64,000 nt of DNA, from NCBI GenBank assembly GCA_021405315.1, contig QWIH01000003.1:53833-117832 (forward strand). Direction: 5' to 3'. Under the pieces are notes generated by a model that ran no database searches, was not told the origin of the DNA, and saw nothing but the letters and a program-made list of their open reading frames with translations. Made by a program: the position numbers and the translations under genes. Below are positions 1 through 64,000 of the stretch, in pieces (the stretch's first letter is position 1; every line of letters begins with the position of its first letter). The stretch comes from Leptolyngbya sp. PLA1. GTDB taxonomy: Bacteria > Planctomycetota > Phycisphaerae > Phycisphaerales > UBA1924.

Positions 1-30
1 GGCCCGGAGGCGCCAACGAGCCTCAGGGCC
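1..30 (-). terminator. possible terminator hairpin after the DUF4190-like pair
   Basis: An inverted repeat GGCCC-g-GAGGC / GCCTC-a-GGGCC (10 pairs with one G-A mismatch, 8-nt loop) overlaps the stop codon of the leftward gene that starts at 361. The downstream side, where a T-run would lie, is outside the window, so an intrinsic terminator is only a possibility. Confidence 0.3.
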
Positions 31-361
31 CGTTGCCGGCTGCGCCCGCGGCGGCGGCGCCGAGGCCGATCACCATCATCACCAGCCAGAGCACGATGCC
101 GAGCGCCATCAGGCCCACGCTGATCATCCCGAGAATCTTGCCGGCCTGCGTCGTCCCGCGCCCGGCGGGGTCCATGAGGCCCGCGTCCATCTCACGAAGG
201 TCGGCGTTCCCCATGACCCACGCGACGATGCCGCAGATGCCGCAGACCACAAGCCCCAGAATCCCGAGGACGAGGATGACGGTTCCGCGGTGGGGCTTGA
301 GCATCCCCCCGGGGCTCTGCGGGGGCATCCCGTAGCCGGGCTGCTGTGGGTATTGAGTCAT
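23..361 (-). CDS. small DUF4190-like membrane protein
   Basis: A 112-residue protein with a Pro/Gln/Gly-rich cytoplasmic N-terminus (about residues 1-20) and two hydrophobic segments (about 27-50 and 75-100). Between them is the conserved stretch AWVMGNxDLREMDAGLMDP. This resembles the DUF4190 family of small membrane proteins of unknown role. It is clearly paralogous to the gene just upstream (386-679), with which it shares LKPHRGT-ILVLGI-GLV and DPAGRGxTxAGKIxGMI. The ATG is preceded by an AAAGGA ribosome site. The 24-nt gap to the upstream gene suggests co-transcription. Function unknown. Confidence 0.75.
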   Translation of the reverse strand: MTQYPQQPGYGMPPQSPGGMLKPHRGTVILVLGILGLVVCGICGIVAWVMGNADLREMDAGLMDPAGRGTTQAGKILGMISVGLMALGIVLWLVMMVIGLGAAAAGAAGNGP

Positions 362-385
362 TGCGAGTCCTTTCGATCCGGGCGA

Positions 386-679
386 TCAGCGAGCGCCGCC
401 GGCGACCGTGAGCACGATGTTGAGCACAATGAAGATAGCGCCGAGGATCGTCGCGATCATGCCGATGATCTTCCCGGCTTTGGTCGATCCCCGGCCCGCC
501 GGGTCCATGAGGCCCGCGTCCATCTCTTTCATGTCCTTGTTGCCCATGACCCACGCAGCAATGCCGCACGGCATGCAGATGACGAGGCCAACGATGCCCA
601 GAACGAGAATGAGCGTGCCGCGGTGCGGCTTCATCGCGCCACCCGTAGGTGCGCCGGCCATGCCTGGAAACTGACTCAT
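386..679 (-). CDS. small DUF4190-like membrane protein, paralogue of its neighbour
   Basis: A 97-residue protein with two predicted membrane helices (about 22-45 and 72-92) around a conserved WVMGNKDMKEMDAGLMDPAG loop. The ATG at 679 was chosen because AGGAGA lies about 7 nt upstream; an in-frame start 63 nt further out would add a Cys/Arg-rich stretch not shared with the paralogue. It is the first gene of a two-gene leftward unit that looks like a tandem duplication. A 26-bp stretch is identical in both copies. Role unknown. Confidence 0.75.
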   Translation of the reverse strand: MSQFPGMAGAPTGGAMKPHRGTLILVLGIVGLVICMPCGIAAWVMGNKDMKEMDAGLMDPAGRGSTKAGKIIGMIATILGAIFIVLNIVLTVAGGAR

Positions 680-726
680 CTGAAGTTCTCCTGGAGCGCA
701 GGGGGCCATTCCCCTCCGAAGGGTGC

Positions 727-755
727 AGGCTACCAGCCGCATGGTCGGGTGTCAA
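727..755 (-). promoter_or_regulatory. sigma70-type promoter for the DUF4190-like pair
   Basis: On the minus strand TTGACA (755-750) is followed after exactly 17 bp by TAGCCT (732-727). The implied transcription start is near 720, giving a leader of about 40 nt before the ATG at 679. Found by eye, no experimental support. Confidence 0.5.
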
Positions 756-791
756 AATCGACCCGGCCCGGGTCGAGCCCGCGCCTCGCCC

Positions 792-843
792 TAGGCTGTG
801 ATGTGGAAAACACGGACTAGGCTGTGATGTGGAAAACACGGAC
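792..843 (+). repeat. 26-bp perfect tandem duplication across the glycerate kinase start
   Basis: The unit taggctgtgatgtggaaaac plus acggac occurs twice back to back (792-817 and 818-843). Each copy carries a TAGGCT hexamer, a possible -10 box, and a GTG start followed by GAAAACACGGAC. Since 26 is not a multiple of three, the first copy reads GTG plus four codons and then TAG (803-820), forming a five-codon mini-frame. The second copy opens the real kinase frame. Confidence 0.9.
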
Positions 844-2121
844 GCGCTGCGGCAGACCGCACTGAATCTCCTGCACGAGGCCCGGAGGGCGTCGGACCCG
901 GCCACAGCCCTGAGGCGAAGTTGGAAGCCCGTCGGTGGACAGCTCTTTGCCCTCGCCGTCGGCAAGGCCGCCCTCAGCATGGCTGCCGAAATCCAAGTTC
1001 TGTGCGGAGACAGGCTTGCGGCTGGACTCGTTGTCGGACCGGACGCCACCGACCCACCCGGCGGGGCGTGGCGGCTGCTCGGGGCAGACCATCCGTACCC
1101 CACGCCGAGGAACTTCGCCGCGGGGACACAGGTCGCACGGTTTGTTGAGCGAGCCGCGACGGAGGGGACTCTGCTCGTGGCGCTCTCCGGCGGCGGGTCA
1201 GCGTACCTGTCGGTTCCGGCACCCGGACTCACGGTCAACGACCTCGCGGAAGCCACGCGAGCCCTTCAACTGGCTGGCGCGACGATCGGTGAGCTCAACA
1301 CCGTGCGGAAGCACGTAGAGGTGCTCAAGGGCGGGCGGCTCGGGCTGCTCGCCCGCGGGCCAACCCGTGTGTACGTGCTCTCCGACGTGCTGGGTGACCC
1401 GCTCGACGTCATCTCTTCCGGCCCCTTCGCGCCGGATCCGACGACCTTCGACGACGCGCTGCGCGTTCTGGAGCGCCGCGGGATGGCTCGTGCCCTCCCC
1501 GCCATCCGGCGACACCTGCAGGACGGAGCACGCGGGCTGCACGGCGAGACGCCGAAGCCCGGCGACTCCGCCCTGGCCCACATTGAACACACCGTGATCG
1601 CGAGCAACGCCACCGTGCTCGACGCCGTGGCGCAGCATGCGGCGCTGAACGGCCTCCGCGTTGAAGTCCGGCGGAACGTCGAGGGTGAGGCGGCAGAGGC
1701 CGGCAGAGCGCTCGCCCGCGAGGCCGCGGGGCTTGCTCGCGCGGGTGTCCCACTGGCGCTGGTGTTCGGCGGTGAGACCACGGTGACCGTGGGGGCCTCA
1801 CGCGGGGTCGGGGGGCCGAGCCAGGAACTGGCACTCGCCGCGGCTCTCGAACTCGAGTCGCTTCTGGGCTCCTCGGCGGAGTCGCTTGTCGTCGCGTATT
1901 CCACGGACGGACGCGATGGCCCCACCGAGGCCGCGGGAGCCCTCGTGGACGAGACATCGCTCTCCCGAATGCGGGCAGCAGGGCTTGAGCCCGAGCGGGC
2001 GCTGGCGGAACACGATGTATACGGGGCGCTGAAGGCCGGTGGAGCGGACATCCCAGCCGCGGTGACGCACACGAATCTGAACCATGTGGGCGCGCTGCTG
2101 GTCCGTCCCCGCGGGGAATAG
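829..2121 (+). CDS. glycerate 2-kinase (GckA/MOFRL type)
   Basis: A 430-residue protein matching the type-2 glycerate kinases, which phosphorylate D-glycerate with ATP to 2-phosphoglycerate. This links glyoxylate or serine breakdown to glycolysis. The DUF4147-like N-terminal domain includes GKAALSMA (about residue 45) and ALSGGGSAYLSVP (about 125). The C-terminal MOFRL domain includes FGGETTVTV (about 315) and STDGRDGPTEAAGA (about 360). Length is normal for the family. The start is GTG at 829, inside a 26-bp tandem duplication; upstream there is only a weak AGG. It stands alone on the plus strand before a glycosyltransferase gene. Confidence 0.9.
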   Translation: MENTDALRQTALNLLHEARRASDPATALRRSWKPVGGQLFALAVGKAALSMAAEIQVLCGDRLAAGLVVGPDATDPPGGAWRLLGADHPYPTPRNFAAGTQVARFVERAATEGTLLVALSGGGSAYLSVPAPGLTVNDLAEATRALQLAGATIGELNTVRKHVEVLKGGRLGLLARGPTRVYVLSDVLGDPLDVISSGPFAPDPTTFDDALRVLERRGMARALPAIRRHLQDGARGLHGETPKPGDSALAHIEHTVIASNATVLDAVAQHAALNGLRVEVRRNVEGEAAEAGRALAREAAGLARAGVPLALVFGGETTVTVGASRGVGGPSQELALAAALELESLLGSSAESLVVAYSTDGRDGPTEAAGALVDETSLSRMRAAGLEPERALAEHDVYGALKAGGADIPAAVTHTNLNHVGALLVRPRGE

Positions 2122-2206
2122 CGGGCGGCGGGAGCGCGAAAGCGCCCCCGGATGCGCCAACAATGACCGGGCGCCCGAAGCGGGCGCGGATTGGAGCCCT
2201 CGCCGC

Positions 2207-3469
2207 ATGGAACAGTCTCTCGAACACGCCCCGGGGACGGGCCCGCAGGGGGCCGGGGTCATCGGCTCGCTGCCCGTGGTGGATCTGCACCCGGCGGGGA
2301 CGGAGCGTTCCGAGGTCGAGGTCACGTTCGTGCTGCCCTGCCTGAACGAGGCGAACTCGCTGGCGGGGTGCATCCGCGCGGCACAGCGGTGCAGCGCGGA
2401 GGGCGGGCTCCGGGCCGAGGTGGTCGTGGCGGACAACGGCTCGACGGACGGCTCGCAGGAGATCGCCCGGGGGCTGGGCGCCCGGGTGGTGGATGTGCCC
2501 GAGAAAGGCTACGGCAGCGCACTCATGGGGGGCATCCGAGCCGCACGCGGGCGCTACATCATCATGGGTGATTCGGACATGTCCTACGACTTCGGCGAGG
2601 GCATGAAGTTCGTCGCGAAGCTGCGGGAGGGATTCCAGCTCGTGATGGGCAACCGGTTCGCGGGGGGGATCTCGCCCGGCGCCATGCCCCCTCTGCACCG
2701 GTACTTCGGCAACCCGTTCCTGACCATGATGGGCCGAATTCTCTTCCGTAGCCCGGCGGGCGACTTCAACTGCGGGCTCCGGGCGTTCAGCAAGGAGGCG
2801 TTCGAGACGCTTGATTGCCGCACAACGGGCATGGAGTTTGCCTCCGAGATGGTCATCAAGAGCCAGTTGAAGAGGCTCCGGGTGGCGGAGGTTCCGATCC
2901 GGCTGCACAAGGACCAACGCGGGCGGGCGCCGCACCTCCGATCGTTCCGCGATGGCTGGCGGAACCTCCGGTTCATGCTCGTGATGTCGCCGAGATGGAC
3001 GCTGCTGATCCCCGGGTGCGTGCTCGGACTGCTCGGGCTGGTCCTGACGCTTCTGGTGGCCTTCGGGCCCGTGAAGATCGCGGGCGTGCAGTTCGACCTC
3101 CACACGCTCGTCGCATCTTCGCTCATGCTGGTGGTGGGGTACCAGTTGTGCGTCACCGGCGCGGCGATGAGGCTCTACACGCTTCAGACCGAGCTCGGGC
3201 CCATGCCGGCCCTCCTCCGGAAGCTCCAGGACGTCTTCTCGCTCGAGCGGGGGTGCATCGCGGGCGTGCTCTCGACCCTGGCGGGGCTTGCCCTCATCGG
3301 CATCCCCACGGTGCAGTGGGCGGCCTCGGGCCTGCACGGCTCGCTGGACAGCGCAGTGACCCTGCGCCTCATGATCCTGGGCGGCCTGCTGGTGGCCCTC
3401 GGTGTCCAGACCGTGCTCATGTCCTTCGTCATGAGTATGTTCAGCATCACATACCGGCGCCGGATCTGA
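2207..3469 (+). CDS. membrane-anchored family 2 glycosyltransferase
   Basis: A 420-residue protein. The N-terminal GT-A/GT2 domain (about residues 40-260) has TFVLPCLNEANSL, VVADNGSTDGSQEIA and the acidic GDSDMSYDF motif that would bind the metal and sugar nucleotide. Four predicted membrane helices follow (about 275-300, 315-340, 360-385, 390-415). This layout is typical of polyprenyl-phosphate sugar transferases or membrane-bound sugar transferases. The acceptor cannot be named. The ATG at 2207 was preferred because GGAG lies 10 nt upstream and the GT2 fold follows; an upstream frame overlapping the kinase adds only low-complexity residues. Confidence 0.85.
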   Translation: MEQSLEHAPGTGPQGAGVIGSLPVVDLHPAGTERSEVEVTFVLPCLNEANSLAGCIRAAQRCSAEGGLRAEVVVADNGSTDGSQEIARGLGARVVDVPEKGYGSALMGGIRAARGRYIIMGDSDMSYDFGEGMKFVAKLREGFQLVMGNRFAGGISPGAMPPLHRYFGNPFLTMMGRILFRSPAGDFNCGLRAFSKEAFETLDCRTTGMEFASEMVIKSQLKRLRVAEVPIRLHKDQRGRAPHLRSFRDGWRNLRFMLVMSPRWTLLIPGCVLGLLGLVLTLLVAFGPVKIAGVQFDLHTLVASSLMLVVGYQLCVTGAAMRLYTLQTELGPMPALLRKLQDVFSLERGCIAGVLSTLAGLALIGIPTVQWAASGLHGSLDSAVTLRLMILGGLLVALGVQTVLMSFVMSMFSITYRRRI

Positions 3470-3523
3470 ACCGCAACCCGCCCGGGACCGCGCCGGTATG
3501 CTGTGCCGCGAGGTTCACGTCGC

Positions 3524-5539
3524 ATGCGGCTGCTCACGTCCAAGATCCACAGGGCCTTCCCGGAACTCGACCGCTTCGACGAGGAGCGATGCGAGCGCTT
3601 CGTCCGCGCCGCACGACGCGGGTTTCGTCGCACCCTCGGGCGTATGGTCGCCATGGCGATCGTGTTCGCCCTCGTCTGCGCTGCGCTCGGGCTGGCGGCC
3701 TGGAAGCCCGCTCAGATGCTCGAGAAGCACGCCGTGGTCCGCGGCGCCGGGTCGCTCCTCCCCGCTGCGGCGGTGCTGGGCATGGCCACGGGCGTGTTCC
3801 TCGGCGCATTCGTCGCCGCCCTCCTCGTGCGTGATGTCCTGCTCCGCAGACGAGTGCGATACGTCATCCGGGCCAGAGGTGCCTGCTCCGGATGCGGGTA
3901 CTCCCTGCTCGGAGTCCCGGTCCCTGCCAACCTGTGTGTGGTGTGCCCGGAGTGCGGATTCATCTCCGAAGTCGACGCGGCGCTGGACGAACTCGTCAGC
4001 GACGGCGCGTCGCAGCGCGTGTTCAGCCCCAAGCCCGAGAGGCCGTCACTCTGGGACCGCGTGCTGACGCCGCGCCGCGTGCGACGTCTCAGGCGGGTCG
4101 CGGGATGGACCCTCGGCGTGCTGGTGGTCTTCGCCCCCGCGGGGTGGGGGCTCTACGAGTGGTTCCTGTCGGTCCAGGCAGAGCGGGCAAAGGCGGCCCT
4201 CACGCAGGGGCAGTCGCTGAACGATCTCGCTGAGGCTGCGCAGCCCGTGCCCGTCGGCGATGATGCGTGGGTAGAGTTTCACAAAACCGTGGCGCTGATC
4301 AACGCCTCCGATGATCGTGTCTGGCGTGCGTCCCCGCCCCAGACCTCCCTCGGCGATCCGGCCTTCCCGGACTTCTCGCAGGTGGCGGACCCGCCCCGGG
4401 AGGACATCGAGAGGGTGCCGCGGCAGATCGAGGCCGATGCCCTTAATGCAACGCTGGGCCGTCAGATGATCGACGCGTACCGAGCGGACGGCGTCTACGA
4501 GGCGATGGACCGGATGACGGGCTGTCCCCGGGCGAAGCGGGACTACTCGGTGACCCCCGGAACGCCGACCATGAACCTCCTCCTCCCGCACCTCAGCCCC
4601 GCCCGGAACATGGCGAGATTGAACGGGGCACGCATGAGGCTCGCGTTCGAAGCCGGAGACGTGGCGGAGTTCGAGCGGGCGGCACGGGCAAATCAGGCGA
4701 TGGCGCGGATGCTCTCCTACTCCCCGGTTCTGATCGAGGGGCTCGTGGGCTTCGCCATCGAGTCGCTGAACTACGGCCAGATGAGGCGGGTGCTCGCCAA
4801 GAACCCGGGCGCAGAATGGCTGGACGCGATGGATCGAGTGCTGGACGGGCAGCAGCCCGCGCCGGACGTGCTGGCGATGATCCGGGGCGAGCGAGAGATC
4901 GCGATCGAATCGACAGCGCTGCTCTTCTCCGAGCCGAAAAACGTGCGACTCGGACGCTTCTCCAAGGGCGTTTCAAATGTTGCCGGTACGCTCGGGGCGG
5001 GAGTCTCGCCCCGGGTGAGGCTAGGAACCTTCGACGAGAACCGAGAGTACATCAACTCGGTGTTTGATCGCGTGGAGAAGGCGGCGACGCTCCGCGCCGG
5101 GGACCGGGGCGGGCTGGCCACCATCGATCCGGAAACGGAAACCTCGCTGCTGCTCCCCCAGATGCTGGTGCCCGCGATGAGCCGGGCACTTACGAGTTGT
5201 GACCTGGTGCAGACCGACCGGGAGGGCATCCGGACGATGATCGCGCTGGAGCGGTATCGCCGGGAAACGGGCGCCTACCCACGGGAACTGCAGCAACTGG
5301 TTCCGAAGTACCTCGCGACGTTGCCGGTGGACGTCTGGACCGGGGAGCCTCTGCGGTATCGCGCCCTCGAGGAGCCCTATTCGCCGGGCGGGTTCCGCTA
5401 CGTGCTCTACAGCGTGGGAGCGGATCAGACCGACGACGGCGCACCCATCCGACCCGGCGCCACCACCGTGCGGGATTGGGACGCCATGAGGCAGGGTTCC
5501 CGCACAAGCATCGACTTCGTGGTCAGTGCGCCGGACTGA
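3524..5539 (+). CDS. zinc-ribbon membrane protein with GspG-like C-terminal module
   Basis: A 671-residue protein of unknown function. Two membrane helices lie near the N-terminus (about 35-60 and 75-105). A CxxC...CxxC zinc ribbon (CSGCGYS ... CVVCPECGF, about 120-145) follows, then a third helix (about 190-210) and a long helical, probably extracytoplasmic region. The last 90 residues (ALERYRRETGAYPRELQQL ... YVLYSVGADQTDDGAP) resemble the C-terminal domain of major pseudopilin GspG, although there is no prepilin leader. The ATG at 3524 has GAGG about 10 nt upstream; a GTG 21 nt earlier is the alternative. The next gene is a related protein without the ribbon. Confidence 0.7.
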   Translation: MRLLTSKIHRAFPELDRFDEERCERFVRAARRGFRRTLGRMVAMAIVFALVCAALGLAAWKPAQMLEKHAVVRGAGSLLPAAAVLGMATGVFLGAFVAALLVRDVLLRRRVRYVIRARGACSGCGYSLLGVPVPANLCVVCPECGFISEVDAALDELVSDGASQRVFSPKPERPSLWDRVLTPRRVRRLRRVAGWTLGVLVVFAPAGWGLYEWFLSVQAERAKAALTQGQSLNDLAEAAQPVPVGDDAWVEFHKTVALINASDDRVWRASPPQTSLGDPAFPDFSQVADPPREDIERVPRQIEADALNATLGRQMIDAYRADGVYEAMDRMTGCPRAKRDYSVTPGTPTMNLLLPHLSPARNMARLNGARMRLAFEAGDVAEFERAARANQAMARMLSYSPVLIEGLVGFAIESLNYGQMRRVLAKNPGAEWLDAMDRVLDGQQPAPDVLAMIRGEREIAIESTALLFSEPKNVRLGRFSKGVSNVAGTLGAGVSPRVRLGTFDENREYINSVFDRVEKAATLRAGDRGGLATIDPETETSLLLPQMLVPAMSRALTSCDLVQTDREGIRTMIALERYRRETGAYPRELQQLVPKYLATLPVDVWTGEPLRYRALEEPYSPGGFRYVLYSVGADQTDDGAPIRPGATTVRDWDAMRQGSRTSIDFVVSAPD

Positions 5540-5569
5540 CGTCACGCGAGAGAAGCGGGGGGCCGACGG

Positions 5570-7009
5570 ATGGCGAGGGTGCGTCGATGGGTCGTTGGAG
5601 CCGCAGCCGCGGGCCTGCTCGCTGTGGGCGTCCACGAAGTCCACTGGGCGCTCACCGTGCAACCCAGCGACGATCGCGCCCGCGTGGAGGCGGTGCGGCA
5701 ACTCGTGGAAGCCGCCCGTCCAGCGGCGGGCGATCAGTGGAAGCAGTTCGACCGCGCGTGCGCCCTGTTCGGCGAGGCGAGGACCCGGGTCATGCTGAAG
5801 TACGGTGCCGGCGCTCCGGACCGAGCGCCGCCCGAGTGGCCGGAGGCGACCCCCTGGCCGGTGCCCGTCACCGTCGTGAAGCGGGCGGACGTAGCCGCGG
5901 GGACACGCGACCTGGCCCGATCGATGGTGACCGATCTGTGCGACCCGATCGCAGGGAGCGAGCTGGACGGGATCGCGGAGCCCCCGCGGTGCGTGCGCCC
6001 ATTCGACGACGACGTGGCCCGCCTGATCGACGTTCGCTTTCCGGAACTCACGCACGGACGGGAGATGGGGCTGGCGTGGGTGGCGCAGATGTCCCTGTCC
6101 GCCGAGACCGGGGACAGCGCCGCACTCGCCCGGGCGTACCAGCGTGCGCTCAAGGTGGCGAACATCCAGTCGCAGCAGCCGACACTGATCGACCGGCTCG
6201 TGTCCGACGCGGTGTTCGACGAGGCGACGGAGTGCGCGCGTCTGCTCGCCACCCGCGATGGGCTGGACAAGGCAACGCTGGACTCGATGATCGCCTCCAC
6301 ACGGGCCATGGCGGACATTCCGCTCCCCACGAGGGCGATGGAGTGTGAGCGGCTGAGCGTGCTGGACACGCTCCGAAGCCTGCACGATGACAACGGGCGC
6401 TGCATCCCCGCGCGGGTGGAGGCGTTGACCCGCGAATCTCGCGGTGACGCCCCGGCAGAGCCCTCGGGGTGGGTGAACCTGCTCTGGTGGCGGTATCCGT
6501 CGCTGGGCAGCGCCGTGCGGCGCGCCGAGGAGCACTTTGCTGTCGTCTCCGAGGCCGCCGCCAGCGAGCCCCACGCCCGCCTTGCGGAGCCGGCGAGGTT
6601 GGAGGTGTCGCTGGAGACCGGGGCGAAGCCGTCGGACCGGGTGCTGCGACTGCTCCTGCCCGCCCTGAGTCACTTCCTCATGTCCACAGACCGCTCGACG
6701 TGCATGAGGCGAGCCACAGTGGTGCTCCTCGAGATCGAGCGTTTCCGCGCCGAGCACGGGCGCCCGCCAAGCACTCTCGCCGAGCTCGGTGTGCCGCTCC
6801 CCAAGGACCCCTACTCGGGAAACGACTTTGGGTACTTCATCCCGAGGCGCGCCGCCGACCCGAGGCCCTACCTGCTGTACACATTCGGCGTCGACGGGAT
6901 GGACAACGAAGGCTCGGAGGCTCCCGACCCGAAGGAGGCGTTCCGCACCGGGCGGGGTGTGACCGGGGTGGACTTCGTGTTCAACTCGAAGCCGCCGCGC
7001 GCGCAGTGA
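5570..7009 (+). CDS. membrane-anchored protein with GspG-like C-terminal module
   Basis: A 479-residue protein with one N-terminal membrane helix (about 8-25) and a long helical region. The C-terminal segment (VVLLEIERFRAEHGRPPSTL, KDPYSGNDFGYF, YLLYTFGVDGMDNEGSEAPD) matches the end of its upstream neighbour and resembles the GspG fold, with an Asp-rich tail that could bind calcium. It lies 30 nt after the larger paralogue and is probably co-transcribed. It converges on the TPR membrane gene with 5 nt between the stop codons. No function can be assigned; it looks like a lineage-specific family. Confidence 0.7.
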   Translation: MARVRRWVVGAAAAGLLAVGVHEVHWALTVQPSDDRARVEAVRQLVEAARPAAGDQWKQFDRACALFGEARTRVMLKYGAGAPDRAPPEWPEATPWPVPVTVVKRADVAAGTRDLARSMVTDLCDPIAGSELDGIAEPPRCVRPFDDDVARLIDVRFPELTHGREMGLAWVAQMSLSAETGDSAALARAYQRALKVANIQSQQPTLIDRLVSDAVFDEATECARLLATRDGLDKATLDSMIASTRAMADIPLPTRAMECERLSVLDTLRSLHDDNGRCIPARVEALTRESRGDAPAEPSGWVNLLWWRYPSLGSAVRRAEEHFAVVSEAAASEPHARLAEPARLEVSLETGAKPSDRVLRLLLPALSHFLMSTDRSTCMRRATVVLLEIERFRAEHGRPPSTLAELGVPLPKDPYSGNDFGYFIPRRAADPRPYLLYTFGVDGMDNEGSEAPDPKEAFRTGRGVTGVDFVFNSKPPRAQ

Positions 7010-7014
7010 ACGCC

Positions 7015-9360
7015 CTACTTGCGGAGCTCAAGCACGCGCTGCAGATTCCGCTGAGCCGGGCCAAGGTCCGGCTTGAGTTCGAGGGCCTTCCGGAAGCAGA
7101 CTTCGGCTCGCTGCAGATTGCCGGACTTCGCGTAGGCACCGCCGAGCAGGTTCCAGACCTGGGGCTGGCCCGGAACCGTCGAGAGTGACGCCTCCAGGGC
7201 CTTGATCGCACCGGGGAAGTCACCGGAGGCATCGCAGGCCGTCCCGAGCTTGTTGAGCGTGTTCACCGTGATGGGCGCCAGCGCGAGCAGCCGCTCATAC
7301 TCACCTTTGGCGGCCCGCGCGTCACCGAGTTGAAGCAGCGTGTCCCCCAGCACCTCGGCCAGACGTGGGTCGTCCCGATCCGCCGCGGCAGCAGCCCGAA
7401 GCGCGGGAAGCGCCTCCGCCAGCTTTCCCTGCGCGATCAGAAGCCCCGCGGCCTCGAACCGCGCGGCGGCGGCCTGATCCGCCGGGAGCCCGGACAGCAC
7501 CTCCGCGGCACCCTTCGAGTCGCCCATGGCCTCGCGGACCGCCGCAAGGCGCCGACGCGTCGGCGGGTGATCCGGGAATCGCTCGTGGGCGAGTTCAAGA
7601 TAGGGCTTGGCGTTCCCGGGGGAACCCAGGGCGAGCAGGGCCTCGCCCATGCCCAGCGAGTACCAGGGCCGGCCCACACCACCGATCGCCGCGCGCCACC
7701 CCGTGGGCCGCTCCTCCGGCACCTCACCCACAGCCCGGACGCCGCCTGTGTCAATGCGGCACTCGGCGATGAGTGACGCGTGCTCGGGGATGTTCCGGAT
7801 GAAGACCAGGCTGACCGGGTCGAGGTGAACCAGCGCCCACTCCGGCGACACCGCGAGACTTCGGGCGAGGTCCTCGTGCCCGCGCGTCGGGATGACCGCG
7901 GTGTTGATGCCGCGACGGGAGGCGACTTCCGGGAACGTGCCCGGGCCGATCGCCGCAGATTCCTCGAACATCGCCGGGCCGTATGCGTCCGTGCGACCAT
8001 CGATGTACACGGGCATGACCGCTGCGACGCGGTGAACGAAGTAGCTGCCGTCGCGGACGACGTTGAAGAGATTGCCCTTGGGCGCTCGCTCGAGGATGAA
8101 CCGCTCCGCCCCGCGGGGCTGGTACCAACGGACGATTCCCAGGCCCCACTCGCGGGGAAGGTCGCGGGCCACGGCATAGCGGTCGGTCACAAAGAACCAC
8201 GCGACAGCGACCGCCCCGAGTGACGCCGCCAGCGACGCCGCCCGGAACGCCGCGCGCGAGACCGCGGGCGCCCCCGAGAGAGCGCTGCAGACGACCCACG
8301 TGCCGAGGATCGCCGTCATGGGGGTGTTGCGCTGCAGCATCGTGAAGAGATACGCCGCAAGCCCGACGAGGCCGAGCCTGATGAGAACGCCGCCGAGCCT
8401 CGAGGCCAGTTCATCGGGAGAGAGCAGCACGTTGTCACGGGACTCCCGCCACGCGATGAACGCCGACCATCCCGCGGCGGTGGCCGCCAGCACGATCAGC
8501 CCGGCGCAGGCCCAGAAGTCCCATCCCCACGAGGCCAGCGGGATCTCCAGCGGGCTTCGCATCTCGGTGATCAGCCGCTTGGTCGCGTGCCCCGCGCTGG
8601 TCTCCCGGTACATCTGAAGGGCGTACATCGCACCAGAGTGGCCATAGGGGTTGACCCAGCACCCGCCGATCACCAGAAGGGTGGCGCCGAGCAGCGGTAC
8701 ATGCAGGGCTCGCGGCCCGGCCACGCCGGCCCTGGCTGCCCGGGCGGCGGTGACCCACCGCGCCACGCCATCCCCCAGGAGAAACGCAAGGCAGAGCAGC
8801 GGGCCGAATACAAAGGTCGTGTGCGTATTCACCCACACCACCTGCAGCACCGGCAACGCCCACACGGCGGACGAACCCTTTCCCGCATGCGCCGCCCGAC
8901 GGGCGTGATCGAGAACAACCACGAACGCCGCCGTCATCAGGTAGGTCACGAGTTCAGGTCTCATGACCCAGCGTGCCGAGCCGCCGACCAGTCCGAGGAT
9001 GACCGCGGTCGCAATCGCCGGATGTCCAAGCACTCGCCGATGGGGCCACAGCAGGACGCCCCATGTCATGGACACGAGCAGCGCCTGCACCAGACTGGGA
9101 GCCCACTCACCCAGGCTCCACACCTTCGCGATGACCACGCAGTAGACCCATCGCATCTCTCGGAGCGGGGCACCCGACGCGGTGTACGAGTACATCTCGG
9201 TGGTCGGCACGTCCGCGTGCTCGATGATCCACTCACCGTTTCTGATCTGCCACCACAGATCGGCGGAATACACCTTCTGCACCGCGACCCCGATCAGCAG
9301 CAGCACCAGGGCGCCGACAACCGCCCACAACTCCCACCCGCGTCGTGTCTGGCTGGTCAT
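7015..9360 (-). CDS. polytopic membrane protein with C-terminal TPR repeats
   Basis: A 781-residue protein. The first 400 residues hold about ten hydrophobic helices, starting VVGALVLLLIGVAV and followed by SADLWWQIRNGEWI, a pattern seen in GT-C-like integral membrane proteins. After a soluble stretch (about 400-560), TPR-like helical pairs run to the C-terminus (for example GMGEALLALGSPGNAKPYLE, EVLGDTLLQLGDARAAKGEY, NLLGGAYAKSGNLQRAEVCF). It may be a glycosyltransferase-like envelope protein, but this is inference. The ATG has AGGA 7 nt upstream. It is the last gene of the operon that begins with proC, 9 nt after the GH127 gene. Confidence 0.7.
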   Translation of the reverse strand: MTSQTRRGWELWAVVGALVLLLIGVAVQKVYSADLWWQIRNGEWIIEHADVPTTEMYSYTASGAPLREMRWVYCVVIAKVWSLGEWAPSLVQALLVSMTWGVLLWPHRRVLGHPAIATAVILGLVGGSARWVMRPELVTYLMTAAFVVVLDHARRAAHAGKGSSAVWALPVLQVVWVNTHTTFVFGPLLCLAFLLGDGVARWVTAARAARAGVAGPRALHVPLLGATLLVIGGCWVNPYGHSGAMYALQMYRETSAGHATKRLITEMRSPLEIPLASWGWDFWACAGLIVLAATAAGWSAFIAWRESRDNVLLSPDELASRLGGVLIRLGLVGLAAYLFTMLQRNTPMTAILGTWVVCSALSGAPAVSRAAFRAASLAASLGAVAVAWFFVTDRYAVARDLPREWGLGIVRWYQPRGAERFILERAPKGNLFNVVRDGSYFVHRVAAVMPVYIDGRTDAYGPAMFEESAAIGPGTFPEVASRRGINTAVIPTRGHEDLARSLAVSPEWALVHLDPVSLVFIRNIPEHASLIAECRIDTGGVRAVGEVPEERPTGWRAAIGGVGRPWYSLGMGEALLALGSPGNAKPYLELAHERFPDHPPTRRRLAAVREAMGDSKGAAEVLSGLPADQAAAARFEAAGLLIAQGKLAEALPALRAAAAADRDDPRLAEVLGDTLLQLGDARAAKGEYERLLALAPITVNTLNKLGTACDASGDFPGAIKALEASLSTVPGQPQVWNLLGGAYAKSGNLQRAEVCFRKALELKPDLGPAQRNLQRVLELRK

Positions 9361-9369
9361 GGCGTGGTC

Positions 9370-11712
9370 CTAGGGGGCACGACTGACGGCCCACTCGATG
9401 ATCCCGCCGGACTTTCCCGGCCTCAGTTGCGCGACCAGACGGAGGGCCTTGCAGGTGACCGGCGCGAAGCGGACCTCGTTGCGCGCATCCGGAGAAACCC
9501 CGTACGCCGAGTTCGCGAGAAGCTCGACGGAGTGCCACACGCCGCCGTCGGCGGTCCACTCCAGCCTCCAGGACTCGGGCGGAGCGCATTCTCCGCGGCC
9601 CGTATCGTCGAACCACTGCACGGCACACACGCTGACGGTCTGAGAGGGCGTGAAGTCATATCGGGCCCACTGCTCACTGGCCTTCCGGGGCCACCAGGTC
9701 ATGCGTGGCGGGGTGTGGTCACCGGACTTTTCCCCCCACACGTCGTCGCAGAGCGCATCGAGCGTGTCGCCCGCGTAGCAGTGGGACGCGCTGGGCGTGA
9801 GCCACGTCTTTCCGGCACGAAGCCCGGCTGACGGCGACTCGGCGATCCACACGGTCATCTCGCCCTCGCTCCGGTTCGCCCACGTGCAATAAGGAACCAG
9901 CCGCAATGTCGCCGGCGTGCCAGCCGCACGCGACTGGTAGAGCCGATCCGTGGGGAAGACGGCTGACTGACGCTCCGCCGAGGCCGTGAGCACCATCACG
10001 CCGCCCAGCAGGTTCGGCTCCCATTTCTCCGAGAACGTGGCATCCGCCGGAAGCACGATGTTCGAAACGCCGTCCGGGTTGTCAGCCTGCTCGGCGCAGT
10101 AGACGATGGGCCCCCGTTGGATCGCGACCTTCCCCGCGTTCCCGCTCACGGCTGGGTGGGCGACGACACGCCGCACCGGCATGTCCATGGAGAGCTCAAC
10201 GGTGTCGCCCCGACCCCAACGGCGCCTCAGCTCGGCGTATCCCCGCACGAGCGGCGCCTCGACCCGGGCTCCGTTGACCCGGAGCGAGTGCGACTCGCAC
10301 CAGTCGGGAATCCGCAACCGCAGCGTCCATTCGCCCTGATCGCTCGGCGCTTCCACACGAAGCGTCACACGCCCGTCCCACGGATAACGCGTCTCCTGCG
10401 TGATCTGCCCCCCGCCGCCCCACGCGGGCGGGCGGGCCGTCCCCGAGGCGTAGAGATTCACGGACAGACCACCTGGCGTCTGGACGTACTGGTACTGCCC
10501 GACGGAAGAAACGAGCCTCAGGATGTTGGGCGGGCAGCAGGCGCAACTGAACCACTCCTGTCGTCCGGCGCCCCCGCGGGCCGCGAGCGGGTTCACATAG
10601 AAGAACGAGCGACCGTCGAGGGAGACGCCGGAGGCCACCGCGTTGTACAGGACCCGTTCCATGACGTCCGCGTACTTCGCGTCTCCCGTGAGCACGTTCA
10701 TGCGCCGCGCCCACATGGCCAGCCCGATCGACGCGCACGTCTCGGCGTACGCGGACTCGTTCGGCAGGTCGTAGTCGGTCGTGAAGCCCTCGTTCTGCGC
10801 CGAGTTCCCGATGCCGCCCGTGACGTACATCTTGCGCAGCGTGAGGTTGTCCCAGAGCGAGGTCATCGCGGTGGCCAGCCGAGTGTCGTTGTCGATCCGT
10901 GCGAGGTCCGTGGCGGCGGAATACAGGTACATCGCCCGGACGGCGTGGCCCACCACCCGCGTCTGCTCGGCGATGGGCGCGTGATCCTGGCAATACTCGC
11001 CCAGCAGCGGACGCTCCGTGCCCCGTCCTCGCTCGTTCAGAAAGTACCGCGCCATCTCGAGGTGCCGGGCGTCGCCCGTGTGCTCGTACAGCCGGATGAG
11101 CGCGAGCTCGATCTCCGGATGCCCGCAGACCCCGCTGACCTTCCCCGGCCCGAACCTCGCCTCGATGCACGTGGCCAGGCGGACGGCGGTGTCCAGCAGC
11201 GTCGTGCGACCCGTGGCCTCCGAGTGCGCAACGCCGGCCTCGATGAGATGCCCGGCGCAGTACAGCTCGTGCATGTCCTTCAGGTTGGACCACTTCTCAT
11301 CGGGCTTCGCGATGGTGAAATACGAGTTGAGATAGCCATCGGGCTGCTGCGCCCGCGAGATGATGCCAGACAACTTGTCCACGCGGCGGCGGAGTTGCAG
11401 GTCGTTGTCACCGGCCAGCAGGTTCGAGGCCCCTTCGAGCATCTTGAAGACATCGGAGTCATTGAAGAAGTACCCCTGGTAGCCGCCGGCCTTGGCATCG
11501 CCCGCACGCTCCAGGTTTTCGATGCGCCCCGTCTTCTCGCACTGCGACCAGTTCTGTTCCAGGGTGCCCGTGGCGTTCGCACGCTGCCGCGGCGCCCAGA
11601 AGGCGTCCGTCAACGTCACCGCGCTGAACGGAACGGACGAGGCGGGCGGGTCGCCGAGTTCGGCGGGTCCACCGGCCAGCACGCACGAAACGACCGCAGC
11701 GAGTGTGAGCAT
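9370..11712 (-). CDS. secreted GH127 family glycosidase (beta-L-arabinofuranosidase-like, DUF1680)
   Basis: A 780-residue protein with an N-terminal signal peptide (ends near VLAGG). The whole family pattern is present: LTDAFWAPRQRAN near the start, YQGYFFNDSDVFKMLEGAS, an E-x-C site (YAETCASIG), and the CACCPPN motif. In characterised GH127 enzymes the Glu and the Cys residues of these two motifs bind zinc, and one Cys is the nucleophile. A C-terminal beta domain of about 120 residues (VCAVQWFDDTGRGECAPPES) looks like a carbohydrate-binding module. It would cleave L-arabinofuranosyl or related residues from plant or algal glycans outside the cytoplasm. It lies 15 nt after the amidohydrolase gene; its own ribosome site is weak. 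Confidence 0.88.
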   Translation of the reverse strand: MLTLAAVVSCVLAGGPAELGDPPASSVPFSAVTLTDAFWAPRQRANATGTLEQNWSQCEKTGRIENLERAGDAKAGGYQGYFFNDSDVFKMLEGASNLLAGDNDLQLRRRVDKLSGIISRAQQPDGYLNSYFTIAKPDEKWSNLKDMHELYCAGHLIEAGVAHSEATGRTTLLDTAVRLATCIEARFGPGKVSGVCGHPEIELALIRLYEHTGDARHLEMARYFLNERGRGTERPLLGEYCQDHAPIAEQTRVVGHAVRAMYLYSAATDLARIDNDTRLATAMTSLWDNLTLRKMYVTGGIGNSAQNEGFTTDYDLPNESAYAETCASIGLAMWARRMNVLTGDAKYADVMERVLYNAVASGVSLDGRSFFYVNPLAARGGAGRQEWFSCACCPPNILRLVSSVGQYQYVQTPGGLSVNLYASGTARPPAWGGGGQITQETRYPWDGRVTLRVEAPSDQGEWTLRLRIPDWCESHSLRVNGARVEAPLVRGYAELRRRWGRGDTVELSMDMPVRRVVAHPAVSGNAGKVAIQRGPIVYCAEQADNPDGVSNIVLPADATFSEKWEPNLLGGVMVLTASAERQSAVFPTDRLYQSRAAGTPATLRLVPYCTWANRSEGEMTVWIAESPSAGLRAGKTWLTPSASHCYAGDTLDALCDDVWGEKSGDHTPPRMTWWPRKASEQWARYDFTPSQTVSVCAVQWFDDTGRGECAPPESWRLEWTADGGVWHSVELLANSAYGVSPDARNEVRFAPVTCKALRLVAQLRPGKSGGIIEWAVSRAP

Positions 11713-11727
11713 TCCCGAGCGTAGGGC

Positions 11728-13095
11728 CTACTCCCCGCCGCCAACGCCCGCGCCGTCCACGCAGCACAGATAGGGCCGCTGAGGCTGGCCCGCGCCAAAC
11801 CCGCCCTCGGCCCACAGCCGGTCCGCGGGATCGGCAAGGTCAAAGACCTTGCGGCCCTCGACCCAGGTCTGCTCGACACGGGACCGCACCGCGAGAGGGT
11901 CCCCGGAAAGAACGATGAAGTCCGCGTCCATGCCCGGGGAGAGTGCTCCGACACGATCGCCCAGGTCGAGCATCACGGCGCCGTTGCGGGTGAGGGCTGC
12001 GAGTGCCCCCGCGCGCGTCATACCTCCACGGACGGCAAGTCCCGCCGAACGCAGAAAAAGCCTCGAGTCCGTGATCCAGTCGTCGGTGTGAATGCACACC
12101 GTCACGCCGGCCCTTTCGAGCACCGCGCAGGTTTCAAGCGACAGTCCCGCCGCCTCGAGCTTGCCGCCGGGGCTGTCAACGAGGATCACCGAGCACCCCA
12201 GAACCTTCCCGCCGGAATCCTGCTGCGCCTTCGCGATCTCGTCCGCGACCTTCCACGCCTCACTGACATGGTGCAGCACCACTCGGAACCCGAACTCCTT
12301 CTGGAGGCGCAGGACGGTCATGATGTCGTCGGCCCGGTGCGTGTGGTGCTGCACGATGCGTTCGCCCCGCAGCGCTTCGCCCAGCGCCTCGTTGCCAAGG
12401 TCGCGCGCCGGGCTGTCCTCCGGCTTGCCGGTCTCCGTCGCCCGGGCCTGCTTCTCCGCATACTCGCGTGCCTTGATGAAGCGATCCCGCACAAGCGCCG
12501 CGGACTTGGCACGGGTACCGGGGAAGGGGGCACCGCCGATCGAGTTCGTCCCGTTGGCCATCTTCAGGCCACCCGCCGGAGTCCTCGCCTCCGCGTCGCC
12601 CGAGTCGATGAACAGCGATTCGATGGTCCTGGCTTCGCCGGGTCGGGTGCGAAGCTTGAGGTAGATGGTCTGACCCGAGAGCAGGTGCCCGGAACCCGGC
12701 ATGACGTTGACGGTGGTGATCCCCCCGGCGAGCGCACGGCGCATCCCCGCGTCGAACGGGCTCAGAGAGTCCGAGACCCGAACCTCGGGCTGGATCGGCG
12801 AACTCGAATCCGCTCCCGCGGCGCCCCCGATGTGGCTGTGCGTGTCCACGAGCCCCGGCATGACCGTCTTCCCGGATAGGTCCACCCGCATCGCATCCGC
12901 GGGCGGTGTGAGGCCCTCCCCAACGGCGATGATCTTCCCGCGGTGCACCACCAGCGTTCCACCGATGATCTCCGGCCCGCCGACCGGGATGATGTGCGCG
13001 CCCGTGAAGGCAATGGGCTGGTCCTGCGCCAACGCCGCGAAACTGACCAGGACGCTCGTTGCAGCGGACACACAGAGAAAGATGGCTTGCCTCAC
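11728..13095 (-). CDS. secreted metal-dependent amidohydrolase
   Basis: A 455-residue protein with a Sec signal peptide (cleavage near AALAQ). The amidohydrolase superfamily fold is shown by GKTVMPGLVDTHSHIGG, where HSH is the metal-binding HxH, by later His residues (HHTHRADD, VLHHVSEAW) and by the terminal VGALSPGMDADFIVLSGDPL. These are typical of imidazolonepropionase-like or cyclic-amide hydrolases. The substrate is unknown. Translation starts at GTG 13095, with AGGAG upstream, and the start overlaps the stop of the ATP-grasp gene as GTGA. This implies translational coupling. Confidence 0.85.
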   Translation of the reverse strand: MRQAIFLCVSAATSVLVSFAALAQDQPIAFTGAHIIPVGGPEIIGGTLVVHRGKIIAVGEGLTPPADAMRVDLSGKTVMPGLVDTHSHIGGAAGADSSSPIQPEVRVSDSLSPFDAGMRRALAGGITTVNVMPGSGHLLSGQTIYLKLRTRPGEARTIESLFIDSGDAEARTPAGGLKMANGTNSIGGAPFPGTRAKSAALVRDRFIKAREYAEKQARATETGKPEDSPARDLGNEALGEALRGERIVQHHTHRADDIMTVLRLQKEFGFRVVLHHVSEAWKVADEIAKAQQDSGGKVLGCSVILVDSPGGKLEAAGLSLETCAVLERAGVTVCIHTDDWITDSRLFLRSAGLAVRGGMTRAGALAALTRNGAVMLDLGDRVGALSPGMDADFIVLSGDPLAVRSRVEQTWVEGRKVFDLADPADRLWAEGGFGAGQPQRPYLCCVDGAGVGGGE

Positions 13096-14114
13096 GAGCG
13101 GGACTCCTGGGTGTCGAACATCAGACCGACGGCGCGATCGTACACCCGTGCGGCGAGCTCCCCGCCACCCGGGGTCGTCGCGAGTGCTTCCATCATCACG
13201 CCCGAGTTGACCTCCAACACCATCGGCGTGCCGTCGACGGTCACGATGTCCACGCTCCCGAAGCGGAGGTTGAGCGCAGACGCGGCGGCGGCGGCTAGCT
13301 TCGCCCGGGGGTCCCCGGGGCTCGGCTCGATGAGCGAGAGCGTCGCACCCTGACCAAGGTTGTGCCGCCAGTTCAGCAGGCGAGACTCCCCGACGCCGGG
13401 CACTTCCCGGAGCAGCATGGCCGAGTCCGGCTCGATGTTCGCGAGAAACCGCCCGCACTCACGCGACATCCCCGACCTCGTGATCTGATCGGCCAGGAGT
13501 TCCAGCACGGTTCGTCGGCCATCGCCGGTGACCGTCGGCCGGACCTTGAGGTACGCCGCTTCGCACTCGCCCGCGAGCACGACAAAGCGAGCTTCCTCGC
13601 GAATGTCCACGAACGGGCACATCGCCACGGACTGCCCGCGCTCGAACAGGCTCAGCACCGCCGCCTCGAGCGCCACCTTCGTCCGTGCCCGGTGCACGCC
13701 CCGCCCGCCCGTGCCGAGGTTGTCCTTCACCACCACGTCGCCCTCGCACGCCTCGAAGTACCGCAGCATCTCATCCCAGTTGCCCGCGTGCGCGACGAAC
13801 CGTGCCATGCTCGGGTGCAGGAAGAGCCGGTGCTCCACCCGGGGCAGACCGGACGCCGCGAGCGCCGCCGACGTCGCCGCCTTGTCGCACGCGATCGCCG
13901 AAGTGGCCGCGGGATTGAGGTCGAACGTGTACCCGTGCACGTGGCGTACCACCCCGCCACGCTGGAGGCGGAGGATCCAGCCCTGCGCGATATGGTCAAC
14001 TCTGATGCCGCGCCGGGAGGCGGCTCGTTCCACTTCCCGAACCAGCAGACGCTCGTGGTTGAGTTCGCTCACCCCAGTGACTCTCCGCGTGGGCCTTGGC
14101 CCAGTGTAGTTCAC
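13092..14114 (-). CDS. ATP-grasp ligase (RimK/cyanophycin-synthetase-like)
   Basis: A 340-residue protein with ATP-grasp features: a core from about residue 85 (CDKAATSAALAASGLPRVEH), the nucleotide loop EGDVVVKDNLGTGGRGVHRA, and the metal-binding end FGSVDIVTVDGTPMVLEVNS. Enzymes of this fold join a carboxylate to an amine using ATP, as in peptide tags or glutathione-like compounds. The substrates cannot be read from sequence. It starts with GTG overlapping the proC stop (GTGA) and its stop overlaps the next start in the same way. The three genes are therefore tightly coupled, possibly around a proline- or glutamate-derived compound (inference). Confidence 0.8.
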   Translation of the reverse strand: MNYTGPRPTRRVTGVSELNHERLLVREVERAASRRGIRVDHIAQGWILRLQRGGVVRHVHGYTFDLNPAATSAIACDKAATSAALAASGLPRVEHRLFLHPSMARFVAHAGNWDEMLRYFEACEGDVVVKDNLGTGGRGVHRARTKVALEAAVLSLFERGQSVAMCPFVDIREEARFVVLAGECEAAYLKVRPTVTGDGRRTVLELLADQITRSGMSRECGRFLANIEPDSAMLLREVPGVGESRLLNWRHNLGQGATLSLIEPSPGDPRAKLAAAAASALNLRFGSVDIVTVDGTPMVLEVNSGVMMEALATTPGGGELAARVYDRAVGLMFDTQESRS

Positions 14115-14947
14115 GATGGACCGCAGACCATGGCGGAGAGCGCGGCGCCCCGAGCCGTTGCCGCACGCACCGCCTCCATGACAGCCCCGTCGACCCCCCG
14201 CGCGTCAAGCACCCCGCAGGCCGCCTCCGTCGTCCCGCCCTTGCTCGTCACCGCACGCCGCAGCGTCGCAGGGTCCACACCCTGCGCGAGCAACCGGGAG
14301 GCGCCTGCCAGCGTTCCCCGGACCAATCTCGCGGCGGTGGGGGGGTCAAAGCCCGCATCGACCGCCGCCCGCTCCAGCGCCTCCGCCACATAGAACAGAT
14401 ACGCCGGCCCCGACCCGGAAACCGCCGTCACCGCGTCCATCAGGGCCTCGGGCACTCGCACCACGTCCCCCACGGCACAAAACAGCCGCTCGGCGCGCGC
14501 CGCGTCTTCCTCGCCCGCCCCTTCACCCACGCACAGACCCGTCACTCCCATCCGAATCGACGCCGGGGTGTTGGGCATCAGCCGAATGACCCTCGCGCCC
14601 CCACCCAGCGCCACGCGGATGGCCGCCGTCGTGACCCCCGCCATCACGGAGAGAACACGGCGCGGCCCGACGTCTCCCAGCTCCGCGGCAACGCTCCGAA
14701 ACACCTGCGGCTTCACGGCGAGCAGGATCACGCCCTCTCCCGGAGCCCCCTCGCTTCGCCCCAGCTCGCGGAATGCCTCCGCCGCCGATGAAACCACACT
14801 CGCTCCCAGCCCGGCGAGGCCCCCGCGGCGGGCCGAGTCCGGCTCTGCGATCACGAGCGGGCCCAAGTCCAGACCGGCGGCACGTGCCCCCTGGGCCACC
14901 GCACGTCCCATAGCTCCGCCCCCGATGATCGCCAGGCCCATGCTCAT
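14111..14947 (-). CDS. proC: pyrroline-5-carboxylate reductase
   Basis: A 278-residue cytoplasmic enzyme that reduces 1-pyrroline-5-carboxylate to L-proline with NAD(P)H. The Rossmann motif IIGGGAMGRAVAQG is at the N-terminus. VILLAVKPQVF, RVIRLMPNTPASIRMG and the signature VSGSGPAYLFYVAEAL with the later VTSKGGTTEAAC are all present. Length is normal. It heads a leftward operon and is divergent from accA, with 49 bp between the start codons. Confidence 0.96.
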   Translation of the reverse strand: MSMGLAIIGGGAMGRAVAQGARAAGLDLGPLVIAEPDSARRGGLAGLGASVVSSAAEAFRELGRSEGAPGEGVILLAVKPQVFRSVAAELGDVGPRRVLSVMAGVTTAAIRVALGGGARVIRLMPNTPASIRMGVTGLCVGEGAGEEDAARAERLFCAVGDVVRVPEALMDAVTAVSGSGPAYLFYVAEALERAAVDAGFDPPTAARLVRGTLAGASRLLAQGVDPATLRRAVTSKGGTTEAACGVLDARGVDGAVMEAVRAATARGAALSAMVCGPS

Positions 14948-14984
14948 GGCCCAAGCGTACCGGGCAAGCGACCGGACTGCCCCG

Positions 14985-14990
14985 TATAAT
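14985..14990 (+). promoter_or_regulatory. perfect TATAAT -10 box directly before accA (leaderless-type)
   Basis: TATAAT ends 6 nt before the accA ATG at 14997. A start 6-7 nt downstream of a -10 box falls on the A of the ATG itself, and no Shine-Dalgarno sequence is present. This arrangement suggests a leaderless mRNA. No good -35 hexamer is seen 16-18 bp upstream. Confidence 0.45.
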
Positions 14991-14996
14991 CGATCT

Positions 14997-16022
14997 ATGT
15001 CCGCGTACTACCAGCTGGACTTTGAGAAGCCCATCGTCGCCCTCGAACAGAAGATCGACGCCGCGGAGGCCCAACTCCGGGACCTCGCCCGGGAGGCCGG
15101 CGGCGACGGCCAAGTCGCGGAGCTGCAGGCCGAGATCGCCAGCCTCAATCGCCAGCGGGAGCAACTGCTCGAAAAGACCTACGCCGGACTGACCCCGTGG
15201 CAGACGGTGCGTGTGGCCCGCCACCCCTCGCGACCCCAGACCCGCGACTACGTACAGATGATCTTCCGCGACTTCGTCGAGCTGCACGGCGACCGGCGCT
15301 TCGGAGACGATCCCGCGATTGTCACGGGCTTCGCCCGCATCGGGCCTCACAAGGTCCTTCTGGTGGGGCACCAGAAGGGCAAGCAGACCAGTGAAAAGTT
15401 GGCGTGCAACTTCGGGTGCGCGCACCCGGAGGGCTACCGCAAGGCTCTCGCGAAGATGAAGCTTGCGGAGAAGTTCGGCGTGCCGATCGTCACCCTCGTC
15501 GACACGCCGGGCGCGTACCCGGGTCTCGGCGCCGAACAGCGCGGACAGGCGGAGGCGATCGCCGTCAACATCCTCGAAATGTGCCGCCTCAGAACCCCGA
15601 TCCTCAGCGTGATCATCGGCGAGGGCGGGTCCGGCGGGGCACTGGGCATCGCCGTCGCCGACGCCGTCGGCATGCTCGCCTACTCCTGGTACACGGTCAT
15701 CAGCCCGGAGGGATGCGCCGCCATCCTCTGGAAGGAAGCCAACGAGCAGACCAACACCGCTGCCGCCAAGGCCCTGAAGCTCACCGCCGCCGACAACCTC
15801 TCTCTCGGGATCATCGACGAGATCCTGAGCGAACCCGCTGGCGGCGCCCACCGTCACGCCGCGACGACCGCCGCGGAGGTCCAGAGGTGGCTCGTGCGAA
15901 AGCTGGATGAACTCAAGTCGCTCCCCATCGACAGCCTCCTCGAACGCAGGTACCAGCGCTACCGGCACATCGGCACCGTGGTTGAGCAGACTGCGGACGA
16001 GGCCCCGGCGCCGTCGGCGTAG
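14997..16022 (+). CDS. accA: acetyl-CoA carboxylase carboxyltransferase subunit alpha
   Basis: A 341-residue protein matching AccA, which with AccD transfers carboxyl from carboxybiotin to acetyl-CoA, the committed step of fatty acid synthesis. The N-terminal helical region has EKPIVALEQKIDAAEAQL. The crotonase-like core has RDYVQMIFRDFVELHGDRRF, TLVDTPGAYPGLGAEQRGQ, IIGEGGSGGALGIAVAD and YSWYTVISPEGCAAILW. The ATG at 14997 fits the family N-terminus (MSAYYQLDFEKP). The upstream in-frame extension is antisense to proC and was rejected. accD is not in the window. Confidence 0.96.
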   Translation: MSAYYQLDFEKPIVALEQKIDAAEAQLRDLAREAGGDGQVAELQAEIASLNRQREQLLEKTYAGLTPWQTVRVARHPSRPQTRDYVQMIFRDFVELHGDRRFGDDPAIVTGFARIGPHKVLLVGHQKGKQTSEKLACNFGCAHPEGYRKALAKMKLAEKFGVPIVTLVDTPGAYPGLGAEQRGQAEAIAVNILEMCRLRTPILSVIIGEGGSGGALGIAVADAVGMLAYSWYTVISPEGCAAILWKEANEQTNTAAAKALKLTAADNLSLGIIDEILSEPAGGAHRHAATTAAEVQRWLVRKLDELKSLPIDSLLERRYQRYRHIGTVVEQTADEAPAPSA

Positions 16023-16058
16023 CTGTCGGATGAGGTCCCTCGCCTGTTCGGGTTCCTT

Positions 16059-16087
16059 TTGACCACGCCTGTTATAGGGGCTAGGCT
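16059..16087 (+). promoter_or_regulatory. sigma70-type promoter for the DksA-like gene
   Basis: TTGACC (16059-16064), a 17-bp spacer and TAGGCT (16082-16087). The predicted start near 16094 leaves a leader of about 64 nt ending in a strong GGAGGG site (16147-16152) 5 nt before the GTG at 16158. This supports the shorter reading of the downstream gene. Confidence 0.5.
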
Positions 16088-16157
16088 TGCCCCCGCTCGG
16101 ATGGTGGCCCCGAGGGCCGCATTGGCATTCCCAGTCGTCAGGCGCCGGAGGGCACCC

Positions 16158-16982
16158 GTGGGCAAGAAGGCCGCAACTACAAAGACGAAGAAGCAGCCCA
16201 AGGCTCCCAAGCCAAAGGCCGCCAAGCCGGCACCGGCGAAGGCGAAGGTCAAGGCAAAGTCGCCCAAGCCCGCAGCGAAAGCCAAGGCGAAGGCAAAGGC
16301 GCCCGCCCCCAAGGCTGCACCCAAGGCCCCCGCAAAGGCTGCGAAAGCGCCGGCCAAGCCATCTCCGGAGGCCTCCAAGGCCGGTCGAAAGGGCATCACG
16401 GTCGTCACGCCCAAGCCCGCCAAGAAGGTCCGAACGCCGGTCACCGCCGCGAGCTTCATGCCCGCAGGCCTCTCCCCACTGGTTGACCCCAGCAATCCGA
16501 TCCGGAAGCCGCTCATCCCGTCCGGCCCCAAGGCAGCGGGAGGGCGGGCTCTTGGCCAGCACGGCGGACCCGAGATCGAGCAGGTCCGACCGGAACTCAA
16601 GACCCACATGAACAAGGCTCAGTTGGATCACTTCCGCGCACTGCTGATCCGAAAGAGGGCCGAACTCGTCGGCGACGTTGCCGGCATGGAGGCCGCCGCG
16701 CTCCAGGGCGAGAGCGGCTCACTCTCCAACATGCCCTCCCACCTCGCCGAGCAGGGGTCCGACGCCTCCGAGCAGTCCCTCCAGCTCGACCTCGCGGCGA
16801 ACGACCGCAAACTCATCCGCGAAATCGACGAGGCCATCAAGCGGATCGACAACGGGACCTACGGCGTGTGCGAGGTCACCGGGAAGCCCATCAAGAACGA
16901 ACGGTTGGAAGAGATCCCCTGGACCCGGTACTGCATCGAGGCCGCACGCGAACTCGAGCGGCACGCCATGAGGGCGTCCTGA
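16158..16982 (+). CDS. DksA/TraR-family protein with Lys/Ala/Pro-rich histone-H1-like N-terminal tail
   Basis: A 274-residue protein in two parts. Residues 1-80 are almost only Lys, Ala and Pro (KAKVKAKSPKPAAKAKAKAK), like histone H1 tails or planctomycete nucleoid proteins. Residues 155-274 are a DksA/TraR domain with a coiled-coil region (LLIRKRAELVGDVAGMEAAA) and the C-terminal pattern YGVCEVTGKPI ... YCIEAARELE. The four zinc cysteines are reduced to CX2TX17CX2A, the pattern known from zinc-independent DksA2. DksA proteins bind RNA polymerase through its secondary channel. GTG 16158 was chosen for its GGAGGG site. The gene lies 15 nt before lspA. Confidence 0.85.
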   Translation: MGKKAATTKTKKQPKAPKPKAAKPAPAKAKVKAKSPKPAAKAKAKAKAPAPKAAPKAPAKAAKAPAKPSPEASKAGRKGITVVTPKPAKKVRTPVTAASFMPAGLSPLVDPSNPIRKPLIPSGPKAAGGRALGQHGGPEIEQVRPELKTHMNKAQLDHFRALLIRKRAELVGDVAGMEAAALQGESGSLSNMPSHLAEQGSDASEQSLQLDLAANDRKLIREIDEAIKRIDNGTYGVCEVTGKPIKNERLEEIPWTRYCIEAARELERHAMRAS

Positions 16983-16997
16983 CCCGGTTCTCCCGCC

Positions 16998-17666
16998 GTG
17001 CCCATCCAGCCGAACACCAGTCAGCCGACCAGCCCGCTCCGCTGCCCTCGAGCGTGGGTGGTTCTGCTCGTCGTCGCCGTTGTCGGCCTGATCGCCGACC
17101 TTGCGAGCAAGAGCATCGCGTTCGCGACCGTCGCCCCGGCCCCGGTGCACGTGAAGCGTGAGGATGTGCTGGCCGTCGCGAACCCCTCGCTCCTCATCGA
17201 GGTCCACGAGCCGGTGGTCGTCATCCCCCGCGTGCTGGAGTTCACGCTCGTGCTCAACCCGGGCGCGGTGTTCGGAATCGGCGCCGGACAGCGCGTGGTG
17301 TTCATCGTCTTCACCTGCTTCGCCATGGGTTTCGCGATGTACATGTTCGCCAAGTGGACCGTGGCGGGAGACTGGTCCTCGCACGCCGCACTCGGCATGC
17401 TGATCTCCGGCGGGCTCGGGAACCTCTACGACCGCCTGCGGTTCGCCTGCGTCCGCGATTTCATCCACCCGCTGCCGGACGCGGTCCTGCCGTTCGGCTG
17501 GGAGTTCCCATGGGGCGGGAGAGTCATCTGGCCCTATGTCTCCAACGTCGCGGACCTGCTGCTCATCATCGGGGTCGCCATGCTCCTCTGGCGGGCACTC
17601 AGGCCGTATCGCCCAAGGAGCCAGGGCCAGCCTCCAAAGACGACCGCGGCGGGACCGACCGCCTAG
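16998..17666 (+). CDS. lspA: lipoprotein signal peptidase (signal peptidase II)
   Basis: A 222-residue inner-membrane aspartyl protease that cleaves lipoprotein signal peptides after lipidation. Four membrane helices are seen, with the family blocks DLASKSIAF, LNPGAVFGIGAG, ISGGLGNLYDRL and VRDFIH ... SNVADLLLIIG. The catalytic aspartates should be D154 and D186. A periplasmic loop of about 40 residues after the first helix (45-80) is longer than in E. coli LspA. The start is GTG. It probably shares a transcript with the DksA-like gene. Its TAG overlaps the hutH stop on the other strand (CTAG). The window encodes at least two lipoproteins that would need it. Confidence 0.93.
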   Translation: MPIQPNTSQPTSPLRCPRAWVVLLVVAVVGLIADLASKSIAFATVAPAPVHVKREDVLAVANPSLLIEVHEPVVVIPRVLEFTLVLNPGAVFGIGAGQRVVFIVFTCFAMGFAMYMFAKWTVAGDWSSHAALGMLISGGLGNLYDRLRFACVRDFIHPLPDAVLPFGWEFPWGGRVIWPYVSNVADLLLIIGVAMLLWRALRPYRPRSQGQPPKTTAAGPTA

Positions 17667-19174
17667 CAGGCTTCCAGTTCGCCCCGCCGGATGAGCCCGG
17701 CAATCGCCTCGATGTCCGGCGTCAGCTCGCGATCCGCCGTCAGTGGGGGGGCCACCGATCGCACCAGCGCGTGCGCCCGCTCCACGCGTGCCCCGGACCT
17801 CAGCGGGCGATGCACGTCGAGGCCCGCGGCGGCGCAGAGCAGTTCGATCGCGACGACGTACTCGGCGAGCTCGAGCCCCCGAGCCGCCTTCGCCGCCGCC
17901 CGGGGCCCGAAGCTGTTGTAATCCTCGATCTCGGCGCTGGTCGGCACGTTCGCTACGCTGGCGGGCGTCGCAAGCCCGACGAGTTCATTGCAGCACGCCG
18001 CGGCGGTGTACTGCGCGATCATCAGCCCCGAGCACAACCCCGGATCCGGCGTCAGGTACGGACGCAGGTGGCTCTCCGGATCGAACGCACTGGTCATCCA
18101 GAACACGCGGCGCTCCGCGATGCCCGCGACGTGCGAGATCGCGATCGACAGCGCATCCAGCGGGATCGCCAGCGGCATGCCGTGGAAGTTGCCCGCGGAG
18201 ATCACATCCCCTCCCAGAACCAGCGGGTTGTCCGTGACGGCGCCCAGCTCTCGCCCGATCGACTGCTTTACATATTCCAGGCAATCCAGGGCGGCCCCCA
18301 GCACCTGAGGCACGCACCGAAGCGAGTACGGATCCTGCACCCGCGGGTCGTTCTCCGCGTGCGAGGGGACGATCTGGCTCCCCGCGAGATACCCGCGGAG
18401 TTCCGAGGCCACCCGCGCCTGGCCGGGCTGCTTCCGCACCTCGTGAACCCTCGCGTCGAGGTATGAATCCGTGCCCCGGCAGGCGTCCACCGACATCGCC
18501 GCAGCCATCATCGCCGCCTTGAACAGGCGGTCCGCGTCGGCGCACAGCAGCGCCCCGCGAGAGGCCATCAGGTGCGTTCCGTTGATGATCGCCAGTCCCT
18601 CCTTGGCTTCGAGCGGCAGGGGGGTGAGCCCCGAAACTCGGAGCGCCTCCGCACCGGGAACTTCCGGGCCCCCTCCCACACGTGCCCGCCCCTCGCCGCT
18701 GAGCACCAGACCTAGGGCAGCCAGCGGGGCTAGGTCGCCCGATGCCCCTACAGAGCCGGTCGAGGGCACACGGGGCGTGACACCGGCGTTGAGCAACCCC
18801 AGCAGCCCCTCCACGACGACCGGCCGAACGCCCGAGCATCCCCGGGCCAGCGACGCCGCCAGCAGCACCATCATGCCCCGAACTACGTCCCGCGGCAGCG
18901 GGTCGCCCACCCCGGCCGAATGCGATCGAAGGAGGTTCTGCTGAAGCGTTCTGAGGTCGGCCTCACCGATGCGCTGCCGCGACAGGGACCCGAACCCGGT
19001 ATTGATCCCGTAGTGAGGCAGCCCATCGGCCATCGCCGCCTCGACGACGCCCCTGGCGCGGGTCATGGCAGCGACGGCGACAGGGGCGAGCTGCACGCGC
19101 CGGTCCTGCCGCGCGACCTGGAGGACGTCCTGAATGGTGAGCGGGGAGCCGTCGAGCGTGAGGGGCGTGGTCAT
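17663..19174 (-). CDS. hutH: histidine ammonia-lyase
   Basis: A 503-residue MIO-dependent lyase that converts L-histidine to urocanate and ammonia. The MIO-forming Ala-Ser-Gly is at 144-146 (VGASGDLAPLAAL). Family blocks YGINTGFGSL, LLRSHSAGVG, LAIINGTHLM, VTDNPLVLGG and GNFHGMPLAIPLD are all present. The Ser-His pair at 84-85 is the form found in histidine rather than phenylalanine lyases. Other hut genes are not in the window, so its role in histidine breakdown versus a biosynthetic pathway is not fixed by context. Confidence 0.92.
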   Translation of the reverse strand: MTTPLTLDGSPLTIQDVLQVARQDRRVQLAPVAVAAMTRARGVVEAAMADGLPHYGINTGFGSLSRQRIGEADLRTLQQNLLRSHSAGVGDPLPRDVVRGMMVLLAASLARGCSGVRPVVVEGLLGLLNAGVTPRVPSTGSVGASGDLAPLAALGLVLSGEGRARVGGGPEVPGAEALRVSGLTPLPLEAKEGLAIINGTHLMASRGALLCADADRLFKAAMMAAAMSVDACRGTDSYLDARVHEVRKQPGQARVASELRGYLAGSQIVPSHAENDPRVQDPYSLRCVPQVLGAALDCLEYVKQSIGRELGAVTDNPLVLGGDVISAGNFHGMPLAIPLDALSIAISHVAGIAERRVFWMTSAFDPESHLRPYLTPDPGLCSGLMIAQYTAAACCNELVGLATPASVANVPTSAEIEDYNSFGPRAAAKAARGLELAEYVVAIELLCAAAGLDVHRPLRSGARVERAHALVRSVAPPLTADRELTPDIEAIAGLIRRGELEAC

Positions 19175-19259
19175 GCGGGCTCATTGAAGCCCCGCCGGGC
19201 GGGCCCGGGACGACCCGAGCGCGAGAGACTTGTCGAGATTCCGTCCCGCGAGGCAACGT

Positions 19260-19283
19260 CCTATAAGATAGGTTATGTAAATC
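19260..19283 (-). promoter_or_regulatory. AT-rich block upstream of hutH
   Basis: An unusually AT-rich patch in the hutH/sucB gap holds CCTAT-aag-ATAGG, a small palindrome, and TTTACA on the minus strand. It may include the hutH promoter or an operator, but no pair of hexamers has good spacing. The rest of the 170-bp gap shows no clear terminator. Confidence 0.25.
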
Positions 19284-19344
19284 TGGCGTGATCGGGACCT
19301 GCCCGGGCCCCTCCGCAAGCCACCGATGTGCAGCACCGGGCTCC

Positions 19345-20562
19345 TCAGACCCCCAGCAGCAGCCGCTGCGGGTCTTCCAGGCATCGCTTGACGTGCACCA
19401 GGAACTGAACCGCCTCCGCGCCGTCGACGATCCGATGGTCGTACGACAGGGCGAGGTACATCATGGGGCGGATGGCGACCTGCCCGCTGCCCGCCGGGTA
19501 CTCCACGGGGCGGTTCTTGATCGCATGCATCCCGAGGATGGCCGACTGGGGCGGGTTCAGGATGGGCGTGCTCATGAGCGAGCCGAAGATCCCGCCGTTG
19601 GTGATCGTGAACGTGCCCCCCTGCATGTCCTCGAGGGAGAGCTTCCCGTCGCGCCCGCGGGCGGCGAGGTCCTTCAGCGTGGACTCGATCCCCGCGAACG
19701 AGAGCGAGGCGCAGTCCCGCATCACGGGCACAACGAGCCCCTTGGGAGTGCTCACCGCCACCGCGATATCGGCGGTGTCGTGCCGCTCGATGGCCGGGTG
19801 CCCGTCATCGTCCACGATCGACGCGTTGACCAGCGGGAACGCCCGAAGTGCGGAAACGCACGCCTTGACAAAGAACGACATGAAGCCCAGTCCGATGCCG
19901 TGCTTCTTTTCGAAGTCCTCCTTGTAGGACTTGCGAAGCTCCATCACGGCGGTCATGTCGCACTCATTGAAAGTCGTCAGCATCGCGGCGGTGTGCTGCG
20001 CCTGAACGAGCCGCTGCGCGATCCGCTGCCGGAGCGGGGTCATGCGCTCGCGGGTAGCGCGGACCGCGGGCCTCGCCGCCCCGTTCGAGGGCGCGGCTCC
20101 GGCGGAACTGAACGCGAGAACGTCCTGCTCGCGGACTCGCCCCCCCGCTCCCGTGCCTTGGATCCGGGAGATGTCAACGCCCTTCTCCTCCGCCACCTTG
20201 CGAGCCAGCGGCGTCGCCCGGACTTCCTCGGTGGTGACCTTCGCCGGGGCCGCCTGCGGCGCGGGTTTGGCCTCGGCCACCTGCACCTTGGCGGGCTGCG
20301 AGGCGGCCCCCACCGGCGCCTGTGCCTTGTCGTCGATCGACGCAAGGGCCTGGCCCACGTTCACCGTGTCGCCCTGCTTGACCCGCAGGCCCTGCAGCAC
20401 GCCCGCGGCGGGCGCCGGGATGGCGAGGTTCACCTTGTCCGTCTCGACCTCGACGATCTCCTCGTCACGCCGGACGTAGTCGCCCTCGTTCTTGAGCCAG
20501 CGAGAGATCACGCCGCTCGTCACACTCTCTCCGGCCTGAGGCATCACAATGTCAACCGCCAT
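19345..20562 (-). CDS. sucB: dihydrolipoyllysine succinyltransferase, E2 of 2-oxoglutarate dehydrogenase
   Basis: A 405-residue E2 subunit. The lipoyl domain (1-77) carries the lipoylated lysine at K43 in [19 protein letters not shown] Pro/Ala-rich linker leads to the E3-binding domain (about 120-160, [20 protein letters not shown]). The catalytic acyltransferase domain ends with [16 protein letters not shown], whose His and Asp are catalytic. It transfers succinyl from lipoamide to CoA in the TCA cycle. It lies 23 nt downstream of sucA in the same operon. The E3 gene (lpd) is not in the window. Confidence 0.95.
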
Positions 20563-20585
20563 GCGTCATGCTCCGTCGGCTGTGG

Positions 20586-23414
20586 TTATCGCTTGCCCGC
20601 CTTGGTCGCGGCCTTGGGGGTGGGTTTCGGGTCCGAGTGGTGGCCGTTGTGGGCCGCCCCGACGGTCTTTGCCCCGGGGAGGGCCCCCACCGCCCGGGTG
20701 AGAATCCGTTCCTGGTGGTCCTTGTGCTGGTGCTCCGACGCACCCGCCGGCGACGCCGAGGCGTCGCGCCCGATGTAGCCGAGCTCCACGCCAAGCTCCG
20801 TCCGGAAGACGTCCGCCATGTGCAGGAACGCGCCGGCATTGCGGGGCTCTTCCTGAGCCCACACTCGCTCGGCCTTGGCGGGGTAGCGGCTGTTGATCGC
20901 GCGGGCCACGTCGGTGTGGAACGGGTAGAGCTGCTCCACCCTGACGATCGCGATGTCGTTGCGACCGGCCTCGCGCCGCCGCTCCGCGAGCTCGTGGTAG
21001 AACTTGCCGGAGCAGAAGATCACGCGAGAGACGCCCGCGGGGCTCACGCTGTCGTCGATCAGGTGGCGGAACTCCCCCGTGCTCAGTTCCTCGATCGTGC
21101 AGCCCTCGAACCGCAGGTACTTCTTCGGGGTCATCACCACCAGCGGCTTGCGGAACGGCCGGAGCATCTGCCGCCGGAGCAGGTGGAACATCTGCGCACC
21201 GGTGGTTGGGTAGACCACCTCCATGTTCTCGTCGGCGCAGAGCGCGAGGAATCGCTCGAGCCGGGCCGACGAGTGCTCGGGGCCCTGGCCCTCGTAGCCA
21301 TGCGGGAGCAGGAGCACCAGGCCCGCCCACCGCGTCCACTTCACCTCGGAGGAGGCGAGGTACTGGTCGATGATGACCTGGGCGGTGTTGCAGAAATCCC
21401 CGAACTGCGCCTCCCACATGACCAGCTTCCTGGGCGAGCCGCGGCTGTAGCCGTAGTCAAACCCCAGGACGCTGTACTCCGACAGCGGGCTGTCCCACAC
21501 ATCCAGGCGTGCCTTCTGTCCGTCCCGGATGTGGTTCAGGGGCGTGTACTTCTCCCCCGAACGCTCGTCGCGCAGCACCGCGTGCCGCTGCGTGAAGGTG
21601 CCACGCCGAGCATCCTGCCCGCTCAGGCGAACGCCGACGCCCTCCAGCAGGAGCGTGCCGATGGCGATCTGCTCCGCGTCCGCGTGGCTGAGATTGCGTG
21701 TCTGCGGCAGGGCCGCACGGGATGCGAGCAGGCCCTTCAGCTTCGGATGAGGATTGAAGGACTCGGGCACGCGGCCCAGCGCCGCGCAGACCTCGGAGAT
21801 CACCTTCGCATCCACCGCGGTCCGCGGAGACTGGAACGAATACTCGCCGTGGAACCCCGACCACAGGCCGTTGCCCGGCGGCGGCACGGGGTTCACCGGC
21901 GCCGACTGGGCCGCCTGCTGCCCCTGCTCCATCTCCGCGGTGTACCGGTCGCTGATCGCCTGCGCACGCTCCGCGGAGATGCGGCCCGACGCGAGCAGCC
22001 TCTGGCGATAGGACTCCGCGGGCCCCGGGTGCGGGCGCACGAACGTGTACAGCCCGGGCTGCGTGTATCCGGGCTCGTCCTGCTCGTTGTGCCCGTACCG
22101 GCGGTAGCAGACCAGGTCGATGAAGACCTCCTGCCGGAACTCGTGCCGATACTCCGCGGCGATGATCGCGGCCAGGGCGCACGCCTCCGGGTCGTCACCG
22201 TTCACGTGAAGCACGGGGGCGTTGATGATCTTCGCGACGTCGGTGCAGTAACCGGTCGACCGCGAGTCGACGGGGTCTGTGGTGAATCCGACCAGGTTGT
22301 TGATGACCACGTGGATCGAACCGCCGCAGTTGTACCCCTCCAGGCGGCTCATGTTCAGGCACTCGGCCACCACGCCTTGGCCCGGGAGCGCCGCATCGCC
22401 GTGCATGAGCACGGAGATCACACGCCGACGCTCGGAGTCGCCCAGCAGATCCTGCTTGGCCCGGGTTCGGCCCATCACGACGCCGTTGACGGATTCCAGG
22501 TGGCTCGGGTTGTTGAGCAACGAGAGGTGGACGCTCCCGCCGCCGGGAAGTGCCTGGTCACCCGAGTATCCCCGGTGGTACTTGACGTCTCCTCCCGCGG
22601 AGTCCTCACCGTCGGCCCACGAGTCCTCGAACTCCGTGAACAGCTTGGGGAGGTCCTTCCCGATCCAGTTGCGAAGGACCGACAGCCGCCCGCGGTGAGG
22701 CATGCCGATGATGATCTCTTCGGTGCCGAGTTCTCCCGCGCGCTGCGTCAGCCACTTCACCAGCGGGATGAGGGACTCGCCCCCCTCGAGGCTGAATCGC
22801 TTCTTCCCCTGATATCGCTTGCCCAGGAAGCGGTCGAAGACCTCGGCGGAGGTGATCTGGTCGAGGATGACCTCCGACTGCTGGGGCGTGAAGGCGGGCT
22901 TGCCCCCCCCACTCTCGAAGCGGGCGCGGAACCACTCGCGCTGAGCCGCGTCAGGGATATGCGCGAACTCCACCCCGATCGGGCCGCAGTAGCACGCCCG
23001 CAGATGATCCACAAGGGCGCGCAGCGTCACCGCGGAGCCCAGGCCTGCCCCCGAGCCGTCAACCGTGGATTCCAGATCCGCGTCCGTCACGCCGTGCGTC
23101 CGAGGCAGGAGCTCGGCGGGCACGCCCGGCTCTCGGCCAAAGGGGTCCGTCTTCGCCGCCAGGTGCCCCCGCGATCGATACGCGGCGACGAGCGCGTCCG
23201 CTGCCTGCTGCAGCGGGGCCGCGCCACCCCCACGCCCACCGCCCAGGGCGAGGTCAAAGCCGGCAAAGAACGCGGCAACGTCCGGCGGGACGGAGGCCGG
23301 GTCCGCCCTGAAGGCACGATACTGCTCGTCCAGATAGTCAGGCTGCCACGCGTTCACCGAGGCGGGAACGCCGCGGATGCCGGTGGGTTGCGTCGGGTTC
23401 GAGGGCGGGGTCAT
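20586..23414 (-). CDS. sucA: 2-oxoglutarate dehydrogenase E1 component
   Basis: A 942-residue thiamine-diphosphate enzyme that decarboxylates 2-oxoglutarate and passes the succinyl group to SucB. The N-terminus has the E2-binding pattern YLDEQYRAFRADPASVPPDV. Core motifs include IIIGMPHRGRLSVLRNWI, HGDAALPGQGVVAECLNM and GSIHVVINNLVGFTT, the TPP site. The pyrimidine-binding domain has LLLPHGYEGQGPEHSSARLE. Length is as expected. The C-terminal 50 residues are a Lys/His-rich tail beyond the conserved fold. The upstream gap of 146 bp to the lipoprotein gene should hold its promoter, but I could not place one confidently. Confidence 0.96.
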   Translation of the reverse strand: MTPPSNPTQPTGIRGVPASVNAWQPDYLDEQYRAFRADPASVPPDVAAFFAGFDLALGGGRGGGAAPLQQAADALVAAYRSRGHLAAKTDPFGREPGVPAELLPRTHGVTDADLESTVDGSGAGLGSAVTLRALVDHLRACYCGPIGVEFAHIPDAAQREWFRARFESGGGKPAFTPQQSEVILDQITSAEVFDRFLGKRYQGKKRFSLEGGESLIPLVKWLTQRAGELGTEEIIIGMPHRGRLSVLRNWIGKDLPKLFTEFEDSWADGEDSAGGDVKYHRGYSGDQALPGGGSVHLSLLNNPSHLESVNGVVMGRTRAKQDLLGDSERRRVISVLMHGDAALPGQGVVAECLNMSRLEGYNCGGSIHVVINNLVGFTTDPVDSRSTGYCTDVAKIINAPVLHVNGDDPEACALAAIIAAEYRHEFRQEVFIDLVCYRRYGHNEQDEPGYTQPGLYTFVRPHPGPAESYRQRLLASGRISAERAQAISDRYTAEMEQGQQAAQSAPVNPVPPPGNGLWSGFHGEYSFQSPRTAVDAKVISEVCAALGRVPESFNPHPKLKGLLASRAALPQTRNLSHADAEQIAIGTLLLEGVGVRLSGQDARRGTFTQRHAVLRDERSGEKYTPLNHIRDGQKARLDVWDSPLSEYSVLGFDYGYSRGSPRKLVMWEAQFGDFCNTAQVIIDQYLASSEVKWTRWAGLVLLLPHGYEGQGPEHSSARLERFLALCADENMEVVYPTTGAQMFHLLRRQMLRPFRKPLVVMTPKKYLRFEGCTIEELSTGEFRHLIDDSVSPAGVSRVIFCSGKFYHELAERRREAGRNDIAIVRVEQLYPFHTDVARAINSRYPAKAERVWAQEEPRNAGAFLHMADVFRTELGVELGYIGRDASASPAGASEHQHKDHQERILTRAVGALPGAKTVGAAHNGHHSDPKPTPKAATKAGKR

Positions 23415-23560
23415 GGCTCATCCTGTGCGAGGCGTCGCAGACCGAACAGAATCCGTTATCGGTCCGAATGCCGGGACGTAATCCTAGGCGACTCTATCGG
23501 CCTTTCGGGCGATCGGGGTCGGCGCGGTCCGGGGATCCTCGCATGTTTTCCGGCTTCGTT

Positions 23561-24049
23561 CTATCTCCCGATGCGTCCAACAGTTATGCCCGTCGCCGTC
23601 GTGCGAATGGGGGGCCCATCGCCCTGGGAGAACGCGATCTGAAGGTCCGCCAGATTCTCGTCGGTCTTGTCGCCGGCGGGGTCGTCGAGCAGGCTCAGGC
23701 GGATGAAATACGTCGGGCCGGCGGGCATCTTCTTGGCGAGTCCGGCGACAACATCGGGAGGGACCTTCCACTCGCGGATGACCTTCCCGTTCTTGGCCAC
23801 GAGTTTCAGGTCGAGGGTGCCTTCCGCGTAGATCGATGTTTCCGCGTGGTTGCGGGCGAACATCAGCAGCGTCAGCACCATGGTGTCCCGATAGCCGTTG
23901 CTGTCAGAGTCCTCCATGAAGCCGACGAACGGGAGTAGGTCGGTCGGCTGCGTCCCGGCGGGTGCCGGCGCGGGCCTTGGCTTCTGGGGCCCCGCGCAAC
24001 CGATGAGCGAGAGCGCGAGGACGAGGGACGTAAGTCGGATTGATCTCAT
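23561..24049 (-). CDS. small lipoprotein, candidate pilotin for the giant secretin
   Basis: A 162-residue lipoprotein with signal peptide and lipobox LSLIGC (lipidated Cys18), a Pro/Ala-rich linker, then a compact domain of about 115 residues (LPFVGFMEDSDSNGYRDT ... GTLDLKLVAKNGKVIREW ... YFIRLSLLDD) that looks like a beta-sandwich. It matches no pilotin family I can name. Its ATG overlaps the stop of the giant secretin gene (ATGA), so the two are translationally coupled. Lipoproteins that escort secretins to the outer membrane are often encoded with them. A pilotin or accessory role is inferred from this context only. Confidence 0.65.
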   Translation of the reverse strand: MRSIRLTSLVLALSLIGCAGPQKPRPAPAPAGTQPTDLLPFVGFMEDSDSNGYRDTMVLTLLMFARNHAETSIYAEGTLDLKLVAKNGKVIREWKVPPDVVAGLAKKMPAGPTYFIRLSLLDDPAGDKTDENLADLQIAFSQGDGPPIRTTATGITVGRIGR

Positions 24050-27000
24050 CGGCGCGGGTCCGTCCGTTCGGGCTCGGATTTGGGTGTCGCGGGAACTGGC
24101 GGTGCCGAAACCGGCGCGGCTTCTCCCCCTGTCTCCGGCCGGGAACGGGAGGGCTGCAATGGCTCGGACGCGGGCGACACGACCGCGGGGCTGGTAATGC
24201 CATTGCGGCGGTTGGTCTCCTCGATCTCCAGCCGGATTCGCTCCAGGTAGTCCTCGACCCGCGTGGGGTCCTCGAGCCGGTCGACCGTCTGCTCCGTCAC
24301 GTCCCGGATCAGTCCCTCCGGGCTCGCGGCCCCGCCCGGGATGACCCGAGGCGTGAGGATGACGAGCAACTCGGTCTTGTTGACCTCGTTCTTCTTGGTG
24401 CGGAACGGGAGCCCGATGATCGGGATGTCCCCGATGATCGGCACCTTGCTGTTGCGCTCCTCGTCGCTCGTCTGGATCAGCCCGCCGATCACCACGCTCT
24501 GCCCGTCCTTCACGGTCACAACCGTGTCGACGGTGCGCTTGGAGATGATCGGGGCCGTCTGGTCGCGGTTGATCTGCGTGGTGCGGCTGGTGAGCGCCGA
24601 AATCTCCGGGGAGACCTCCATCCGCACGTAGCCGTCGGCACTGATCGAGGGCGTGACCTTCAGGATGATGCCCGCCGGAACCCGCTGCACCTCGGAGATG
24701 ACCGACGTCCCGTTCACGCCGCCGAACTGGCTCCGCCCGGCGACGCCGATCTCATCCACAACGCTGATGGTCGCTTCCTTGTTGTTGTCGGCAAGCACCT
24801 GCGGGTTGCTCAGCACCTCGAGCTTTCCCTGCGCCTCCAGCGCGCGGATCAGCAGGCCGAAGTCCGAGGACGAAACCGAGAGGTTGGGCACGCCAAGGGC
24901 GGTGGCAACCCCGACGCCCGCCGCCGTCGAGCCGACGCGGTACGCCTCTCCCCCGAACGGCCCGACGTTGACGTCCATGCCCCATTGGTCGGAAGCGTCG
25001 ATGGTGACCTCCGCGAGCAGGACCTGGATCATGACCTGCGGGGGCGACGCATCGAGCTCCTCGACGATCTTCAGCACGGACTCCATGTACTTCGGTGACG
25101 TGGAGATGACGAGCTTGTTGCTCGAAAGGTCCCCCACAACCGTGACCTCTTCCTCGAGCCTCTGGAGCAGCGAGCCCGCCCGCTCGGCCCCCAGCGTGAG
25201 CCGGGCCTTGTCCGCCTCGCCCTGGAAATATGCCTTGAGCGTCGTTTCGATCTCTCCCGCCTTCGCGTTGCGAAGGTGGTACACACGACGCTCCCGCTCG
25301 CTGGCAGGGATGGAGTCCAGCTCCGTGACGACCTTGCGCACCAGGTCCAGGTAATCGGGAGTGCCCGAGACGATCAGCGTGTTCGTGCGCGAGTCCACGG
25401 CGATGGCGAGCTGCTGACGCTCGTCCGGCACCGGCGTCACCGCGTCCGTCGGGGGCTGGTTCTCCCCCTCCGCCTGCGTGCGGGCGGGGACAAGAACCAG
25501 CGCGTCTCCCTGCTGGCGAAGGTTGAAGACGTCCCGGAGCAAATCGCGCATCCGGCTCGCATCCGCGTTCAGCAGCCGGAACTTCTCGATCTTCCGCTGC
25601 CCGGCGCTTGACTGCTCGATGTCCTCGATCATCTCCGAGATCAGCCCCGCGAGCGATTCCGGGGCCGTGATCCACACCGCGTTCGTGCGGGCGTCCGCCG
25701 TCAGTGTCACCTGATCCCGCAGGGCACCGTCGATCTCCGCTTCCGTCGCTGCCTGGCCCCAGTTCTTCAGGTCGCTCCGCATGCTGTCGCGGAAGAACTG
25801 CAGCCGGGTGGCCTGCCGAGCCGCGATTCCCCGGCTGCCCCCGACGGGGCGGCCCGCGAGGACGTTCTCCACCAGCCTCACCACTTCGCCCGCGTTCGCG
25901 CTGCGGAGCTCGATGGACTTGATCTGCTGACGCTGGGTGACCTCGGCGGAATCGACCTTGCGCGCCAGCGCACGAATCTCGACGAGATCCGCCTCGGTGC
26001 CCGTGACGATCAGCGCGTTCAGCCGCTCGTTCGCCACCACGCGGACGGCGTTCTGCCCGCGGCGCTGGTTCTCTCGCTCCACGTACGCCTGCTCGATCGA
26101 CTGCGCCGCCTCCGTCGCCCGGGCTCGCGTGAACTGGATGATGTCGCTGCGGCTGCCCGCCTCCAGCCTCGCCACGTCCTCCGTGAGGGCCGACACGAGC
26201 TCCCGCACGACCTGCAGGTTCTCCTGGCTGCACGCGACGATCAGGAGGTTGCTCGATGGCTCCGCCTCGATCGTGAACGCGTCCATCGGGTTGCGGACCG
26301 ACCCCGCCTGGGCCGCGGCCTGCAGCCGCTCCCGCATCAAGCGCTCGATCCGTGGTGCCAGCTGACGGACGTCTGCTCCCTCCACCGGCAGGACATGGAT
26401 ACCCACGGAGTACGCCGTCCGCTCGCCGTCAAGGGTCTTCAGCAGCCCCTCCACGATGGCGAAGCTCTTCTGGCTGGAAGAGACGATGAGCGCATTCGTG
26501 CGGATGTCCGTGCTGATGATCAGCGCGTCCTCGGGCCGGTCACTGCCCGCCTGGCGACGCTGCGCGAAGATGTCCCGGAGCACCGCCGTCACGCGGTCCG
26601 CCGCCGCAAACCGGAGCGGGAAGATCCGCACCTGGTTCGCGGCGGACGCCGCCTCGACGTCGAGCTGCTCCACCATCGCCTTGACGACCGCGAGGTTGGC
26701 CGGGCTCCCGATGACGATGAGCGCGTTGAGGTTCTCCTCCGCTGTGATCACAAGGCCGGTGACCGGTGCGAACAGGTCGGACTCGATGATGCCGGCCGAG
26801 ACCGGCTCCTCCGGCCCGCCCTTCTCGATTCCGGGTCGAAGGGACGCCTGCGGCTCCGGCGCGCTGATCGAACGGCCCTGGTTGACCATCCGCAGGCGGC
26901 CGAACTGACGCTGCAGGCCCATGGCCTCCGGCGTCACCGCGGTGCCTCGAACCAGCACCTCCTGGAGACGACGGGCCATGCCCGCGGCGTCCGCGTACTT

Positions 27001-30000
27001 CATCGGGATGATCAGCGGCTCCACCCACTTGCTCGCCGCGTCACTGTCCAGTTCCTTGGTCAGAACCTCGACCAGCGCCAGAGCCTCCTCTCGGCCCGCG
27101 GCGATCATCGTGTTTGTGCGCTCGTCCACCGTGATCGCCACGTCCCCCGCGAGGGCCTGCCCGGTCGCGGTCGGGGGAAGGCCCCGCCGCTGCGTTCCCG
27201 GAAGCCGCCGGAGCGCCTCGCCCTGCTGGAACAGCGTGTCGATGACGGCCTTTACGCGGGTCGCGGAGGCGTTCTCCAGCGGGAAGATCCGCATCACCAC
27301 CGAGTCGCCGATCGGGAGCGTGTCGAGCAGCTTCACGATCTCGCGGATCGCGTCGATGTTCCCCTGCGACGACGCGATGATGAGCGTGTTGGTCTGGTCG
27401 TCGCCGATGAGCCGGATCGGCCTCGTCAGGTCGACCGCGTCGCGGGGCTGATCGATGCCGTTCTTGACCAACTGCAGGCGGCGGACCTGCTCCGCCAGCG
27501 GGCCCGCGGGGCCGGAGGTCGTGACCGCGGACGCCGCGTCCGTCGGCCTCAGCATGCTGGTGAGCGTCGCGGCCACCGCGCGGGCCGAGGCCGTGCGCAG
27601 CGGGACCACCGCCAGCTTCTGCTCGGACTCCACCGGGGCCGTGTCCAGCGATCTCACCAGCGATTCCACGATCCGACCGTCGCCCGGCGCGGCGACGATC
27701 GCCAGCGCCCGGCGAGTGCCCATCACGCTGATCTGAACAGGCTCACTCACGATCCCCGGCCGGTCCGCCTGCTGCGGCCGGGTCAGCCCCATCTCCTCCA
27801 GCATCCGCCGGATCGTCGCGGGATCGTTGTTCACGATGTCCACGATCGTCACGTTCTGACTCATCATCGCCGGGCCGGGCTCCTGCCCGCTCGCGGGCGC
27901 GTCCAGCTCCGCGATGACGGCCTTGATCTCCTCCAGCAGGCGGGCGCTGCACGCGATGACCAGCGCGTTGTTCGTCCGATCCACCTCAACCGCGAGCGTC
28001 TCCCCCTGCGCCCGGGCCGTCTCCGTGAACGTTGAGAGCAGCGTCTGACGCAGCCGCCCCGCCGAGATGGTCTGCAGCCTCACGACGTGGGGCTGCACGC
28101 GCCCCACTTCGCCCTGCTGCTCCAGCGTCTCCGCGAGGGCCTTGATCTGCGCGAACTTCGCGTCGTCCGCGCGAACGATGAGCGCTCCGCTCGTGTCGTC
28201 GCCCACGATCATGACGCTCCGGGGACCGTTCGGCCTCTCGAGCTTGTTCAGGTACATCTCGCGGATCGTGCTCGCAACCGCGGATGGCTTGCCGTTGGTC
28301 AGCGCGATGATGCGCGGCTGGGGCATGTCGCCGAAGCCCGAAACATCAAGCTGCTTGACGATGTCGCGGATCCGGTCCATCTCCCGGCGCCCGGCAAAGA
28401 CGATCAGCGAGTTCGTCTGGCTCTCCGCCGAGACGCTGGGCACACCCTCGGCGTCAACCAGCACCGTGGCTTCCGGGCGGTCGCCCGGACGTGTGGGCTG
28501 GTTGCCCCGCGTGTTGCGCGCCTGCGACTGGCGGAGCTGCTCCTCGAGCGGCGCGCGAAGCCCGTCGTTCAGCGCCCGGGCCACGCTCGTTGCATCCGCG
28601 TGCTCCAGCGCAATCACCGCGAGCTGTCGGGTCGTGTCGTACTCGGGCGTGTCGAGCTTCGCCAGCAGTGCCCGGATCCCCTCCCACATCGACTTGTCCG
28701 CCCGGATCACCAGCGAGTTCGAGAGCTTGTCCGGGAGGATGGTCACGTTCCGCGCGGCCGGGCTCGCGGCCTCGGTCGCGTACCGCCCGTAGAACACCTT
28801 CAACGCCTCCGCGGCCTGCGTCGCGCTCGCATACTCCAGCTTCACGAACTCCGTCGTCCGCTCCTCCGCCGGCGCCTGGTCCAGCTCCCGGACGATCTTC
28901 TCGATCTCCTCCATCTGGTCGGCGGGGGCGTACACCGTCAGCGTGTTGTCCTGCCGGGAGTAGTCGATGCCCGCCTCTGGCTCATTCGGGTTTCGCGGCC
29001 TGGCGCGCAGCATCTGTTCCACGGTGTACGACACTTCGCTGGCTTCCGCCGCGGCCAGCCTGAACCGCCGGAACACCAGCCCGCTCCGCACGGGCTCCTG
29101 GTCGATCTTCTTGATCTGCTCCATCGCGATCGCGATGGCTTCCTTGCTCCCCGTGAGCAGGAGCGAGTTCGAGCGGACGACCGGCGTCACGGTCACCTTC
29201 ACGTTGGGGGGAAGCGCCGTGCGGAGCGCCGTCGCCACCTCCTGCGCCCGCGCCGTGGTCAGCCCCACGGTCTCGATGTTCGCCTCCTCCGCACGCGGGG
29301 CCGCGTCGAGCTGCGCGAGCACCGACGACACCTCAGGGAACACCTCCTGCGGCGCCGAGATGATGACGGAGTTCGTCGCGGGCTGAGGCGTGATGATCAC
29401 CCGCTCGTCGCCCCGCGTGTCCCGGGCGAACATCGCCCGCAGCGAGTTCGCCACGTCGTTCGCGACGCCGTTCTTCAGCACGATGACCTCGATGCGCCGG
29501 TCCTTGCCACCGTCCGGCTGGTCGATCTGCGAGATCAGCTCCCGGATCGTCGCCATGTCATCCTCGCCCGCGGAGAGAAGGATGACATTGCCATCCGCCG
29601 ACCCCATGACGCTGACGCTGGCGGCGTCCACGCCCTGCGCTCTGGCTCGGTCCGCGAAGAACTGGCGCAGCGTGCTCGCGGCGCGGTCCGCGCGGGCGTG
29701 GCTGAGCGTGATGGACGCGACCTGGTTGCCCGGTCCGCCGTCCGGGCCGCCCTTGTCGAGCTGCTGGATGGACCGCACCGCCTCCTCCACTCGCTCGCCC
29801 TTGCCCACGAGGATCAGCGAGCGGTTGGCACGGTCGATCTCCACGGTCACGGCATCCGGGTCGGGCCCCCGCCACGAGCGCCAGCCCGGAGTGACGAACG
29901 CCTGCCGCAGAACGGTCTGGAGAGACCTCAGGTCGGCGGACTGCACCTTCACACTGCGGATGACCAGCGCGGACTTGTCCGTCGCGGGCTGGTCCAGCGT

Positions 30001-33000
30001 CTGGATGACGCTCTCGGCGTTCGCGAGGGCCTCGCCCTGCCCGATGAGCAGCATGCTGTTCGTGCGCTCATTGGCCTCGACGTAGACCTTCTGGCTGTCG
30101 TCCTCGCGCGGGGCGCCCCACCACACGTTCACGGACTCCCAGCGCAGCTCGTCCAGCACGTTGCGGACGGTCTGGAAGACCTCCGTCACTCTCGCGTGCT
30201 TGAGGGGCACCACCTTGAACTGCATATCGCGTGAGGGCGCCGGAGTGTCAAAGGTCTTGACCAACTCCTGCACCTGCGCGAAGTCGTCATCGCTCGCCGC
30301 GACCAAGAGCGTGCTGCTGCGCTTGTCCCCCACCACCGCGACGCGGGAAGCCGTCCGCGCACCGGGCCGCGCGGAGATCGCAGCCCGGTCCGCAAAGAAC
30401 TTCTGGAGCGACTGGGCGACCGCCGACGCGTCCGCCCGTTCGAGCTTGATGGAGCGAACCGGGGCCGTCCCCGTCTCGGCCTGGTCCACCTGCGCCACCA
30501 CGCCCTTCACCTGCTCGATGTCCTCCTTCGAGGCACGCACGATGAGAAGGTTCGAGCCGTCCTGCGCGGAGATGCGCACCCGGTCCTTCTTCGCCGGGTC
30601 GCGACCGATCACGATCTCGTCCACGATCTGCCGCACCGTCGAGGGCGCGGCGTTCCGCAGCGTGATCATCGCGAGCTCGTCACCCCCGGATTCCAGCGAG
30701 ACATCCGCTTCCGCCAGCAGTCGCGCCACGTCCGTGTGCTGGGGCTGGCTCGCGGTCACCAGCAGCGTGTTCGTCCGGTCATCCGCGATGAACCTCGCCT
30801 GGGGAAGGTCATTCCCGCCCGCTCCCTGACGCTGCGCATCAAACAGCGTCTGCAGCGTGCGGCTGACGTCCGCCGCCTTCGCGTGCTTCAGTTCATACCG
30901 GTGGATCGCCAGCCGGTTCGTGACCGGGCTCTGGTCCACCGTCTCGATCAGCCGGTCGATGACCGGGAGCGAGTCACCGGGGGCCGCCACGATGACCGAA
31001 GCGCCCGCGGGGTCCATGATGACGCGGATCTGGGACGGATCGATCCTCCCGCTGACCGCGCCGTCAGGCCCCTGAACTTCGATCTCCCATGCTCGAACGC
31101 GGCGCGCCTGCTGACCCGCGGGTGCCGCGGTGAACAGGTCCCGCAGCGCCGCCATGGCCCGCGGCGCCGTGGTGTTCACGAGCGGGTAAACCTTCACCGC
31201 CATCTTCGCCGTAGAGCCGAGCTGCGTCAGCGATCCGATGAGCTCGCCCACCACCGCGAAATCCGCGTCGTTCGCAAGAACGACAAGTGCGGACCCCGTG
31301 GGGTCCGGGGTGATGGAAACCGGGCCGGTCAGGCCACCCGGATTCGTCGCGGAAACCCGCCCGATCTGCCCCACCGTCTGAGAGACGATCTGCGCCAGCG
31401 TGGCGGAATCGATCGCGGGCGGGATCGTGACCAGCCTCACCCCCGTCGGCTCCGGCGGCATCTGGCTCTGGAGCTGCATCGCGAGCGAGGCCAGACGGTC
31501 CGCCGTGCGCGGCGAGCCCACGATGAGCAGGGAGTTCGTCGCCTTGTCCACCGCGATGGTCACGGTTGGCTCGGGCTCCGTCGCCCTGCCCTCCGGCACC
31601 TTGTGCTCCGGCTGCGCGGCAGCCTCGGGCGCTGCGGGGGCCGGTGGCTCGAGCGCCGCACCGGCCTCGGGCTCCGTCATCGCCATCACCGCCGCAGCCG
31701 CAAACGTGTGGGGCGTCCACCGGGCCGGGGGCAGCCAGGTGCGGGGCTTCTCCGCATCCGCCGGAGGCTTCTCCCTGGTGCGGCGCAGCAACTCTTCCGC
31801 GGAGATCACCTCCACCTTCATGCCCTGCTGCTGCTCCAGCACGCGCCGGAGCGTCTGCGCCATGAGTTCCGCATCGGCCCGGCTGCGGTCCAGCGGAACG
31901 CTGCGCATCTGGCGCGACGACGCGAGCGCCGCCGCGTCCAGCGACTTGATGAGTGATTCCGCCGTTTCGAGCTGCGCGTCGGTGCCCCGGAGGATGAGCG
32001 AGTTGCTGGAACTGTCCACCCGCATGACAGGGGGGGGCTCGGGAGACTGCGAGTCCTTGAAGACCGCGTCCAGGTTCGCCGCGAGCTGCGCCGCGTCCGC
32101 GTTGGCGAGCGTCACGACGCGGATGGCGCGCCGGCTGCCGGCGTTCTCGCCGGGCTCCACATCCAGCGAAGCGATCATCTCCTCCGCCAGATCCATGAGT
32201 GAGCGAGGCCCGCTCACGACGAGCGCATTCAGCCGCGTCTCCGCCAGCACCCGCACCTTCAGAGGCTCCGGATTGCCGCCGAGGCGAGAGATGACCTGCG
32301 CCCGCATCCAATCCGGCATCCGGTCGAGCGAAGACTCGCGGGCGAGCACGCCCTCCAGCACCGGCGCGAGCGTCTCGGCCCGTCCGTGCTTCAGCGGGAT
32401 CGTCCGAACACCCATGCCCTCGCGGTCCACGGACTGGTCGAGGTTCTCGATGAGCTTGGCCGCGCGGTCGAGTTGCTCCGAGGTCCCGACGATGACGACG
32501 GTGTTGCTCGCGGGCTCAGGGGTGATGGTCGCCGGCGTCGCGCCCGGCTTGTCCTGCGCGGGGAGCGTGCCCCTCAGGGCCCCCGCGATGCTCGCCGCCT
32601 CGCCCTTGCTGAGCCTGAAGACCCGAACCTCCAATGTGCTCGATGTGCTCTGCTGGTCCAGCGCACGGACGATGCCGTCCGCCACGGACATGATCTCGCG
32701 CGGCGCCGAAATCACCAGCGTGTTGCTGCCCGTGTCGCTCGTCACCTCCACCTGCGTGGAAGCCTCCGGCAGCGGTGCGCCGCTCGGGTCGCGCAGCTCG
32801 CGGGCCCGCTGGCTCAGCACGCGCTGCACCAGCGGCATCAGGCGGTCCGCCCTCGCCGCGGTCAGGGCATACAGCTTCATCTCCGTCGGCGCCGCCTGAG
32901 GCAGCCCGTCCAGTCGCTTCAGAACGTCGTCCACACCCTCGAAGATGTCGCTCGGACCGCTGACGACCAGCGTGCGGCTCACCGGCTCCGTCGACACCGT

Positions 33001-35658
33001 GATGGGCGCATTGCTGGACTTGCTCGCGAGCGAGCCCCCCGAGACCAGTTGCCGGATCGTGTTCGCGACCGATGCGAGGTCGGCCCGCTCCACCTTGTAC
33101 GTCCGCAGCGAGAGGTTATCCGCGAGCTTCTGCTGGTCCAGGCTCTTCACGAGCTGCTCGAACCCGGCCATGCGCTTCGCCGGCGCGTCAACGATCAGGG
33201 AGTTGGTCGCGCGGTCAGCCCTCACCACGACCTCGCGGGGCTGCTTCAGGTCCGGGCGGGGCTGCCGGGTTCGCGGATCGATCGGCATCGGCGGCTCGGG
33301 GTACATCTGGTCGATGGTCTGGGCCAGTTCCTCGGCCCGGGCCACCTTCAGCGGGTAGATGCGGATCTCCCGCCCCTCCGCGTCCATCTGCTGCGCCTCG
33401 TTCAACCCCTCGATGATCGTCTCGATCTCCGGCAGCGTGTCCGGGTGCGCGGAGACGATCAGCGTGTTCGTCGCCGGATCCGAGTCGACCCACACCGGCT
33501 GGCGAGTGCGCTGCTCCGCCGGCCTCGCGTCAAAGCTCCGCTGAATCACCAGCGCCACGTTCGCCGCGTCCGTGGACTTCAGCCGGAACAGCTTCAGCGG
33601 GGGACGATCCGCGCCCTGCCGGGTGTCCAGGTCTCGCACCAGTGCCTCGAGCACCGCGAGCTGCTCCGGCCTCGCTCCGATGATCAGCGTGTTCGTCTGC
33701 TCGATCGCCTCGAACGCCGGCTCGGGGCCGCCGGGCCCCCGGAGCGTCTGGCTGGACTTCACAAGGTCGGTCAGCGTTGCCACCACGTCGCTCGCCTTGG
33801 CCTGCCTGAGTTCCACCATCCGCAACTGGCGCAGCGCCGGGTCATCCGCGTCGAGCTCCGCCACCAGGTCGCCCAGGAGCGCCACCTGCGCCGGCGTGCC
33901 CCGCACGAGCAGCACCTTCGCCTCGTCGATGGCTTCCAGCACAGGCTCCGTGTACGCCGATCCGTCCGTCGGCGTGAGCATGGGCCGCGCCAGCCGGGAC
34001 AGCCGCCCCGCGAGCACGCTCGCCGCCGTCTTCTTCACGTCAAACCGTCGGACCTCCTGCACCACGGACACCGCTTCCACCTGCGTCAGAATCTGCGAGA
34101 ACGCGGCGAGCCCAGCGCGCGAGCCGAGCAGCGTCGCCGTCCCGGACTCGGCCTCAAAGCTGATGGTCACGGGATCGGTCGCGGCCTTGCCGCTCTGCGC
34201 GTACAGGTCCTGCGCCTTCTTGAGCGCAGCCACGGCACCCTCACGCCCGAGCCTCACGAGCTTGACGTCGCGCTCCTGCGCGTCCTGAGTGTCCAGCGCC
34301 GCGATCATCTGCTGATACGACTCAACATCCCCCGAGGGCCCCACGAGGATCACGCTCTTGCCGTCCGGCCCCGCACTGATCCGCATGGACTGCATCTGCC
34401 TCGGAGTCAGCAGGCGGGTCGCGATGGACTCGATCACGCTGGCGGGAAGGTGCTTCAGGCGCACCGAAACCGCCCGCCGCTCCGGCCTCACGCTCGCGGG
34501 CTCTCCCACCGTCCCGCCATCACTGCGGGACGCCGCGGGGTCCATCTCGCCAAGGACCGCCGCGGCCTGCGCGATCTTGTCCGCCGGCCCTACCACCGTC
34601 ACCTTCAGCACCTCGGGGAGGGCGAGCACCACGGGGCGCGTCTTCGGGTCGTCCTTGGAGAACAGCGCCGTCAGGCGCGCCGCCGCGGCGTCCGCGGTGA
34701 TCGTCGCCAGCGCGAAGGTCGCCAGTTGCCCCTCGCCCGCCTCCGTCGCCGGGACATCCAGCAGCCCCAGCACCTCCTCGACCGTGCGGATGCGAGCCTC
34801 GGGCCCCACCGCGATGATGGAGTTCGTGCGCGGATCGGCGACCAGGTTCAGCCCCGCGACCTGGGTGTCCTGCACCGTGCGCTGACTGCCGTCCTTATCG
34901 ACGATGACGGTCTTCTGACGCTCGCCGACGAGGCCCTTCAGGCTGTTGAGGATCGTTTCCGCCTGTCCATACTTGAGCGGGAAGAGCTTGAACGACGCGT
35001 CCGCGGGCTTGCGGGCGTCGATGGACTGCACGATCTCGCGGATGCGCTTCACCTGCGCCGCCGTGTCCACCACGATCAGCATGTTCTGCGTGGGGATCGG
35101 CAGCACCCCGCCGAAGGACCCCACCAGTTGCTTGACCTGCTCCGCCACCTGCTCCACGCGGGCGTTGTCCAGGGGAATGCTCACGGTCACGATCTGGTCC
35201 GGCGAGAGCCGCGCCAGCGAGGCCGCGTCCGCCGGCACCGCGATCGGCTTCTTCGACGCGTCCTGCAGCGTCGCGAGGTACAGATACTGATCCTGCTTCC
35301 GGAGGTGAACGCCGAACCGCGCCAGGTTCAGGTTCAGGATGCTGAGAGCATCCGCGAACGAGTACCGGGCCGAGCTCACGAACGTCACCGTGCCCTGAGG
35401 GATCGCCGCCTCGAAAATGATCGGAACGCCGCCTTCTCGGGCGAAGACATCCAGCACCTGGTCGACGGGCGCGTCCTTGAACGTGAACCCGATGTCGTCA
35501 CGGGGCTGCGCCGGTGCCGCCGCCGGTGCGGCGCCCGCCACCACCGGGGCAGCGACGGGCGGCGGAGGGGACGCCTCCTGCGCCCAGACCGAAACGGGCA
35601 GGCCGACCACCGCGACCATCGCGGCTACCGCCACGCGCTTGCTTCTCTGCTGTGACAT
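24046..35658 (-). CDS. gspD: giant type II secretion secretin (GspD-like) with about 40 N-domains
   Basis: A 3,870-residue protein; usual GspD is 600-750. Order: signal peptide (1-26, SVWA^QE), Pro/Ala linker, N0/STN domain (about 55-130, IGFTFKDAPVDQVLDVFARE), then about 40 tandem secretin-N-type domains of 80-90 residues (156-3538), then the secretin core (3539-3775). The core has VMIQVLLAEVTID, LSNPQVLADNNKEATI, VTVKDGQSVVIGGLIQ and KVPIIGDIPIIGLPF ... TELLVILTPRVI. A Pro/Ser-rich tail of about 95 residues ends it. The core should form the outer-membrane channel of the T2SS. The ATG at 35658 has GGAGG 6 nt upstream; an ATG 18 nt earlier lacks this. It follows the GspM/C fusion gene after 96 nt and its stop overlaps the lipoprotein start. 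Composition matches its neighbours, so it is neither foreign nor recently duplicated at DNA level. Confidence 0.95.
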   Translation of the reverse strand: MSQQRSKRVAVAAMVAVVGLPVSVWAQEASPPPPVAAPVVAGAAPAAAPAQPRDDIGFTFKDAPVDQVLDVFAREGGVPIIFEAAIPQGTVTFVSSARYSFADALSILNLNLARFGVHLRKQDQYLYLATLQDASKKPIAVPADAASLARLSPDQIVTVSIPLDNARVEQVAEQVKQLVGSFGGVLPIPTQNMLIVVDTAAQVKRIREIVQSIDARKPADASFKLFPLKYGQAETILNSLKGLVGERQKTVIVDKDGSQRTVQDTQVAGLNLVADPRTNSIIAVGPEARIRTVEEVLGLLDVPATEAGEGQLATFALATITADAAAARLTALFSKDDPKTRPVVLALPEVLKVTVVGPADKIAQAAAVLGEMDPAASRSDGGTVGEPASVRPERRAVSVRLKHLPASVIESIATRLLTPRQMQSMRISAGPDGKSVILVGPSGDVESYQQMIAALDTQDAQERDVKLVRLGREGAVAALKKAQDLYAQSGKAATDPVTISFEAESGTATLLGSRAGLAAFSQILTQVEAVSVVQEVRRFDVKKTAASVLAGRLSRLARPMLTPTDGSAYTEPVLEAIDEAKVLLVRGTPAQVALLGDLVAELDADDPALRQLRMVELRQAKASDVVATLTDLVKSSQTLRGPGGPEPAFEAIEQTNTLIIGARPEQLAVLEALVRDLDTRQGADRPPLKLFRLKSTDAANVALVIQRSFDARPAEQRTRQPVWVDSDPATNTLIVSAHPDTLPEIETIIEGLNEAQQMDAEGREIRIYPLKVARAEELAQTIDQMYPEPPMPIDPRTRQPRPDLKQPREVVVRADRATNSLIVDAPAKRMAGFEQLVKSLDQQKLADNLSLRTYKVERADLASVANTIRQLVSGGSLASKSSNAPITVSTEPVSRTLVVSGPSDIFEGVDDVLKRLDGLPQAAPTEMKLYALTAARADRLMPLVQRVLSQRARELRDPSGAPLPEASTQVEVTSDTGSNTLVISAPREIMSVADGIVRALDQQSTSSTLEVRVFRLSKGEAASIAGALRGTLPAQDKPGATPATITPEPASNTVVIVGTSEQLDRAAKLIENLDQSVDREGMGVRTIPLKHGRAETLAPVLEGVLARESSLDRMPDWMRAQVISRLGGNPEPLKVRVLAETRLNALVVSGPRSLMDLAEEMIASLDVEPGENAGSRRAIRVVTLANADAAQLAANLDAVFKDSQSPEPPPVMRVDSSSNSLILRGTDAQLETAESLIKSLDAAALASSRQMRSVPLDRSRADAELMAQTLRRVLEQQQGMKVEVISAEELLRRTREKPPADAEKPRTWLPPARWTPHTFAAAAVMAMTEPEAGAALEPPAPAAPEAAAQPEHKVPEGRATEPEPTVTIAVDKATNSLLIVGSPRTADRLASLAMQLQSQMPPEPTGVRLVTIPPAIDSATLAQIVSQTVGQIGRVSATNPGGLTGPVSITPDPTGSALVVLANDADFAVVGELIGSLTQLGSTAKMAVKVYPLVNTTAPRAMAALRDLFTAAPAGQQARRVRAWEIEVQGPDGAVSGRIDPSQIRVIMDPAGASVIVAAPGDSLPVIDRLIETVDQSPVTNRLAIHRYELKHAKAADVSRTLQTLFDAQRQGAGGNDLPQARFIADDRTNTLLVTASQPQHTDVARLLAEADVSLESGGDELAMITLRNAAPSTVRQIVDEIVIGRDPAKKDRVRISAQDGSNLLIVRASKEDIEQVKGVVAQVDQAETGTAPVRSIKLERADASAVAQSLQKFFADRAAISARPGARTASRVAVVGDKRSSTLLVAASDDDFAQVQELVKTFDTPAPSRDMQFKVVPLKHARVTEVFQTVRNVLDELRWESVNVWWGAPREDDSQKVYVEANERTNSMLLIGQGEALANAESVIQTLDQPATDKSALVIRSVKVQSADLRSLQTVLRQAFVTPGWRSWRGPDPDAVTVEIDRANRSLILVGKGERVEEAVRSIQQLDKGGPDGGPGNQVASITLSHARADRAASTLRQFFADRARAQGVDAASVSVMGSADGNVILLSAGEDDMATIRELISQIDQPDGGKDRRIEVIVLKNGVANDVANSLRAMFARDTRGDERVIITPQPATNSVIISAPQEVFPEVSSVLAQLDAAPRAEEANIETVGLTTARAQEVATALRTALPPNVKVTVTPVVRSNSLLLTGSKEAIAIAMEQIKKIDQEPVRSGLVFRRFRLAAAEASEVSYTVEQMLRARPRNPNEPEAGIDYSRQDNTLTVYAPADQMEEIEKIVRELDQAPAEERTTEFVKLEYASATQAAEALKVFYGRYATEAASPAARNVTILPDKLSNSLVIRADKSMWEGIRALLAKLDTPEYDTTRQLAVIALEHADATSVARALNDGLRAPLEEQLRQSQARNTRGNQPTRPGDRPEATVLVDAEGVPSVSAESQTNSLIVFAGRREMDRIRDIVKQLDVSGFGDMPQPRIIALTNGKPSAVASTIREMYLNKLERPNGPRSVMIVGDDTSGALIVRADDAKFAQIKALAETLEQQGEVGRVQPHVVRLQTISAGRLRQTLLSTFTETARAQGETLAVEVDRTNNALVIACSARLLEEIKAVIAELDAPASGQEPGPAMMSQNVTIVDIVNNDPATIRRMLEEMGLTRPQQADRPGIVSEPVQISVMGTRRALAIVAAPGDGRIVESLVRSLDTAPVESEQKLAVVPLRTASARAVAATLTSMLRPTDAASAVTTSGPAGPLAEQVRRLQLVKNGIDQPRDAVDLTRPIRLIGDDQTNTLIIASSQGNIDAIREIVKLLDTLPIGDSVVMRIFPLENASATRVKAVIDTLFQQGEALRRLPGTQRRGLPPTATGQALAGDVAITVDERTNTMIAAGREEALALVEVLTKELDSDAASKWVEPLIIPMKYADAAGMARRLQEVLVRGTAVTPEAMGLQRQFGRLRMVNQGRSISAPEPQASLRPGIEKGGPEEPVSAGIIESDLFAPVTGLVITAEENLNALIVIGSPANLAVVKAMVEQLDVEAASAANQVRIFPLRFAAADRVTAVLRDIFAQRRQAGSDRPEDALIISTDIRTNALIVSSSQKSFAIVEGLLKTLDGERTAYSVGIHVLPVEGADVRQLAPRIERLMRERLQAAAQAGSVRNPMDAFTIEAEPSSNLLIVACSQENLQVVRELVSALTEDVARLEAGSRSDIIQFTRARATEAAQSIEQAYVERENQRRGQNAVRVVANERLNALIVTGTEADLVEIRALARKVDSAEVTQRQQIKSIELRSANAGEVVRLVENVLAGRPVGGSRGIAARQATRLQFFRDSMRSDLKNWGQAATEAEIDGALRDQVTLTADARTNAVWITAPESLAGLISEMIEDIEQSSAGQRKIEKFRLLNADASRMRDLLRDVFNLRQQGDALVLVPARTQAEGENQPPTDAVTPVPDERQQLAIAVDSRTNTLIVSGTPDYLDLVRKVVTELDSIPASERERRVYHLRNAKAGEIETTLKAYFQGEADKARLTLGAERAGSLLQRLEEEVTVVGDLSSNKLVISTSPKYMESVLKIVEELDASPPQVMIQVLLAEVTIDASDQWGMDVNVGPFGGEAYRVGSTAAGVGVATALGVPNLSVSSSDFGLLIRALEAQGKLEVLSNPQVLADNNKEATISVVDEIGVAGRSQFGGVNGTSVISEVQRVPAGIILKVTPSISADGYVRMEVSPEISALTSRTTQINRDQTAPIISKRTVDTVVTVKDGQSVVIGGLIQTSDEERNSKVPIIGDIPIIGLPFRTKKNEVNKTELLVILTPRVIPGGAASPEGLIRDVTEQTVDRLEDPTRVEDYLERIRLEIEETNRRNGITSPAVVSPASEPLQPSRSRPETGGEAAPVSAPPVPATPKSEPERTDPRR
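25045..35193 (-). repeat. array of about 40 diverged secretin-N domains inside gspD
   Basis: Counted by eye. Each unit begins with a strand of the form V-x-PLK-x-A-x-A (VRVFRLSKGEAASIAGAL, FKVVPLKHARVTEVFQTV, VRIFPLRFAAADRVTAVL). It then has a helix and variable loop, the hairpin D-x-x-TN-(S/T)-LIV (DPATNTLIVSAH, DRATNSLIVDAP, DIRTNALIVSSS) and a helix ending in LD. Units 3-6 and 31 are the least typical. Unit 15 carries a Pro/Ala/Glu-rich insertion of about 75 residues (about 1290-1365). Units are clearly diverged from one another, so the array is old. Confidence 0.9.
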
Positions 35659-35720
35659 CGGAATCCTCCGTGACAACCGGGGCGGACCTGACCCCCTGAG
35701 AAAGGCAGTATCACCGCCGC

Positions 35721-35743
35721 CACCGACAGAAGTCCCGTCGGTG
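35721..35743 (-). other. hairpin in the gspM/C-gspD gap
   Basis: CACCGAC and GTCGGTG form a perfect 7-bp stem with a 9-nt loop, between the fusion gene and the giant secretin gene. No T-run follows on the minus strand, so it is not a clear terminator. It could slow readthrough or mark an mRNA processing site, which would change secretin dose relative to the pseudopilin genes (inference). A GATACT hexamer just downstream is a weak -10 candidate. Confidence 0.3.
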
Positions 35744-35754
35744 CCAGAGTCTAC

Positions 35755-36765
35755 CTATCCCTTGGGCTTGCGTGCGGCGAGGGTGCTCCCAACCGACACG
35801 TCGAACTTCTCCCCCGCGATTTCCACAACCGCAAGTTCTCCCGCGCCGTCGACCAGCACGGCGTCGAGAACCTGCCCGCCCCTCAGCACCGTGAGGCGAT
35901 CCCCCGTGCGCAAGTTCACGAACAGGGCGCTCAGGCCGCCCCGCCCCGACGCCACGCCCGCGAGCCGCCAGTCTTCGTACGGCGCAAACGCCCGCGGGGC
36001 CGGCGCGGGAGTTGCCTGCCCCTCCGCCGGGGCGGCGGCGATCACGACCGAGGGCCCCGCCTCCCCGGGGCCGCCCGTCGGAGCGCGGAACAGGTTCCGC
36101 GACGCAATCGCTCGCCACGTGGACTCATGCTCCGCGCTCGCCGGAGTGAGCTGCGGGGCACCTTGATCGGCCTTCGAGGCCAGCGCCGGGGCGTAGATCG
36201 TCGCCACGTCCACCCGAAGATCGAACCGGTCCCGTTCCTTTCCGATTGGCCTCAACGAAAACGCGTCGATCCGGTGCACCCAAGGCTGGTCCTGGAGCAT
36301 CCCGATCGCGGCGACCGCCTGCTCGAGCGTTCCCGTCCCTCGGATGGAGCCCCGCAAGACCTGGAAGTCCGGCTGCCGACGCAGCGCACGCTTCAACTCA
36401 ACCGAGACGCCCTTGGCATCCAGCACCGGGCTCATGACCTCCACCGGCTGCCCGTGCTCCACGATCACCTTGTCCAGCCCCGCGGTGCTCCCCACCCGGG
36501 TCAGGCCATCCCGGAACCGGGCGCTCACAATGTCCAGCTCACTCCCCAGCAGCCCCGCTCCAACCGCGGCCCGACGCCGGGTCAGTTCCCGCTCCTCGCT
36601 CAGTTGGGTCTTCAGCCTCGTGATGGCGTCCTGGGCCGTCCGAATGTCCGCCTCGATCAGCCGGCGCGGGCCCAGATATACCTTCTGGAACGCCCACCAC
36701 GCGCCACCGGCGACCAGGGCCACCAGCGCGATCCGCGCCCAAGGCTTGGTCAGAAGCGCGTTCAT
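35755..36765 (-). CDS. GspM/PilO-like protein fused to a GspC/PilP-like HR domain
   Basis: A 336-residue inner-membrane protein. A short cytoplasmic start and one helix (about 10-27) lead to a coiled coil (35-65) and a ferredoxin-like GspM/PilO domain (about 90-195, containing LEQAVAAIGMLQDQPWVHRI). After a Pro/Ala linker, residues 235-336 have IASRNLFRAP and LAGVASGRGGLSALFVNL, then TGDRLTVLRGGQVLDAVLVD and a final beta strand pair. This is the pattern of the GspC homology region or PilP, which binds the secretin N0 domain. The protein would therefore do the jobs of both GspM and GspC. Its ATG overlaps the gspL stop (ATGA). No separate gspC was found. Confidence 0.75.
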   Translation of the reverse strand: MNALLTKPWARIALVALVAGGAWWAFQKVYLGPRRLIEADIRTAQDAITRLKTQLSEERELTRRRAAVGAGLLGSELDIVSARFRDGLTRVGSTAGLDKVIVEHGQPVEVMSPVLDAKGVSVELKRALRRQPDFQVLRGSIRGTGTLEQAVAAIGMLQDQPWVHRIDAFSLRPIGKERDRFDLRVDVATIYAPALASKADQGAPQLTPASAEHESTWRAIASRNLFRAPTGGPGEAGPSVVIAAAPAEGQATPAPAPRAFAPYEDWRLAGVASGRGGLSALFVNLRTGDRLTVLRGGQVLDAVLVDGAGELAVVEIAGEKFDVSVGSTLAARKPKG

Positions 36766-38306
36766 CGGCCTGCCCCCTTCGACTCAGGGGCCGACGCCGG
36801 GTCTTCCGCCGCCGGGCGCCCGGCCGGAGTCTGCATCGTGGTCGTCAGGCGGAAGGCGAACTTGTCCGGGGTGTCGGCCCCGCGGCTCTCGACGGTGTAG
36901 ACCTCGCCCCGCAGCACGCGATCACGCAGGTCCGAAGAAACCTCCCGGTCCTTCACCTTGCCGGAGAAATCGAAGATGGCTGTCAGGGGCCGCTTCCATT
37001 GACCGTCCGGATAGCCCTTCTTCGGCGCGTACTCCGGCCTCGCGCTGGCACGACCCGAAAGATCGTCCAGCACCGCGGTCCCCGGCGTGGGCCAGACCCG
37101 GCTCAGGCCGTCGAGGTGAGCCACCCAGTCCACCCGCGACGCCCGCCACTCTTCAAGGTGGCTCGTGCGAGCATGCTCGACGAGGAACCCCGCGTACTCA
37201 GTCTCCAGCGCCGCCCGCTCGGACTTGGCGAGCGTCAGCGTCCGCCTCAGCCCGCTCAGGCTCTGGTCGGCCACGACGTAGAACAGGCTTCCCAGAACGA
37301 TGAGGCCCAGCGAGCCGATGAGCACCGCCTTCCGGGCCAATGCCGCCCGATCGGGGGCCTTCCGTGGGTTCAGGAAGTCCAGCGATGCCCGCCCCGCCGC
37401 CTCTTCGAACAGAAGCCCCAGGAGGGCAACCAGCGATCCCTGATACCGCTCGGGCACTCCGTCAGGCAGTCCCTGTCCCTGCAAGCCTCGCACCGTCTCC
37501 GGCATACAGGACAGGCCCTGGGCACACCGCTCCGCGAGTGCTCGCGCCTCGGGCCCCTCTCCGAGCACCGCCACCGAATCCAGTTCCACGTTCCTCGCCC
37601 CGACGTGACTCATCCACGTTCGCCGGGCTTCCATCGCGACGCGGGACGACCAGGCCTCCGTGTCCTCTGAGGACTCAGGCTCGAGATCGATGGCGCGCGA
37701 TGCCCCAAGCCCCCCGGACTCGATGACCAGGAACTCAACGCCACCCGGCGTCGTCCGGATCCCTAGAACCGGGCCCCCGCGTCGGTCGTGAATATCTGAG
37801 AGCAGCACCGCCGCCCCCACACTCCCCACCGTCAGCCTCGCCGGCTTGATCCCCGCCGCCGTCGCCACCTCGTTCCACCAGTGCTGCCGCTCCGCTGGCA
37901 TCGCCGCAGCCAGCACGGCCCCGCTCGATCCGGCGGGCGGCACATAGTCGATCGTCGTCCCCTCCAAGGGCAGCGCGAGTTGGCGGATCATCTGCAGCCG
38001 CACGATGCCGGCCAGATCCTCCGCCGACACCGCGCCCTGGGGCGCCGTCGGAACCTGAAGGTGCTTGATGACGCACTCGTGCCGCGGGACCACCAGGACC
38101 ACACGGCCCCGGGACGTCCCCAGCGTCCGAACCTCGCTCGCCAGCCACGCCCCAACCGCCGCCGCGTCTCCCTGGCCCACGTTCGTCGGCCGCGACGCCA
38201 CGTGCCAACCCAGGACGCGCACCCCGCCCGACGAGACTTCTCCCGTCAGCATCGCCGCACCCCAGCGATCCACCTCAATCGCCGTAATGACTCTGGTCTT
38301 TGCCAT
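36762..38306 (-). CDS. gspL: type II secretion protein GspL (actin-like/PilM-type plus membrane anchor)
   Basis: A 514-residue protein. The cytoplasmic part (about 1-325) has an actin/PilM-like fold (TRVITAIEVDRWGAAMLTGE, ARLTVGSVGAAVLLSDI, LDSVAVLGEGPEARALAERC). One membrane helix (about 333-352, AVLIGSLGLIVLGSLFYVVA) is followed by a coiled coil and a periplasmic domain. GspL links the ATPase GspE to the inner-membrane platform. The ATG at 38306 overlaps the gspK stop as TGATG. An ATG 21 nt upstream is possible but its GGGGAG sits directly against the codon. The next gene overlaps by 4 nt. Confidence 0.85.
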   Translation of the reverse strand: MAKTRVITAIEVDRWGAAMLTGEVSSGGVRVLGWHVASRPTNVGQGDAAAVGAWLASEVRTLGTSRGRVVLVVPRHECVIKHLQVPTAPQGAVSAEDLAGIVRLQMIRQLALPLEGTTIDYVPPAGSSGAVLAAAMPAERQHWWNEVATAAGIKPARLTVGSVGAAVLLSDIHDRRGGPVLGIRTTPGGVEFLVIESGGLGASRAIDLEPESSEDTEAWSSRVAMEARRTWMSHVGARNVELDSVAVLGEGPEARALAERCAQGLSCMPETVRGLQGQGLPDGVPERYQGSLVALLGLLFEEAAGRASLDFLNPRKAPDRAALARKAVLIGSLGLIVLGSLFYVVADQSLSGLRRTLTLAKSERAALETEYAGFLVEHARTSHLEEWRASRVDWVAHLDGLSRVWPTPGTAVLDDLSGRASARPEYAPKKGYPDGQWKRPLTAIFDFSGKVKDREVSSDLRDRVLRGEVYTVESRGADTPDKFAFRLTTTMQTPAGRPAAEDPASAPESKGAGR

Positions 38307-39850
38307 CAGCGTCCGCTCGTTCCCCATCTCCCCGACCGTCGATCCTTCAACGCCTTGGCTCCGCCCCGCGACCCGGAAGCAGCGTCCGGCACACCCTCAG
38401 GTGCCCGAGCCTCCCCAACTTCTGCCGGACGGCTGGACGTCACCCCAGGTACAGGACGGCTCCCCAGAGAACGGGGAGCACCAAGCGATGTCGGCATATC
38501 AAATACTCCCGCCGGCACATTTTGTTTCCCCTCCTCCTCCAGCGGCCGCGCCCGCTCACCCCCCACGATCGGGGCAGCGGGAGATTCCGACTCCGGCAGG
38601 TCGTTCGGCTGAGGGCCCCAGACGGCCGCCGAAAGGAACGTCACATCACGAAGGTACGCGACTCGCACCTGGGGTGAACTCGCGTCGACGACCGCCTCCC
38701 AGACCAGCCGGGCCTGGGGGGTCCACTCTCCGCCGGTGACCGCATCGTCCCGCGTCGAAGGCCCGATCTCTGCCGAGACTCGGACTCGCCACACCAGGCT
38801 CCGCGTCGTGAGCCAATCCACTGCCTCTACGAACTGCTCCGGCGTCAGTACACCCTCCCGAACAGGCCACGCCAAGCTGCGCCGGCGATCGGCGCTCAGA
38901 CTCGTACGCACTTCCGCGAGGCGCTGCGCCGCCTCCACGCTCACCCCGGGCAGGCACGACAGCACCTCGGGCGGCGCGAGGTTGATGTCCACGCGCCCCG
39001 GCAGGTACTGATCGTCAGCGGCAGTGAGGACATCCAACACCTCGCCCCACTCCTCCGGTCCGGCGCCGGCCCCGATCATCGCCTGCACGAGCGCCCCAGC
39101 CGTCGTCGCTTCCGACTTGAGCGCCGCCTCCGCCGCCTTCAATGCCCCCGCCGAAAGCCTCGATCCCAGTTCGTCCCCGATCTCCTTGCTCCAACCGATT
39201 CCCCGGTGCAAACGGAACTGACCGGCGTGCTCCCCCGAGGCCGACCCGCGTCCAAGCCCCCCCTGCACGTTCGGGTCGTAGGAATGCGTGGTGATCCACA
39301 TCCCGAACCCCGACGGCGTCTCGGTGGCCTCCGCCTCGGACTCCTCCGCCGCCGGACGGGAGCCGTAAAACTCCGATGCGGTCATCGCCCCCGGCCGAAC
39401 GAGCTCTTCCGGCGCCTGCACACCGGCGCCCCTGGCCGCAACGATCCGGGCCGCGAGATCCTCGCTTCCCCCCGGGAGCTTCGCGAGCATCGCAGCGTCC
39501 GCTCGGTTGACGTCGAGCCGGCCCATCTCGCTCGTCGTAGCACCGGGCCCGCCCCCGATCAGTCGCACGATGCCCTTGTGCGAGCCGTCGTCGAACAGAA
39601 CCCACTCCCGGGTGAGGGTCGGTTGCTCGCCCTCCAGCATGGCCGCCCGCTGGGCTTCGAGTTCGTGCTGCACCCCCTGCAAACCGGACCAGGCCAGCGC
39701 CCGCAGATGCTCCCGTTCCATGCTGACGCGGGCGCTATCCAGCCGGGCCTCCACCCGCACCGCCATCGCGCTGCACACAAGCACCGACACCGCGATCACC
39801 ACAAGCGTGATGATCAGAACCGTGCCGCGCGTCCGGACGCCCGCCTTCAC
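38306..39850 (-). CDS. gspK: minor pseudopilin GspK
   Basis: A 514-residue pseudopilin. The leader RTRG^TVLIITLVVIAVSV lacks a Glu at +5, as is usual for GspK, the tip subunit. The large globular part contains helix-hairpin-helix-like turns (GRLDVNRADAAMLAKLPGG, RVDINLAPPEVLSCLPGVS) typical of the GspK SAM-like domains. A Pro/Ser-rich region of about 100 residues at the C-terminus is extra. GTG 39850 was chosen because it overlaps the gspJ stop (GTGA) and has AGGAGGG just upstream. It is longer than the usual 300-330 residues. Confidence 0.85.
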   Translation of the reverse strand: MKAGVRTRGTVLIITLVVIAVSVLVCSAMAVRVEARLDSARVSMEREHLRALAWSGLQGVQHELEAQRAAMLEGEQPTLTREWVLFDDGSHKGIVRLIGGGPGATTSEMGRLDVNRADAAMLAKLPGGSEDLAARIVAARGAGVQAPEELVRPGAMTASEFYGSRPAAEESEAEATETPSGFGMWITTHSYDPNVQGGLGRGSASGEHAGQFRLHRGIGWSKEIGDELGSRLSAGALKAAEAALKSEATTAGALVQAMIGAGAGPEEWGEVLDVLTAADDQYLPGRVDINLAPPEVLSCLPGVSVEAAQRLAEVRTSLSADRRRSLAWPVREGVLTPEQFVEAVDWLTTRSLVWRVRVSAEIGPSTRDDAVTGGEWTPQARLVWEAVVDASSPQVRVAYLRDVTFLSAAVWGPQPNDLPESESPAAPIVGGERARPLEEEGKQNVPAGVFDMPTSLGAPRSLGSRPVPGVTSSRPAEVGEARAPEGVPDAASGSRGGAKALKDRRSGRWGTSGR

Positions 39851-40494
39851 GCGCCCTCCTTCCACGCACTCACCGGCCCGTCCGGGATCGTAATGACCCG
39901 GGTGCGGTCCGCCGGCCTCGCGGGGCCGTCCTCCCGTCCCACGAGGTCGATGTCATCGGGCGGCACCGCCCGCGCCGCCGCAGGGCCCGCCCCGAACCAC
40001 ACGGACACCTCCACCGCCAGCGGCAAAGCCCTGGCACTCCCCGAATCAAACGACTCCCGCCACTCCGCCCCGTCGTGATACCTGAACCGGACCAGTTCCA
40101 GCCCAGTCGCCAGCACCTCCGCCGTGGCTCCCGGCCCCGGGATCGTCCGTCCGGTAAGTTGTCCCGTGGAGGCGCTGAACACAAACTCGCTGCCCGTTGC
40201 CTCAGAGGCACGACTGCTCGGATCAAGCCCTACTCCCCTCGCCCGAACCCGCAGGCTCGACGAGTCCCCCCGCAGCCCGGCGCCGCCAGCCCCGTCCGCC
40301 GCAAACGTCGTCGCCAGGTCCCGCTCCAGCCGCGACCACATCGCCGCCAGCCCGTCGCCCCGCGCCCCCACCGTGTCGAGCTGCTCGCGGCGCTCGAGCA
40401 GGGTCCACAGGAACCCGAAGACCGCGGCGGAGAGCGCCACGATCAGCACGATCGCCAGCAGGGTCTCGAAAAGCGTGAAGGCCCGTCGCCTCAT
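39847..40494 (-). CDS. gspJ: minor pseudopilin GspJ
   Basis: A 215-residue prepilin-like protein with leader MRRRA^FTLFETLLAIVLIVAL, including Phe+1 and Glu+5, processed by a prepilin peptidase not found in this window. The globular part (GFLWTLLERREQLDTV ... GLELVRFRYHDGAEWRESFD) fits GspJ, which forms the pseudopilus tip with GspI and GspK. The ATG overlaps the gspI stop (ATGA). Assignment rests on order G-H-I-J-K and fold pattern. Confidence 0.85.
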   Translation of the reverse strand: MRRRAFTLFETLLAIVLIVALSAAVFGFLWTLLERREQLDTVGARGDGLAAMWSRLERDLATTFAADGAGGAGLRGDSSSLRVRARGVGLDPSSRASEATGSEFVFSASTGQLTGRTIPGPGATAEVLATGLELVRFRYHDGAEWRESFDSGSARALPLAVEVSVWFGAGPAAARAVPPDDIDLVGREDGPARPADRTRVITIPDGPVSAWKEGA

Positions 40495-40976
40495 GGCACA
40501 CCCTCCGCCGGGGCCCCCAAGCCGCTCATGGGGTCCTCCCGGGTCGGCTCGGGCTGCCGCCGCGCCAGCCGCACGAGCTGGCGAAGCGTGAACGAGGTCT
40601 TGGGGTGCTCGACGTCTCCCCCGGGCGCGAGCATCGCCGTCACGCTCACGTTCGTGAGTTCTGAGAAAGGTGAGGTTTCCGTCTGCACATCCAGCACCCA
40701 GTCGGAGATCGCGGCAACCCCCGCGTCACCTTCCTCCGGCCTCACAGGCCCGGACAGCGTCTCGGGTGTCGCGAGCCCAGCCTCCAGCCTGGCCATCGCG
40801 GAGCGTGCGAGGTCCGCCGCGATCCGCCGCTGCTCCAGGGTGTAGGAGTTCTCGATGAGTCGGTCGACGAGGCTCAGCGTCGCCATCGCCGCGGAGACAA
40901 ACAGCACGAGCGCGAGCAGCACCTCGAGGAGGACACCCCCCCGGCGGCTATTCGCGGTCCTGGGGCGACTCGACAT
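40491..40976 (-). CDS. gspI: minor pseudopilin GspI
   Basis: A 161-residue prepilin-like protein. The leader MSSRPRTANSRRG^GVLLE gives Glu at +5 followed by a hydrophobic helix (VLLALVLFVSAAMATLSLV). NSYTLEQRRIAADLARSAMA resembles the GspI pattern. The start at 40976 has GGAGG 6 nt upstream and lies inside the end of gspH (29-nt overlap). Longer readings add Arg-rich residues that overlap gspH further and were rejected. Confidence 0.85.
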   Translation of the reverse strand: MSSRPRTANSRRGGVLLEVLLALVLFVSAAMATLSLVDRLIENSYTLEQRRIAADLARSAMARLEAGLATPETLSGPVRPEEGDAGVAAISDWVLDVQTETSPFSELTNVSVTAMLAPGGDVEHPKTSFTLRQLVRLARRQPEPTREDPMSGLGAPAEGVP

Positions 40977-41673
40977 CCGGATCCTCCGGAGCAAGCGGGC
41001 CAAACTCATCTCGCTCGGGCTTCGCGCCGGGCTCTTCATCAGCGGCGCCCTCTTCCGAAACCGGGGGCGCATCGCGGAAGGTGATCTTCGAGGTCAGGGG
41101 GCTCAGTTCACCCACCTTCGTCCGGGTCTGCACACCCACGAACATCCGCTGGCCGGATACCGCGGAACCATCGGGGAGAAAGAGCGCGAGCCGAACCGCG
41201 GGCGCTTCGCCGGATTCGAGCGCGTCCGCGGAACCCTCCCGGGCCGGGACGGGGTCCCGCACGGGGCTCATCAGCGGCTCAGCCTGTGCCGGACGGGGGT
41301 CCTGATCCGACACCACGATCGACGGCCGGAGTGTTGTGACACGCATCTCCCACGGGCCGGAATCTCCCCGCACCGTCGGGTCCTCGCTCGCAGCCCCCGC
41401 GTTCTCGCGAGCCTGGCCGCCCAGCGCACGGACGTAGATCGCGGTTCCCTCCGGCTTGGTCACCGCCACCAGTTCCAGAGGTTCGGCACGCCTCGACGCG
41501 TGCGCCGCAGCGATGGAGGTCGCCGCCGAGAGTTCGTCGCACGCCGCGTCGATCGACACCCGGTCCGCAAGCCCCACGAGCGACGGAGTGATGATCGCGC
41601 CAATGAGCAGCAGCAACGCGAGGCTGATCAGCACCTCGACGAGCGTGAATGCCCTGGCGACCACCACCCGCAT
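40948..41673 (-). CDS. gspH: minor pseudopilin GspH
   Basis: A 241-residue prepilin-like protein with leader MRVVVARA^FTLVEVLISLALLL (Phe+1, Glu+5). The following stretch IDAACDELSAATSIAAAHAS fits GspH, the adaptor between the tip and the GspG shaft. The ATG at 41673 has AGGAGG 7 nt upstream; a GTG codon just before it also follows the gspG TGA directly. The C-terminal 60 residues are acidic and Pro-rich, and partly overlap gspI. Confidence 0.82.
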   Translation of the reverse strand: MRVVVARAFTLVEVLISLALLLLIGAIITPSLVGLADRVSIDAACDELSAATSIAAAHASRRAEPLELVAVTKPEGTAIYVRALGGQARENAGAASEDPTVRGDSGPWEMRVTTLRPSIVVSDQDPRPAQAEPLMSPVRDPVPAREGSADALESGEAPAVRLALFLPDGSAVSGQRMFVGVQTRTKVGELSPLTSKITFRDAPPVSEEGAADEEPGAKPERDEFGPLAPEDPDVESPQDRE

Positions 41674-41676
41674 CAC

Positions 41677-42192
41677 TCAGCCTCCTGTTTTCGTCGACGA
41701 GTCGCCGCTCGGCGTCGTCGTGCCTTCCGCATCCTTGTCCCACGAGACGACGTCATCGTCGGTCCCCTCGACCCCGTCGCGGCCGATCGACCACAGGTCG
41801 TACTCGGTCTCGTCCCCGTGCTCTGACTGCTGGCGATAACCCCAGTCATGACCGAATCGGTCCTTCGGCATGGGCTTCTCCATCCGAGACGCCCACTTCT
41901 TCAGTTGTTCCTCATCCTGCATGGCGTCCTTGCTCCACAGCACCGCCAGGCCTTCCTCGTCCGTGGGGTACCGCCCGTGGTCGAAGCGGAACATCTTCAA
42001 CGCCTGCCGCAGCGTGTTCATGTCCACCTTGCAGAGGTCGTTCTCCGCCTGCTCCTTGCGGCCCATCAGGTTGTACGCCACCAGGCCCCCCAGCGCCAGG
42101 ATGATCGCAATGACGATCAGAACCTCAAACAACGTGAAGGCCCGGGCCATGCGCCCGCGCCGCGTAGCTTGCGTCATCTCATGCCTCCGCAT
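41677..42192 (-). CDS. gspG: major pseudopilin GspG
   Basis: A 171-residue major pseudopilin. Leader MARA^FTLFEVLIVIAIILALGG, then the GspG core: LCKVDMNTLRQALKMFRFDH, GRYPTDEEGLAVL and the calcium-loop end YDLWSIGRDGVEGTDDDVVSWD. GspG polymerises into the pseudopilus that pushes substrates through the secretin. Two starts have good GGAGG sites, ATG 42192 and ATG 42177; both give the same mature protein. It follows gspF by 73 nt. Confidence 0.92.
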   Translation of the reverse strand: MRRHEMTQATRRGRMARAFTLFEVLIVIAIILALGGLVAYNLMGRKEQAENDLCKVDMNTLRQALKMFRFDHGRYPTDEEGLAVLWSKDAMQDEEQLKKWASRMEKPMPKDRFGHDWGYRQQSEHGDETEYDLWSIGRDGVEGTDDDVVSWDKDAEGTTTPSGDSSTKTGG

Positions 42193-42265
42193 CAGGAAAC
42201 CTCCCACATCGCCATTGTACGCCCCGCGGCCCGGGACGTTGCTCGCCCCGCCACGGAAATCCGCC

Positions 42266-43459
42266 TCACCCGCCCGCGTTCAGCCTCAGCATCGGCAGGA
42301 TGAGCGCCACCGCCACCACCCCGATCACGCCCGCAATCGCCAGAAGCATCATCGGCTCGATCAGCCGGATCGCGACCGTGAGAACCCGATCCAGCCTGTG
42401 CTCCAGCGCGGCCCCTACCTTGGGGAGGACCGACTCCAGATTGTTCGCCGCCTCCCCCACCCCGATCATCTCCAGCACATCATCATCGAACAGCCCGCTG
42501 TCCGTCAGCGGCCCGGAGAGCGCCCGCCCCGCTCTCACCTCCTCGATGGCCCGGTCAATCGCCCTCGCCATCAGCACGTTGCCCGCCCCGTCCCGCGCGA
42601 TCGTGAGCGCTGCCACCATCGGCACCCCGTTCCCCAGCATCGCGCCGAGCAGGTGGCAGAACCGCGACGCGGCATAGCCCCGGACCACCGGGCCGATCAC
42701 CGGCAGGCGGGTCTTCGCACGCTCCCACCGTTCGCGCACGTCCGGCCTCTTCAGCAGCGTCCACACGCCGAATCCCGCCGCCACCAGCAGCCCAGCCGTC
42801 AGCAGACCATGGGCCGTGATCGCGTCACTCGCCGCGAACACCACCTTCGTGACCGTCGGCAGCCCGCCCTTCACCTTGTCGAACATCGGGCGATACATCG
42901 GCACCAGGAACCCGAAGATGCCCACCATCGCCAGAATGCTGAACAGGAGCAGCAGCATCGGGTAGATCAGGTTCGAAATCAGCTTCGCACGCAGCTCCGC
43001 CTGCTTCAACTGCAGTTCCGACAGCCGCAGAAGCACCTGCTCCAGAAACCCGCCCCGCTCCCCGGCGCGCACCATCGCGACCTGCACCGGCTCAAACTGC
43101 TCGCCCTTGGCTTCCATCGCCGACGCAAGGTCAGAGCCCTTCTCCACCTGCTCCGCAAGCCCGCGGAATGCCTCCGCAAGCCGGACCCGGCCCTTCCGGT
43201 TCCCAAGCAGCCGGAGCGCTCGCAGCAGCGGCACGCCCGCGTGGAGCATGTCCGCGACCTGGCCGTACGCCTCGCCAAGCTCGCGAGTACCCATGCGCCG
43301 CGCGAACAGTCCGCCCCCCGCCGCCTGCTGCGTCACGCTCACCGGCGTCAACCGTCGATGCTCCAACTCCGACAGGACCGCCTGCTCGCTGGCTCCGGCG
43401 AGAGAGCCGGTCACGCGAGCGCCGCCCGAGTCCAGGGCCGTGTACCGGAAGAGCGCCAC
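42266..43459 (-). CDS. gspF: type II secretion inner-membrane platform protein GspF
   Basis: A 397-residue protein with two repeated T2SF domains (about 68-195 and 270-395: GQVADMLHAGVPLLRALRLL, CHLLGAMLGNGVPMVAALTI) and three membrane helices (about 165-190, 218-240, 370-392). The N-terminus FRYTALDSGGARVTGSLAGA is typical. It couples the ATPase GspE to pseudopilus assembly. It lies 12 nt after the glutathione-peroxidase-like gene and leads the gspF-G-H-I-J-K-L-M/C-D operon. Confidence 0.95.
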   Translation of the reverse strand: MALFRYTALDSGGARVTGSLAGASEQAVLSELEHRRLTPVSVTQQAAGGGLFARRMGTRELGEAYGQVADMLHAGVPLLRALRLLGNRKGRVRLAEAFRGLAEQVEKGSDLASAMEAKGEQFEPVQVAMVRAGERGGFLEQVLLRLSELQLKQAELRAKLISNLIYPMLLLLFSILAMVGIFGFLVPMYRPMFDKVKGGLPTVTKVVFAASDAITAHGLLTAGLLVAAGFGVWTLLKRPDVRERWERAKTRLPVIGPVVRGYAASRFCHLLGAMLGNGVPMVAALTIARDGAGNVLMARAIDRAIEEVRAGRALSGPLTDSGLFDDDVLEMIGVGEAANNLESVLPKVGAALEHRLDRVLTVAIRLIEPMMLLAIAGVIGVVAVALILPMLRLNAGG

Positions 43460-43471
43460 CGCCTGCCTCCG

Positions 43472-44197
43472 CTACTTCCCACCCTCGGCGGGGGGTGATG
43501 CCGGGGCCGGCTCGGGCGTTGCCGTCTCGCCCCCTTTCTTCGCGAGTTCCCTGTCGATCGCCGCGAGCAGCACGGCGTCGCTCGGACGTATCCGGGGCTC
43601 GAACCGCTCGATCACGTTGCCGTTCCGGTCCACAAGGAACTTCGTGAAGTTCCACTTCGGGTCGCCTCCCACCGGCGCGGGCTGCGCCGCGATCTGCTTG
43701 TACAGCGCCGCCTGCTCCGGGCCGCCAACCACGCTCACCTTGGCGAACATCGGGAACGTCACCTTGTACTTCCCGTAGCAGACCTCCTTGATCTGCGCCG
43801 CGGTACCCGGCTCCTGCCCCAGAAAGTCATTGGCGGGGAAGGCCAGAATCACGAAGCCCTGGTCCTTCTTCTGAGCGTACAACGCCTCGAGCCCCACGTA
43901 CTGGTGCGTGTAGCCGCAGTTGCTCGCGACGTTCACGATGAGGCACACCTTGCCCTTGAAGGACGCAAGGTCCACGTCCTTGCCATCGAGGTCCTTCACG
44001 ACCCCAGTGAGCACCATGGGGCTGGGCGGCGCCTGGGGGGGCGGGGGCTGCTTCACCGGAGCGATCGGCGCCGCAGGGACCGCCGGCGCCGGGGGCTCCG
44101 GAGCCTTGGGCGCTTCCTTGCCCGGCGCGGCCTCCTGAGCGAGGGCGGAACAGGCTGTCGCGAGCGATGCAACGACGATCAGGGCGTGCCGCGTCAT
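43472..44197 (-). CDS. secreted glutathione-peroxidase-like thiol peroxidase
   Basis: A 241-residue protein with a signal peptide (cleavage near SALAQ), a Pro/Ala linker (22-60) and a GPx domain. The catalytic set is visible: Cys94 in IVNVASNCGYTHQY, Gln128 in FPANDFLGQEPG, Trp182 and Asn183 in DPKWNFTKFLVDRNG. It uses Cys, not selenocysteine. Such enzymes reduce peroxides using thioredoxin or small thiols; here it acts outside the cytoplasm. The ATG at 44197 has GGAGA 6 nt upstream. It is first in the T2SS operon, 12 nt before gspF, which is an unusual partner. Confidence 0.88.
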   Translation of the reverse strand: MTRHALIVVASLATACSALAQEAAPGKEAPKAPEPPAPAVPAAPIAPVKQPPPPQAPPSPMVLTGVVKDLDGKDVDLASFKGKVCLIVNVASNCGYTHQYVGLEALYAQKKDQGFVILAFPANDFLGQEPGTAAQIKEVCYGKYKVTFPMFAKVSVVGGPEQAALYKQIAAQPAPVGGDPKWNFTKFLVDRNGNVIERFEPRIRPSDAVLLAAIDRELAKKGGETATPEPAPASPPAEGGK

Positions 44198-44306
44198 GGG
44201 CGTCTCCAGGTGCGAGCCTGCGTACCGACCCCTGCACAGGCCCGAACAGGTGATCCTAGGTGCGGGCAGGACCGGGCTGCGGCCCGCACGGAGAATACAC
44301 TCCACC

Positions 44307-45104
44307 GTGTTCCTCCTCTCCAGATGCGTCCGCTTCGCCGTCGGCGCCGTGCCCCCGGGCCCGGACTCGCGCAACGGCTACGCCGGGCGCCCGGCGATGG
44401 CCGGCCTCGGCGCACATTACGAACTCTCGGTGCGCTGCCGGGGCGACGTCGACCCCACCCTAGGGTACATGATCGATATCCAGGAGATCGATCGCGCCGT
44501 GCGCGCCGCCGCAATCCCCCGCATCCGCGCGGCGTTCGACGAGCACCCCGCAAGCGACCCCGGCATGCTGCTCTCGCAGATCATGCCACACCTCGCCGCG
44601 GAACTCCGCGGGCTGCTCGACTCCGTGATCTGGCGACTCTCCCCCTACTACTCCGTGGAGGTCCGAATGGGCGCTCTCGAATCCGTCCTGGTCCGCCAAC
44701 GCTTCGACTTCGCCGCCGCCCACAGGCTCAACGTCGAATCGCTGAGCCCGGACGAGAATCTCCGGCTGTTCGGCAAGTGCAACTACCCGGGCGGGCACGG
44801 TCACAACTACCAGGTGGAACCCTGCATCGCTGCCCCGCTCGGGGCCCACGGCGCCGCGATCCCTCTCTCTGCCCTGGAGTCGCTCGTGCACGCCGTCATC
44901 ATCGAGCGGTTCGACCACCGCAACCTCAACCAGGACGTGGAAGAGTTCCGCCCGCCCCGGGGCGTGAACCCTTCGGTGGAGAACATCGCACGCGTCTGTC
45001 ACCGGCTGCTGGCTCCCGAAGTCGCCCGCACGTTCCCCGGCGCGGAGCTCCGCAGCGTCACCGTGTGGGAGTCCGACCGCACGAGCAGCACCTTCCCCGC
45101 CTGA
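44307..45104 (+). CDS. doubled 6-pyruvoyl-tetrahydropterin synthase/QueD-like protein
   Basis: A 265-residue protein with two related halves. The C-terminal half has the active PTPS pattern: a first zinc His in FDFAAAHRLNVES, KCNYPGGHGHNYQV with the other two zinc histidines, and RFDHRNLNQD. The N-terminal half (VRFAVGAVPPGPDS, GLGAHYELSVRCRG, GYMIDIQEIDRAV) follows the same layout but lacks the zinc histidines. It may make 6-carboxytetrahydropterin for queuosine or a pterin; which is unclear. The GTG start at 44307 is tentative; a TACACT hexamer ends 5 nt before it. It is divergent from the gpx-T2SS operon. Confidence 0.8.
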   Translation: MFLLSRCVRFAVGAVPPGPDSRNGYAGRPAMAGLGAHYELSVRCRGDVDPTLGYMIDIQEIDRAVRAAAIPRIRAAFDEHPASDPGMLLSQIMPHLAAELRGLLDSVIWRLSPYYSVEVRMGALESVLVRQRFDFAAAHRLNVESLSPDENLRLFGKCNYPGGHGHNYQVEPCIAAPLGAHGAAIPLSALESLVHAVIIERFDHRNLNQDVEEFRPPRGVNPSVENIARVCHRLLAPEVARTFPGAELRSVTVWESDRTSSTFPA

Positions 45105-45145
45105 ACGCTCACCCCAACCCGCCCCCCGCTCCGTAGGATCGCCCC

Positions 45146-46825
45146 ATGGGCCTTGGTTCTCTCCTCAACACCTCGGGTGTCCTGACCGACGAGCAGCTCA
45201 AGGAAGCGTCGGCAGAACAGCAGCGGACGGGTGAGCGCCTCGACCGCGTGCTCCTGCGCATGGGCCTCGCCAGCCGCGCTCAGGTCGTGGAGGCGCTCGG
45301 CACCCAGTTCCAGATGGAGGTCGTGGACCTCGGCGCCCTCGCTGTTGACCCCGCCACGCTCTCGGCGCTCCCGTCCAAGCTCATCTTCAGGCACCGCTGC
45401 GTCCCGATCCGAAAAAGCGGCGACACGCTCACCATCGCCATCGCAGACCCCTACGAGCTCGGCATGGTCGACGAGCTGCGCCTGCACACGCGCGGACCGA
45501 TCGAGCTCGTCCTCGCCGACGAGGAAGAGCTGACCAAGTTCCTCCGCGCCAACTTCGGAGTCGGTGGTGACACCCTCGACGCCCTCACCGGGCAGGACGG
45601 GCCCGAGGTCGACCTGCCCCAGGCCGACGACGCCGAGCAGGCCCAGGAAGCCTCGGTCATCAAGCTCGTCAGCGATCTCCTCGCCGAAGCCATCGCCGAG
45701 CGGGCCACCGACGTCCACATCGAGCCCTACGAGCACGACCTCGTCGTCCGATACCGCATCGACGGCGTGCTCCACCGTGCCAACGTCCCGCCCACCATCA
45801 CCCGGTTCGCCCCGGCCATCGTCAGCCGCCTCAAGATCATGGCGAACCTCAACATCGCCGAGAAACGCCGCCCCCAGGACGGCCGCATCACCTACAAGTT
45901 CCGCCCCCAGGGAGGCGGGGCGCCCCAGGAGTTCGACCTCCGACTCTCGATCATCCCCATGCTCTTCGGCGAGGGTGTGGTGCTCCGCGTCCTCTCCAAG
46001 ACCGCGGTGCTCATGTCGCTGCCGGACCTCGGCATGCCCGCCCAGGTTCTGGGCGCCTGGCAGAAGCTGATCCAGAGACCACACGGCATCCTGCTCGTCA
46101 CCGGTCCCACCGGGTCGGGCAAGTCCACGACCCTCTACGCCTCGCTCAACACCATCGTCAGCGATGAGATCAAGGTCATCACCGTCGAAGACCCCGTCGA
46201 GTACCACGTCTCCGGCGTCAACCAGATCCAGGTCAACACCAAGGTCGGGCTCGATTTCGCCTCCGGACTGCGCTCCATCCTCCGTCATGATCCCGACGCG
46301 GTCATGATCGGCGAGATCCGCGACAAGGAGACCGCCGAGGTCGCGGTCCAGGCCTCCCTCACCGGCCACCTCGTCTTCTCCACCCTCCACACGAACGATG
46401 CCGCGGGCTCCGTCACCAGATTGCTCGACATGGGCGTCGAGCCCTTCCTCGTCGCCTCCTCCCTGGAGGGCGTGCTCGCTCAGCGCCTCGTCCGCCGCAT
46501 CTGCGCGGAGTGCGCCGAGCTCTACGAGCCCGACCCCGACGACCTGCCCGCGGGATTCTCCCTCCAGCCCGGTGAAAGGCTCAAGCGTGGCCGGGGCTGC
46601 CGCGCCTGCCGGAACACCGGCCTGCGTGGCCGCGTCGGCGTCTACGAACTCCTCCGGATCAACGACCACCTCCGCCACATGATGGCCGACCGCGCCACCA
46701 GCCCGGAGATCGCGTCCCGGGCCAAGGCCGATGGCGACCTCTGGACCCTGCTCGACGACGGGTTCTCGAAGGTGCGTCAGGGCTCCACCACGCTCGCAGA
46801 GGTCCTCTCCTCGCTCAGCGAATAG
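45146..46825 (+). CDS. gspE: type II secretion ATPase GspE
   Basis: A 559-residue hexameric ATPase. An N-terminal MshEN/T2SSE_N domain (about 1-150) precedes the RecA-like core. Walker A GPTGSGKSTTLYA is near 319, the Asp box VITVEDPVEYH near 347, Walker B MIGEIRDKETAE near 388 and the His box TGHLVFSTLHTND near 408. A C4 zinc module has CAEC (about 452) and CRAC (about 485). It drives pseudopilus assembly through GspL and GspF. It is separated from the rest of the T2SS genes, which lie on the other strand. An AGGA sits 8 nt before the ATG. Confidence 0.96.
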   Translation: MGLGSLLNTSGVLTDEQLKEASAEQQRTGERLDRVLLRMGLASRAQVVEALGTQFQMEVVDLGALAVDPATLSALPSKLIFRHRCVPIRKSGDTLTIAIADPYELGMVDELRLHTRGPIELVLADEEELTKFLRANFGVGGDTLDALTGQDGPEVDLPQADDAEQAQEASVIKLVSDLLAEAIAERATDVHIEPYEHDLVVRYRIDGVLHRANVPPTITRFAPAIVSRLKIMANLNIAEKRRPQDGRITYKFRPQGGGAPQEFDLRLSIIPMLFGEGVVLRVLSKTAVLMSLPDLGMPAQVLGAWQKLIQRPHGILLVTGPTGSGKSTTLYASLNTIVSDEIKVITVEDPVEYHVSGVNQIQVNTKVGLDFASGLRSILRHDPDAVMIGEIRDKETAEVAVQASLTGHLVFSTLHTNDAAGSVTRLLDMGVEPFLVASSLEGVLAQRLVRRICAECAELYEPDPDDLPAGFSLQPGERLKRGRGCRACRNTGLRGRVGVYELLRINDHLRHMMADRATSPEIASRAKADGDLWTLLDDGFSKVRQGSTTLAEVLSSLSE

Positions 46826-46829
46826 CCGC

Positions 46830-47873
46830 GTGCACTCCCCCGCCTCCCCAGAGCGAATCCTCCTGATCCGTCCCTCGGCGATGGGTGATGTGGCACGCAC
46901 CGTCCCGCTGCTGGCGGCGCTTCGACAGGCCTACCCCGGGGCACGGATCGACTGGCTGGTCCAGGACGCCTTCGCCGACGTGATCAGCGCCCACCCGGCG
47001 CTCTCCCGCGTCGTCCCGTTCCCCAGGCGCGAGTTCTCTCGCTGGTTCCGGACCGGACGCTGGGCCGCGCTGGCCGCCTATCTCCGCCGATTCTCCCGCG
47101 AACGCTACGACCTCGTCATCGACGCGCAGGGCCTGGCCCGCAGCGCCCTCATCGCGTGGTGCACCGGGGCGCCCGTCCGCCTTGGTCATTCGGACGCACG
47201 AGAGCTCGGCTGGATCGCCTACACGGCTCGCGTGCCCGCCGACCCGGAAGCGCACACCGTCACGCGCATGCTCTCGCTCCTCCGGTCGCTCGGCATCCCC
47301 GCGGTCGCCAACGCCCGGACCATGAGGCTCTACACCCCGACCTCCGGCGCCGGGTTTGCCTCCTCAGTCCCAGCGCTCGCCGGCCGGCGATACGCGGTGA
47401 TCGCGCCCACCAGCCGCTGGGTCTCCAAGCAGTGGCCCGACGAACGCTTCGCCGCCCTCGCCCGCGAACTCGCATCGAGCGGCACGCCCGTCGCGCTGGT
47501 CGGCGCCGCCTCGGAGCGCCCCCAGGTCCCCGCGTGCACCGCCCTCGCCCGCGAGAACTCCGGCTTCGTTGATCTGCTCGGTGCCACCAGCGTGGCGCAG
47601 CTCATGGACGTCATCGAACACGCCGCCCTCGTCGTCGGGAACGACTCCGCGGCACTCCATATCGCCGTCGGCTTTGACCGGCCGATCGTCGGCCTGTACG
47701 GCCCCACCAGGTTGCACCGCGTCGGACCGTGGGGCCGCCCGGGCGACGCCATCCAGCACGCCAGAGCCTCCGACCGAATGGACCACAAGGACGCCCGTTC
47801 CCGATCGCTCATGGACCGGATCAGCGTTCCCGAGGTCATCGGCGCATGCCGCCAGCGCCTCGCGGGCTCATGA
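46830..47873 (+). CDS. family 9 glycosyltransferase (heptosyltransferase-like)
   Basis: A 347-residue GT-B fold protein. The N-terminus ILLIRPSAMGDVARTVPLLA, the middle YDLVIDAQGLARSALIAW and the C-terminal VVGNDSAALHIAVGFDRPIV are typical of ADP-heptose:LPS heptosyltransferases (WaaC/WaaF family). It likely builds the inner core of a lipopolysaccharide, consistent with a Gram-negative envelope. It starts with GTG only 4 nt after gspE, so both are probably on one transcript. The exact sugar is unknown. Confidence 0.88.
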   Translation: MHSPASPERILLIRPSAMGDVARTVPLLAALRQAYPGARIDWLVQDAFADVISAHPALSRVVPFPRREFSRWFRTGRWAALAAYLRRFSRERYDLVIDAQGLARSALIAWCTGAPVRLGHSDARELGWIAYTARVPADPEAHTVTRMLSLLRSLGIPAVANARTMRLYTPTSGAGFASSVPALAGRRYAVIAPTSRWVSKQWPDERFAALARELASSGTPVALVGAASERPQVPACTALARENSGFVDLLGATSVAQLMDVIEHAALVVGNDSAALHIAVGFDRPIVGLYGPTRLHRVGPWGRPGDAIQHARASDRMDHKDARSRSLMDRISVPEVIGACRQRLAGS

Positions 47874-47909
47874 CCCCGGCGTCCCGCCGTCCCGTGGGTC
47901 GCCCCCGGC

Positions 47910-49076
47910 TCAGCCGTTCTTCTTCGCAAACTCCCGCATGAACGACGCCAGGGCCTCGCACCCCTCCAGCGACATGGCGTTGTACGTGCTCGCCCGCATG
48001 CCGCCCGTCGAGCGGTGCCCCTTGAGCTGGTCCATGCGGTTCTTCGATGCCTCCTTGACGAACAGCTCGTCGATCTGCTCGCTCGGGCACCGGAACGTGA
48101 TATTCATGAGGCTGCGGCTGTCGGGCCGCGCATGGCCCCTGTAGAACCCGCCGGATTCATCCACCGCCTTGTAGATGACCGCCGCCTTCTCCATGTTCCT
48201 CTTGTGCAGCGCCGCCAGTCCGCCCTGCTTCAGGATCCACTTGAACATCAGCCCGCACATGTAGATCGCGAACACAGGAGGCGTGTTGTGCCGGCTCTCG
48301 TCCTTCGCATGCACCCGGTACTGCAGCATGCCGGGCAACTCCCGCGGATTGCGGGCCAACAGGTCGTCCCGGATGATGACCAGCGTCGTCCCCGCCACGC
48401 CGATGTTCTTCTGCGCGCCGGCGTAGATCAACCCGAAGTCCGCCACGTTGATCGGGCGGCTGTAGATGTCGCTGGACATGTCCGCGATCAGCGGAACGCC
48501 CGAAGGCACCTTCGGCAGACGGATCGAGCCGTCCGTCGCGCTCGCACGCCACTGCGTCCCGTAGATCGTGTTGTTCGTGCACATGTGCACGTACGCGGGT
48601 GTTGCCGAGTACCTGATCTCCCCGTCCGTCGGGCAGTACACGTGCTTGATCGGCCTCCCGTCCCACGCCTCGTGGATCGTGCCGTACATCTTTGCGTGCT
48701 CGGCGCTCTTCTCCGCCCAGTACCCCGTCGTCAGATAGTCCGCCGTCTGGTTCTGTGCCAGCAGGTTCGCGGGGATCATGAAGTTCTGGCTCGTCGCCCC
48801 GCCCGTCAGGAACAGCACCTGATAGCCCGCGGGGATGTTCGCGACCTTGCGGCAGTTCTCCACCGCCTCCGCCAGCACCTTGTCGTACGTCTTTGCACGG
48901 TGGCTGTGCTCCAGGATCCCGATGCCCGTGCCCGAGACGTCCCACAGGTCCTGCTGGGCCTGGCGGATCACTTCCTCAGGCAGCACGCTCGGCCCGGCGC
49001 AGAAGTTCCACGCGCGGGCGGTGTTCGAGGTCGCGGCTCCAACGCTCTTCGCGGTGTCGATGGCGGCGGTAGTCAT
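47910..49076 (-). CDS. serC: phosphoserine aminotransferase
   Basis: A 388-residue PLP enzyme that converts 3-phosphohydroxypyruvate and glutamate to phosphoserine. It has NFCAGPSVLPEEVI at the start, LFLTGGATSQNFMIPANL, IADMSSDIYSRPIN, and the PLP lysine near residue 220 in YAGAQKNIGVAGTT. The C-terminus FRCPSEQIDELFVKEA and GHRSTGGMRASTYNAM are typical. About 20 extra residues precede the conserved N-terminus. No Shine-Dalgarno site is seen; a TACCAT hexamer ends 6 nt before the ATG, similar to the accA arrangement. It lies 40 nt downstream of serA. Confidence 0.95.
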   Translation of the reverse strand: MTTAAIDTAKSVGAATSNTARAWNFCAGPSVLPEEVIRQAQQDLWDVSGTGIGILEHSHRAKTYDKVLAEAVENCRKVANIPAGYQVLFLTGGATSQNFMIPANLLAQNQTADYLTTGYWAEKSAEHAKMYGTIHEAWDGRPIKHVYCPTDGEIRYSATPAYVHMCTNNTIYGTQWRASATDGSIRLPKVPSGVPLIADMSSDIYSRPINVADFGLIYAGAQKNIGVAGTTLVIIRDDLLARNPRELPGMLQYRVHAKDESRHNTPPVFAIYMCGLMFKWILKQGGLAALHKRNMEKAAVIYKAVDESGGFYRGHARPDSRSLMNITFRCPSEQIDELFVKEASKNRMDQLKGHRSTGGMRASTYNAMSLEGCEALASFMREFAKKNG

Positions 49077-49116
49077 GCCCGAATGGTATCCACACCCGGG
49101 AACCCTGACCCTCGCC

Positions 49117-50088
49117 CTACGCGTTCACGCAGTTCTCCGCCCGCCCCGTCTGCTTGAACACCCGCACCACACGCACCGCCTCCTCCGCCACCGCCAGTTG
49201 CGCCTGGTCCGTCGACGCCCCGCAGTGGTGCGACAGGTACACCCCGGCCAGCTTCGCCGACTCGTTCCCCCACGGGGCCTGAGCCTCCGCCGGCTGATTC
49301 TCCGACACATCCAGCCCTGCACGCAGCCCCTTCGTCCGCACCGCGTCGCGCAGCGCCGCCTCGTCCACCACGCCGGCTCGCGACGTGTTGATGAAGTACG
49401 CCCCCGGCTTCATCGCGTCGAAAAACGCCTTCCCGAACAGCTTCTTGGTCGTATCCGTCAGCGGCAGGTGCACGCTGATCGCGTCGCACCGCGCCGCCAG
49501 CGACATCAGCGCCGGGGTGTCCGTCCCCCCCCACTCGCAGTTCAGTGCCGACGCATGCTGCGGCGTGATCCCCCGGCTCCACGCCACCACGTGCATCCCG
49601 AACGCCCCGGCCCGCCTGATCACTTCCTGCCCGATGTTCCCCACGCCGATCACGCCCAGCGTCAGGCCCTTCAGGCCCCGGGCCTTGCCGAACTCCTTCT
49701 TGTCCCAGCGTCCCTGGCGCGCCGCGTCCCACTGCTCGGGCAGTCGCCGGTCGCAGCACAGCAGCAACCCCATCGCCAGTTCCGCCACCGCCACCGCGTT
49801 CATGCCCGGTGTGTTGCAGACCTTCACGCCCCGCGACGAGGCCGCCCCCACGTCGATGTTGTCCACCCCTGCGCCGGCTCGGATGACCAGCTTCAGCGAG
49901 GGCGCCCTCCCCAGCACCTCCGCCGTCACCTTCGAAGACCGCACGATCAGCACATGCGGGTCGGCCTTGGCCACCGCCTCCGCCAGACCGGATGCCCCGG
50001 CGCCGGGCTGGTTCAGCACCTCGCACCCCGCCGCCGCCAATCCGTCTAGACCCGCCTGCTCAAACTTGTCCGCCACGAGCACTTTCAC
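49117..50088 (-). CDS. serA: D-3-phosphoglycerate dehydrogenase, short form
   Basis: A 323-residue NAD-dependent dehydrogenase that makes 3-phosphohydroxypyruvate for SerC. The NAD motif is GVIGVGNIG (G148, G150, G153). The substrate Arg lies in INTSRAGVVDE (R237) and the catalytic His in SHHCGAST (H288). It lacks ACT and ASB domains, so serine feedback through these is not expected. In the usual DVF-x-x-EP block this protein reads DVSENQP, so the position of the catalytic Glu may be Gln. The GTG at 50088 has GGGAGG 5 nt upstream. A TATGCT hexamer at 50128-50123 may be its -10 box. Confidence 0.92.
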   Translation of the reverse strand: MKVLVADKFEQAGLDGLAAAGCEVLNQPGAGASGLAEAVAKADPHVLIVRSSKVTAEVLGRAPSLKLVIRAGAGVDNIDVGAASSRGVKVCNTPGMNAVAVAELAMGLLLCCDRRLPEQWDAARQGRWDKKEFGKARGLKGLTLGVIGVGNIGQEVIRRAGAFGMHVVAWSRGITPQHASALNCEWGGTDTPALMSLAARCDAISVHLPLTDTTKKLFGKAFFDAMKPGAYFINTSRAGVVDEAALRDAVRTKGLRAGLDVSENQPAEAQAPWGNESAKLAGVYLSHHCGASTDQAQLAVAEEAVRVVRVFKQTGRAENCVNA

Positions 50089-50140
50089 GCGAACCTCCCG
50101 GCTGCAAGCCTGTTGAACGTTGAGCATAGTCCGACACGCC

Positions 50141-50180
50141 AAAAAAGACAGCGGGCCTCCACCCCTGCGGAGGCCCGCTG
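50141..50180 (-). terminator. strong intrinsic terminator after the pilin-like gene
   Basis: On the minus strand CAGCGGGCCTCC and GGAGGCCCGCTG form a perfect 12-bp stem with an 8-nt loop, followed by TCTTTTTTGG. It ends transcription of the pilin-like gene before the serA promoter. It is the clearest terminator in the window. Confidence 0.88.
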
Positions 50181-50212
50181 CGCGGACAGTGAATGGTTCA
50201 CCCGGCGACCGC

Positions 50213-51280
50213 TTACCTGGAAATGACCTCCGGCGCGTCAAAGTCGACGCCCTTCAGTCCCTCTCGGGTCCAGCGGTAGAACCCGGTCATGCTGTCGGTG
50301 CCGACGAAGGTGCCGTTCAGCAGCGGAGCCTCCCAGCGCTCGGGGGTATAGGTGAAGGTCAGGCCAAAGGCGCGGGTCGGGTTGAGCGGATCAAACCCGT
50401 CGTTCGCGTCGCCCGCGGAACGGGGCGCGCCCGTCGTCTTGATGCGGACCGAGGAGTCAAAGAACGAGATCGGCGAACGAGCCTGGGCGTGTGCGTAGAA
50501 CCACCAGCGCTTGCCGAAGTGGCGGGCGTTGGAGTCGTAGATGTGCACCTTGTTGGAGGGGAAGGACACATCGGTCAGCCGACGCCGACCCAGCACGTTC
50601 TGAGCCGCGGGGGAGTAGTACGTGCGGTGCGTGCCGGCGGAGGTCACCGTCGGGCCGCGATCGGGCGAGTACGCCGCGGGGACGGTCTCATACGAGGACG
50701 AGTAGGGCCACCGGAAGCCGGTCGCCGCATCCGTCGCGTTGCTCGGAACCGGGTCCAGGGCCATCGCGCCCGCGGTGCCGAAGGCGCCGGGGTTGCTCTG
50801 CCAGCGGATGCGGTGGTAATCCTCGGGGCAGACCACCATGCGCTCGGGCAGGCGCTGCGCCAGGTAATCCTGCAGCACGAGGTGGTTGTACAGCACGTGC
50901 GGGATCCACGCCGAGATGATCGGGAAATCATCCCGGCCCGTCCGCCGACGGAGGATGTCGATCGCCTGCGCCGCCGCCGCCGCGAGGTCGTCGCCCGAGG
51001 TCGCGGCGTAGTTGCGCAGGTCGGCGTACTGCAGCGTGGCGTTCGCGTTCTCCGGCGTAACCGTGAACGAGAACGCGCGGTCCTTGAACTCCGACGCGTA
51101 CCCCGCGGTCGCCGTCACGAACTGCCGCTCGTTCGAGCCGCACAGCGTCAGCCGTGCCGAGCGACGCGCTTCCGCCAGCGACGGGAGCAGAATGCCGATC
51201 AGCAGCGCGATGATGGCGATCACCACCAACAGCTCGATCAGCGTAAAGCCACGAACCGGTCCCCGATGGCGCTTCGTCAT
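50213..51280 (-). CDS. pilin-like protein with prepilin leader (planctomycete type)
   Basis: A 355-residue protein with leader MTKRHRGPVRG^FTLIELLVVIAIIALL (Gly-1, Phe+1, Glu+5), the long hydrophobic helix and ARLTLCGSNERQFVTATAGY. This is the common form of planctomycete pilin-like proteins often found in many copies per genome. The globular part has no clear relatives I can name. It would be matured by the prepilin peptidase and may enter a pilus-like or T2SS-related assembly. The ATG at 51280 has GGAGGT 6 nt upstream. It is a single-gene unit ended by the 50141-50180 terminator. Confidence 0.85.
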   Translation of the reverse strand: MTKRHRGPVRGFTLIELLVVIAIIALLIGILLPSLAEARRSARLTLCGSNERQFVTATAGYASEFKDRAFSFTVTPENANATLQYADLRNYAATSGDDLAAAAAQAIDILRRRTGRDDFPIISAWIPHVLYNHLVLQDYLAQRLPERMVVCPEDYHRIRWQSNPGAFGTAGAMALDPVPSNATDAATGFRWPYSSSYETVPAAYSPDRGPTVTSAGTHRTYYSPAAQNVLGRRRLTDVSFPSNKVHIYDSNARHFGKRWWFYAHAQARSPISFFDSSVRIKTTGAPRSAGDANDGFDPLNPTRAFGLTFTYTPERWEAPLLNGTFVGTDSMTGFYRWTREGLKGVDFDAPEVISR

Positions 51281-51548
51281 GTACGACCTCCGTTCAGAAC
51301 CCCAGCGAATGACTGTGCCGCGACCGCGGCGGAGAGACTCTTCGAACCCAGAAGTTACCACAAAAACCGAACACTGTCCAACAAATCATCGCGAGCGGTA
51401 AGTCGTGCCCAAACACACCGGCGCTCAGAACGCCTCACGACCCCCTCATACTACAATAACTTCGGCCGGTCCCTGCCGTCAAGCACAGACTTCAGAACCA
51501 GTGACTTAGCCCTCCCCCGTATCCGGGGATCAACGCGGAGTCAGGACC

Positions 51549-52484
51549 ATGAAACCCAATCTGTCACGCTACCGGAATCCGATCATGACCCTAACCGTGG
51601 TGCCCCTCCTCGCGGGAGTCGGCTTCTTCGCGGCACCGCCCGCCGCCATCGTCGCCGGGTCGTCGGTTTCGGAAGCAGACCTGCTCCCACCGCTCGCCGA
51701 AGCCGCCGGAGCCATCGTGCTCGAAGAACTGACGCTCCGAAAAGCCCTCGAGTCCGAGTTGGCCGGGGAAGGCCTGTCGGTTAGCCCCGCACAGATCGAG
51801 GCCGAGCGAAGCCTCCTGATCCGAACCGTCGCGGCGGAGTCCCGGGCGTCCGAGGCCCAGGCCGAGGAAATGATCGCAGGGATGCGACGAGCCCGAGGTC
51901 TGGGCGAATCTCGCTTCGCGGGCCTGCTCTGGAGAAACGCCGCCCTGCGGGCCCTCGTCGCGCCGCGCGCAACTCCCACGCCCGAAGACATGGCCCTCGC
52001 CACGCAGCTCGAGTTCGGCCCCCGATTCCGCGCCCGACTGCTCGTCACACGCTCCGCAGCCGAGGCCGCCCGCGCCGTCGACGACGTTCGTGCCGCCGGT
52101 GCCGCGGCGCCGATGCGCTTCGCCGAGCACGCGTTCCTCCGATCCATCGACGCATCCGGTCCGCGGGGCGGGCTGCTGGTAGACGCCAGCCCCGCCGACG
52201 GGGCGCTCCCCCCCCTGGTCCGCACCGCCCTCACCTCGCTCTCACCCGGCGACTGCTCGGATGTCCTCTCGGTCGACGGCGGCTACGCCGTGGTGCTGCT
52301 TGAGGCCCGCACCCGCGAGCCACGCGTGCCCAGCGCCCCGGAACTCCGAGAGCTCGAGTCCAAGGTGGTCATGCGAATCCAACGGCTGGCCATGGACCGG
52401 CTCGCTCGGACTCTGGTCGACCGGACCGAGGTGTCCGTCATGTCCGACCCGCTCCGCTGGTCGTGGGAGCGACGGCCACGCTGA
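51549..52484 (+). CDS. secreted parvulin/SurA-like chaperone or isomerase
   Basis: A 311-residue protein with an N-terminal signal segment (about 13-35), a helical SurA-N-like region (RKALESELAGEGLSVSPAQI) and a parvulin-like region (ARLLVTRSAAEAARAVDDVR ... FLRSIDASGPRGGLLVDAS ... GDCSDVLSVDGGYAVVLLEA). It probably assists folding of exported proteins in the periplasm. The parvulin core is short and may have lost isomerase activity. TACAAT at 51452 is a possible -10 box, giving an 85-nt leader. The GGAG 8 nt before the ATG fits as ribosome site. Confidence 0.7.
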   Translation: MKPNLSRYRNPIMTLTVVPLLAGVGFFAAPPAAIVAGSSVSEADLLPPLAEAAGAIVLEELTLRKALESELAGEGLSVSPAQIEAERSLLIRTVAAESRASEAQAEEMIAGMRRARGLGESRFAGLLWRNAALRALVAPRATPTPEDMALATQLEFGPRFRARLLVTRSAAEAARAVDDVRAAGAAAPMRFAEHAFLRSIDASGPRGGLLVDASPADGALPPLVRTALTSLSPGDCSDVLSVDGGYAVVLLEARTREPRVPSAPELRELESKVVMRIQRLAMDRLARTLVDRTEVSVMSDPLRWSWERRPR

Positions 52485-52493
52485 CGCGCCTCG

Positions 52494-52724
52494 TCACACC
52501 TCGTACACGATGCAGACGAAAATGTCCGACGGGGCAAAGCGCCGAGTGCCGGTCTCGTGCGAGACACGCTTGTTCTCTCCCTGCGGCATCACCGCCTGGG
52601 GAGACATGTTGCCGAAGATGTTGATGATCGCCTTCGGCTTGGTCTCGCGAAGCCAGGTGTTGACCTCGGACTCCAGCCGCCCGGTCTCGCCCTCGATCCC
52701 GCAGAACAACTTGATCTGGTGCAT
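52494..52724 (-). CDS. small conserved-looking cytoplasmic protein
   Basis: A 76-residue protein starting MHQIKLFCGIEGETGRLESE, followed by LRETKPKAIINIFGNMSPQ. It has a plausible alpha/beta fold, no signal peptide and no membrane segment. I do not recognise the family. It follows rny by 36 nt in the same direction. No Shine-Dalgarno site is seen, but TATACT on the minus strand (52739-52734) ends 9 nt before the ATG, so it may have its own almost leaderless transcript. It converges on the parvulin-like gene with 9 nt between stops. Confidence 0.6.
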   Translation of the reverse strand: MHQIKLFCGIEGETGRLESEVNTWLRETKPKAIINIFGNMSPQAVMPQGENKRVSHETGTRRFAPSDIFVCIVYEV

Positions 52725-52760
52725 GGTGAGCGGAGTATACGGCGCACGCCCTCGGGTCAC

Positions 52761-54356
52761 CTACCGGGCCAGCTCGATCGCCCGAGTTTCCCGCAGCACG
52801 GTCACCTTGATCTCACCCGGGAACGTCATCTCGTCGCTCACCCGCTTCGCGATCTGGTGCGCGATGAGGTACGCCTCGTTGTCATCGACCTTGGCGGCGT
52901 CGACCATCACCCGGACCTCCCGTCCCGCCTGGATCGCGTACGCCTCCGTCACGCCCCGGAACCCCATCGCGATGTCCTGCAGGTCGTTGAGACGCTGCAC
53001 GTACTTCTCCATGCTCTCCCGCCGCGCGCCGGGCCTCGCTGAGCTCACCGCGTCCGCGGCCATGACGATCGGCGTGTAGAACGAAGTCGACGGGATGTCG
53101 GCGTGGTGCCCGCCGATGGCGTTGAGCACGGGCTCCTTCTCGCCGAACTGCCGGGCGAAGTCCATGCCGATCTTGGGGTGCCCGCCCTCCATCTCGTGAT
53201 CCATGGCCTTGCCGATGTCGTGAAGGAATCCGCACCGCCTCGCGATCGTCCCGTCCAGCCCGAGCTGGTCCGCGATGATCTGGCAGAGATACGCGACCTC
53301 GATGCTGTGGCGCAGCACGTTCTGCGCATAGCTCGTGCGGTAGTGAAGCTTGCCCATCGCCTCCACGATCTTCGGGTGCAGGCCCCGCAGATTGACCTCG
53401 AGCACCGCGTCCTTGCCGGCCTTCAGCACCTTCTCGTTGATCTCCCCGCGAACCCGCTCAACGACCTCCTCGATCCGCGCGGGGTGCATCCTGCCGTCCG
53501 CGATGAGCCGCTCGAGCGACTCCACCGCGACCGCCTGCCTGATCTTGTCGAAGCAGGAAACCACGATCACCCCGGGCGTGTCGTCGACGATGATGTCCAC
53601 CCCCGTCGCCTTCTCGATCGCGCGGATGTTCCGGCCCTCCCGCCCGATGATGCGCCCCTTCATCTCGTCGTTGGGGATCGCCACGCTCCGGACCGTGCTC
53701 TCGCTGGTGTGCTCGCTCGCGTACCTCTGGATCGCCATCAGCGTGATTTCCTGGGCACGCCCCTTCGCCTGCCGCTCCGCCTCCTCGGTGATGTCCCTCG
53801 TCAACTTCGCCGCCTCGTGCCGAACCTCCTCACCCACGCGCGACAGCAGCACTTCCTTCGCCTCGTCCCGCGTCATCCCGGAGACACGCTGCAGCGCCTG
53901 CTTCTGCTCCTCGATCAGCCGGTCCGCTTCCTCGTCCTTCTGCTTGAGGCGGGCCTCCCGCTCCGTCGCCTGCGCGAGTTGCTTCGACAGCACCTGCTCC
54001 TTCTGCGTCAGTGCCTCTTCCTTCCTGTCGAAGAGGTCCTCCCGCTTCGCGAGCCGCTTCTCCGCCTCGCGGTGCTCATCCCAGGCCTTCCCGATCTCCT
54101 GGTCTGCCTTGGTCTTGAGCGCCAGGGCCTCCTTCTCGGCCTCCAGCCTCACCCGATCGACCGCGGACTTCGCCTCCACCTCCGCCCGATCGCGGATGGC
54201 CTTCGCCTCTTCCTTCGCCTGGCTGATCGTCCGTCCCGCCAGCACGCCCCGGAGCACATACCCCGCCACCGCGCCCAGGGCGAGCGCACCCGCCGCCACC
54301 CCCGCCGTCAGCCCCGTGGAGTTCTCCAGCCCGAGCAAAAACACATGTGCCGTCAT
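52761..54356 (-). CDS. rny: ribonuclease Y
   Basis: A 531-residue membrane-anchored endoribonuclease that starts mRNA decay. Order: N-terminal helix (about 14-36), long coiled coil (about 40-205, Glu/Lys/Ala-rich), KH domain (GRIIGREGRNIRAIEKATG, near 240) and HD domain (GFLHDIGKAMDHEMEGGHP, near 380) whose His and Asp bind metal. The C-terminal HD-associated part (AGREVRVMVDAAKVDDNEAY) is complete. ATG 54356 was chosen with GGGAGG about 9 nt upstream; a TTG 9 nt earlier sits directly on that site. Confidence 0.96.
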   Translation of the reverse strand: MTAHVFLLGLENSTGLTAGVAAGALALGAVAGYVLRGVLAGRTISQAKEEAKAIRDRAEVEAKSAVDRVRLEAEKEALALKTKADQEIGKAWDEHREAEKRLAKREDLFDRKEEALTQKEQVLSKQLAQATEREARLKQKDEEADRLIEEQKQALQRVSGMTRDEAKEVLLSRVGEEVRHEAAKLTRDITEEAERQAKGRAQEITLMAIQRYASEHTSESTVRSVAIPNDEMKGRIIGREGRNIRAIEKATGVDIIVDDTPGVIVVSCFDKIRQAVAVESLERLIADGRMHPARIEEVVERVRGEINEKVLKAGKDAVLEVNLRGLHPKIVEAMGKLHYRTSYAQNVLRHSIEVAYLCQIIADQLGLDGTIARRCGFLHDIGKAMDHEMEGGHPKIGMDFARQFGEKEPVLNAIGGHHADIPSTSFYTPIVMAADAVSSARPGARRESMEKYVQRLNDLQDIAMGFRGVTEAYAIQAGREVRVMVDAAKVDDNEAYLIAHQIAKRVSDEMTFPGEIKVTVLRETRAIELAR

Positions 54357-54818
54357 GGCGCGCAACCTCCCGGATGGCGCCGCCGACCTCAGAAATCGCC
54401 CGGATGTTGGTTCGCGTTCAGCGCCGACGCGTCATGATGCCGGCTCACGCACCCACAATGAGGCCGAAGCAGAGGAGTTCCCCCCATTCCGAGCCGGCTG
54501 TTGGTGTCGATCGAGTGAAGGCATGCTGCGGTCCAAATGACCTCTCGTGACGCGTGCTGGTTCCTTCGGACCGTCTCCGGCCCGAACCCGTGGCTCAACT
54601 CGAGCCACGCGGCGAAGCAAAATCCATTCTGTCAGCCGCAACCCCTACGACGATCATGAAATAACGCGATGAGTTCCAGGGGCGTTGGCCGATTCGTGTG
54701 GCGGTCTCTGATTGTCAGCGGCCACGGACCGGGTTGAGCCCGGTCCGACCACCGAACGTATCTTACCCGATCTTCATCCACCCTGCTTCCCACGTGAGGC
54801 CGGTACCCCGAGAACCCC
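54357..54818. other. 462-bp intergenic region between rny and the lipoprotein gene
   Basis: The longest non-coding stretch here. It holds the divergent control regions of rny and the lipoprotein gene. Two perfect hairpins stand out: CGTGGCTC/GAGCCACG (54589-54609, 8 bp, 5-nt loop) and CGGACCGGG/CCCGGTCCG (54725-54747, 9 bp, 5-nt loop). Neither has a T-run. A TATCTT at 54759 could be a -10 box for the plus-strand gene. I saw no match to tmRNA, RNase P RNA, SRP RNA or a tRNA, and no convincing small reading frame. Confidence 0.6.
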
Positions 54819-55526
54819 ATGAAGCACCCCGGCGCCACCACCCTCTCGCTCCCCATTCTGTTCGTGTTGCTTTCGGGTTGCACCCTCCCGCAGCGAGGGA
54901 CCCCGATTTCCATTCGCGGCCAGGCACACCGTGAGGCCCTCGCTGTGGATCTCGAGAACCTCCACGGCGGGGTCATCGTCGAGGTTGACCCGGCCGCCCC
55001 CGCTCCGCGAATCTCCCTCGAAGGGGCCGCGGGCGCGGACTCGAACGCATGGGCCGCCGCCCAGATCGATCCGGGTGAACCGGGCCCGGTCTTGCGGGTC
55101 ATCGTGCAACCCAAGGCCGGCTCCCCTCCCACCGATGTCCGCGTCACGCTCCCGGCCATGGCCGGAGCCAGGGTGCGGACCGCCGGGGGCTCCATCGTCA
55201 TCCGCGGAGCCAGCGGTGCCCTCGACGCTCAGAGCGGCGACGAAGTCGTGAGAGGTGGAGACGTGCACGTGTCCTTCGCGCAGCCGATCGACTCGCCGGT
55301 GCTGGTCCGGTCGTCGGGCGGAAACGTGAGCCTCGAAGCCCCGTTCGGTTCGCGCGGACTCCTGCTCATCAAGAGCCCGACCCAGCCCGCCTTCGATGGT
55401 CAGGGGCAGTCCTGCGTCTTCCAGAGCACGTCCGCGGGCGGATGGTCCTCTGATCTCGGCCCCGGCGGGTTTGAGATCAGGCTCATCGCCGACCGCGGAT
55501 CGGCGAGCGTGCGTCTCCGACGCTGA
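54819..55526 (+). CDS. lipoprotein with adhesin-like beta-repeat domain
   Basis: A 235-residue protein with a lipoprotein signal and lipobox LLSGC (Cys21). The rest is rich in short beta strands (VRVTLPAMAGARVRTAGGSI, VVRGGDVHVSFAQP, PVLVRSSGGNVSLEAPF), a pattern seen in DUF4097-type beta-solenoid or adhesin-like proteins. Function unknown. It converges on the PilZ-like gene with 14 nt between stops. The leader upstream of the ATG is the structured 54357-54818 region. Confidence 0.7.
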   Translation: MKHPGATTLSLPILFVLLSGCTLPQRGTPISIRGQAHREALAVDLENLHGGVIVEVDPAAPAPRISLEGAAGADSNAWAAAQIDPGEPGPVLRVIVQPKAGSPPTDVRVTLPAMAGARVRTAGGSIVIRGASGALDAQSGDEVVRGGDVHVSFAQPIDSPVLVRSSGGNVSLEAPFGSRGLLLIKSPTQPAFDGQGQSCVFQSTSAGGWSSDLGPGGFEIRLIADRGSASVRLRR

Positions 55527-55540
55527 CGCGCAGCCCGGGC

Positions 55541-56383
55541 TCAGGCCGCCTTCCGCGCTCCCTGGACGAGCCCCACGAACCGCGTGATCTGCTCCACGAT
55601 GAACTCGCGGTGCGACGGATTGAAGGCGAACTCGAACGCAAGCCCGAGATACAGATTCTGCTCGCTGTCGATGTGCGAGTGCGCCTGCTTCGCCGTGATG
55701 CCCAGCGGGATCGGGATGTGCGGAGACAGGTCCAGTCTCATCCACATCAGCTTGCACTTGGCTGCCGCCGCGGCGTCGTTCTTTCCCACGAGCAGGCCCA
55801 CGCCGCCGCCGCCCAGGTTCAGCAGCTTCGCATGGAACGACGGGCCGACCTCCGGAAGGAGCTGCTCCGGGGCCGCCCCCGCCAGCCTGAGCGGCGAACG
55901 CTCGAGCGTGAGTATCGCCTCGCGGTTGGCGGCCTCGGCCGCGATCACGCTCGAGGGTGCGAGCAGCGGCGCACACTCCACCCCGGGAAGCCGGAGCTCG
56001 GTCGTGCTCACGCGGAGAAACTCGCGCCGGACGCACCGCTCGACGCGCTCCGGAGCGCTCAACCGAAGTGTCGCGCTCCGGCCTACCGCGATCGGCCCGC
56101 TGCCCACCACGCGCGTGTGAAACACCCAGCGGTTCTGTCCGACGGTCATGACCGCAACCAGAGGCGTGCCCGGCTCCATGCCGAACGAACGGCCCGCCGC
56201 CGCCGGCATCTCGACCAGCAGCCCGTCATCGCCGACGTGGAAGAGCCTCACACGCCACATCAGGTCCGGCGCCTCGTGCCCACCCTCGGGCCGCGCGATG
56301 CTGACCTCGATGCCCCCGCCCCGGGCCGCGATCTGCTCCAGCAGTTCACGCCACCGCTCCGTTCTCGATCGATTGGCTGGCAC
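55541..56383 (-). CDS. PilZ/YcgR-like protein, degenerate c-di-GMP motif
   Basis: A 280-residue protein with a YcgR-N-like beta domain (about 25-120, LFHVGDDGLLVEMPA) followed by a PilZ-like domain that starts with RREFLRVS, matching the RxxxR motif that contacts c-di-GMP. The second motif, D/NxSxxG, reads NLGGGG, so the Ser is lost. Binding may be weak or absent. PilZ proteins control motility or envelope machines. The GTG at 56383 has GGAG 8 nt upstream. It lies 124 nt after the transglutaminase gene and may have its own promoter. Confidence 0.65.
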   Translation of the reverse strand: MPANRSRTERWRELLEQIAARGGGIEVSIARPEGGHEAPDLMWRVRLFHVGDDGLLVEMPAAAGRSFGMEPGTPLVAVMTVGQNRWVFHTRVVGSGPIAVGRSATLRLSAPERVERCVRREFLRVSTTELRLPGVECAPLLAPSSVIAAEAANREAILTLERSPLRLAGAAPEQLLPEVGPSFHAKLLNLGGGGVGLLVGKNDAAAAAKCKLMWMRLDLSPHIPIPLGITAKQAHSHIDSEQNLYLGLAFEFAFNPSHREFIVEQITRFVGLVQGARKAA

Positions 56384-56507
56384 GGCTGCACTCCAGAGGG
56401 TCGCGCCGGCGCAGGCCGGCTTCGCCGCCGACTCCATCGGGCCGTGCCACGGACCGCTTGAGCACTCACCCCGCCGCCGACCACGCACGGGCCGATAAGG
56501 GGTCGCC

Positions 56508-58676
56508 TCACCGGCGCAGGCGGCGCAACGCCCGGCTGGCGGCACGCACACGAGACCGGTCCGCGTCACGCGCCGGACCCTCCCGCCCGAACGCAGCCGC
56601 GTCCACGACCAGCGCCGCCTCGAGCACCAACGCCCCCACCTCCGGGTCGCGAGATGCCACCTCCCGCGCGAACGCGGAAAGCGGCATCCACTCCGGCTTC
56701 GACTCGCCCCGACGCGAGAGCTCACGCAGCAGCCGGTCGTAGTCCCGCCTCAGATCTTCCGGCAACCCCCAGCCCGCATGCGCCTCGCCCGCCCTCCTTC
56801 GCCGGCGCCGCAGTACCTGCCAGAGCCACACCAGCCCCACGCTCACCACTACCGCCCCACCGGCCCACCCCAGAACCCTCCCAGGGCGAGTTCGTTCCCG
56901 CGCTCCATCCCCCCGGAGCCACCCCGCGGCCTGCTCGACCACCCCCCCACGCCCCGGTTCGCCACCCAGCAGCCGGAGCTGCTGCGAACGGTCAAACCCC
57001 ACCACGGACGTGTTCCACGACTCCTCCGCGCGATCCATGAGCCGCGAGAGCCGCCCCAGCAGCGACGTCTGCCTCGCCGCCAACCGGCTGATCTCCGCCG
57101 GCGGCGTCGCGTCGAACGTCCGCCACACCCCCGGCGCAACGCACGCCTCCACCCACGCGTGCGCATGGCTGTCACGAACGATGTAGTGCCCCGCGTCAGC
57201 GTCAAACTCCGAGAGCAGATAGCCCGTCACGACCCGCGCCTCCACGCCGATGCTGCGGCACATCATCGCCAGCGCCGAGGCGAAGTGCTCGCAGTGACCG
57301 GTCCGCGACTCCTCCAGGAAGAAGTCGATCGGCTCCACCCCCAGCGGGGTCGCCGGGCCGTCGAGCGTGTACGTGTAGTTCAGCCTCAGGAACGCCTCCA
57401 GCTTCCGCACCGCCAGCGCGTCCTCCCCGCGGGGCCTCACCGCCGGGTCCGGCTCCATCTCCGCCGCTCGGAGCTGCGCCCACGCGATCTCCCGCGCCGC
57501 ACGCACAGCACGTCCCGCCGGACCGCGCCGCTCGGGCTCGCCGGGCTCTTCCGGGGGCGCTTCCATCGGGATCGAAAGCACCCGGTACGTCAGAGTACCT
57601 TCGCCGCCCAGACGCTCCGCGGTCCAGGCCGAGTGGTCGACGTTGACGTGCACCGTGCGCTCCAAGGCCCCAAACTCCAACGACACCGGCCTGAGGAGCA
57701 TGAACAGGGGCACGGTAACTCGCGGCCCGGCCTCCGCCGTGACCTCCTGCACCACCTCGCGCCCCCCCGGCTCATCCGGCGAGATCCGCACGAACTGCCC
57801 CGTCTCCAGCGCCACCGCCGTCCCCGATCCGCTCGGCTCGCCTTCGGTCCACCGAGAGCCCTCATACCGCGTGAGCACCGCGCCACGCATGTGGTAATGC
57901 TCCCCGACGCCGCCCAGCACCCGCCCGGCGCGACCCTGCGTCAGCCGCACGTTCATCACCCAGCGGCCCGACGTCCGGATCGGCCCAGCCCTCGTCAGGT
58001 CGATCTCATCCCCAAAGCCCGTCACCCGCACGGCCCGCTTCACCCCCAGCGAGGCATCGCGGAACCACACCCCGCGCGGCACCGCCACGAAGATCAGCAC
58101 CGCCAGCGGCAGCACCGCCCCGAGCACCAGCGCCGACAACCCGACGAACGCCCCAGCGGGCGCCCGGGGCTCGGGACGTTCCGCCCTCGCCGCGCCCGCC
58201 AGCAACTGATACATCATCACGCCGGCAGCAAGCAACGGCGCCGCGACCACCAGCAGAACTCCCACGCCCAGCGACACGTCCGTCAGCGTCGCACCAATCA
58301 ACAGGAACGCCGACAGCGTCAGCACCTGCCCGTAATCCCGAACCTGACGCCGCTCCCACAGCTTCACCGCGATCACCGCCGCCAGAAACTGCGCAAACGC
58401 CGATACCGCCGGTGCCCCCTGCAACAGCCGTCCGCCCGCGCCCAGCAAGACCCCCACAAGAATCAGCGTGCTCGCCCAGCGGGGAAGCCCCCTCGCCGCT
58501 CCCCCGGCCCTCCACTCGGTCTGCACCCACCCCATGGCGCAGGCGGCCGCCAAGACGCCGCCCATCAGAAGATCCCGCTCCGCGAGCGCGTACGCGCTCA
58601 CCGCGAGCAGCACGAGGGCAAGCAGCACCCAGCGAAAGGGCGGAAGCACGCTCGCAACCGGCGCCGCCTCGCTCAT
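56508..58676 (-). CDS. TgpA-type membrane transglutaminase-like protein
   Basis: A 722-residue protein. Six or so membrane helices (about 15-210) form the DUF3488 part, followed by a periplasmic transglutaminase core with the catalytic triad Cys in SRTGHCEHFASALAM, His in SHAHAWVEACV and Asp in WRTFDATPP. One further helix (about 620-640) and a C-terminal DUF4129-like region follow. Family members are cysteine protease or transglutaminase-like envelope proteins. Its ATG overlaps the DUF58 stop (ATGA), the usual partner. Confidence 0.88.
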   Translation of the reverse strand: MSEAAPVASVLPPFRWVLLALVLLAVSAYALAERDLLMGGVLAAACAMGWVQTEWRAGGAARGLPRWASTLILVGVLLGAGGRLLQGAPAVSAFAQFLAAVIAVKLWERRQVRDYGQVLTLSAFLLIGATLTDVSLGVGVLLVVAAPLLAAGVMMYQLLAGAARAERPEPRAPAGAFVGLSALVLGAVLPLAVLIFVAVPRGVWFRDASLGVKRAVRVTGFGDEIDLTRAGPIRTSGRWVMNVRLTQGRAGRVLGGVGEHYHMRGAVLTRYEGSRWTEGEPSGSGTAVALETGQFVRISPDEPGGREVVQEVTAEAGPRVTVPLFMLLRPVSLEFGALERTVHVNVDHSAWTAERLGGEGTLTYRVLSIPMEAPPEEPGEPERRGPAGRAVRAAREIAWAQLRAAEMEPDPAVRPRGEDALAVRKLEAFLRLNYTYTLDGPATPLGVEPIDFFLEESRTGHCEHFASALAMMCRSIGVEARVVTGYLLSEFDADAGHYIVRDSHAHAWVEACVAPGVWRTFDATPPAEISRLAARQTSLLGRLSRLMDRAEESWNTSVVGFDRSQQLRLLGGEPGRGGVVEQAAGWLRGDGARERTRPGRVLGWAGGAVVVSVGLVWLWQVLRRRRRRAGEAHAGWGLPEDLRRDYDRLLRELSRRGESKPEWMPLSAFAREVASRDPEVGALVLEAALVVDAAAFGREGPARDADRSRVRAASRALRRLRR

Positions 58677-59815
58677 CTGCCCGCCCCCCACCCCAGCCCC
58701 GCCAACCACTTGGACACCCGCGCCATCCGCCCCAACCGCGCCGCCTCCACCCGCACCGGCGTCGGCGACACCCCCAGGTCCTCAATGCTCACCCAGCGCG
58801 GCGACCGCGCAGGCCCTTCCCCGATCGACACCGTCGCCCCCCTCTCGTCCGCGCCGTCCGCCGACGCCCCAGGCCTCCACAGCGCGAGCGCATCGAGAAC
58901 CTGCGTGTGTGAGGCACGAGCAGGCCCACCCTCCAATCCCACCCCGATCCCGCGCTTCAACGCCGCCAGCGCAAGCCCGGCGGCGGCGCTCGCCACGGCC
59001 TCCGCGACCGGCCCCGGCCCGTCCGCCACCAGACGGAGGCGAAGCGCCTCCGCCGTCGCCACGGACCGCTCGGATACCACCTCCTCGTCACGCCTCGCCG
59101 AGGGCCTCCAGGCGATTCGTCGCGCACTGTCGCCGGTCGTGTACTCGCGCAGCGAGTGAAACTCCTCGCCGCCCCTCGCTTGCCGCCGGGAGCTCCTCCC
59201 GCGAACTCCACCCGCGAGCACGGGCGGCAGCGCCACGCTCGCCACGCGGGGCCGTACAAGCAGGCTCGCGTCGTGCTCGAATGTCACCGACTTCTTCATG
59301 AGCCCGAACGGGAACGTCGTCCAGACACGGAACCGGCCCAGCCCGCACCGCCCCCGAGCGACCCCCTCGGCCTGCGCCACCACCTCCCGCGTCGCGCCCG
59401 CGGGCACGTGCGATACGAAGGCCCGGAGCGGTGTCAACCGTCCACTCCATCCCTCGGCAGGCCCCGGGGCGAGTTCCTCGATCGTCAGGCCCATCAGGGG
59501 CATGAGCCGGGATCCGTTGGACACCCGGTATCGGACGAACACCGGCTCACCAACCTGCGCCACCCGCGGCACGACCCGCTCCACGTGCACACGCATCAGC
59601 ATCCCCCCGCTGATGACCCCGGAAACCGCGAGCGCCGCCGTGCACACCCCGAAGAGCCAGAACAGCAGGTTGTTCTGCGCGTTCGCCGCCCCGGCGAACA
59701 GCACGATCGTCGTGGCGACATACGCGACGCCCGGCGCGTGGAAGTGGTACCGCCGCGAGACCACCCGGGCCCCGTCGATCCCGCCGAGCGCCGGCAACAC
59801 GCGAGGCCCGCCCAT
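58673..59815 (-). CDS. DUF58 domain membrane protein
   Basis: A 380-residue protein with two N-terminal helices (about 30-70), a beta-rich periplasmic-like part and the DUF58 signature GGEEFHSLREYTTGDSARRI followed by AWRPSARR. DUF58 proteins usually sit with a MoxR ATPase and a TgpA-type transglutaminase. Here the transglutaminase follows with an ATGA overlap, but the upstream gene is scpB and no moxR is visible. The ATG has GGGGGAG 4 nt upstream. Confidence 0.88.
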   Translation of the reverse strand: MGGPRVLPALGGIDGARVVSRRYHFHAPGVAYVATTIVLFAGAANAQNNLLFWLFGVCTAALAVSGVISGGMLMRVHVERVVPRVAQVGEPVFVRYRVSNGSRLMPLMGLTIEELAPGPAEGWSGRLTPLRAFVSHVPAGATREVVAQAEGVARGRCGLGRFRVWTTFPFGLMKKSVTFEHDASLLVRPRVASVALPPVLAGGVRGRSSRRQARGGEEFHSLREYTTGDSARRIAWRPSARRDEEVVSERSVATAEALRLRLVADGPGPVAEAVASAAAGLALAALKRGIGVGLEGGPARASHTQVLDALALWRPGASADGADERGATVSIGEGPARSPRWVSIEDLGVSPTPVRVEAARLGRMARVSKWLAGLGWGAGR

Positions 59816-59828
59816 GCCGCTCCCCCGC

Positions 59829-60485
59829 CTAGAGGCCGATCGGCTTCAGCTCCGCGAGCGTTGGCAGGTCGTTGATGGAGGCCAGCCCGAACTGATCGAG
59901 GAACTGCTTGGACGTGCCGTAGAGCAGCGGACGTCCCAACTCCTCCGCTCGCCCGGTGACCGTCACCAGGCGACGGTCGATCAGGCTGCGAAGCACCTCG
60001 CCGCAGGACACGCCCCGGATGGCCTCGAGCTGCGCCCGCGTGATCGGCTGCTTGTACGCAACGATCGCGAGCGTCTCCACCGCCTGGCGTGAGAGCTTGG
60101 ACGCGAGCCTCGCCCTCTGGAACGCCGCGATGTGCGCCGCGTGCGAGGGGAGCGTCATCACCCGCCACCCGCCCGCCCGCTTCTCCACGCGGAACGTGCG
60201 CCCGGTCGCCGCGAGGTCCGCGTTCAGCGCCTCGATCGCTCGCTCCACGCGCTCGCACGCCACCGCCCGCTCCGCGTCCATCACCTTCTTCGAGGTCTCG
60301 CCCTCCGCCGCGTCCTCCTCTCGCACCAGCCCCGCGGCCTCCGCGAGTCTGAGCGTCGTCGTCGGCCGGTCCGCGCACAGCAGGATCGCCTCCAGCACCG
60401 CGGGGAGCGACCCGTCCGCCCGTTCCTCGCTGCCGGGTTCGCACGTCCCCTCCGTCGCCGCCGGCGCCTGCGTGGGATTGGTCAT
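59829..60485 (-). CDS. scpB: segregation and condensation protein B
   Basis: A 218-residue cytoplasmic protein with two winged-helix domains (LEAILLCADRPTTTLRLAEA, then AVETLAIVAYKQPITRAQLE, IRGVSCGEVLRSLIDRRLV, GRPLLYGTSKQFLDQFGL). ScpB with ScpA and SMC forms the bacterial condensin that compacts and separates chromosomes. The ATG at 60485 has GGAGG 4 nt upstream. scpA is not in the window; the neighbours are membrane genes and a GTPase. Confidence 0.93.
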   Translation of the reverse strand: MTNPTQAPAATEGTCEPGSEERADGSLPAVLEAILLCADRPTTTLRLAEAAGLVREEDAAEGETSKKVMDAERAVACERVERAIEALNADLAATGRTFRVEKRAGGWRVMTLPSHAAHIAAFQRARLASKLSRQAVETLAIVAYKQPITRAQLEAIRGVSCGEVLRSLIDRRLVTVTGRAEELGRPLLYGTSKQFLDQFGLASINDLPTLAELKPIGL

Positions 60486-60543
60486 CTCGCCTCCGTGCCG
60501 ATGTGCCCCACATCCGGGGGTCGCGGCCAACTTCCGAAACACA

Positions 60544-61707
60544 CTACGCGATCAGCGCCGCAAGCAGCTCGCTGACTCCCTGGCTCCGGGTCGCCACTGT
60601 CTCGTGGATCGGCCGCCGGCCCGCGACATCGCGCAGATCCTTCACCAGCTCATTCTCCCCCGGGTGGTCCGCCTTGTTGCACACGAAGACGTCGGCGATC
60701 TCGAGAATCCCCGCCTTGTCCATCTGGATGGCGTCGCCCATGCCGGGGGTCAGCACCACAGCCGTGCGGCCCACGAACTGCCGGATGCGCGTCTCGTTCT
60801 GGCCGGCGCCCACCGTTTCCACGAACAGCGTGTCGATCCTCTGCGGACCGTCGAACGCGCCCCCGATGAGCTCGATGATCTCCGGCAACGCGTGATAGTC
60901 CTCGCCGCTGATCGCGAACGAGCGGTAGAACACGGTTTCATCGATCGTGTTGAAGTCTACCCGCAGCCTGTCGCCCAGCAGCGCCCCGCCCGTGATGGGA
61001 CTCATCGGGTCAAAGGCGACCACGCCGCATCGGCCCGAATACCCCGCCTCCCCCGCCGCCGCGCGTCGCGAATACTCGCTGACCATCTGCGCCACCAGCG
61101 TGCTCTTGCCCGCTCCCGGCGAGCCCGTGACGCCGATGACGCGCACCGGCCTCCGGCGACGCGCCTCCGCACGGACCTTCCCCCCCTCGTGCGCGAGCGA
61201 CAGATCCCTCGCCAGTTGGGCGGCCGGCGTCGCCCCGGGCACCACCGCCTGCCTCGCCCGCACCGCGCCGTGCACCGCCTCCACGATGTCCAGCAGACCC
61301 ACCCCCGTCGTGAAGCAGCGCGCGATCCCCGCCTCGATCAGCTTGGGGATGTCCTCCTGCGGCAGGATGCCCCCCATGTACACCGGCAGGTCAGGCCTGC
61401 CCAGCGCCCGCAGTTCGCCCACGAGCTTCGGACCCAGCACCAGGTGCGAGTTGCTCATCATCGACGCGCATACCACGTCGCAATCCTCGTCCCGCGCGGA
61501 GATCGCCAGGCTCCGGGGCGTCTGCCACAGCCCGGAGTAGATCACGTGAACGCCCGAGTCGCGGAGCGCACGCGCGATCACCTTCACACCCCGGTCGTGC
61601 CCGTCCAGGCCCATCTTGCCCAACAGCACGCGCGGCCTGTGCGGCAGATCCGCGCACCGGTCTCGCTTCTCGAACTCTGTGGTCGCCCCGTGTAGTTGCG
61701 TTGCCAT
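60544..61707 (-). CDS. B12-binding domain fused to MeaB/ArgK-type GTPase
   Basis: A 387-residue cytoplasmic protein. Residues 25-155 are a cobalamin-binding domain with the DxHxxG motif (GKMGLDGHDRGVKVIARAL) and the VVCASMMSNSH and VYMGGILPQ blocks of methylmalonyl-CoA mutase small domains. Residues 185-387 are a G3E GTPase: P-loop GVTGSPGAGKST, DPMSP, ETVGAGQNE and NKADH. The same two domains form the N-terminal half of IcmF, but the mutase barrel is absent. It probably loads or protects B12 in an acyl-CoA mutase encoded elsewhere. It lies 58 nt before scpB and 30 nt after a secreted-protein gene. Confidence 0.85.
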   Translation of the reverse strand: MATQLHGATTEFEKRDRCADLPHRPRVLLGKMGLDGHDRGVKVIARALRDSGVHVIYSGLWQTPRSLAISARDEDCDVVCASMMSNSHLVLGPKLVGELRALGRPDLPVYMGGILPQEDIPKLIEAGIARCFTTGVGLLDIVEAVHGAVRARQAVVPGATPAAQLARDLSLAHEGGKVRAEARRRRPVRVIGVTGSPGAGKSTLVAQMVSEYSRRAAAGEAGYSGRCGVVAFDPMSPITGGALLGDRLRVDFNTIDETVFYRSFAISGEDYHALPEIIELIGGAFDGPQRIDTLFVETVGAGQNETRIRQFVGRTAVVLTPGMGDAIQMDKAGILEIADVFVCNKADHPGENELVKDLRDVAGRRPIHETVATRSQGVSELLAALIA

Positions 61708-61737
61708 CCGCCGGATTGTACCTGCCCCGGGCGGGGC

Positions 61738-63489
61738 TCAGAACTGCGTCTCGCCCCCGCCACCGCCACCCATGCCCGCCCGAACCGCCTCCATCGTCTT
61801 GTCCACGGCCTTCATCGAGTCGCGGTGCATGAACAACCGAACCACCATCGCCCCGCCGTCCGTCGTCCCCGCCGCCGCGATCGGCGGTGCCCCCGCCGGG
61901 ATCGGCAGGTCCGCTTCCTCGAGCATCATCGTGTCCCGGACTGCCTCCATCACCGGCTTCACGCCCAGGTAGAACTCGAACGACCGCTTCTCGGGCAGCC
62001 CTTCCCGAGCCTTGGCAAGCAGCGGGTCCGTCTCCTGCCCCTGGCCGGACTTCGACACGTTCACCGCGGACCGCACCAGGCGGCTGTTGCGGCTCATCGT
62101 GTAGTACACGCCCTTCTCGACCGGGGCCGCCATGTTCGTGACCTGCGTTCCCCCCATGATCATGCCCATCGCAAACGCGAGCTGGCCCTGGTCCTCGTCC
62201 GCCTCATCGAACTCGAAGTTCGTCGTCCACACATCGACCTTCTGCTCCGGCATGTCCTTCAAGGGCTGGTCCGCCTCGTACGTCACCTTTACCTTCGTTC
62301 CCGCGACCGTCGCATCCGCGCCCTCCCCGGTCCGTGACGCGCGGAGGCTCGTCATGGCCGCGGCGGGGTCCGCATACCGCGCAAACCCGATCGTGTTCGA
62401 GAACAACGTCCCACCGAGAACCCCGCCCGCAGACTGCCCGATCGACACCGAGAAGCCGTCGGCCTTCAGCAGGGTGCCGAACATGCCGGACATGAACTTC
62501 GCCAGCCCGCCGCCCTCCCCGCCCTCAGCCGCCCCCTCGCCTCCCATCTGGTTGAGAATCAGCCTCATCCCCGGGGACGAGGCATCCACCGCGCCCGCGA
62601 GGTAGAACGCCTGCGAGGGCAGGCTCGCCATGAGCGAAGCCGAATCAGTGGTCTGATTCATCAGGATCGCCGCGGTCGAGTTCTCCTTGAACTGCACCCC
62701 GGCATCCACGCAGATGCCCCGCTCGTTGATGGTCAGGGCGAGCACGCCCAGTTGCCCCTGCGCCTCGATCGCCGTCTGCAGCTTGTTGTCCGGCGTCTTC
62801 TCTCCCGCCGCGTCGGCCGCTCCCGCCTCTACGCCTCCTGCTCCCGCAGCAGCGCCCCGGCGAGCAGCCGCCTTCCCCGCCGCCGCCGGATTCGCCAGCA
62901 CCAGCAGGTCCGCCGAATCCGCCAGAGGGGCCATGGCTCCCATCAGCGCGACATGGCTTGCTGCCGCTCCCTTGGTCAGCGGTGCGTTGACCACCGGAGC
63001 CTCCGTCTTGCCGAATGCTCCGAAGCCATTGCCCAGGTCGCGGGCAAAGAACTCCCCATCCGGTCCCGACAGCTTCACGGCACCCTCCCCGGGTTGCCCA
63101 CCGAACGACGACACGAACCCGGCGAAATCGGCGATGGGCAGGATCAGCACCGCCCGGTCCTCGTCGCCTTCCCCATCAGCCGTCGCGGGCACCACCATCG
63201 CGCCCGAGCCTCCCGCGTTCACCCCCTTTGCCCCGGCAAACTTCCGGAGCTGAGCCACCGTCGCGGTCCCCGCGGACTTCCACAGCGCCGGCATCTCTTC
63301 CGACATCTTCGCGATCTTCGCGTCCAGCTCGCCCAGATTCCGAACCGCCACCACCATCGCCTGGCCCGTCGGCACCACGTCCAGCACCGCCGGAGGCTCG
63401 GCGCTCGAACGCCCCGCCAGCAGCACCAGGGCCGCCGCGGCGGACACCACGACTCGGGACGAACGCCGGAGCTTGGAAGCGAGAAGCAT
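61738..63489 (-). CDS. secreted protein of unknown function (DUF3352-like)
   Basis: A 583-residue protein with a Sec signal peptide (cleavage near GRSSAE). The mature part begins AVLDVVPTGQAMVVAVRNLG, with later blocks RAVLILPIADFAGFVSSFGG, QAFYLAGAVDASSPGMRLIL and a Gly/Glu-rich loop. It resembles large secreted planctomycete proteins of the DUF3352 kind; the match is weak. An Ala/Gly-rich stretch (about 185-210) is low complexity. ATG 63489 has AAAGGA 7 nt upstream. It heads the operon that leads to scpB and TgpA. Confidence 0.65.
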   Translation of the reverse strand: MLLASKLRRSSRVVVSAAAALVLLAGRSSAEPPAVLDVVPTGQAMVVAVRNLGELDAKIAKMSEEMPALWKSAGTATVAQLRKFAGAKGVNAGGSGAMVVPATADGEGDEDRAVLILPIADFAGFVSSFGGQPGEGAVKLSGPDGEFFARDLGNGFGAFGKTEAPVVNAPLTKGAAASHVALMGAMAPLADSADLLVLANPAAAGKAAARRGAAAGAGGVEAGAADAAGEKTPDNKLQTAIEAQGQLGVLALTINERGICVDAGVQFKENSTAAILMNQTTDSASLMASLPSQAFYLAGAVDASSPGMRLILNQMGGEGAAEGGEGGGLAKFMSGMFGTLLKADGFSVSIGQSAGGVLGGTLFSNTIGFARYADPAAAMTSLRASRTGEGADATVAGTKVKVTYEADQPLKDMPEQKVDVWTTNFEFDEADEDQGQLAFAMGMIMGGTQVTNMAAPVEKGVYYTMSRNSRLVRSAVNVSKSGQGQETDPLLAKAREGLPEKRSFEFYLGVKPVMEAVRDTMMLEEADLPIPAGAPPIAAAGTTDGGAMVVRLFMHRDSMKAVDKTMEAVRAGMGGGGGGETQF

Positions 63490-63659
63490 GCAGATCCTTT
63501 CACACAGTGTGGTCGGCCCCCGAACCCTCCGCGGGCCTCGCGACCGATACATTACCGCTGAGGGTATGGTTCGGATGCCCCGCCGGTACATTCCGCGCCC
63601 ACCGCCCCTTCTAGACTCTCAAGCCCCGATCCCCTCCCCGTCAGCCCGTGGAGATGCCC

Positions 63660-64000
<341 letters not shown>

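Follow-up and report, generated by a model that had tools for sequence, protein, structure and literature searches.

The gene at positions 24046-35658 of the window (the whole 64,000-nucleotide stretch of DNA that was analysed) encodes a single intact type II secretion secretin with an N0 domain, 40 N-units and a normal core. Judged from a tree of cores, secretins with at least six units form one clade-wide subfamily, so that the giant protein is not a singleton, and a lipoprotein gene is their constant neighbour. We consider it rather probable that copies of the giant protein would form a stack of about 41 rings, and with it a tube on the order of 100 nm serving export from platform to gate. 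The preliminary description of this DNA had proposed an extended array of N-domains, and its overall interpretation stands in part; it had overlooked the clade-wide subfamily, the conserved identity of the units, the maximum of 63 units and the lipoprotein.

Architecture and integrity of the giant secretin

The giant gene and its parts are as follows.

24046-35658, minus strand: giant GspD-type secretin, 3,870 aa (ATG at 35658, stop at 24046)
35578-35658, minus strand: signal peptide, residues 1-27 (sequence read by eye)
35269-35490, minus strand: N0 domain, about residues 57-130 (match to GspD/XcpQ N-terminal structures and alignment A4)
25030-35205, minus strand: array of 40 N-units, residues 152-3543 (Pfam and a profile of the protein's own units)
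31444-31932, minus strand: unit 15, residues 1243-1405, carrying a long insert rich in Pro and Ala (own-unit profile)
28855-30243, minus strand: units 21-26, residues 1806-2268, modelled as six beta-alpha-beta-beta-alpha units
24340-24843, minus strand: secretin core (PF00263), residues 3606-3773 (Pfam and structure matches)

The frame of 3,870 codons contained no internal stop, as previously described, and lies on the minus strand, which had not been stated before. With Pfam, Secretin_N (PF03958) was found in 34 separate stretches (1,052.7 bits summed), well above the threshold of about 10 domains below which the preliminary description would have been refuted. An iterated profile built from the giant's own units gave 41 matches tiling residues 152-3543; those at 1243-1299 and 1311-1405 were read as one unit interrupted by an insert, hence 40 units rather than 41, in agreement with an earlier hand count of about 40 N1-like units. 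The close relatives P0002 and P0003 gave exactly 40 profile matches each. As a control, six ordinary-length GspD relatives (L092, L093, L094, L096, L098 and L099) gave 3 units after merging (L098 having 4 raw matches before it), which is the number of N-domains said to follow N0 in ordinary type II secretins; L095 gave 5 and other short secretins 1-5 with the same profile. The units of the giant are well diverged, as had been noted, the best pair being 46% identical and the median best identity 38%.

We then assigned the protein to a class. It shares with the GspD of type II secretion systems (TIGR02517; structures from E. coli, Vibrio, Klebsiella and Pseudomonas) the signal peptide, N0, the N-domain fold and the core. 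The core had been called normal, and PF00263 indeed matched it (8.6e-48 for the whole protein). N0 followed by N1 and N2 of the type II kind was recognised at residues 57-303, which matched N-terminal fragment structures of GspD/XcpQ with values of 2.2e-9 to 5.2e-9 (4e9j, 5ngi and 4ec5 over residues 57-303, 5mp2 over 57-295). The NCBIfam equivalog TIGR02517 scored 1,072 bits, against a cut-off of 351.35, a score inflated by 18 matched stretches; the best of these aligned residues 3341-3774 with profile positions 148-591. The PilQ and SctC models of NCBIfam likewise exceeded their own cut-offs through summed repeats. Instead of three N-domains after N0 in 600-750 residues, the giant has 40 units in 3,870 residues and is therefore a variant of GspD rather than an ordinary member. 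An average secretin length of 555 +/- 151 residues has been given (PMC4827864). Reciprocal best matches via the 50-unit relative L048 equated unit 1 with N1 and unit 40 with N3 of ordinary GspD; in the ordinary GspDs L099 and L092, the partner of N1 was unit 1 and that of N3 was the last unit. Thus, the expansion sits between N1 and N3.

The gene had been placed in a standard gsp locus, and homologues of E, F, G and K do stand beside it as in other GspD loci, the first three above the Pfam cut-off and K barely so.

35755-36765, minus strand: inner-membrane protein, 336 aa, weakly GspM/PilO-like (weak PilO/GspM signal), with a Pro-rich C-terminal part
36762-38327, minus strand: putative GspL, 521 aa (position and size only)
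38306-39865, minus strand: GspK-like protein, 519 aa, with a helix-hairpin-helix motif (PF03934, 24.9 bits against a cut-off of 24.2; HHH_3)
39847-40494, minus strand: GspJ-like pseudopilin (below the Pfam cut-off)
40491-41072, minus strand: GspI-like pseudopilin (placed solely by position and N-terminal sequence, without a Pfam match)
40948-41676, minus strand: GspH-like pseudopilin (N-methylation motif; below cut-off)
41677-42207, minus strand: GspG major pseudopilin (PF08334, 9.8e-24)
42266-43459, minus strand: GspF platform protein (PF00482, 1.9e-48)
45146-46825, plus strand, opposite to the giant: GspE ATPase with an MshEN domain (PF00437, 1.2e-127)

Profile searches for GspC, GspL and GspM at the locus confirmed none of them; there are candidates by position and one weak PilO-like signal. 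The GspK-like protein seems large for a GspK.

An artefact of assembly or gene modelling, by which genes were joined or repeats miscounted, would be another explanation for the length of the protein. We found nothing in favour of it; contig ends truncate some of the relatives. Separately assembled relatives (protein clusters P0002 and P0003, 95% identical) have the same 40 units, and giants are also present, with intact frames, in the single-contig genomes G090, G211 and G302. Comparison with the gene of genome G005 over 3,866 codons gave a dN of 0.027, a dS of 0.68 and a dN/dS of 0.04; the ratio was at most 0.12 in every unit, and the core was similar to the array (dN 0.035, dS 0.82). Every unit is under purifying selection. 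Together, these data make the likelihood of an artefact negligible, in keeping with the earlier statement that the array is not an assembly repeat.

Relatives and growth of the array

A large protein collection was searched for candidates of 0.55-1.75 times the query length, and 445 of the 1,841 scored were relatives at E 0.001 or better. The 120 matches listed (query included) were 3,580-4,897 aa long and contained 36-51 units, with 97 of them having 50 (34 proteins), 46 (27), 41 (16), 40 (11) or 39 (9) units. Where their sources named them, relatives were called hypothetical, secretin N-terminal domain-containing, or type II secretion system protein D. Expanded secretins are already in the databases, mostly unnamed or generically named.

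Each of the giant's 40 units had a reciprocal best match, with the order fully preserved, in one 40-unit, one 46-unit and three 50-unit relatives. One additional block of six units sets the 46-unit protein apart from the giant. Two of the 50-unit proteins have, beyond these six, a further block of four, which in the third is split 3+1, and a 38-unit relative lacks two of the giant's units. The simplest reading is that the ancestral array already had about 50 units and was shortened in the source lineage. Against the 50-unit reference L048, 43/43 units were collinear in two giants of family f2, 24/26 in a shorter f2 protein, 34/36 in f4 and 39/40 in the source giant; for the full-length cases, shuffled unit orders gave far fewer collinear matches. 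The other families matched mainly at the C-terminal units 42-50. Between the most distant proteins, collinear matches were overall about as many as expected by chance and the C-terminal run alone recurred; the last unit paired with the last unit in 31/31 comparisons. By these alignments, the units are one-to-one orthologues in fixed order among close families, and among farther relatives unit number varies by whole blocks, mostly in the middle, whereas the array remains alignable at its C-terminal end and, in some lineages, also at its first units.

Unit numbers were 13-17 in families f17 and f19, 22-23 in f12 and 31-52 in most other uncut ones. The range in Phycisphaerae was 12-63, the 12 coming from one named record, compared with 6-9 in Pirellulales and one Thermoguttaceae bacterium and 14 by one profile, or 13 by another, in Gemmataceae. 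The largest protein (L066/L195; genome G101, the same as G571, contig C18) has 63 units in a frame of 6,169 codons. Nearly all of its units that are absent from its relative L065 fall between units 22 and 46, a region in which mutual identity reaches 85%. Judged from its sequence, this protein has undergone recent internal duplication, and its expansion is under way.

In a gene tree of the short core region (93 rows, with L094/L140 and L143/L197 as duplicates and several unit counts being lower bounds because loci are cut), all 78 secretins with at least six units were split from the 15 with 3-5 units by a branch with support 98/89, and none of the 15 (0/15) fell inside the expanded branch. 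The rows included 18 named loci added by hand to 8 already present; ten loci were left out by thinning, as were loci with fewer than three units or with tails shorter than 280 residues. Other expanded secretins (L048, L053, L191, that of G101 and others) share the giant's core branch, alignable units and adjacent lipoprotein, and differ in unit number, from 6 to 63.

The spread from 6 to 63 units inside a single branch of the tree of cores, and the recent internal duplicates in the 63-unit protein, would be expected if arrays grew by replication slippage and were kept since added rings become structurally needed, their length being unselected. We regard such neutral accretion as somewhat unlikely, because just five unit numbers (50, 46, 41, 40 and 39) account for most of the listed proteins, with one-to-one orthology, and because no secretin with 3-5 units lies inside the expanded branch.

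Giants of 43-47 units were also found in MAGs labelled Verrucomicrobia or Akkermansia by their own records (L123-L126, L131, L191-L193); 10/188 genomes of the Verrucomicrobia-labelled class matched at 1e-60. The last 20 and the first two or three units of L191 were collinear with those of three Phycisphaerae giants of families f15 and f16, and the Verrucomicrobia-labelled cores nested inside that Phycisphaerae clade with support 100/97, which suggests horizontal transfer. These giants thus likely reflect either such transfer or mislabelled bins. In family f1, 15/37 genomes (two of these 71-76% complete) gave no match at 1e-50, indicating that the system is dispensable in this lineage.

Fold of the units and the proposed stack of rings

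AlphaFold2 was run on units 21-26 (residues 1806-2268) with 22 sequences. The model comprised six beta-alpha-beta-beta-alpha units with a mean pLDDT of 79.5 and a pTM of 0.49, and its top Foldseek and VIA matches were secretins of type II and type III systems and of pili. A novel fold, one of the earlier suggestions, is thus disfavoured for these units, which are predicted to be ordinary N-domains with secretins as the nearest solved structures. Pairs or triplets of neighbouring units superposed on GspD/XcpQ N-domains at about 4 A, and longer spans gave rmsd values of about 14-40 A; given also its pTM, the model predicts no relative positions beyond two or three units.

Linkers between units were 9-10 residues long at 30/39 junctions of the giant and at 51/61 junctions of the 63-unit protein, compared with 9 residues at 8/8 junctions of four ordinary GspDs. 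The remaining 9/39 junctions of the giant had linkers of up to 23 residues, and linkers of up to 90 occurred in relatives. The short, mostly constant linkers and the conserved neighbours favour stacking over loose beads, without being proof of rings.

In the stacked arrangement, every N-unit would form a ring, and the stack of about 41 rings would reach as a tube from the platform in the inner membrane to the gate in the outer one and convey exported proteins. At an assumed 2.5-4 nm per ring the tube would be about 100-160 nm long, the preliminary description having suggested that it could reach roughly 80-120 nm, and a 15-mer would contain 600 N-units and have a mass of about 6.2 MDa. It may be used where the planctomycete inner membrane has drawn away from the outer membrane, and the number of units may act as a length setting.

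Five further secretins, in frames of 702-1,133 codons, are encoded in the source genome, as is a flagellar L-ring protein. In these secretins 0-4 units were detected, four of the five loci as fetched being truncated at the 5' end. It is therefore unlikely that its periplasm is uniformly about 100 nm wide, and the enlarged planctomycete periplasm invoked in the preliminary description is weakened as far as uniform enlargement is concerned. The giant could instead serve sites of wide membrane separation, or reach the outer membrane obliquely. An enlarged periplasm has been described in Planctopirus limnophila, of the class Planctomycetia. The relatives labelled Pirellulales and Gemmataceae, which we take to belong to this better-studied class, reach only 6-14 units, and this runs counter to the tube. 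No periplasm width for Phycisphaerae was found in the openly licensed literature. Planctomycetes are described as having a periplasm of variable, sometimes much increased size (PMC5394234), and a Phycisphaerae isolate as being without crateriform structures (PMC8882080).

Rings might also be formed by the conserved C-terminal module only, with the middle of the array as a flexible or laterally packed polymer that would tether N0 to the inner membrane at a variable distance or bind periplasmic ligands. The invariable pairing of the last units with L048, the recurrence of the C-terminal run (42-50) in most comparisons and the variable middle fit this arrangement, as do the six-unit model, which has no confident global arrangement, and the variable periplasm width of planctomycetes (PMC5394234). 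We nevertheless judge it unlikely, because most linkers of the array differ in length by no more than one residue from their counterparts in ring-forming GspD, strong constraint acts on all middle units, and neighbouring units superpose on GspD domain pairs at about 4 A.

A published counterpart of the proposed stack is PilQ of Thermus thermophilus, described as a 13-mer measuring 350 A in length and 125 A in width, with six rings (N0-N5) and, at N5, an inner diameter of about 70 A (PMC5745081); six rings are called unusual there and linked to a wide periplasm. PilQ resembles the giant in its extra N-domains, but it has about seven times fewer rings than the giant would have, and it is a type IV pilus and DNA-uptake secretin, whereas the giant is encoded in a type II locus. 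Our searches of the openly licensed literature brought up no secretin described as having tens of N-domains, and the largest ring number encountered there was the six of this PilQ.

If the units form rings, the giant would be a secretion conduit far longer than any other known, and the subfamily would provide a natural ruler series (3, 6-9, 12-17, 22-25 and 31-63 units) with which to probe how machines of the envelope are fitted to the gap between two membranes. The variable planctomycete periplasm makes this question pressing. If they do not, the N-domain has another use. In either case, arrays of 31-63 units recur across the class Phycisphaerae, and MAGs that bear the label of another phylum have arrays of 43-47. 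As a tentative generalisation, which we hold to be quite possible, Planctomycetota, and Verrucomicrobia as likely horizontal recipients, may have the longest known envelope-crossing channels, homo-oligomers of 40-63 rings and more than 100 nm whose length would be genetically set by the units and whose assembly would need a new lipoprotein family.

The adjacent lipoprotein and the flanking genes

Directly downstream of the giant lies the gene that accompanies expanded secretins.

23561-24049, minus strand: lipoprotein, 162 aa, with a lipobox Cys

The lipobox Cys was invariant in 32/32 aligned members (alignment A5, made of 31 hand-chosen lipoprotein loci and P0124, the short match L054 being dropped). 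Neither Pfam nor NCBIfam gave a family match. The protein was modelled with confidence as an Ig/Fn3-like beta-sandwich (pLDDT 91.5, pTM 0.80), for which a Foldseek search of the PDB found no match at E 0.001 or better.

A profile of the lipoprotein matched just downstream of 75/76 loci with at least 10 units, a set that holds some genes twice (L131/L196 and L056/L136); 11 of the 75 positive loci were recovered without having had a part in building the profile. A crude lipobox scan, used instead of the profile, found the lipoprotein at 50/76. In a second set (36 hand-chosen of 80 named loci and 12 others), the lipoprotein was present at 11/11 loci with at least six units (L143 being the same gene as L197, used in building the profile, and L180, with 7 units and cut, being left out), versus 0/37 with fewer, several of which have short flanks. 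Among 61 relative genomes, 34 had an expanded core, counted as a frame of at least 1,567 codons (some contig-cut; two of the 36 matches, those of 741-742 codons in G053 and G057, were not counted), and 34/34 of these had the lipoprotein. It adjoined the expanded secretin in 33/34; in the exception, G060, the 46-unit secretin L091 has no adjoining lipoprotein and a copy lies beside a second, contig-cut core. Four of the 27 genomes lacking an expanded core (G044, G045, G053 and G056) gave weak matches only (31-43 bits), which among the matches listed were not near secretins. The source genome had one strong match, at the giant's locus. The giant thus combines the two marks of the subfamily, at least six N-units (40) and an adjacent lipoprotein gene (23561-24049).

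The lipoprotein represents an undescribed family tied to expanded secretins. T2SS pilotins of the GspS, AspS and PulS kinds are small lipoproteins encoded beside the secretin. No known pilotin family was found beside the giant, in contrast to ordinary GspD; its lipoprotein differs from these pilotins in having no Pfam or NCBIfam match and an Ig/Fn3-like model instead. AspS and PulS are named in the titles of structures 5zdh and 6hcg. Kin of the GspS, AspS, PulS or PilF type were absent among the matches listed for the lipoprotein, which may still be related to them. The protein likely acts as a pilotin or as an assembly factor of the array, a putative role in which it would offer a handle on the assembly of expanded secretins.

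On the other side of the giant, the protein encoded at 35755-36765 may be a fusion, its GspM/PilO-like part being joined to a Pro-rich C-terminal part that may resemble the HR region of GspC. Relatives of this protein were found upstream of 34/48 expanded secretins with enough sequence.

Farther out, the lipoprotein gene is followed downstream by genes for 2-oxoglutarate dehydrogenase E1 and a 2-oxoacid dehydrogenase acyltransferase (E2) (19345-23414, minus strand) and an aromatic amino acid lyase (17663-19174, minus strand; PF00221, 1.5e-166). Elsewhere in the window we noted another pseudopilin-like protein with an N-methylation motif (50213-51361, minus strand) and a PilZNR-like protein slightly below the cut-off (55541-56725, minus strand). 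Long antisense open frames lie on the plus strand opposite gspD (32386-35655, 1,089 aa) and opposite the E1 gene (20568-23642, 1,024 aa, no Pfam match); they are probably an effect of base composition.
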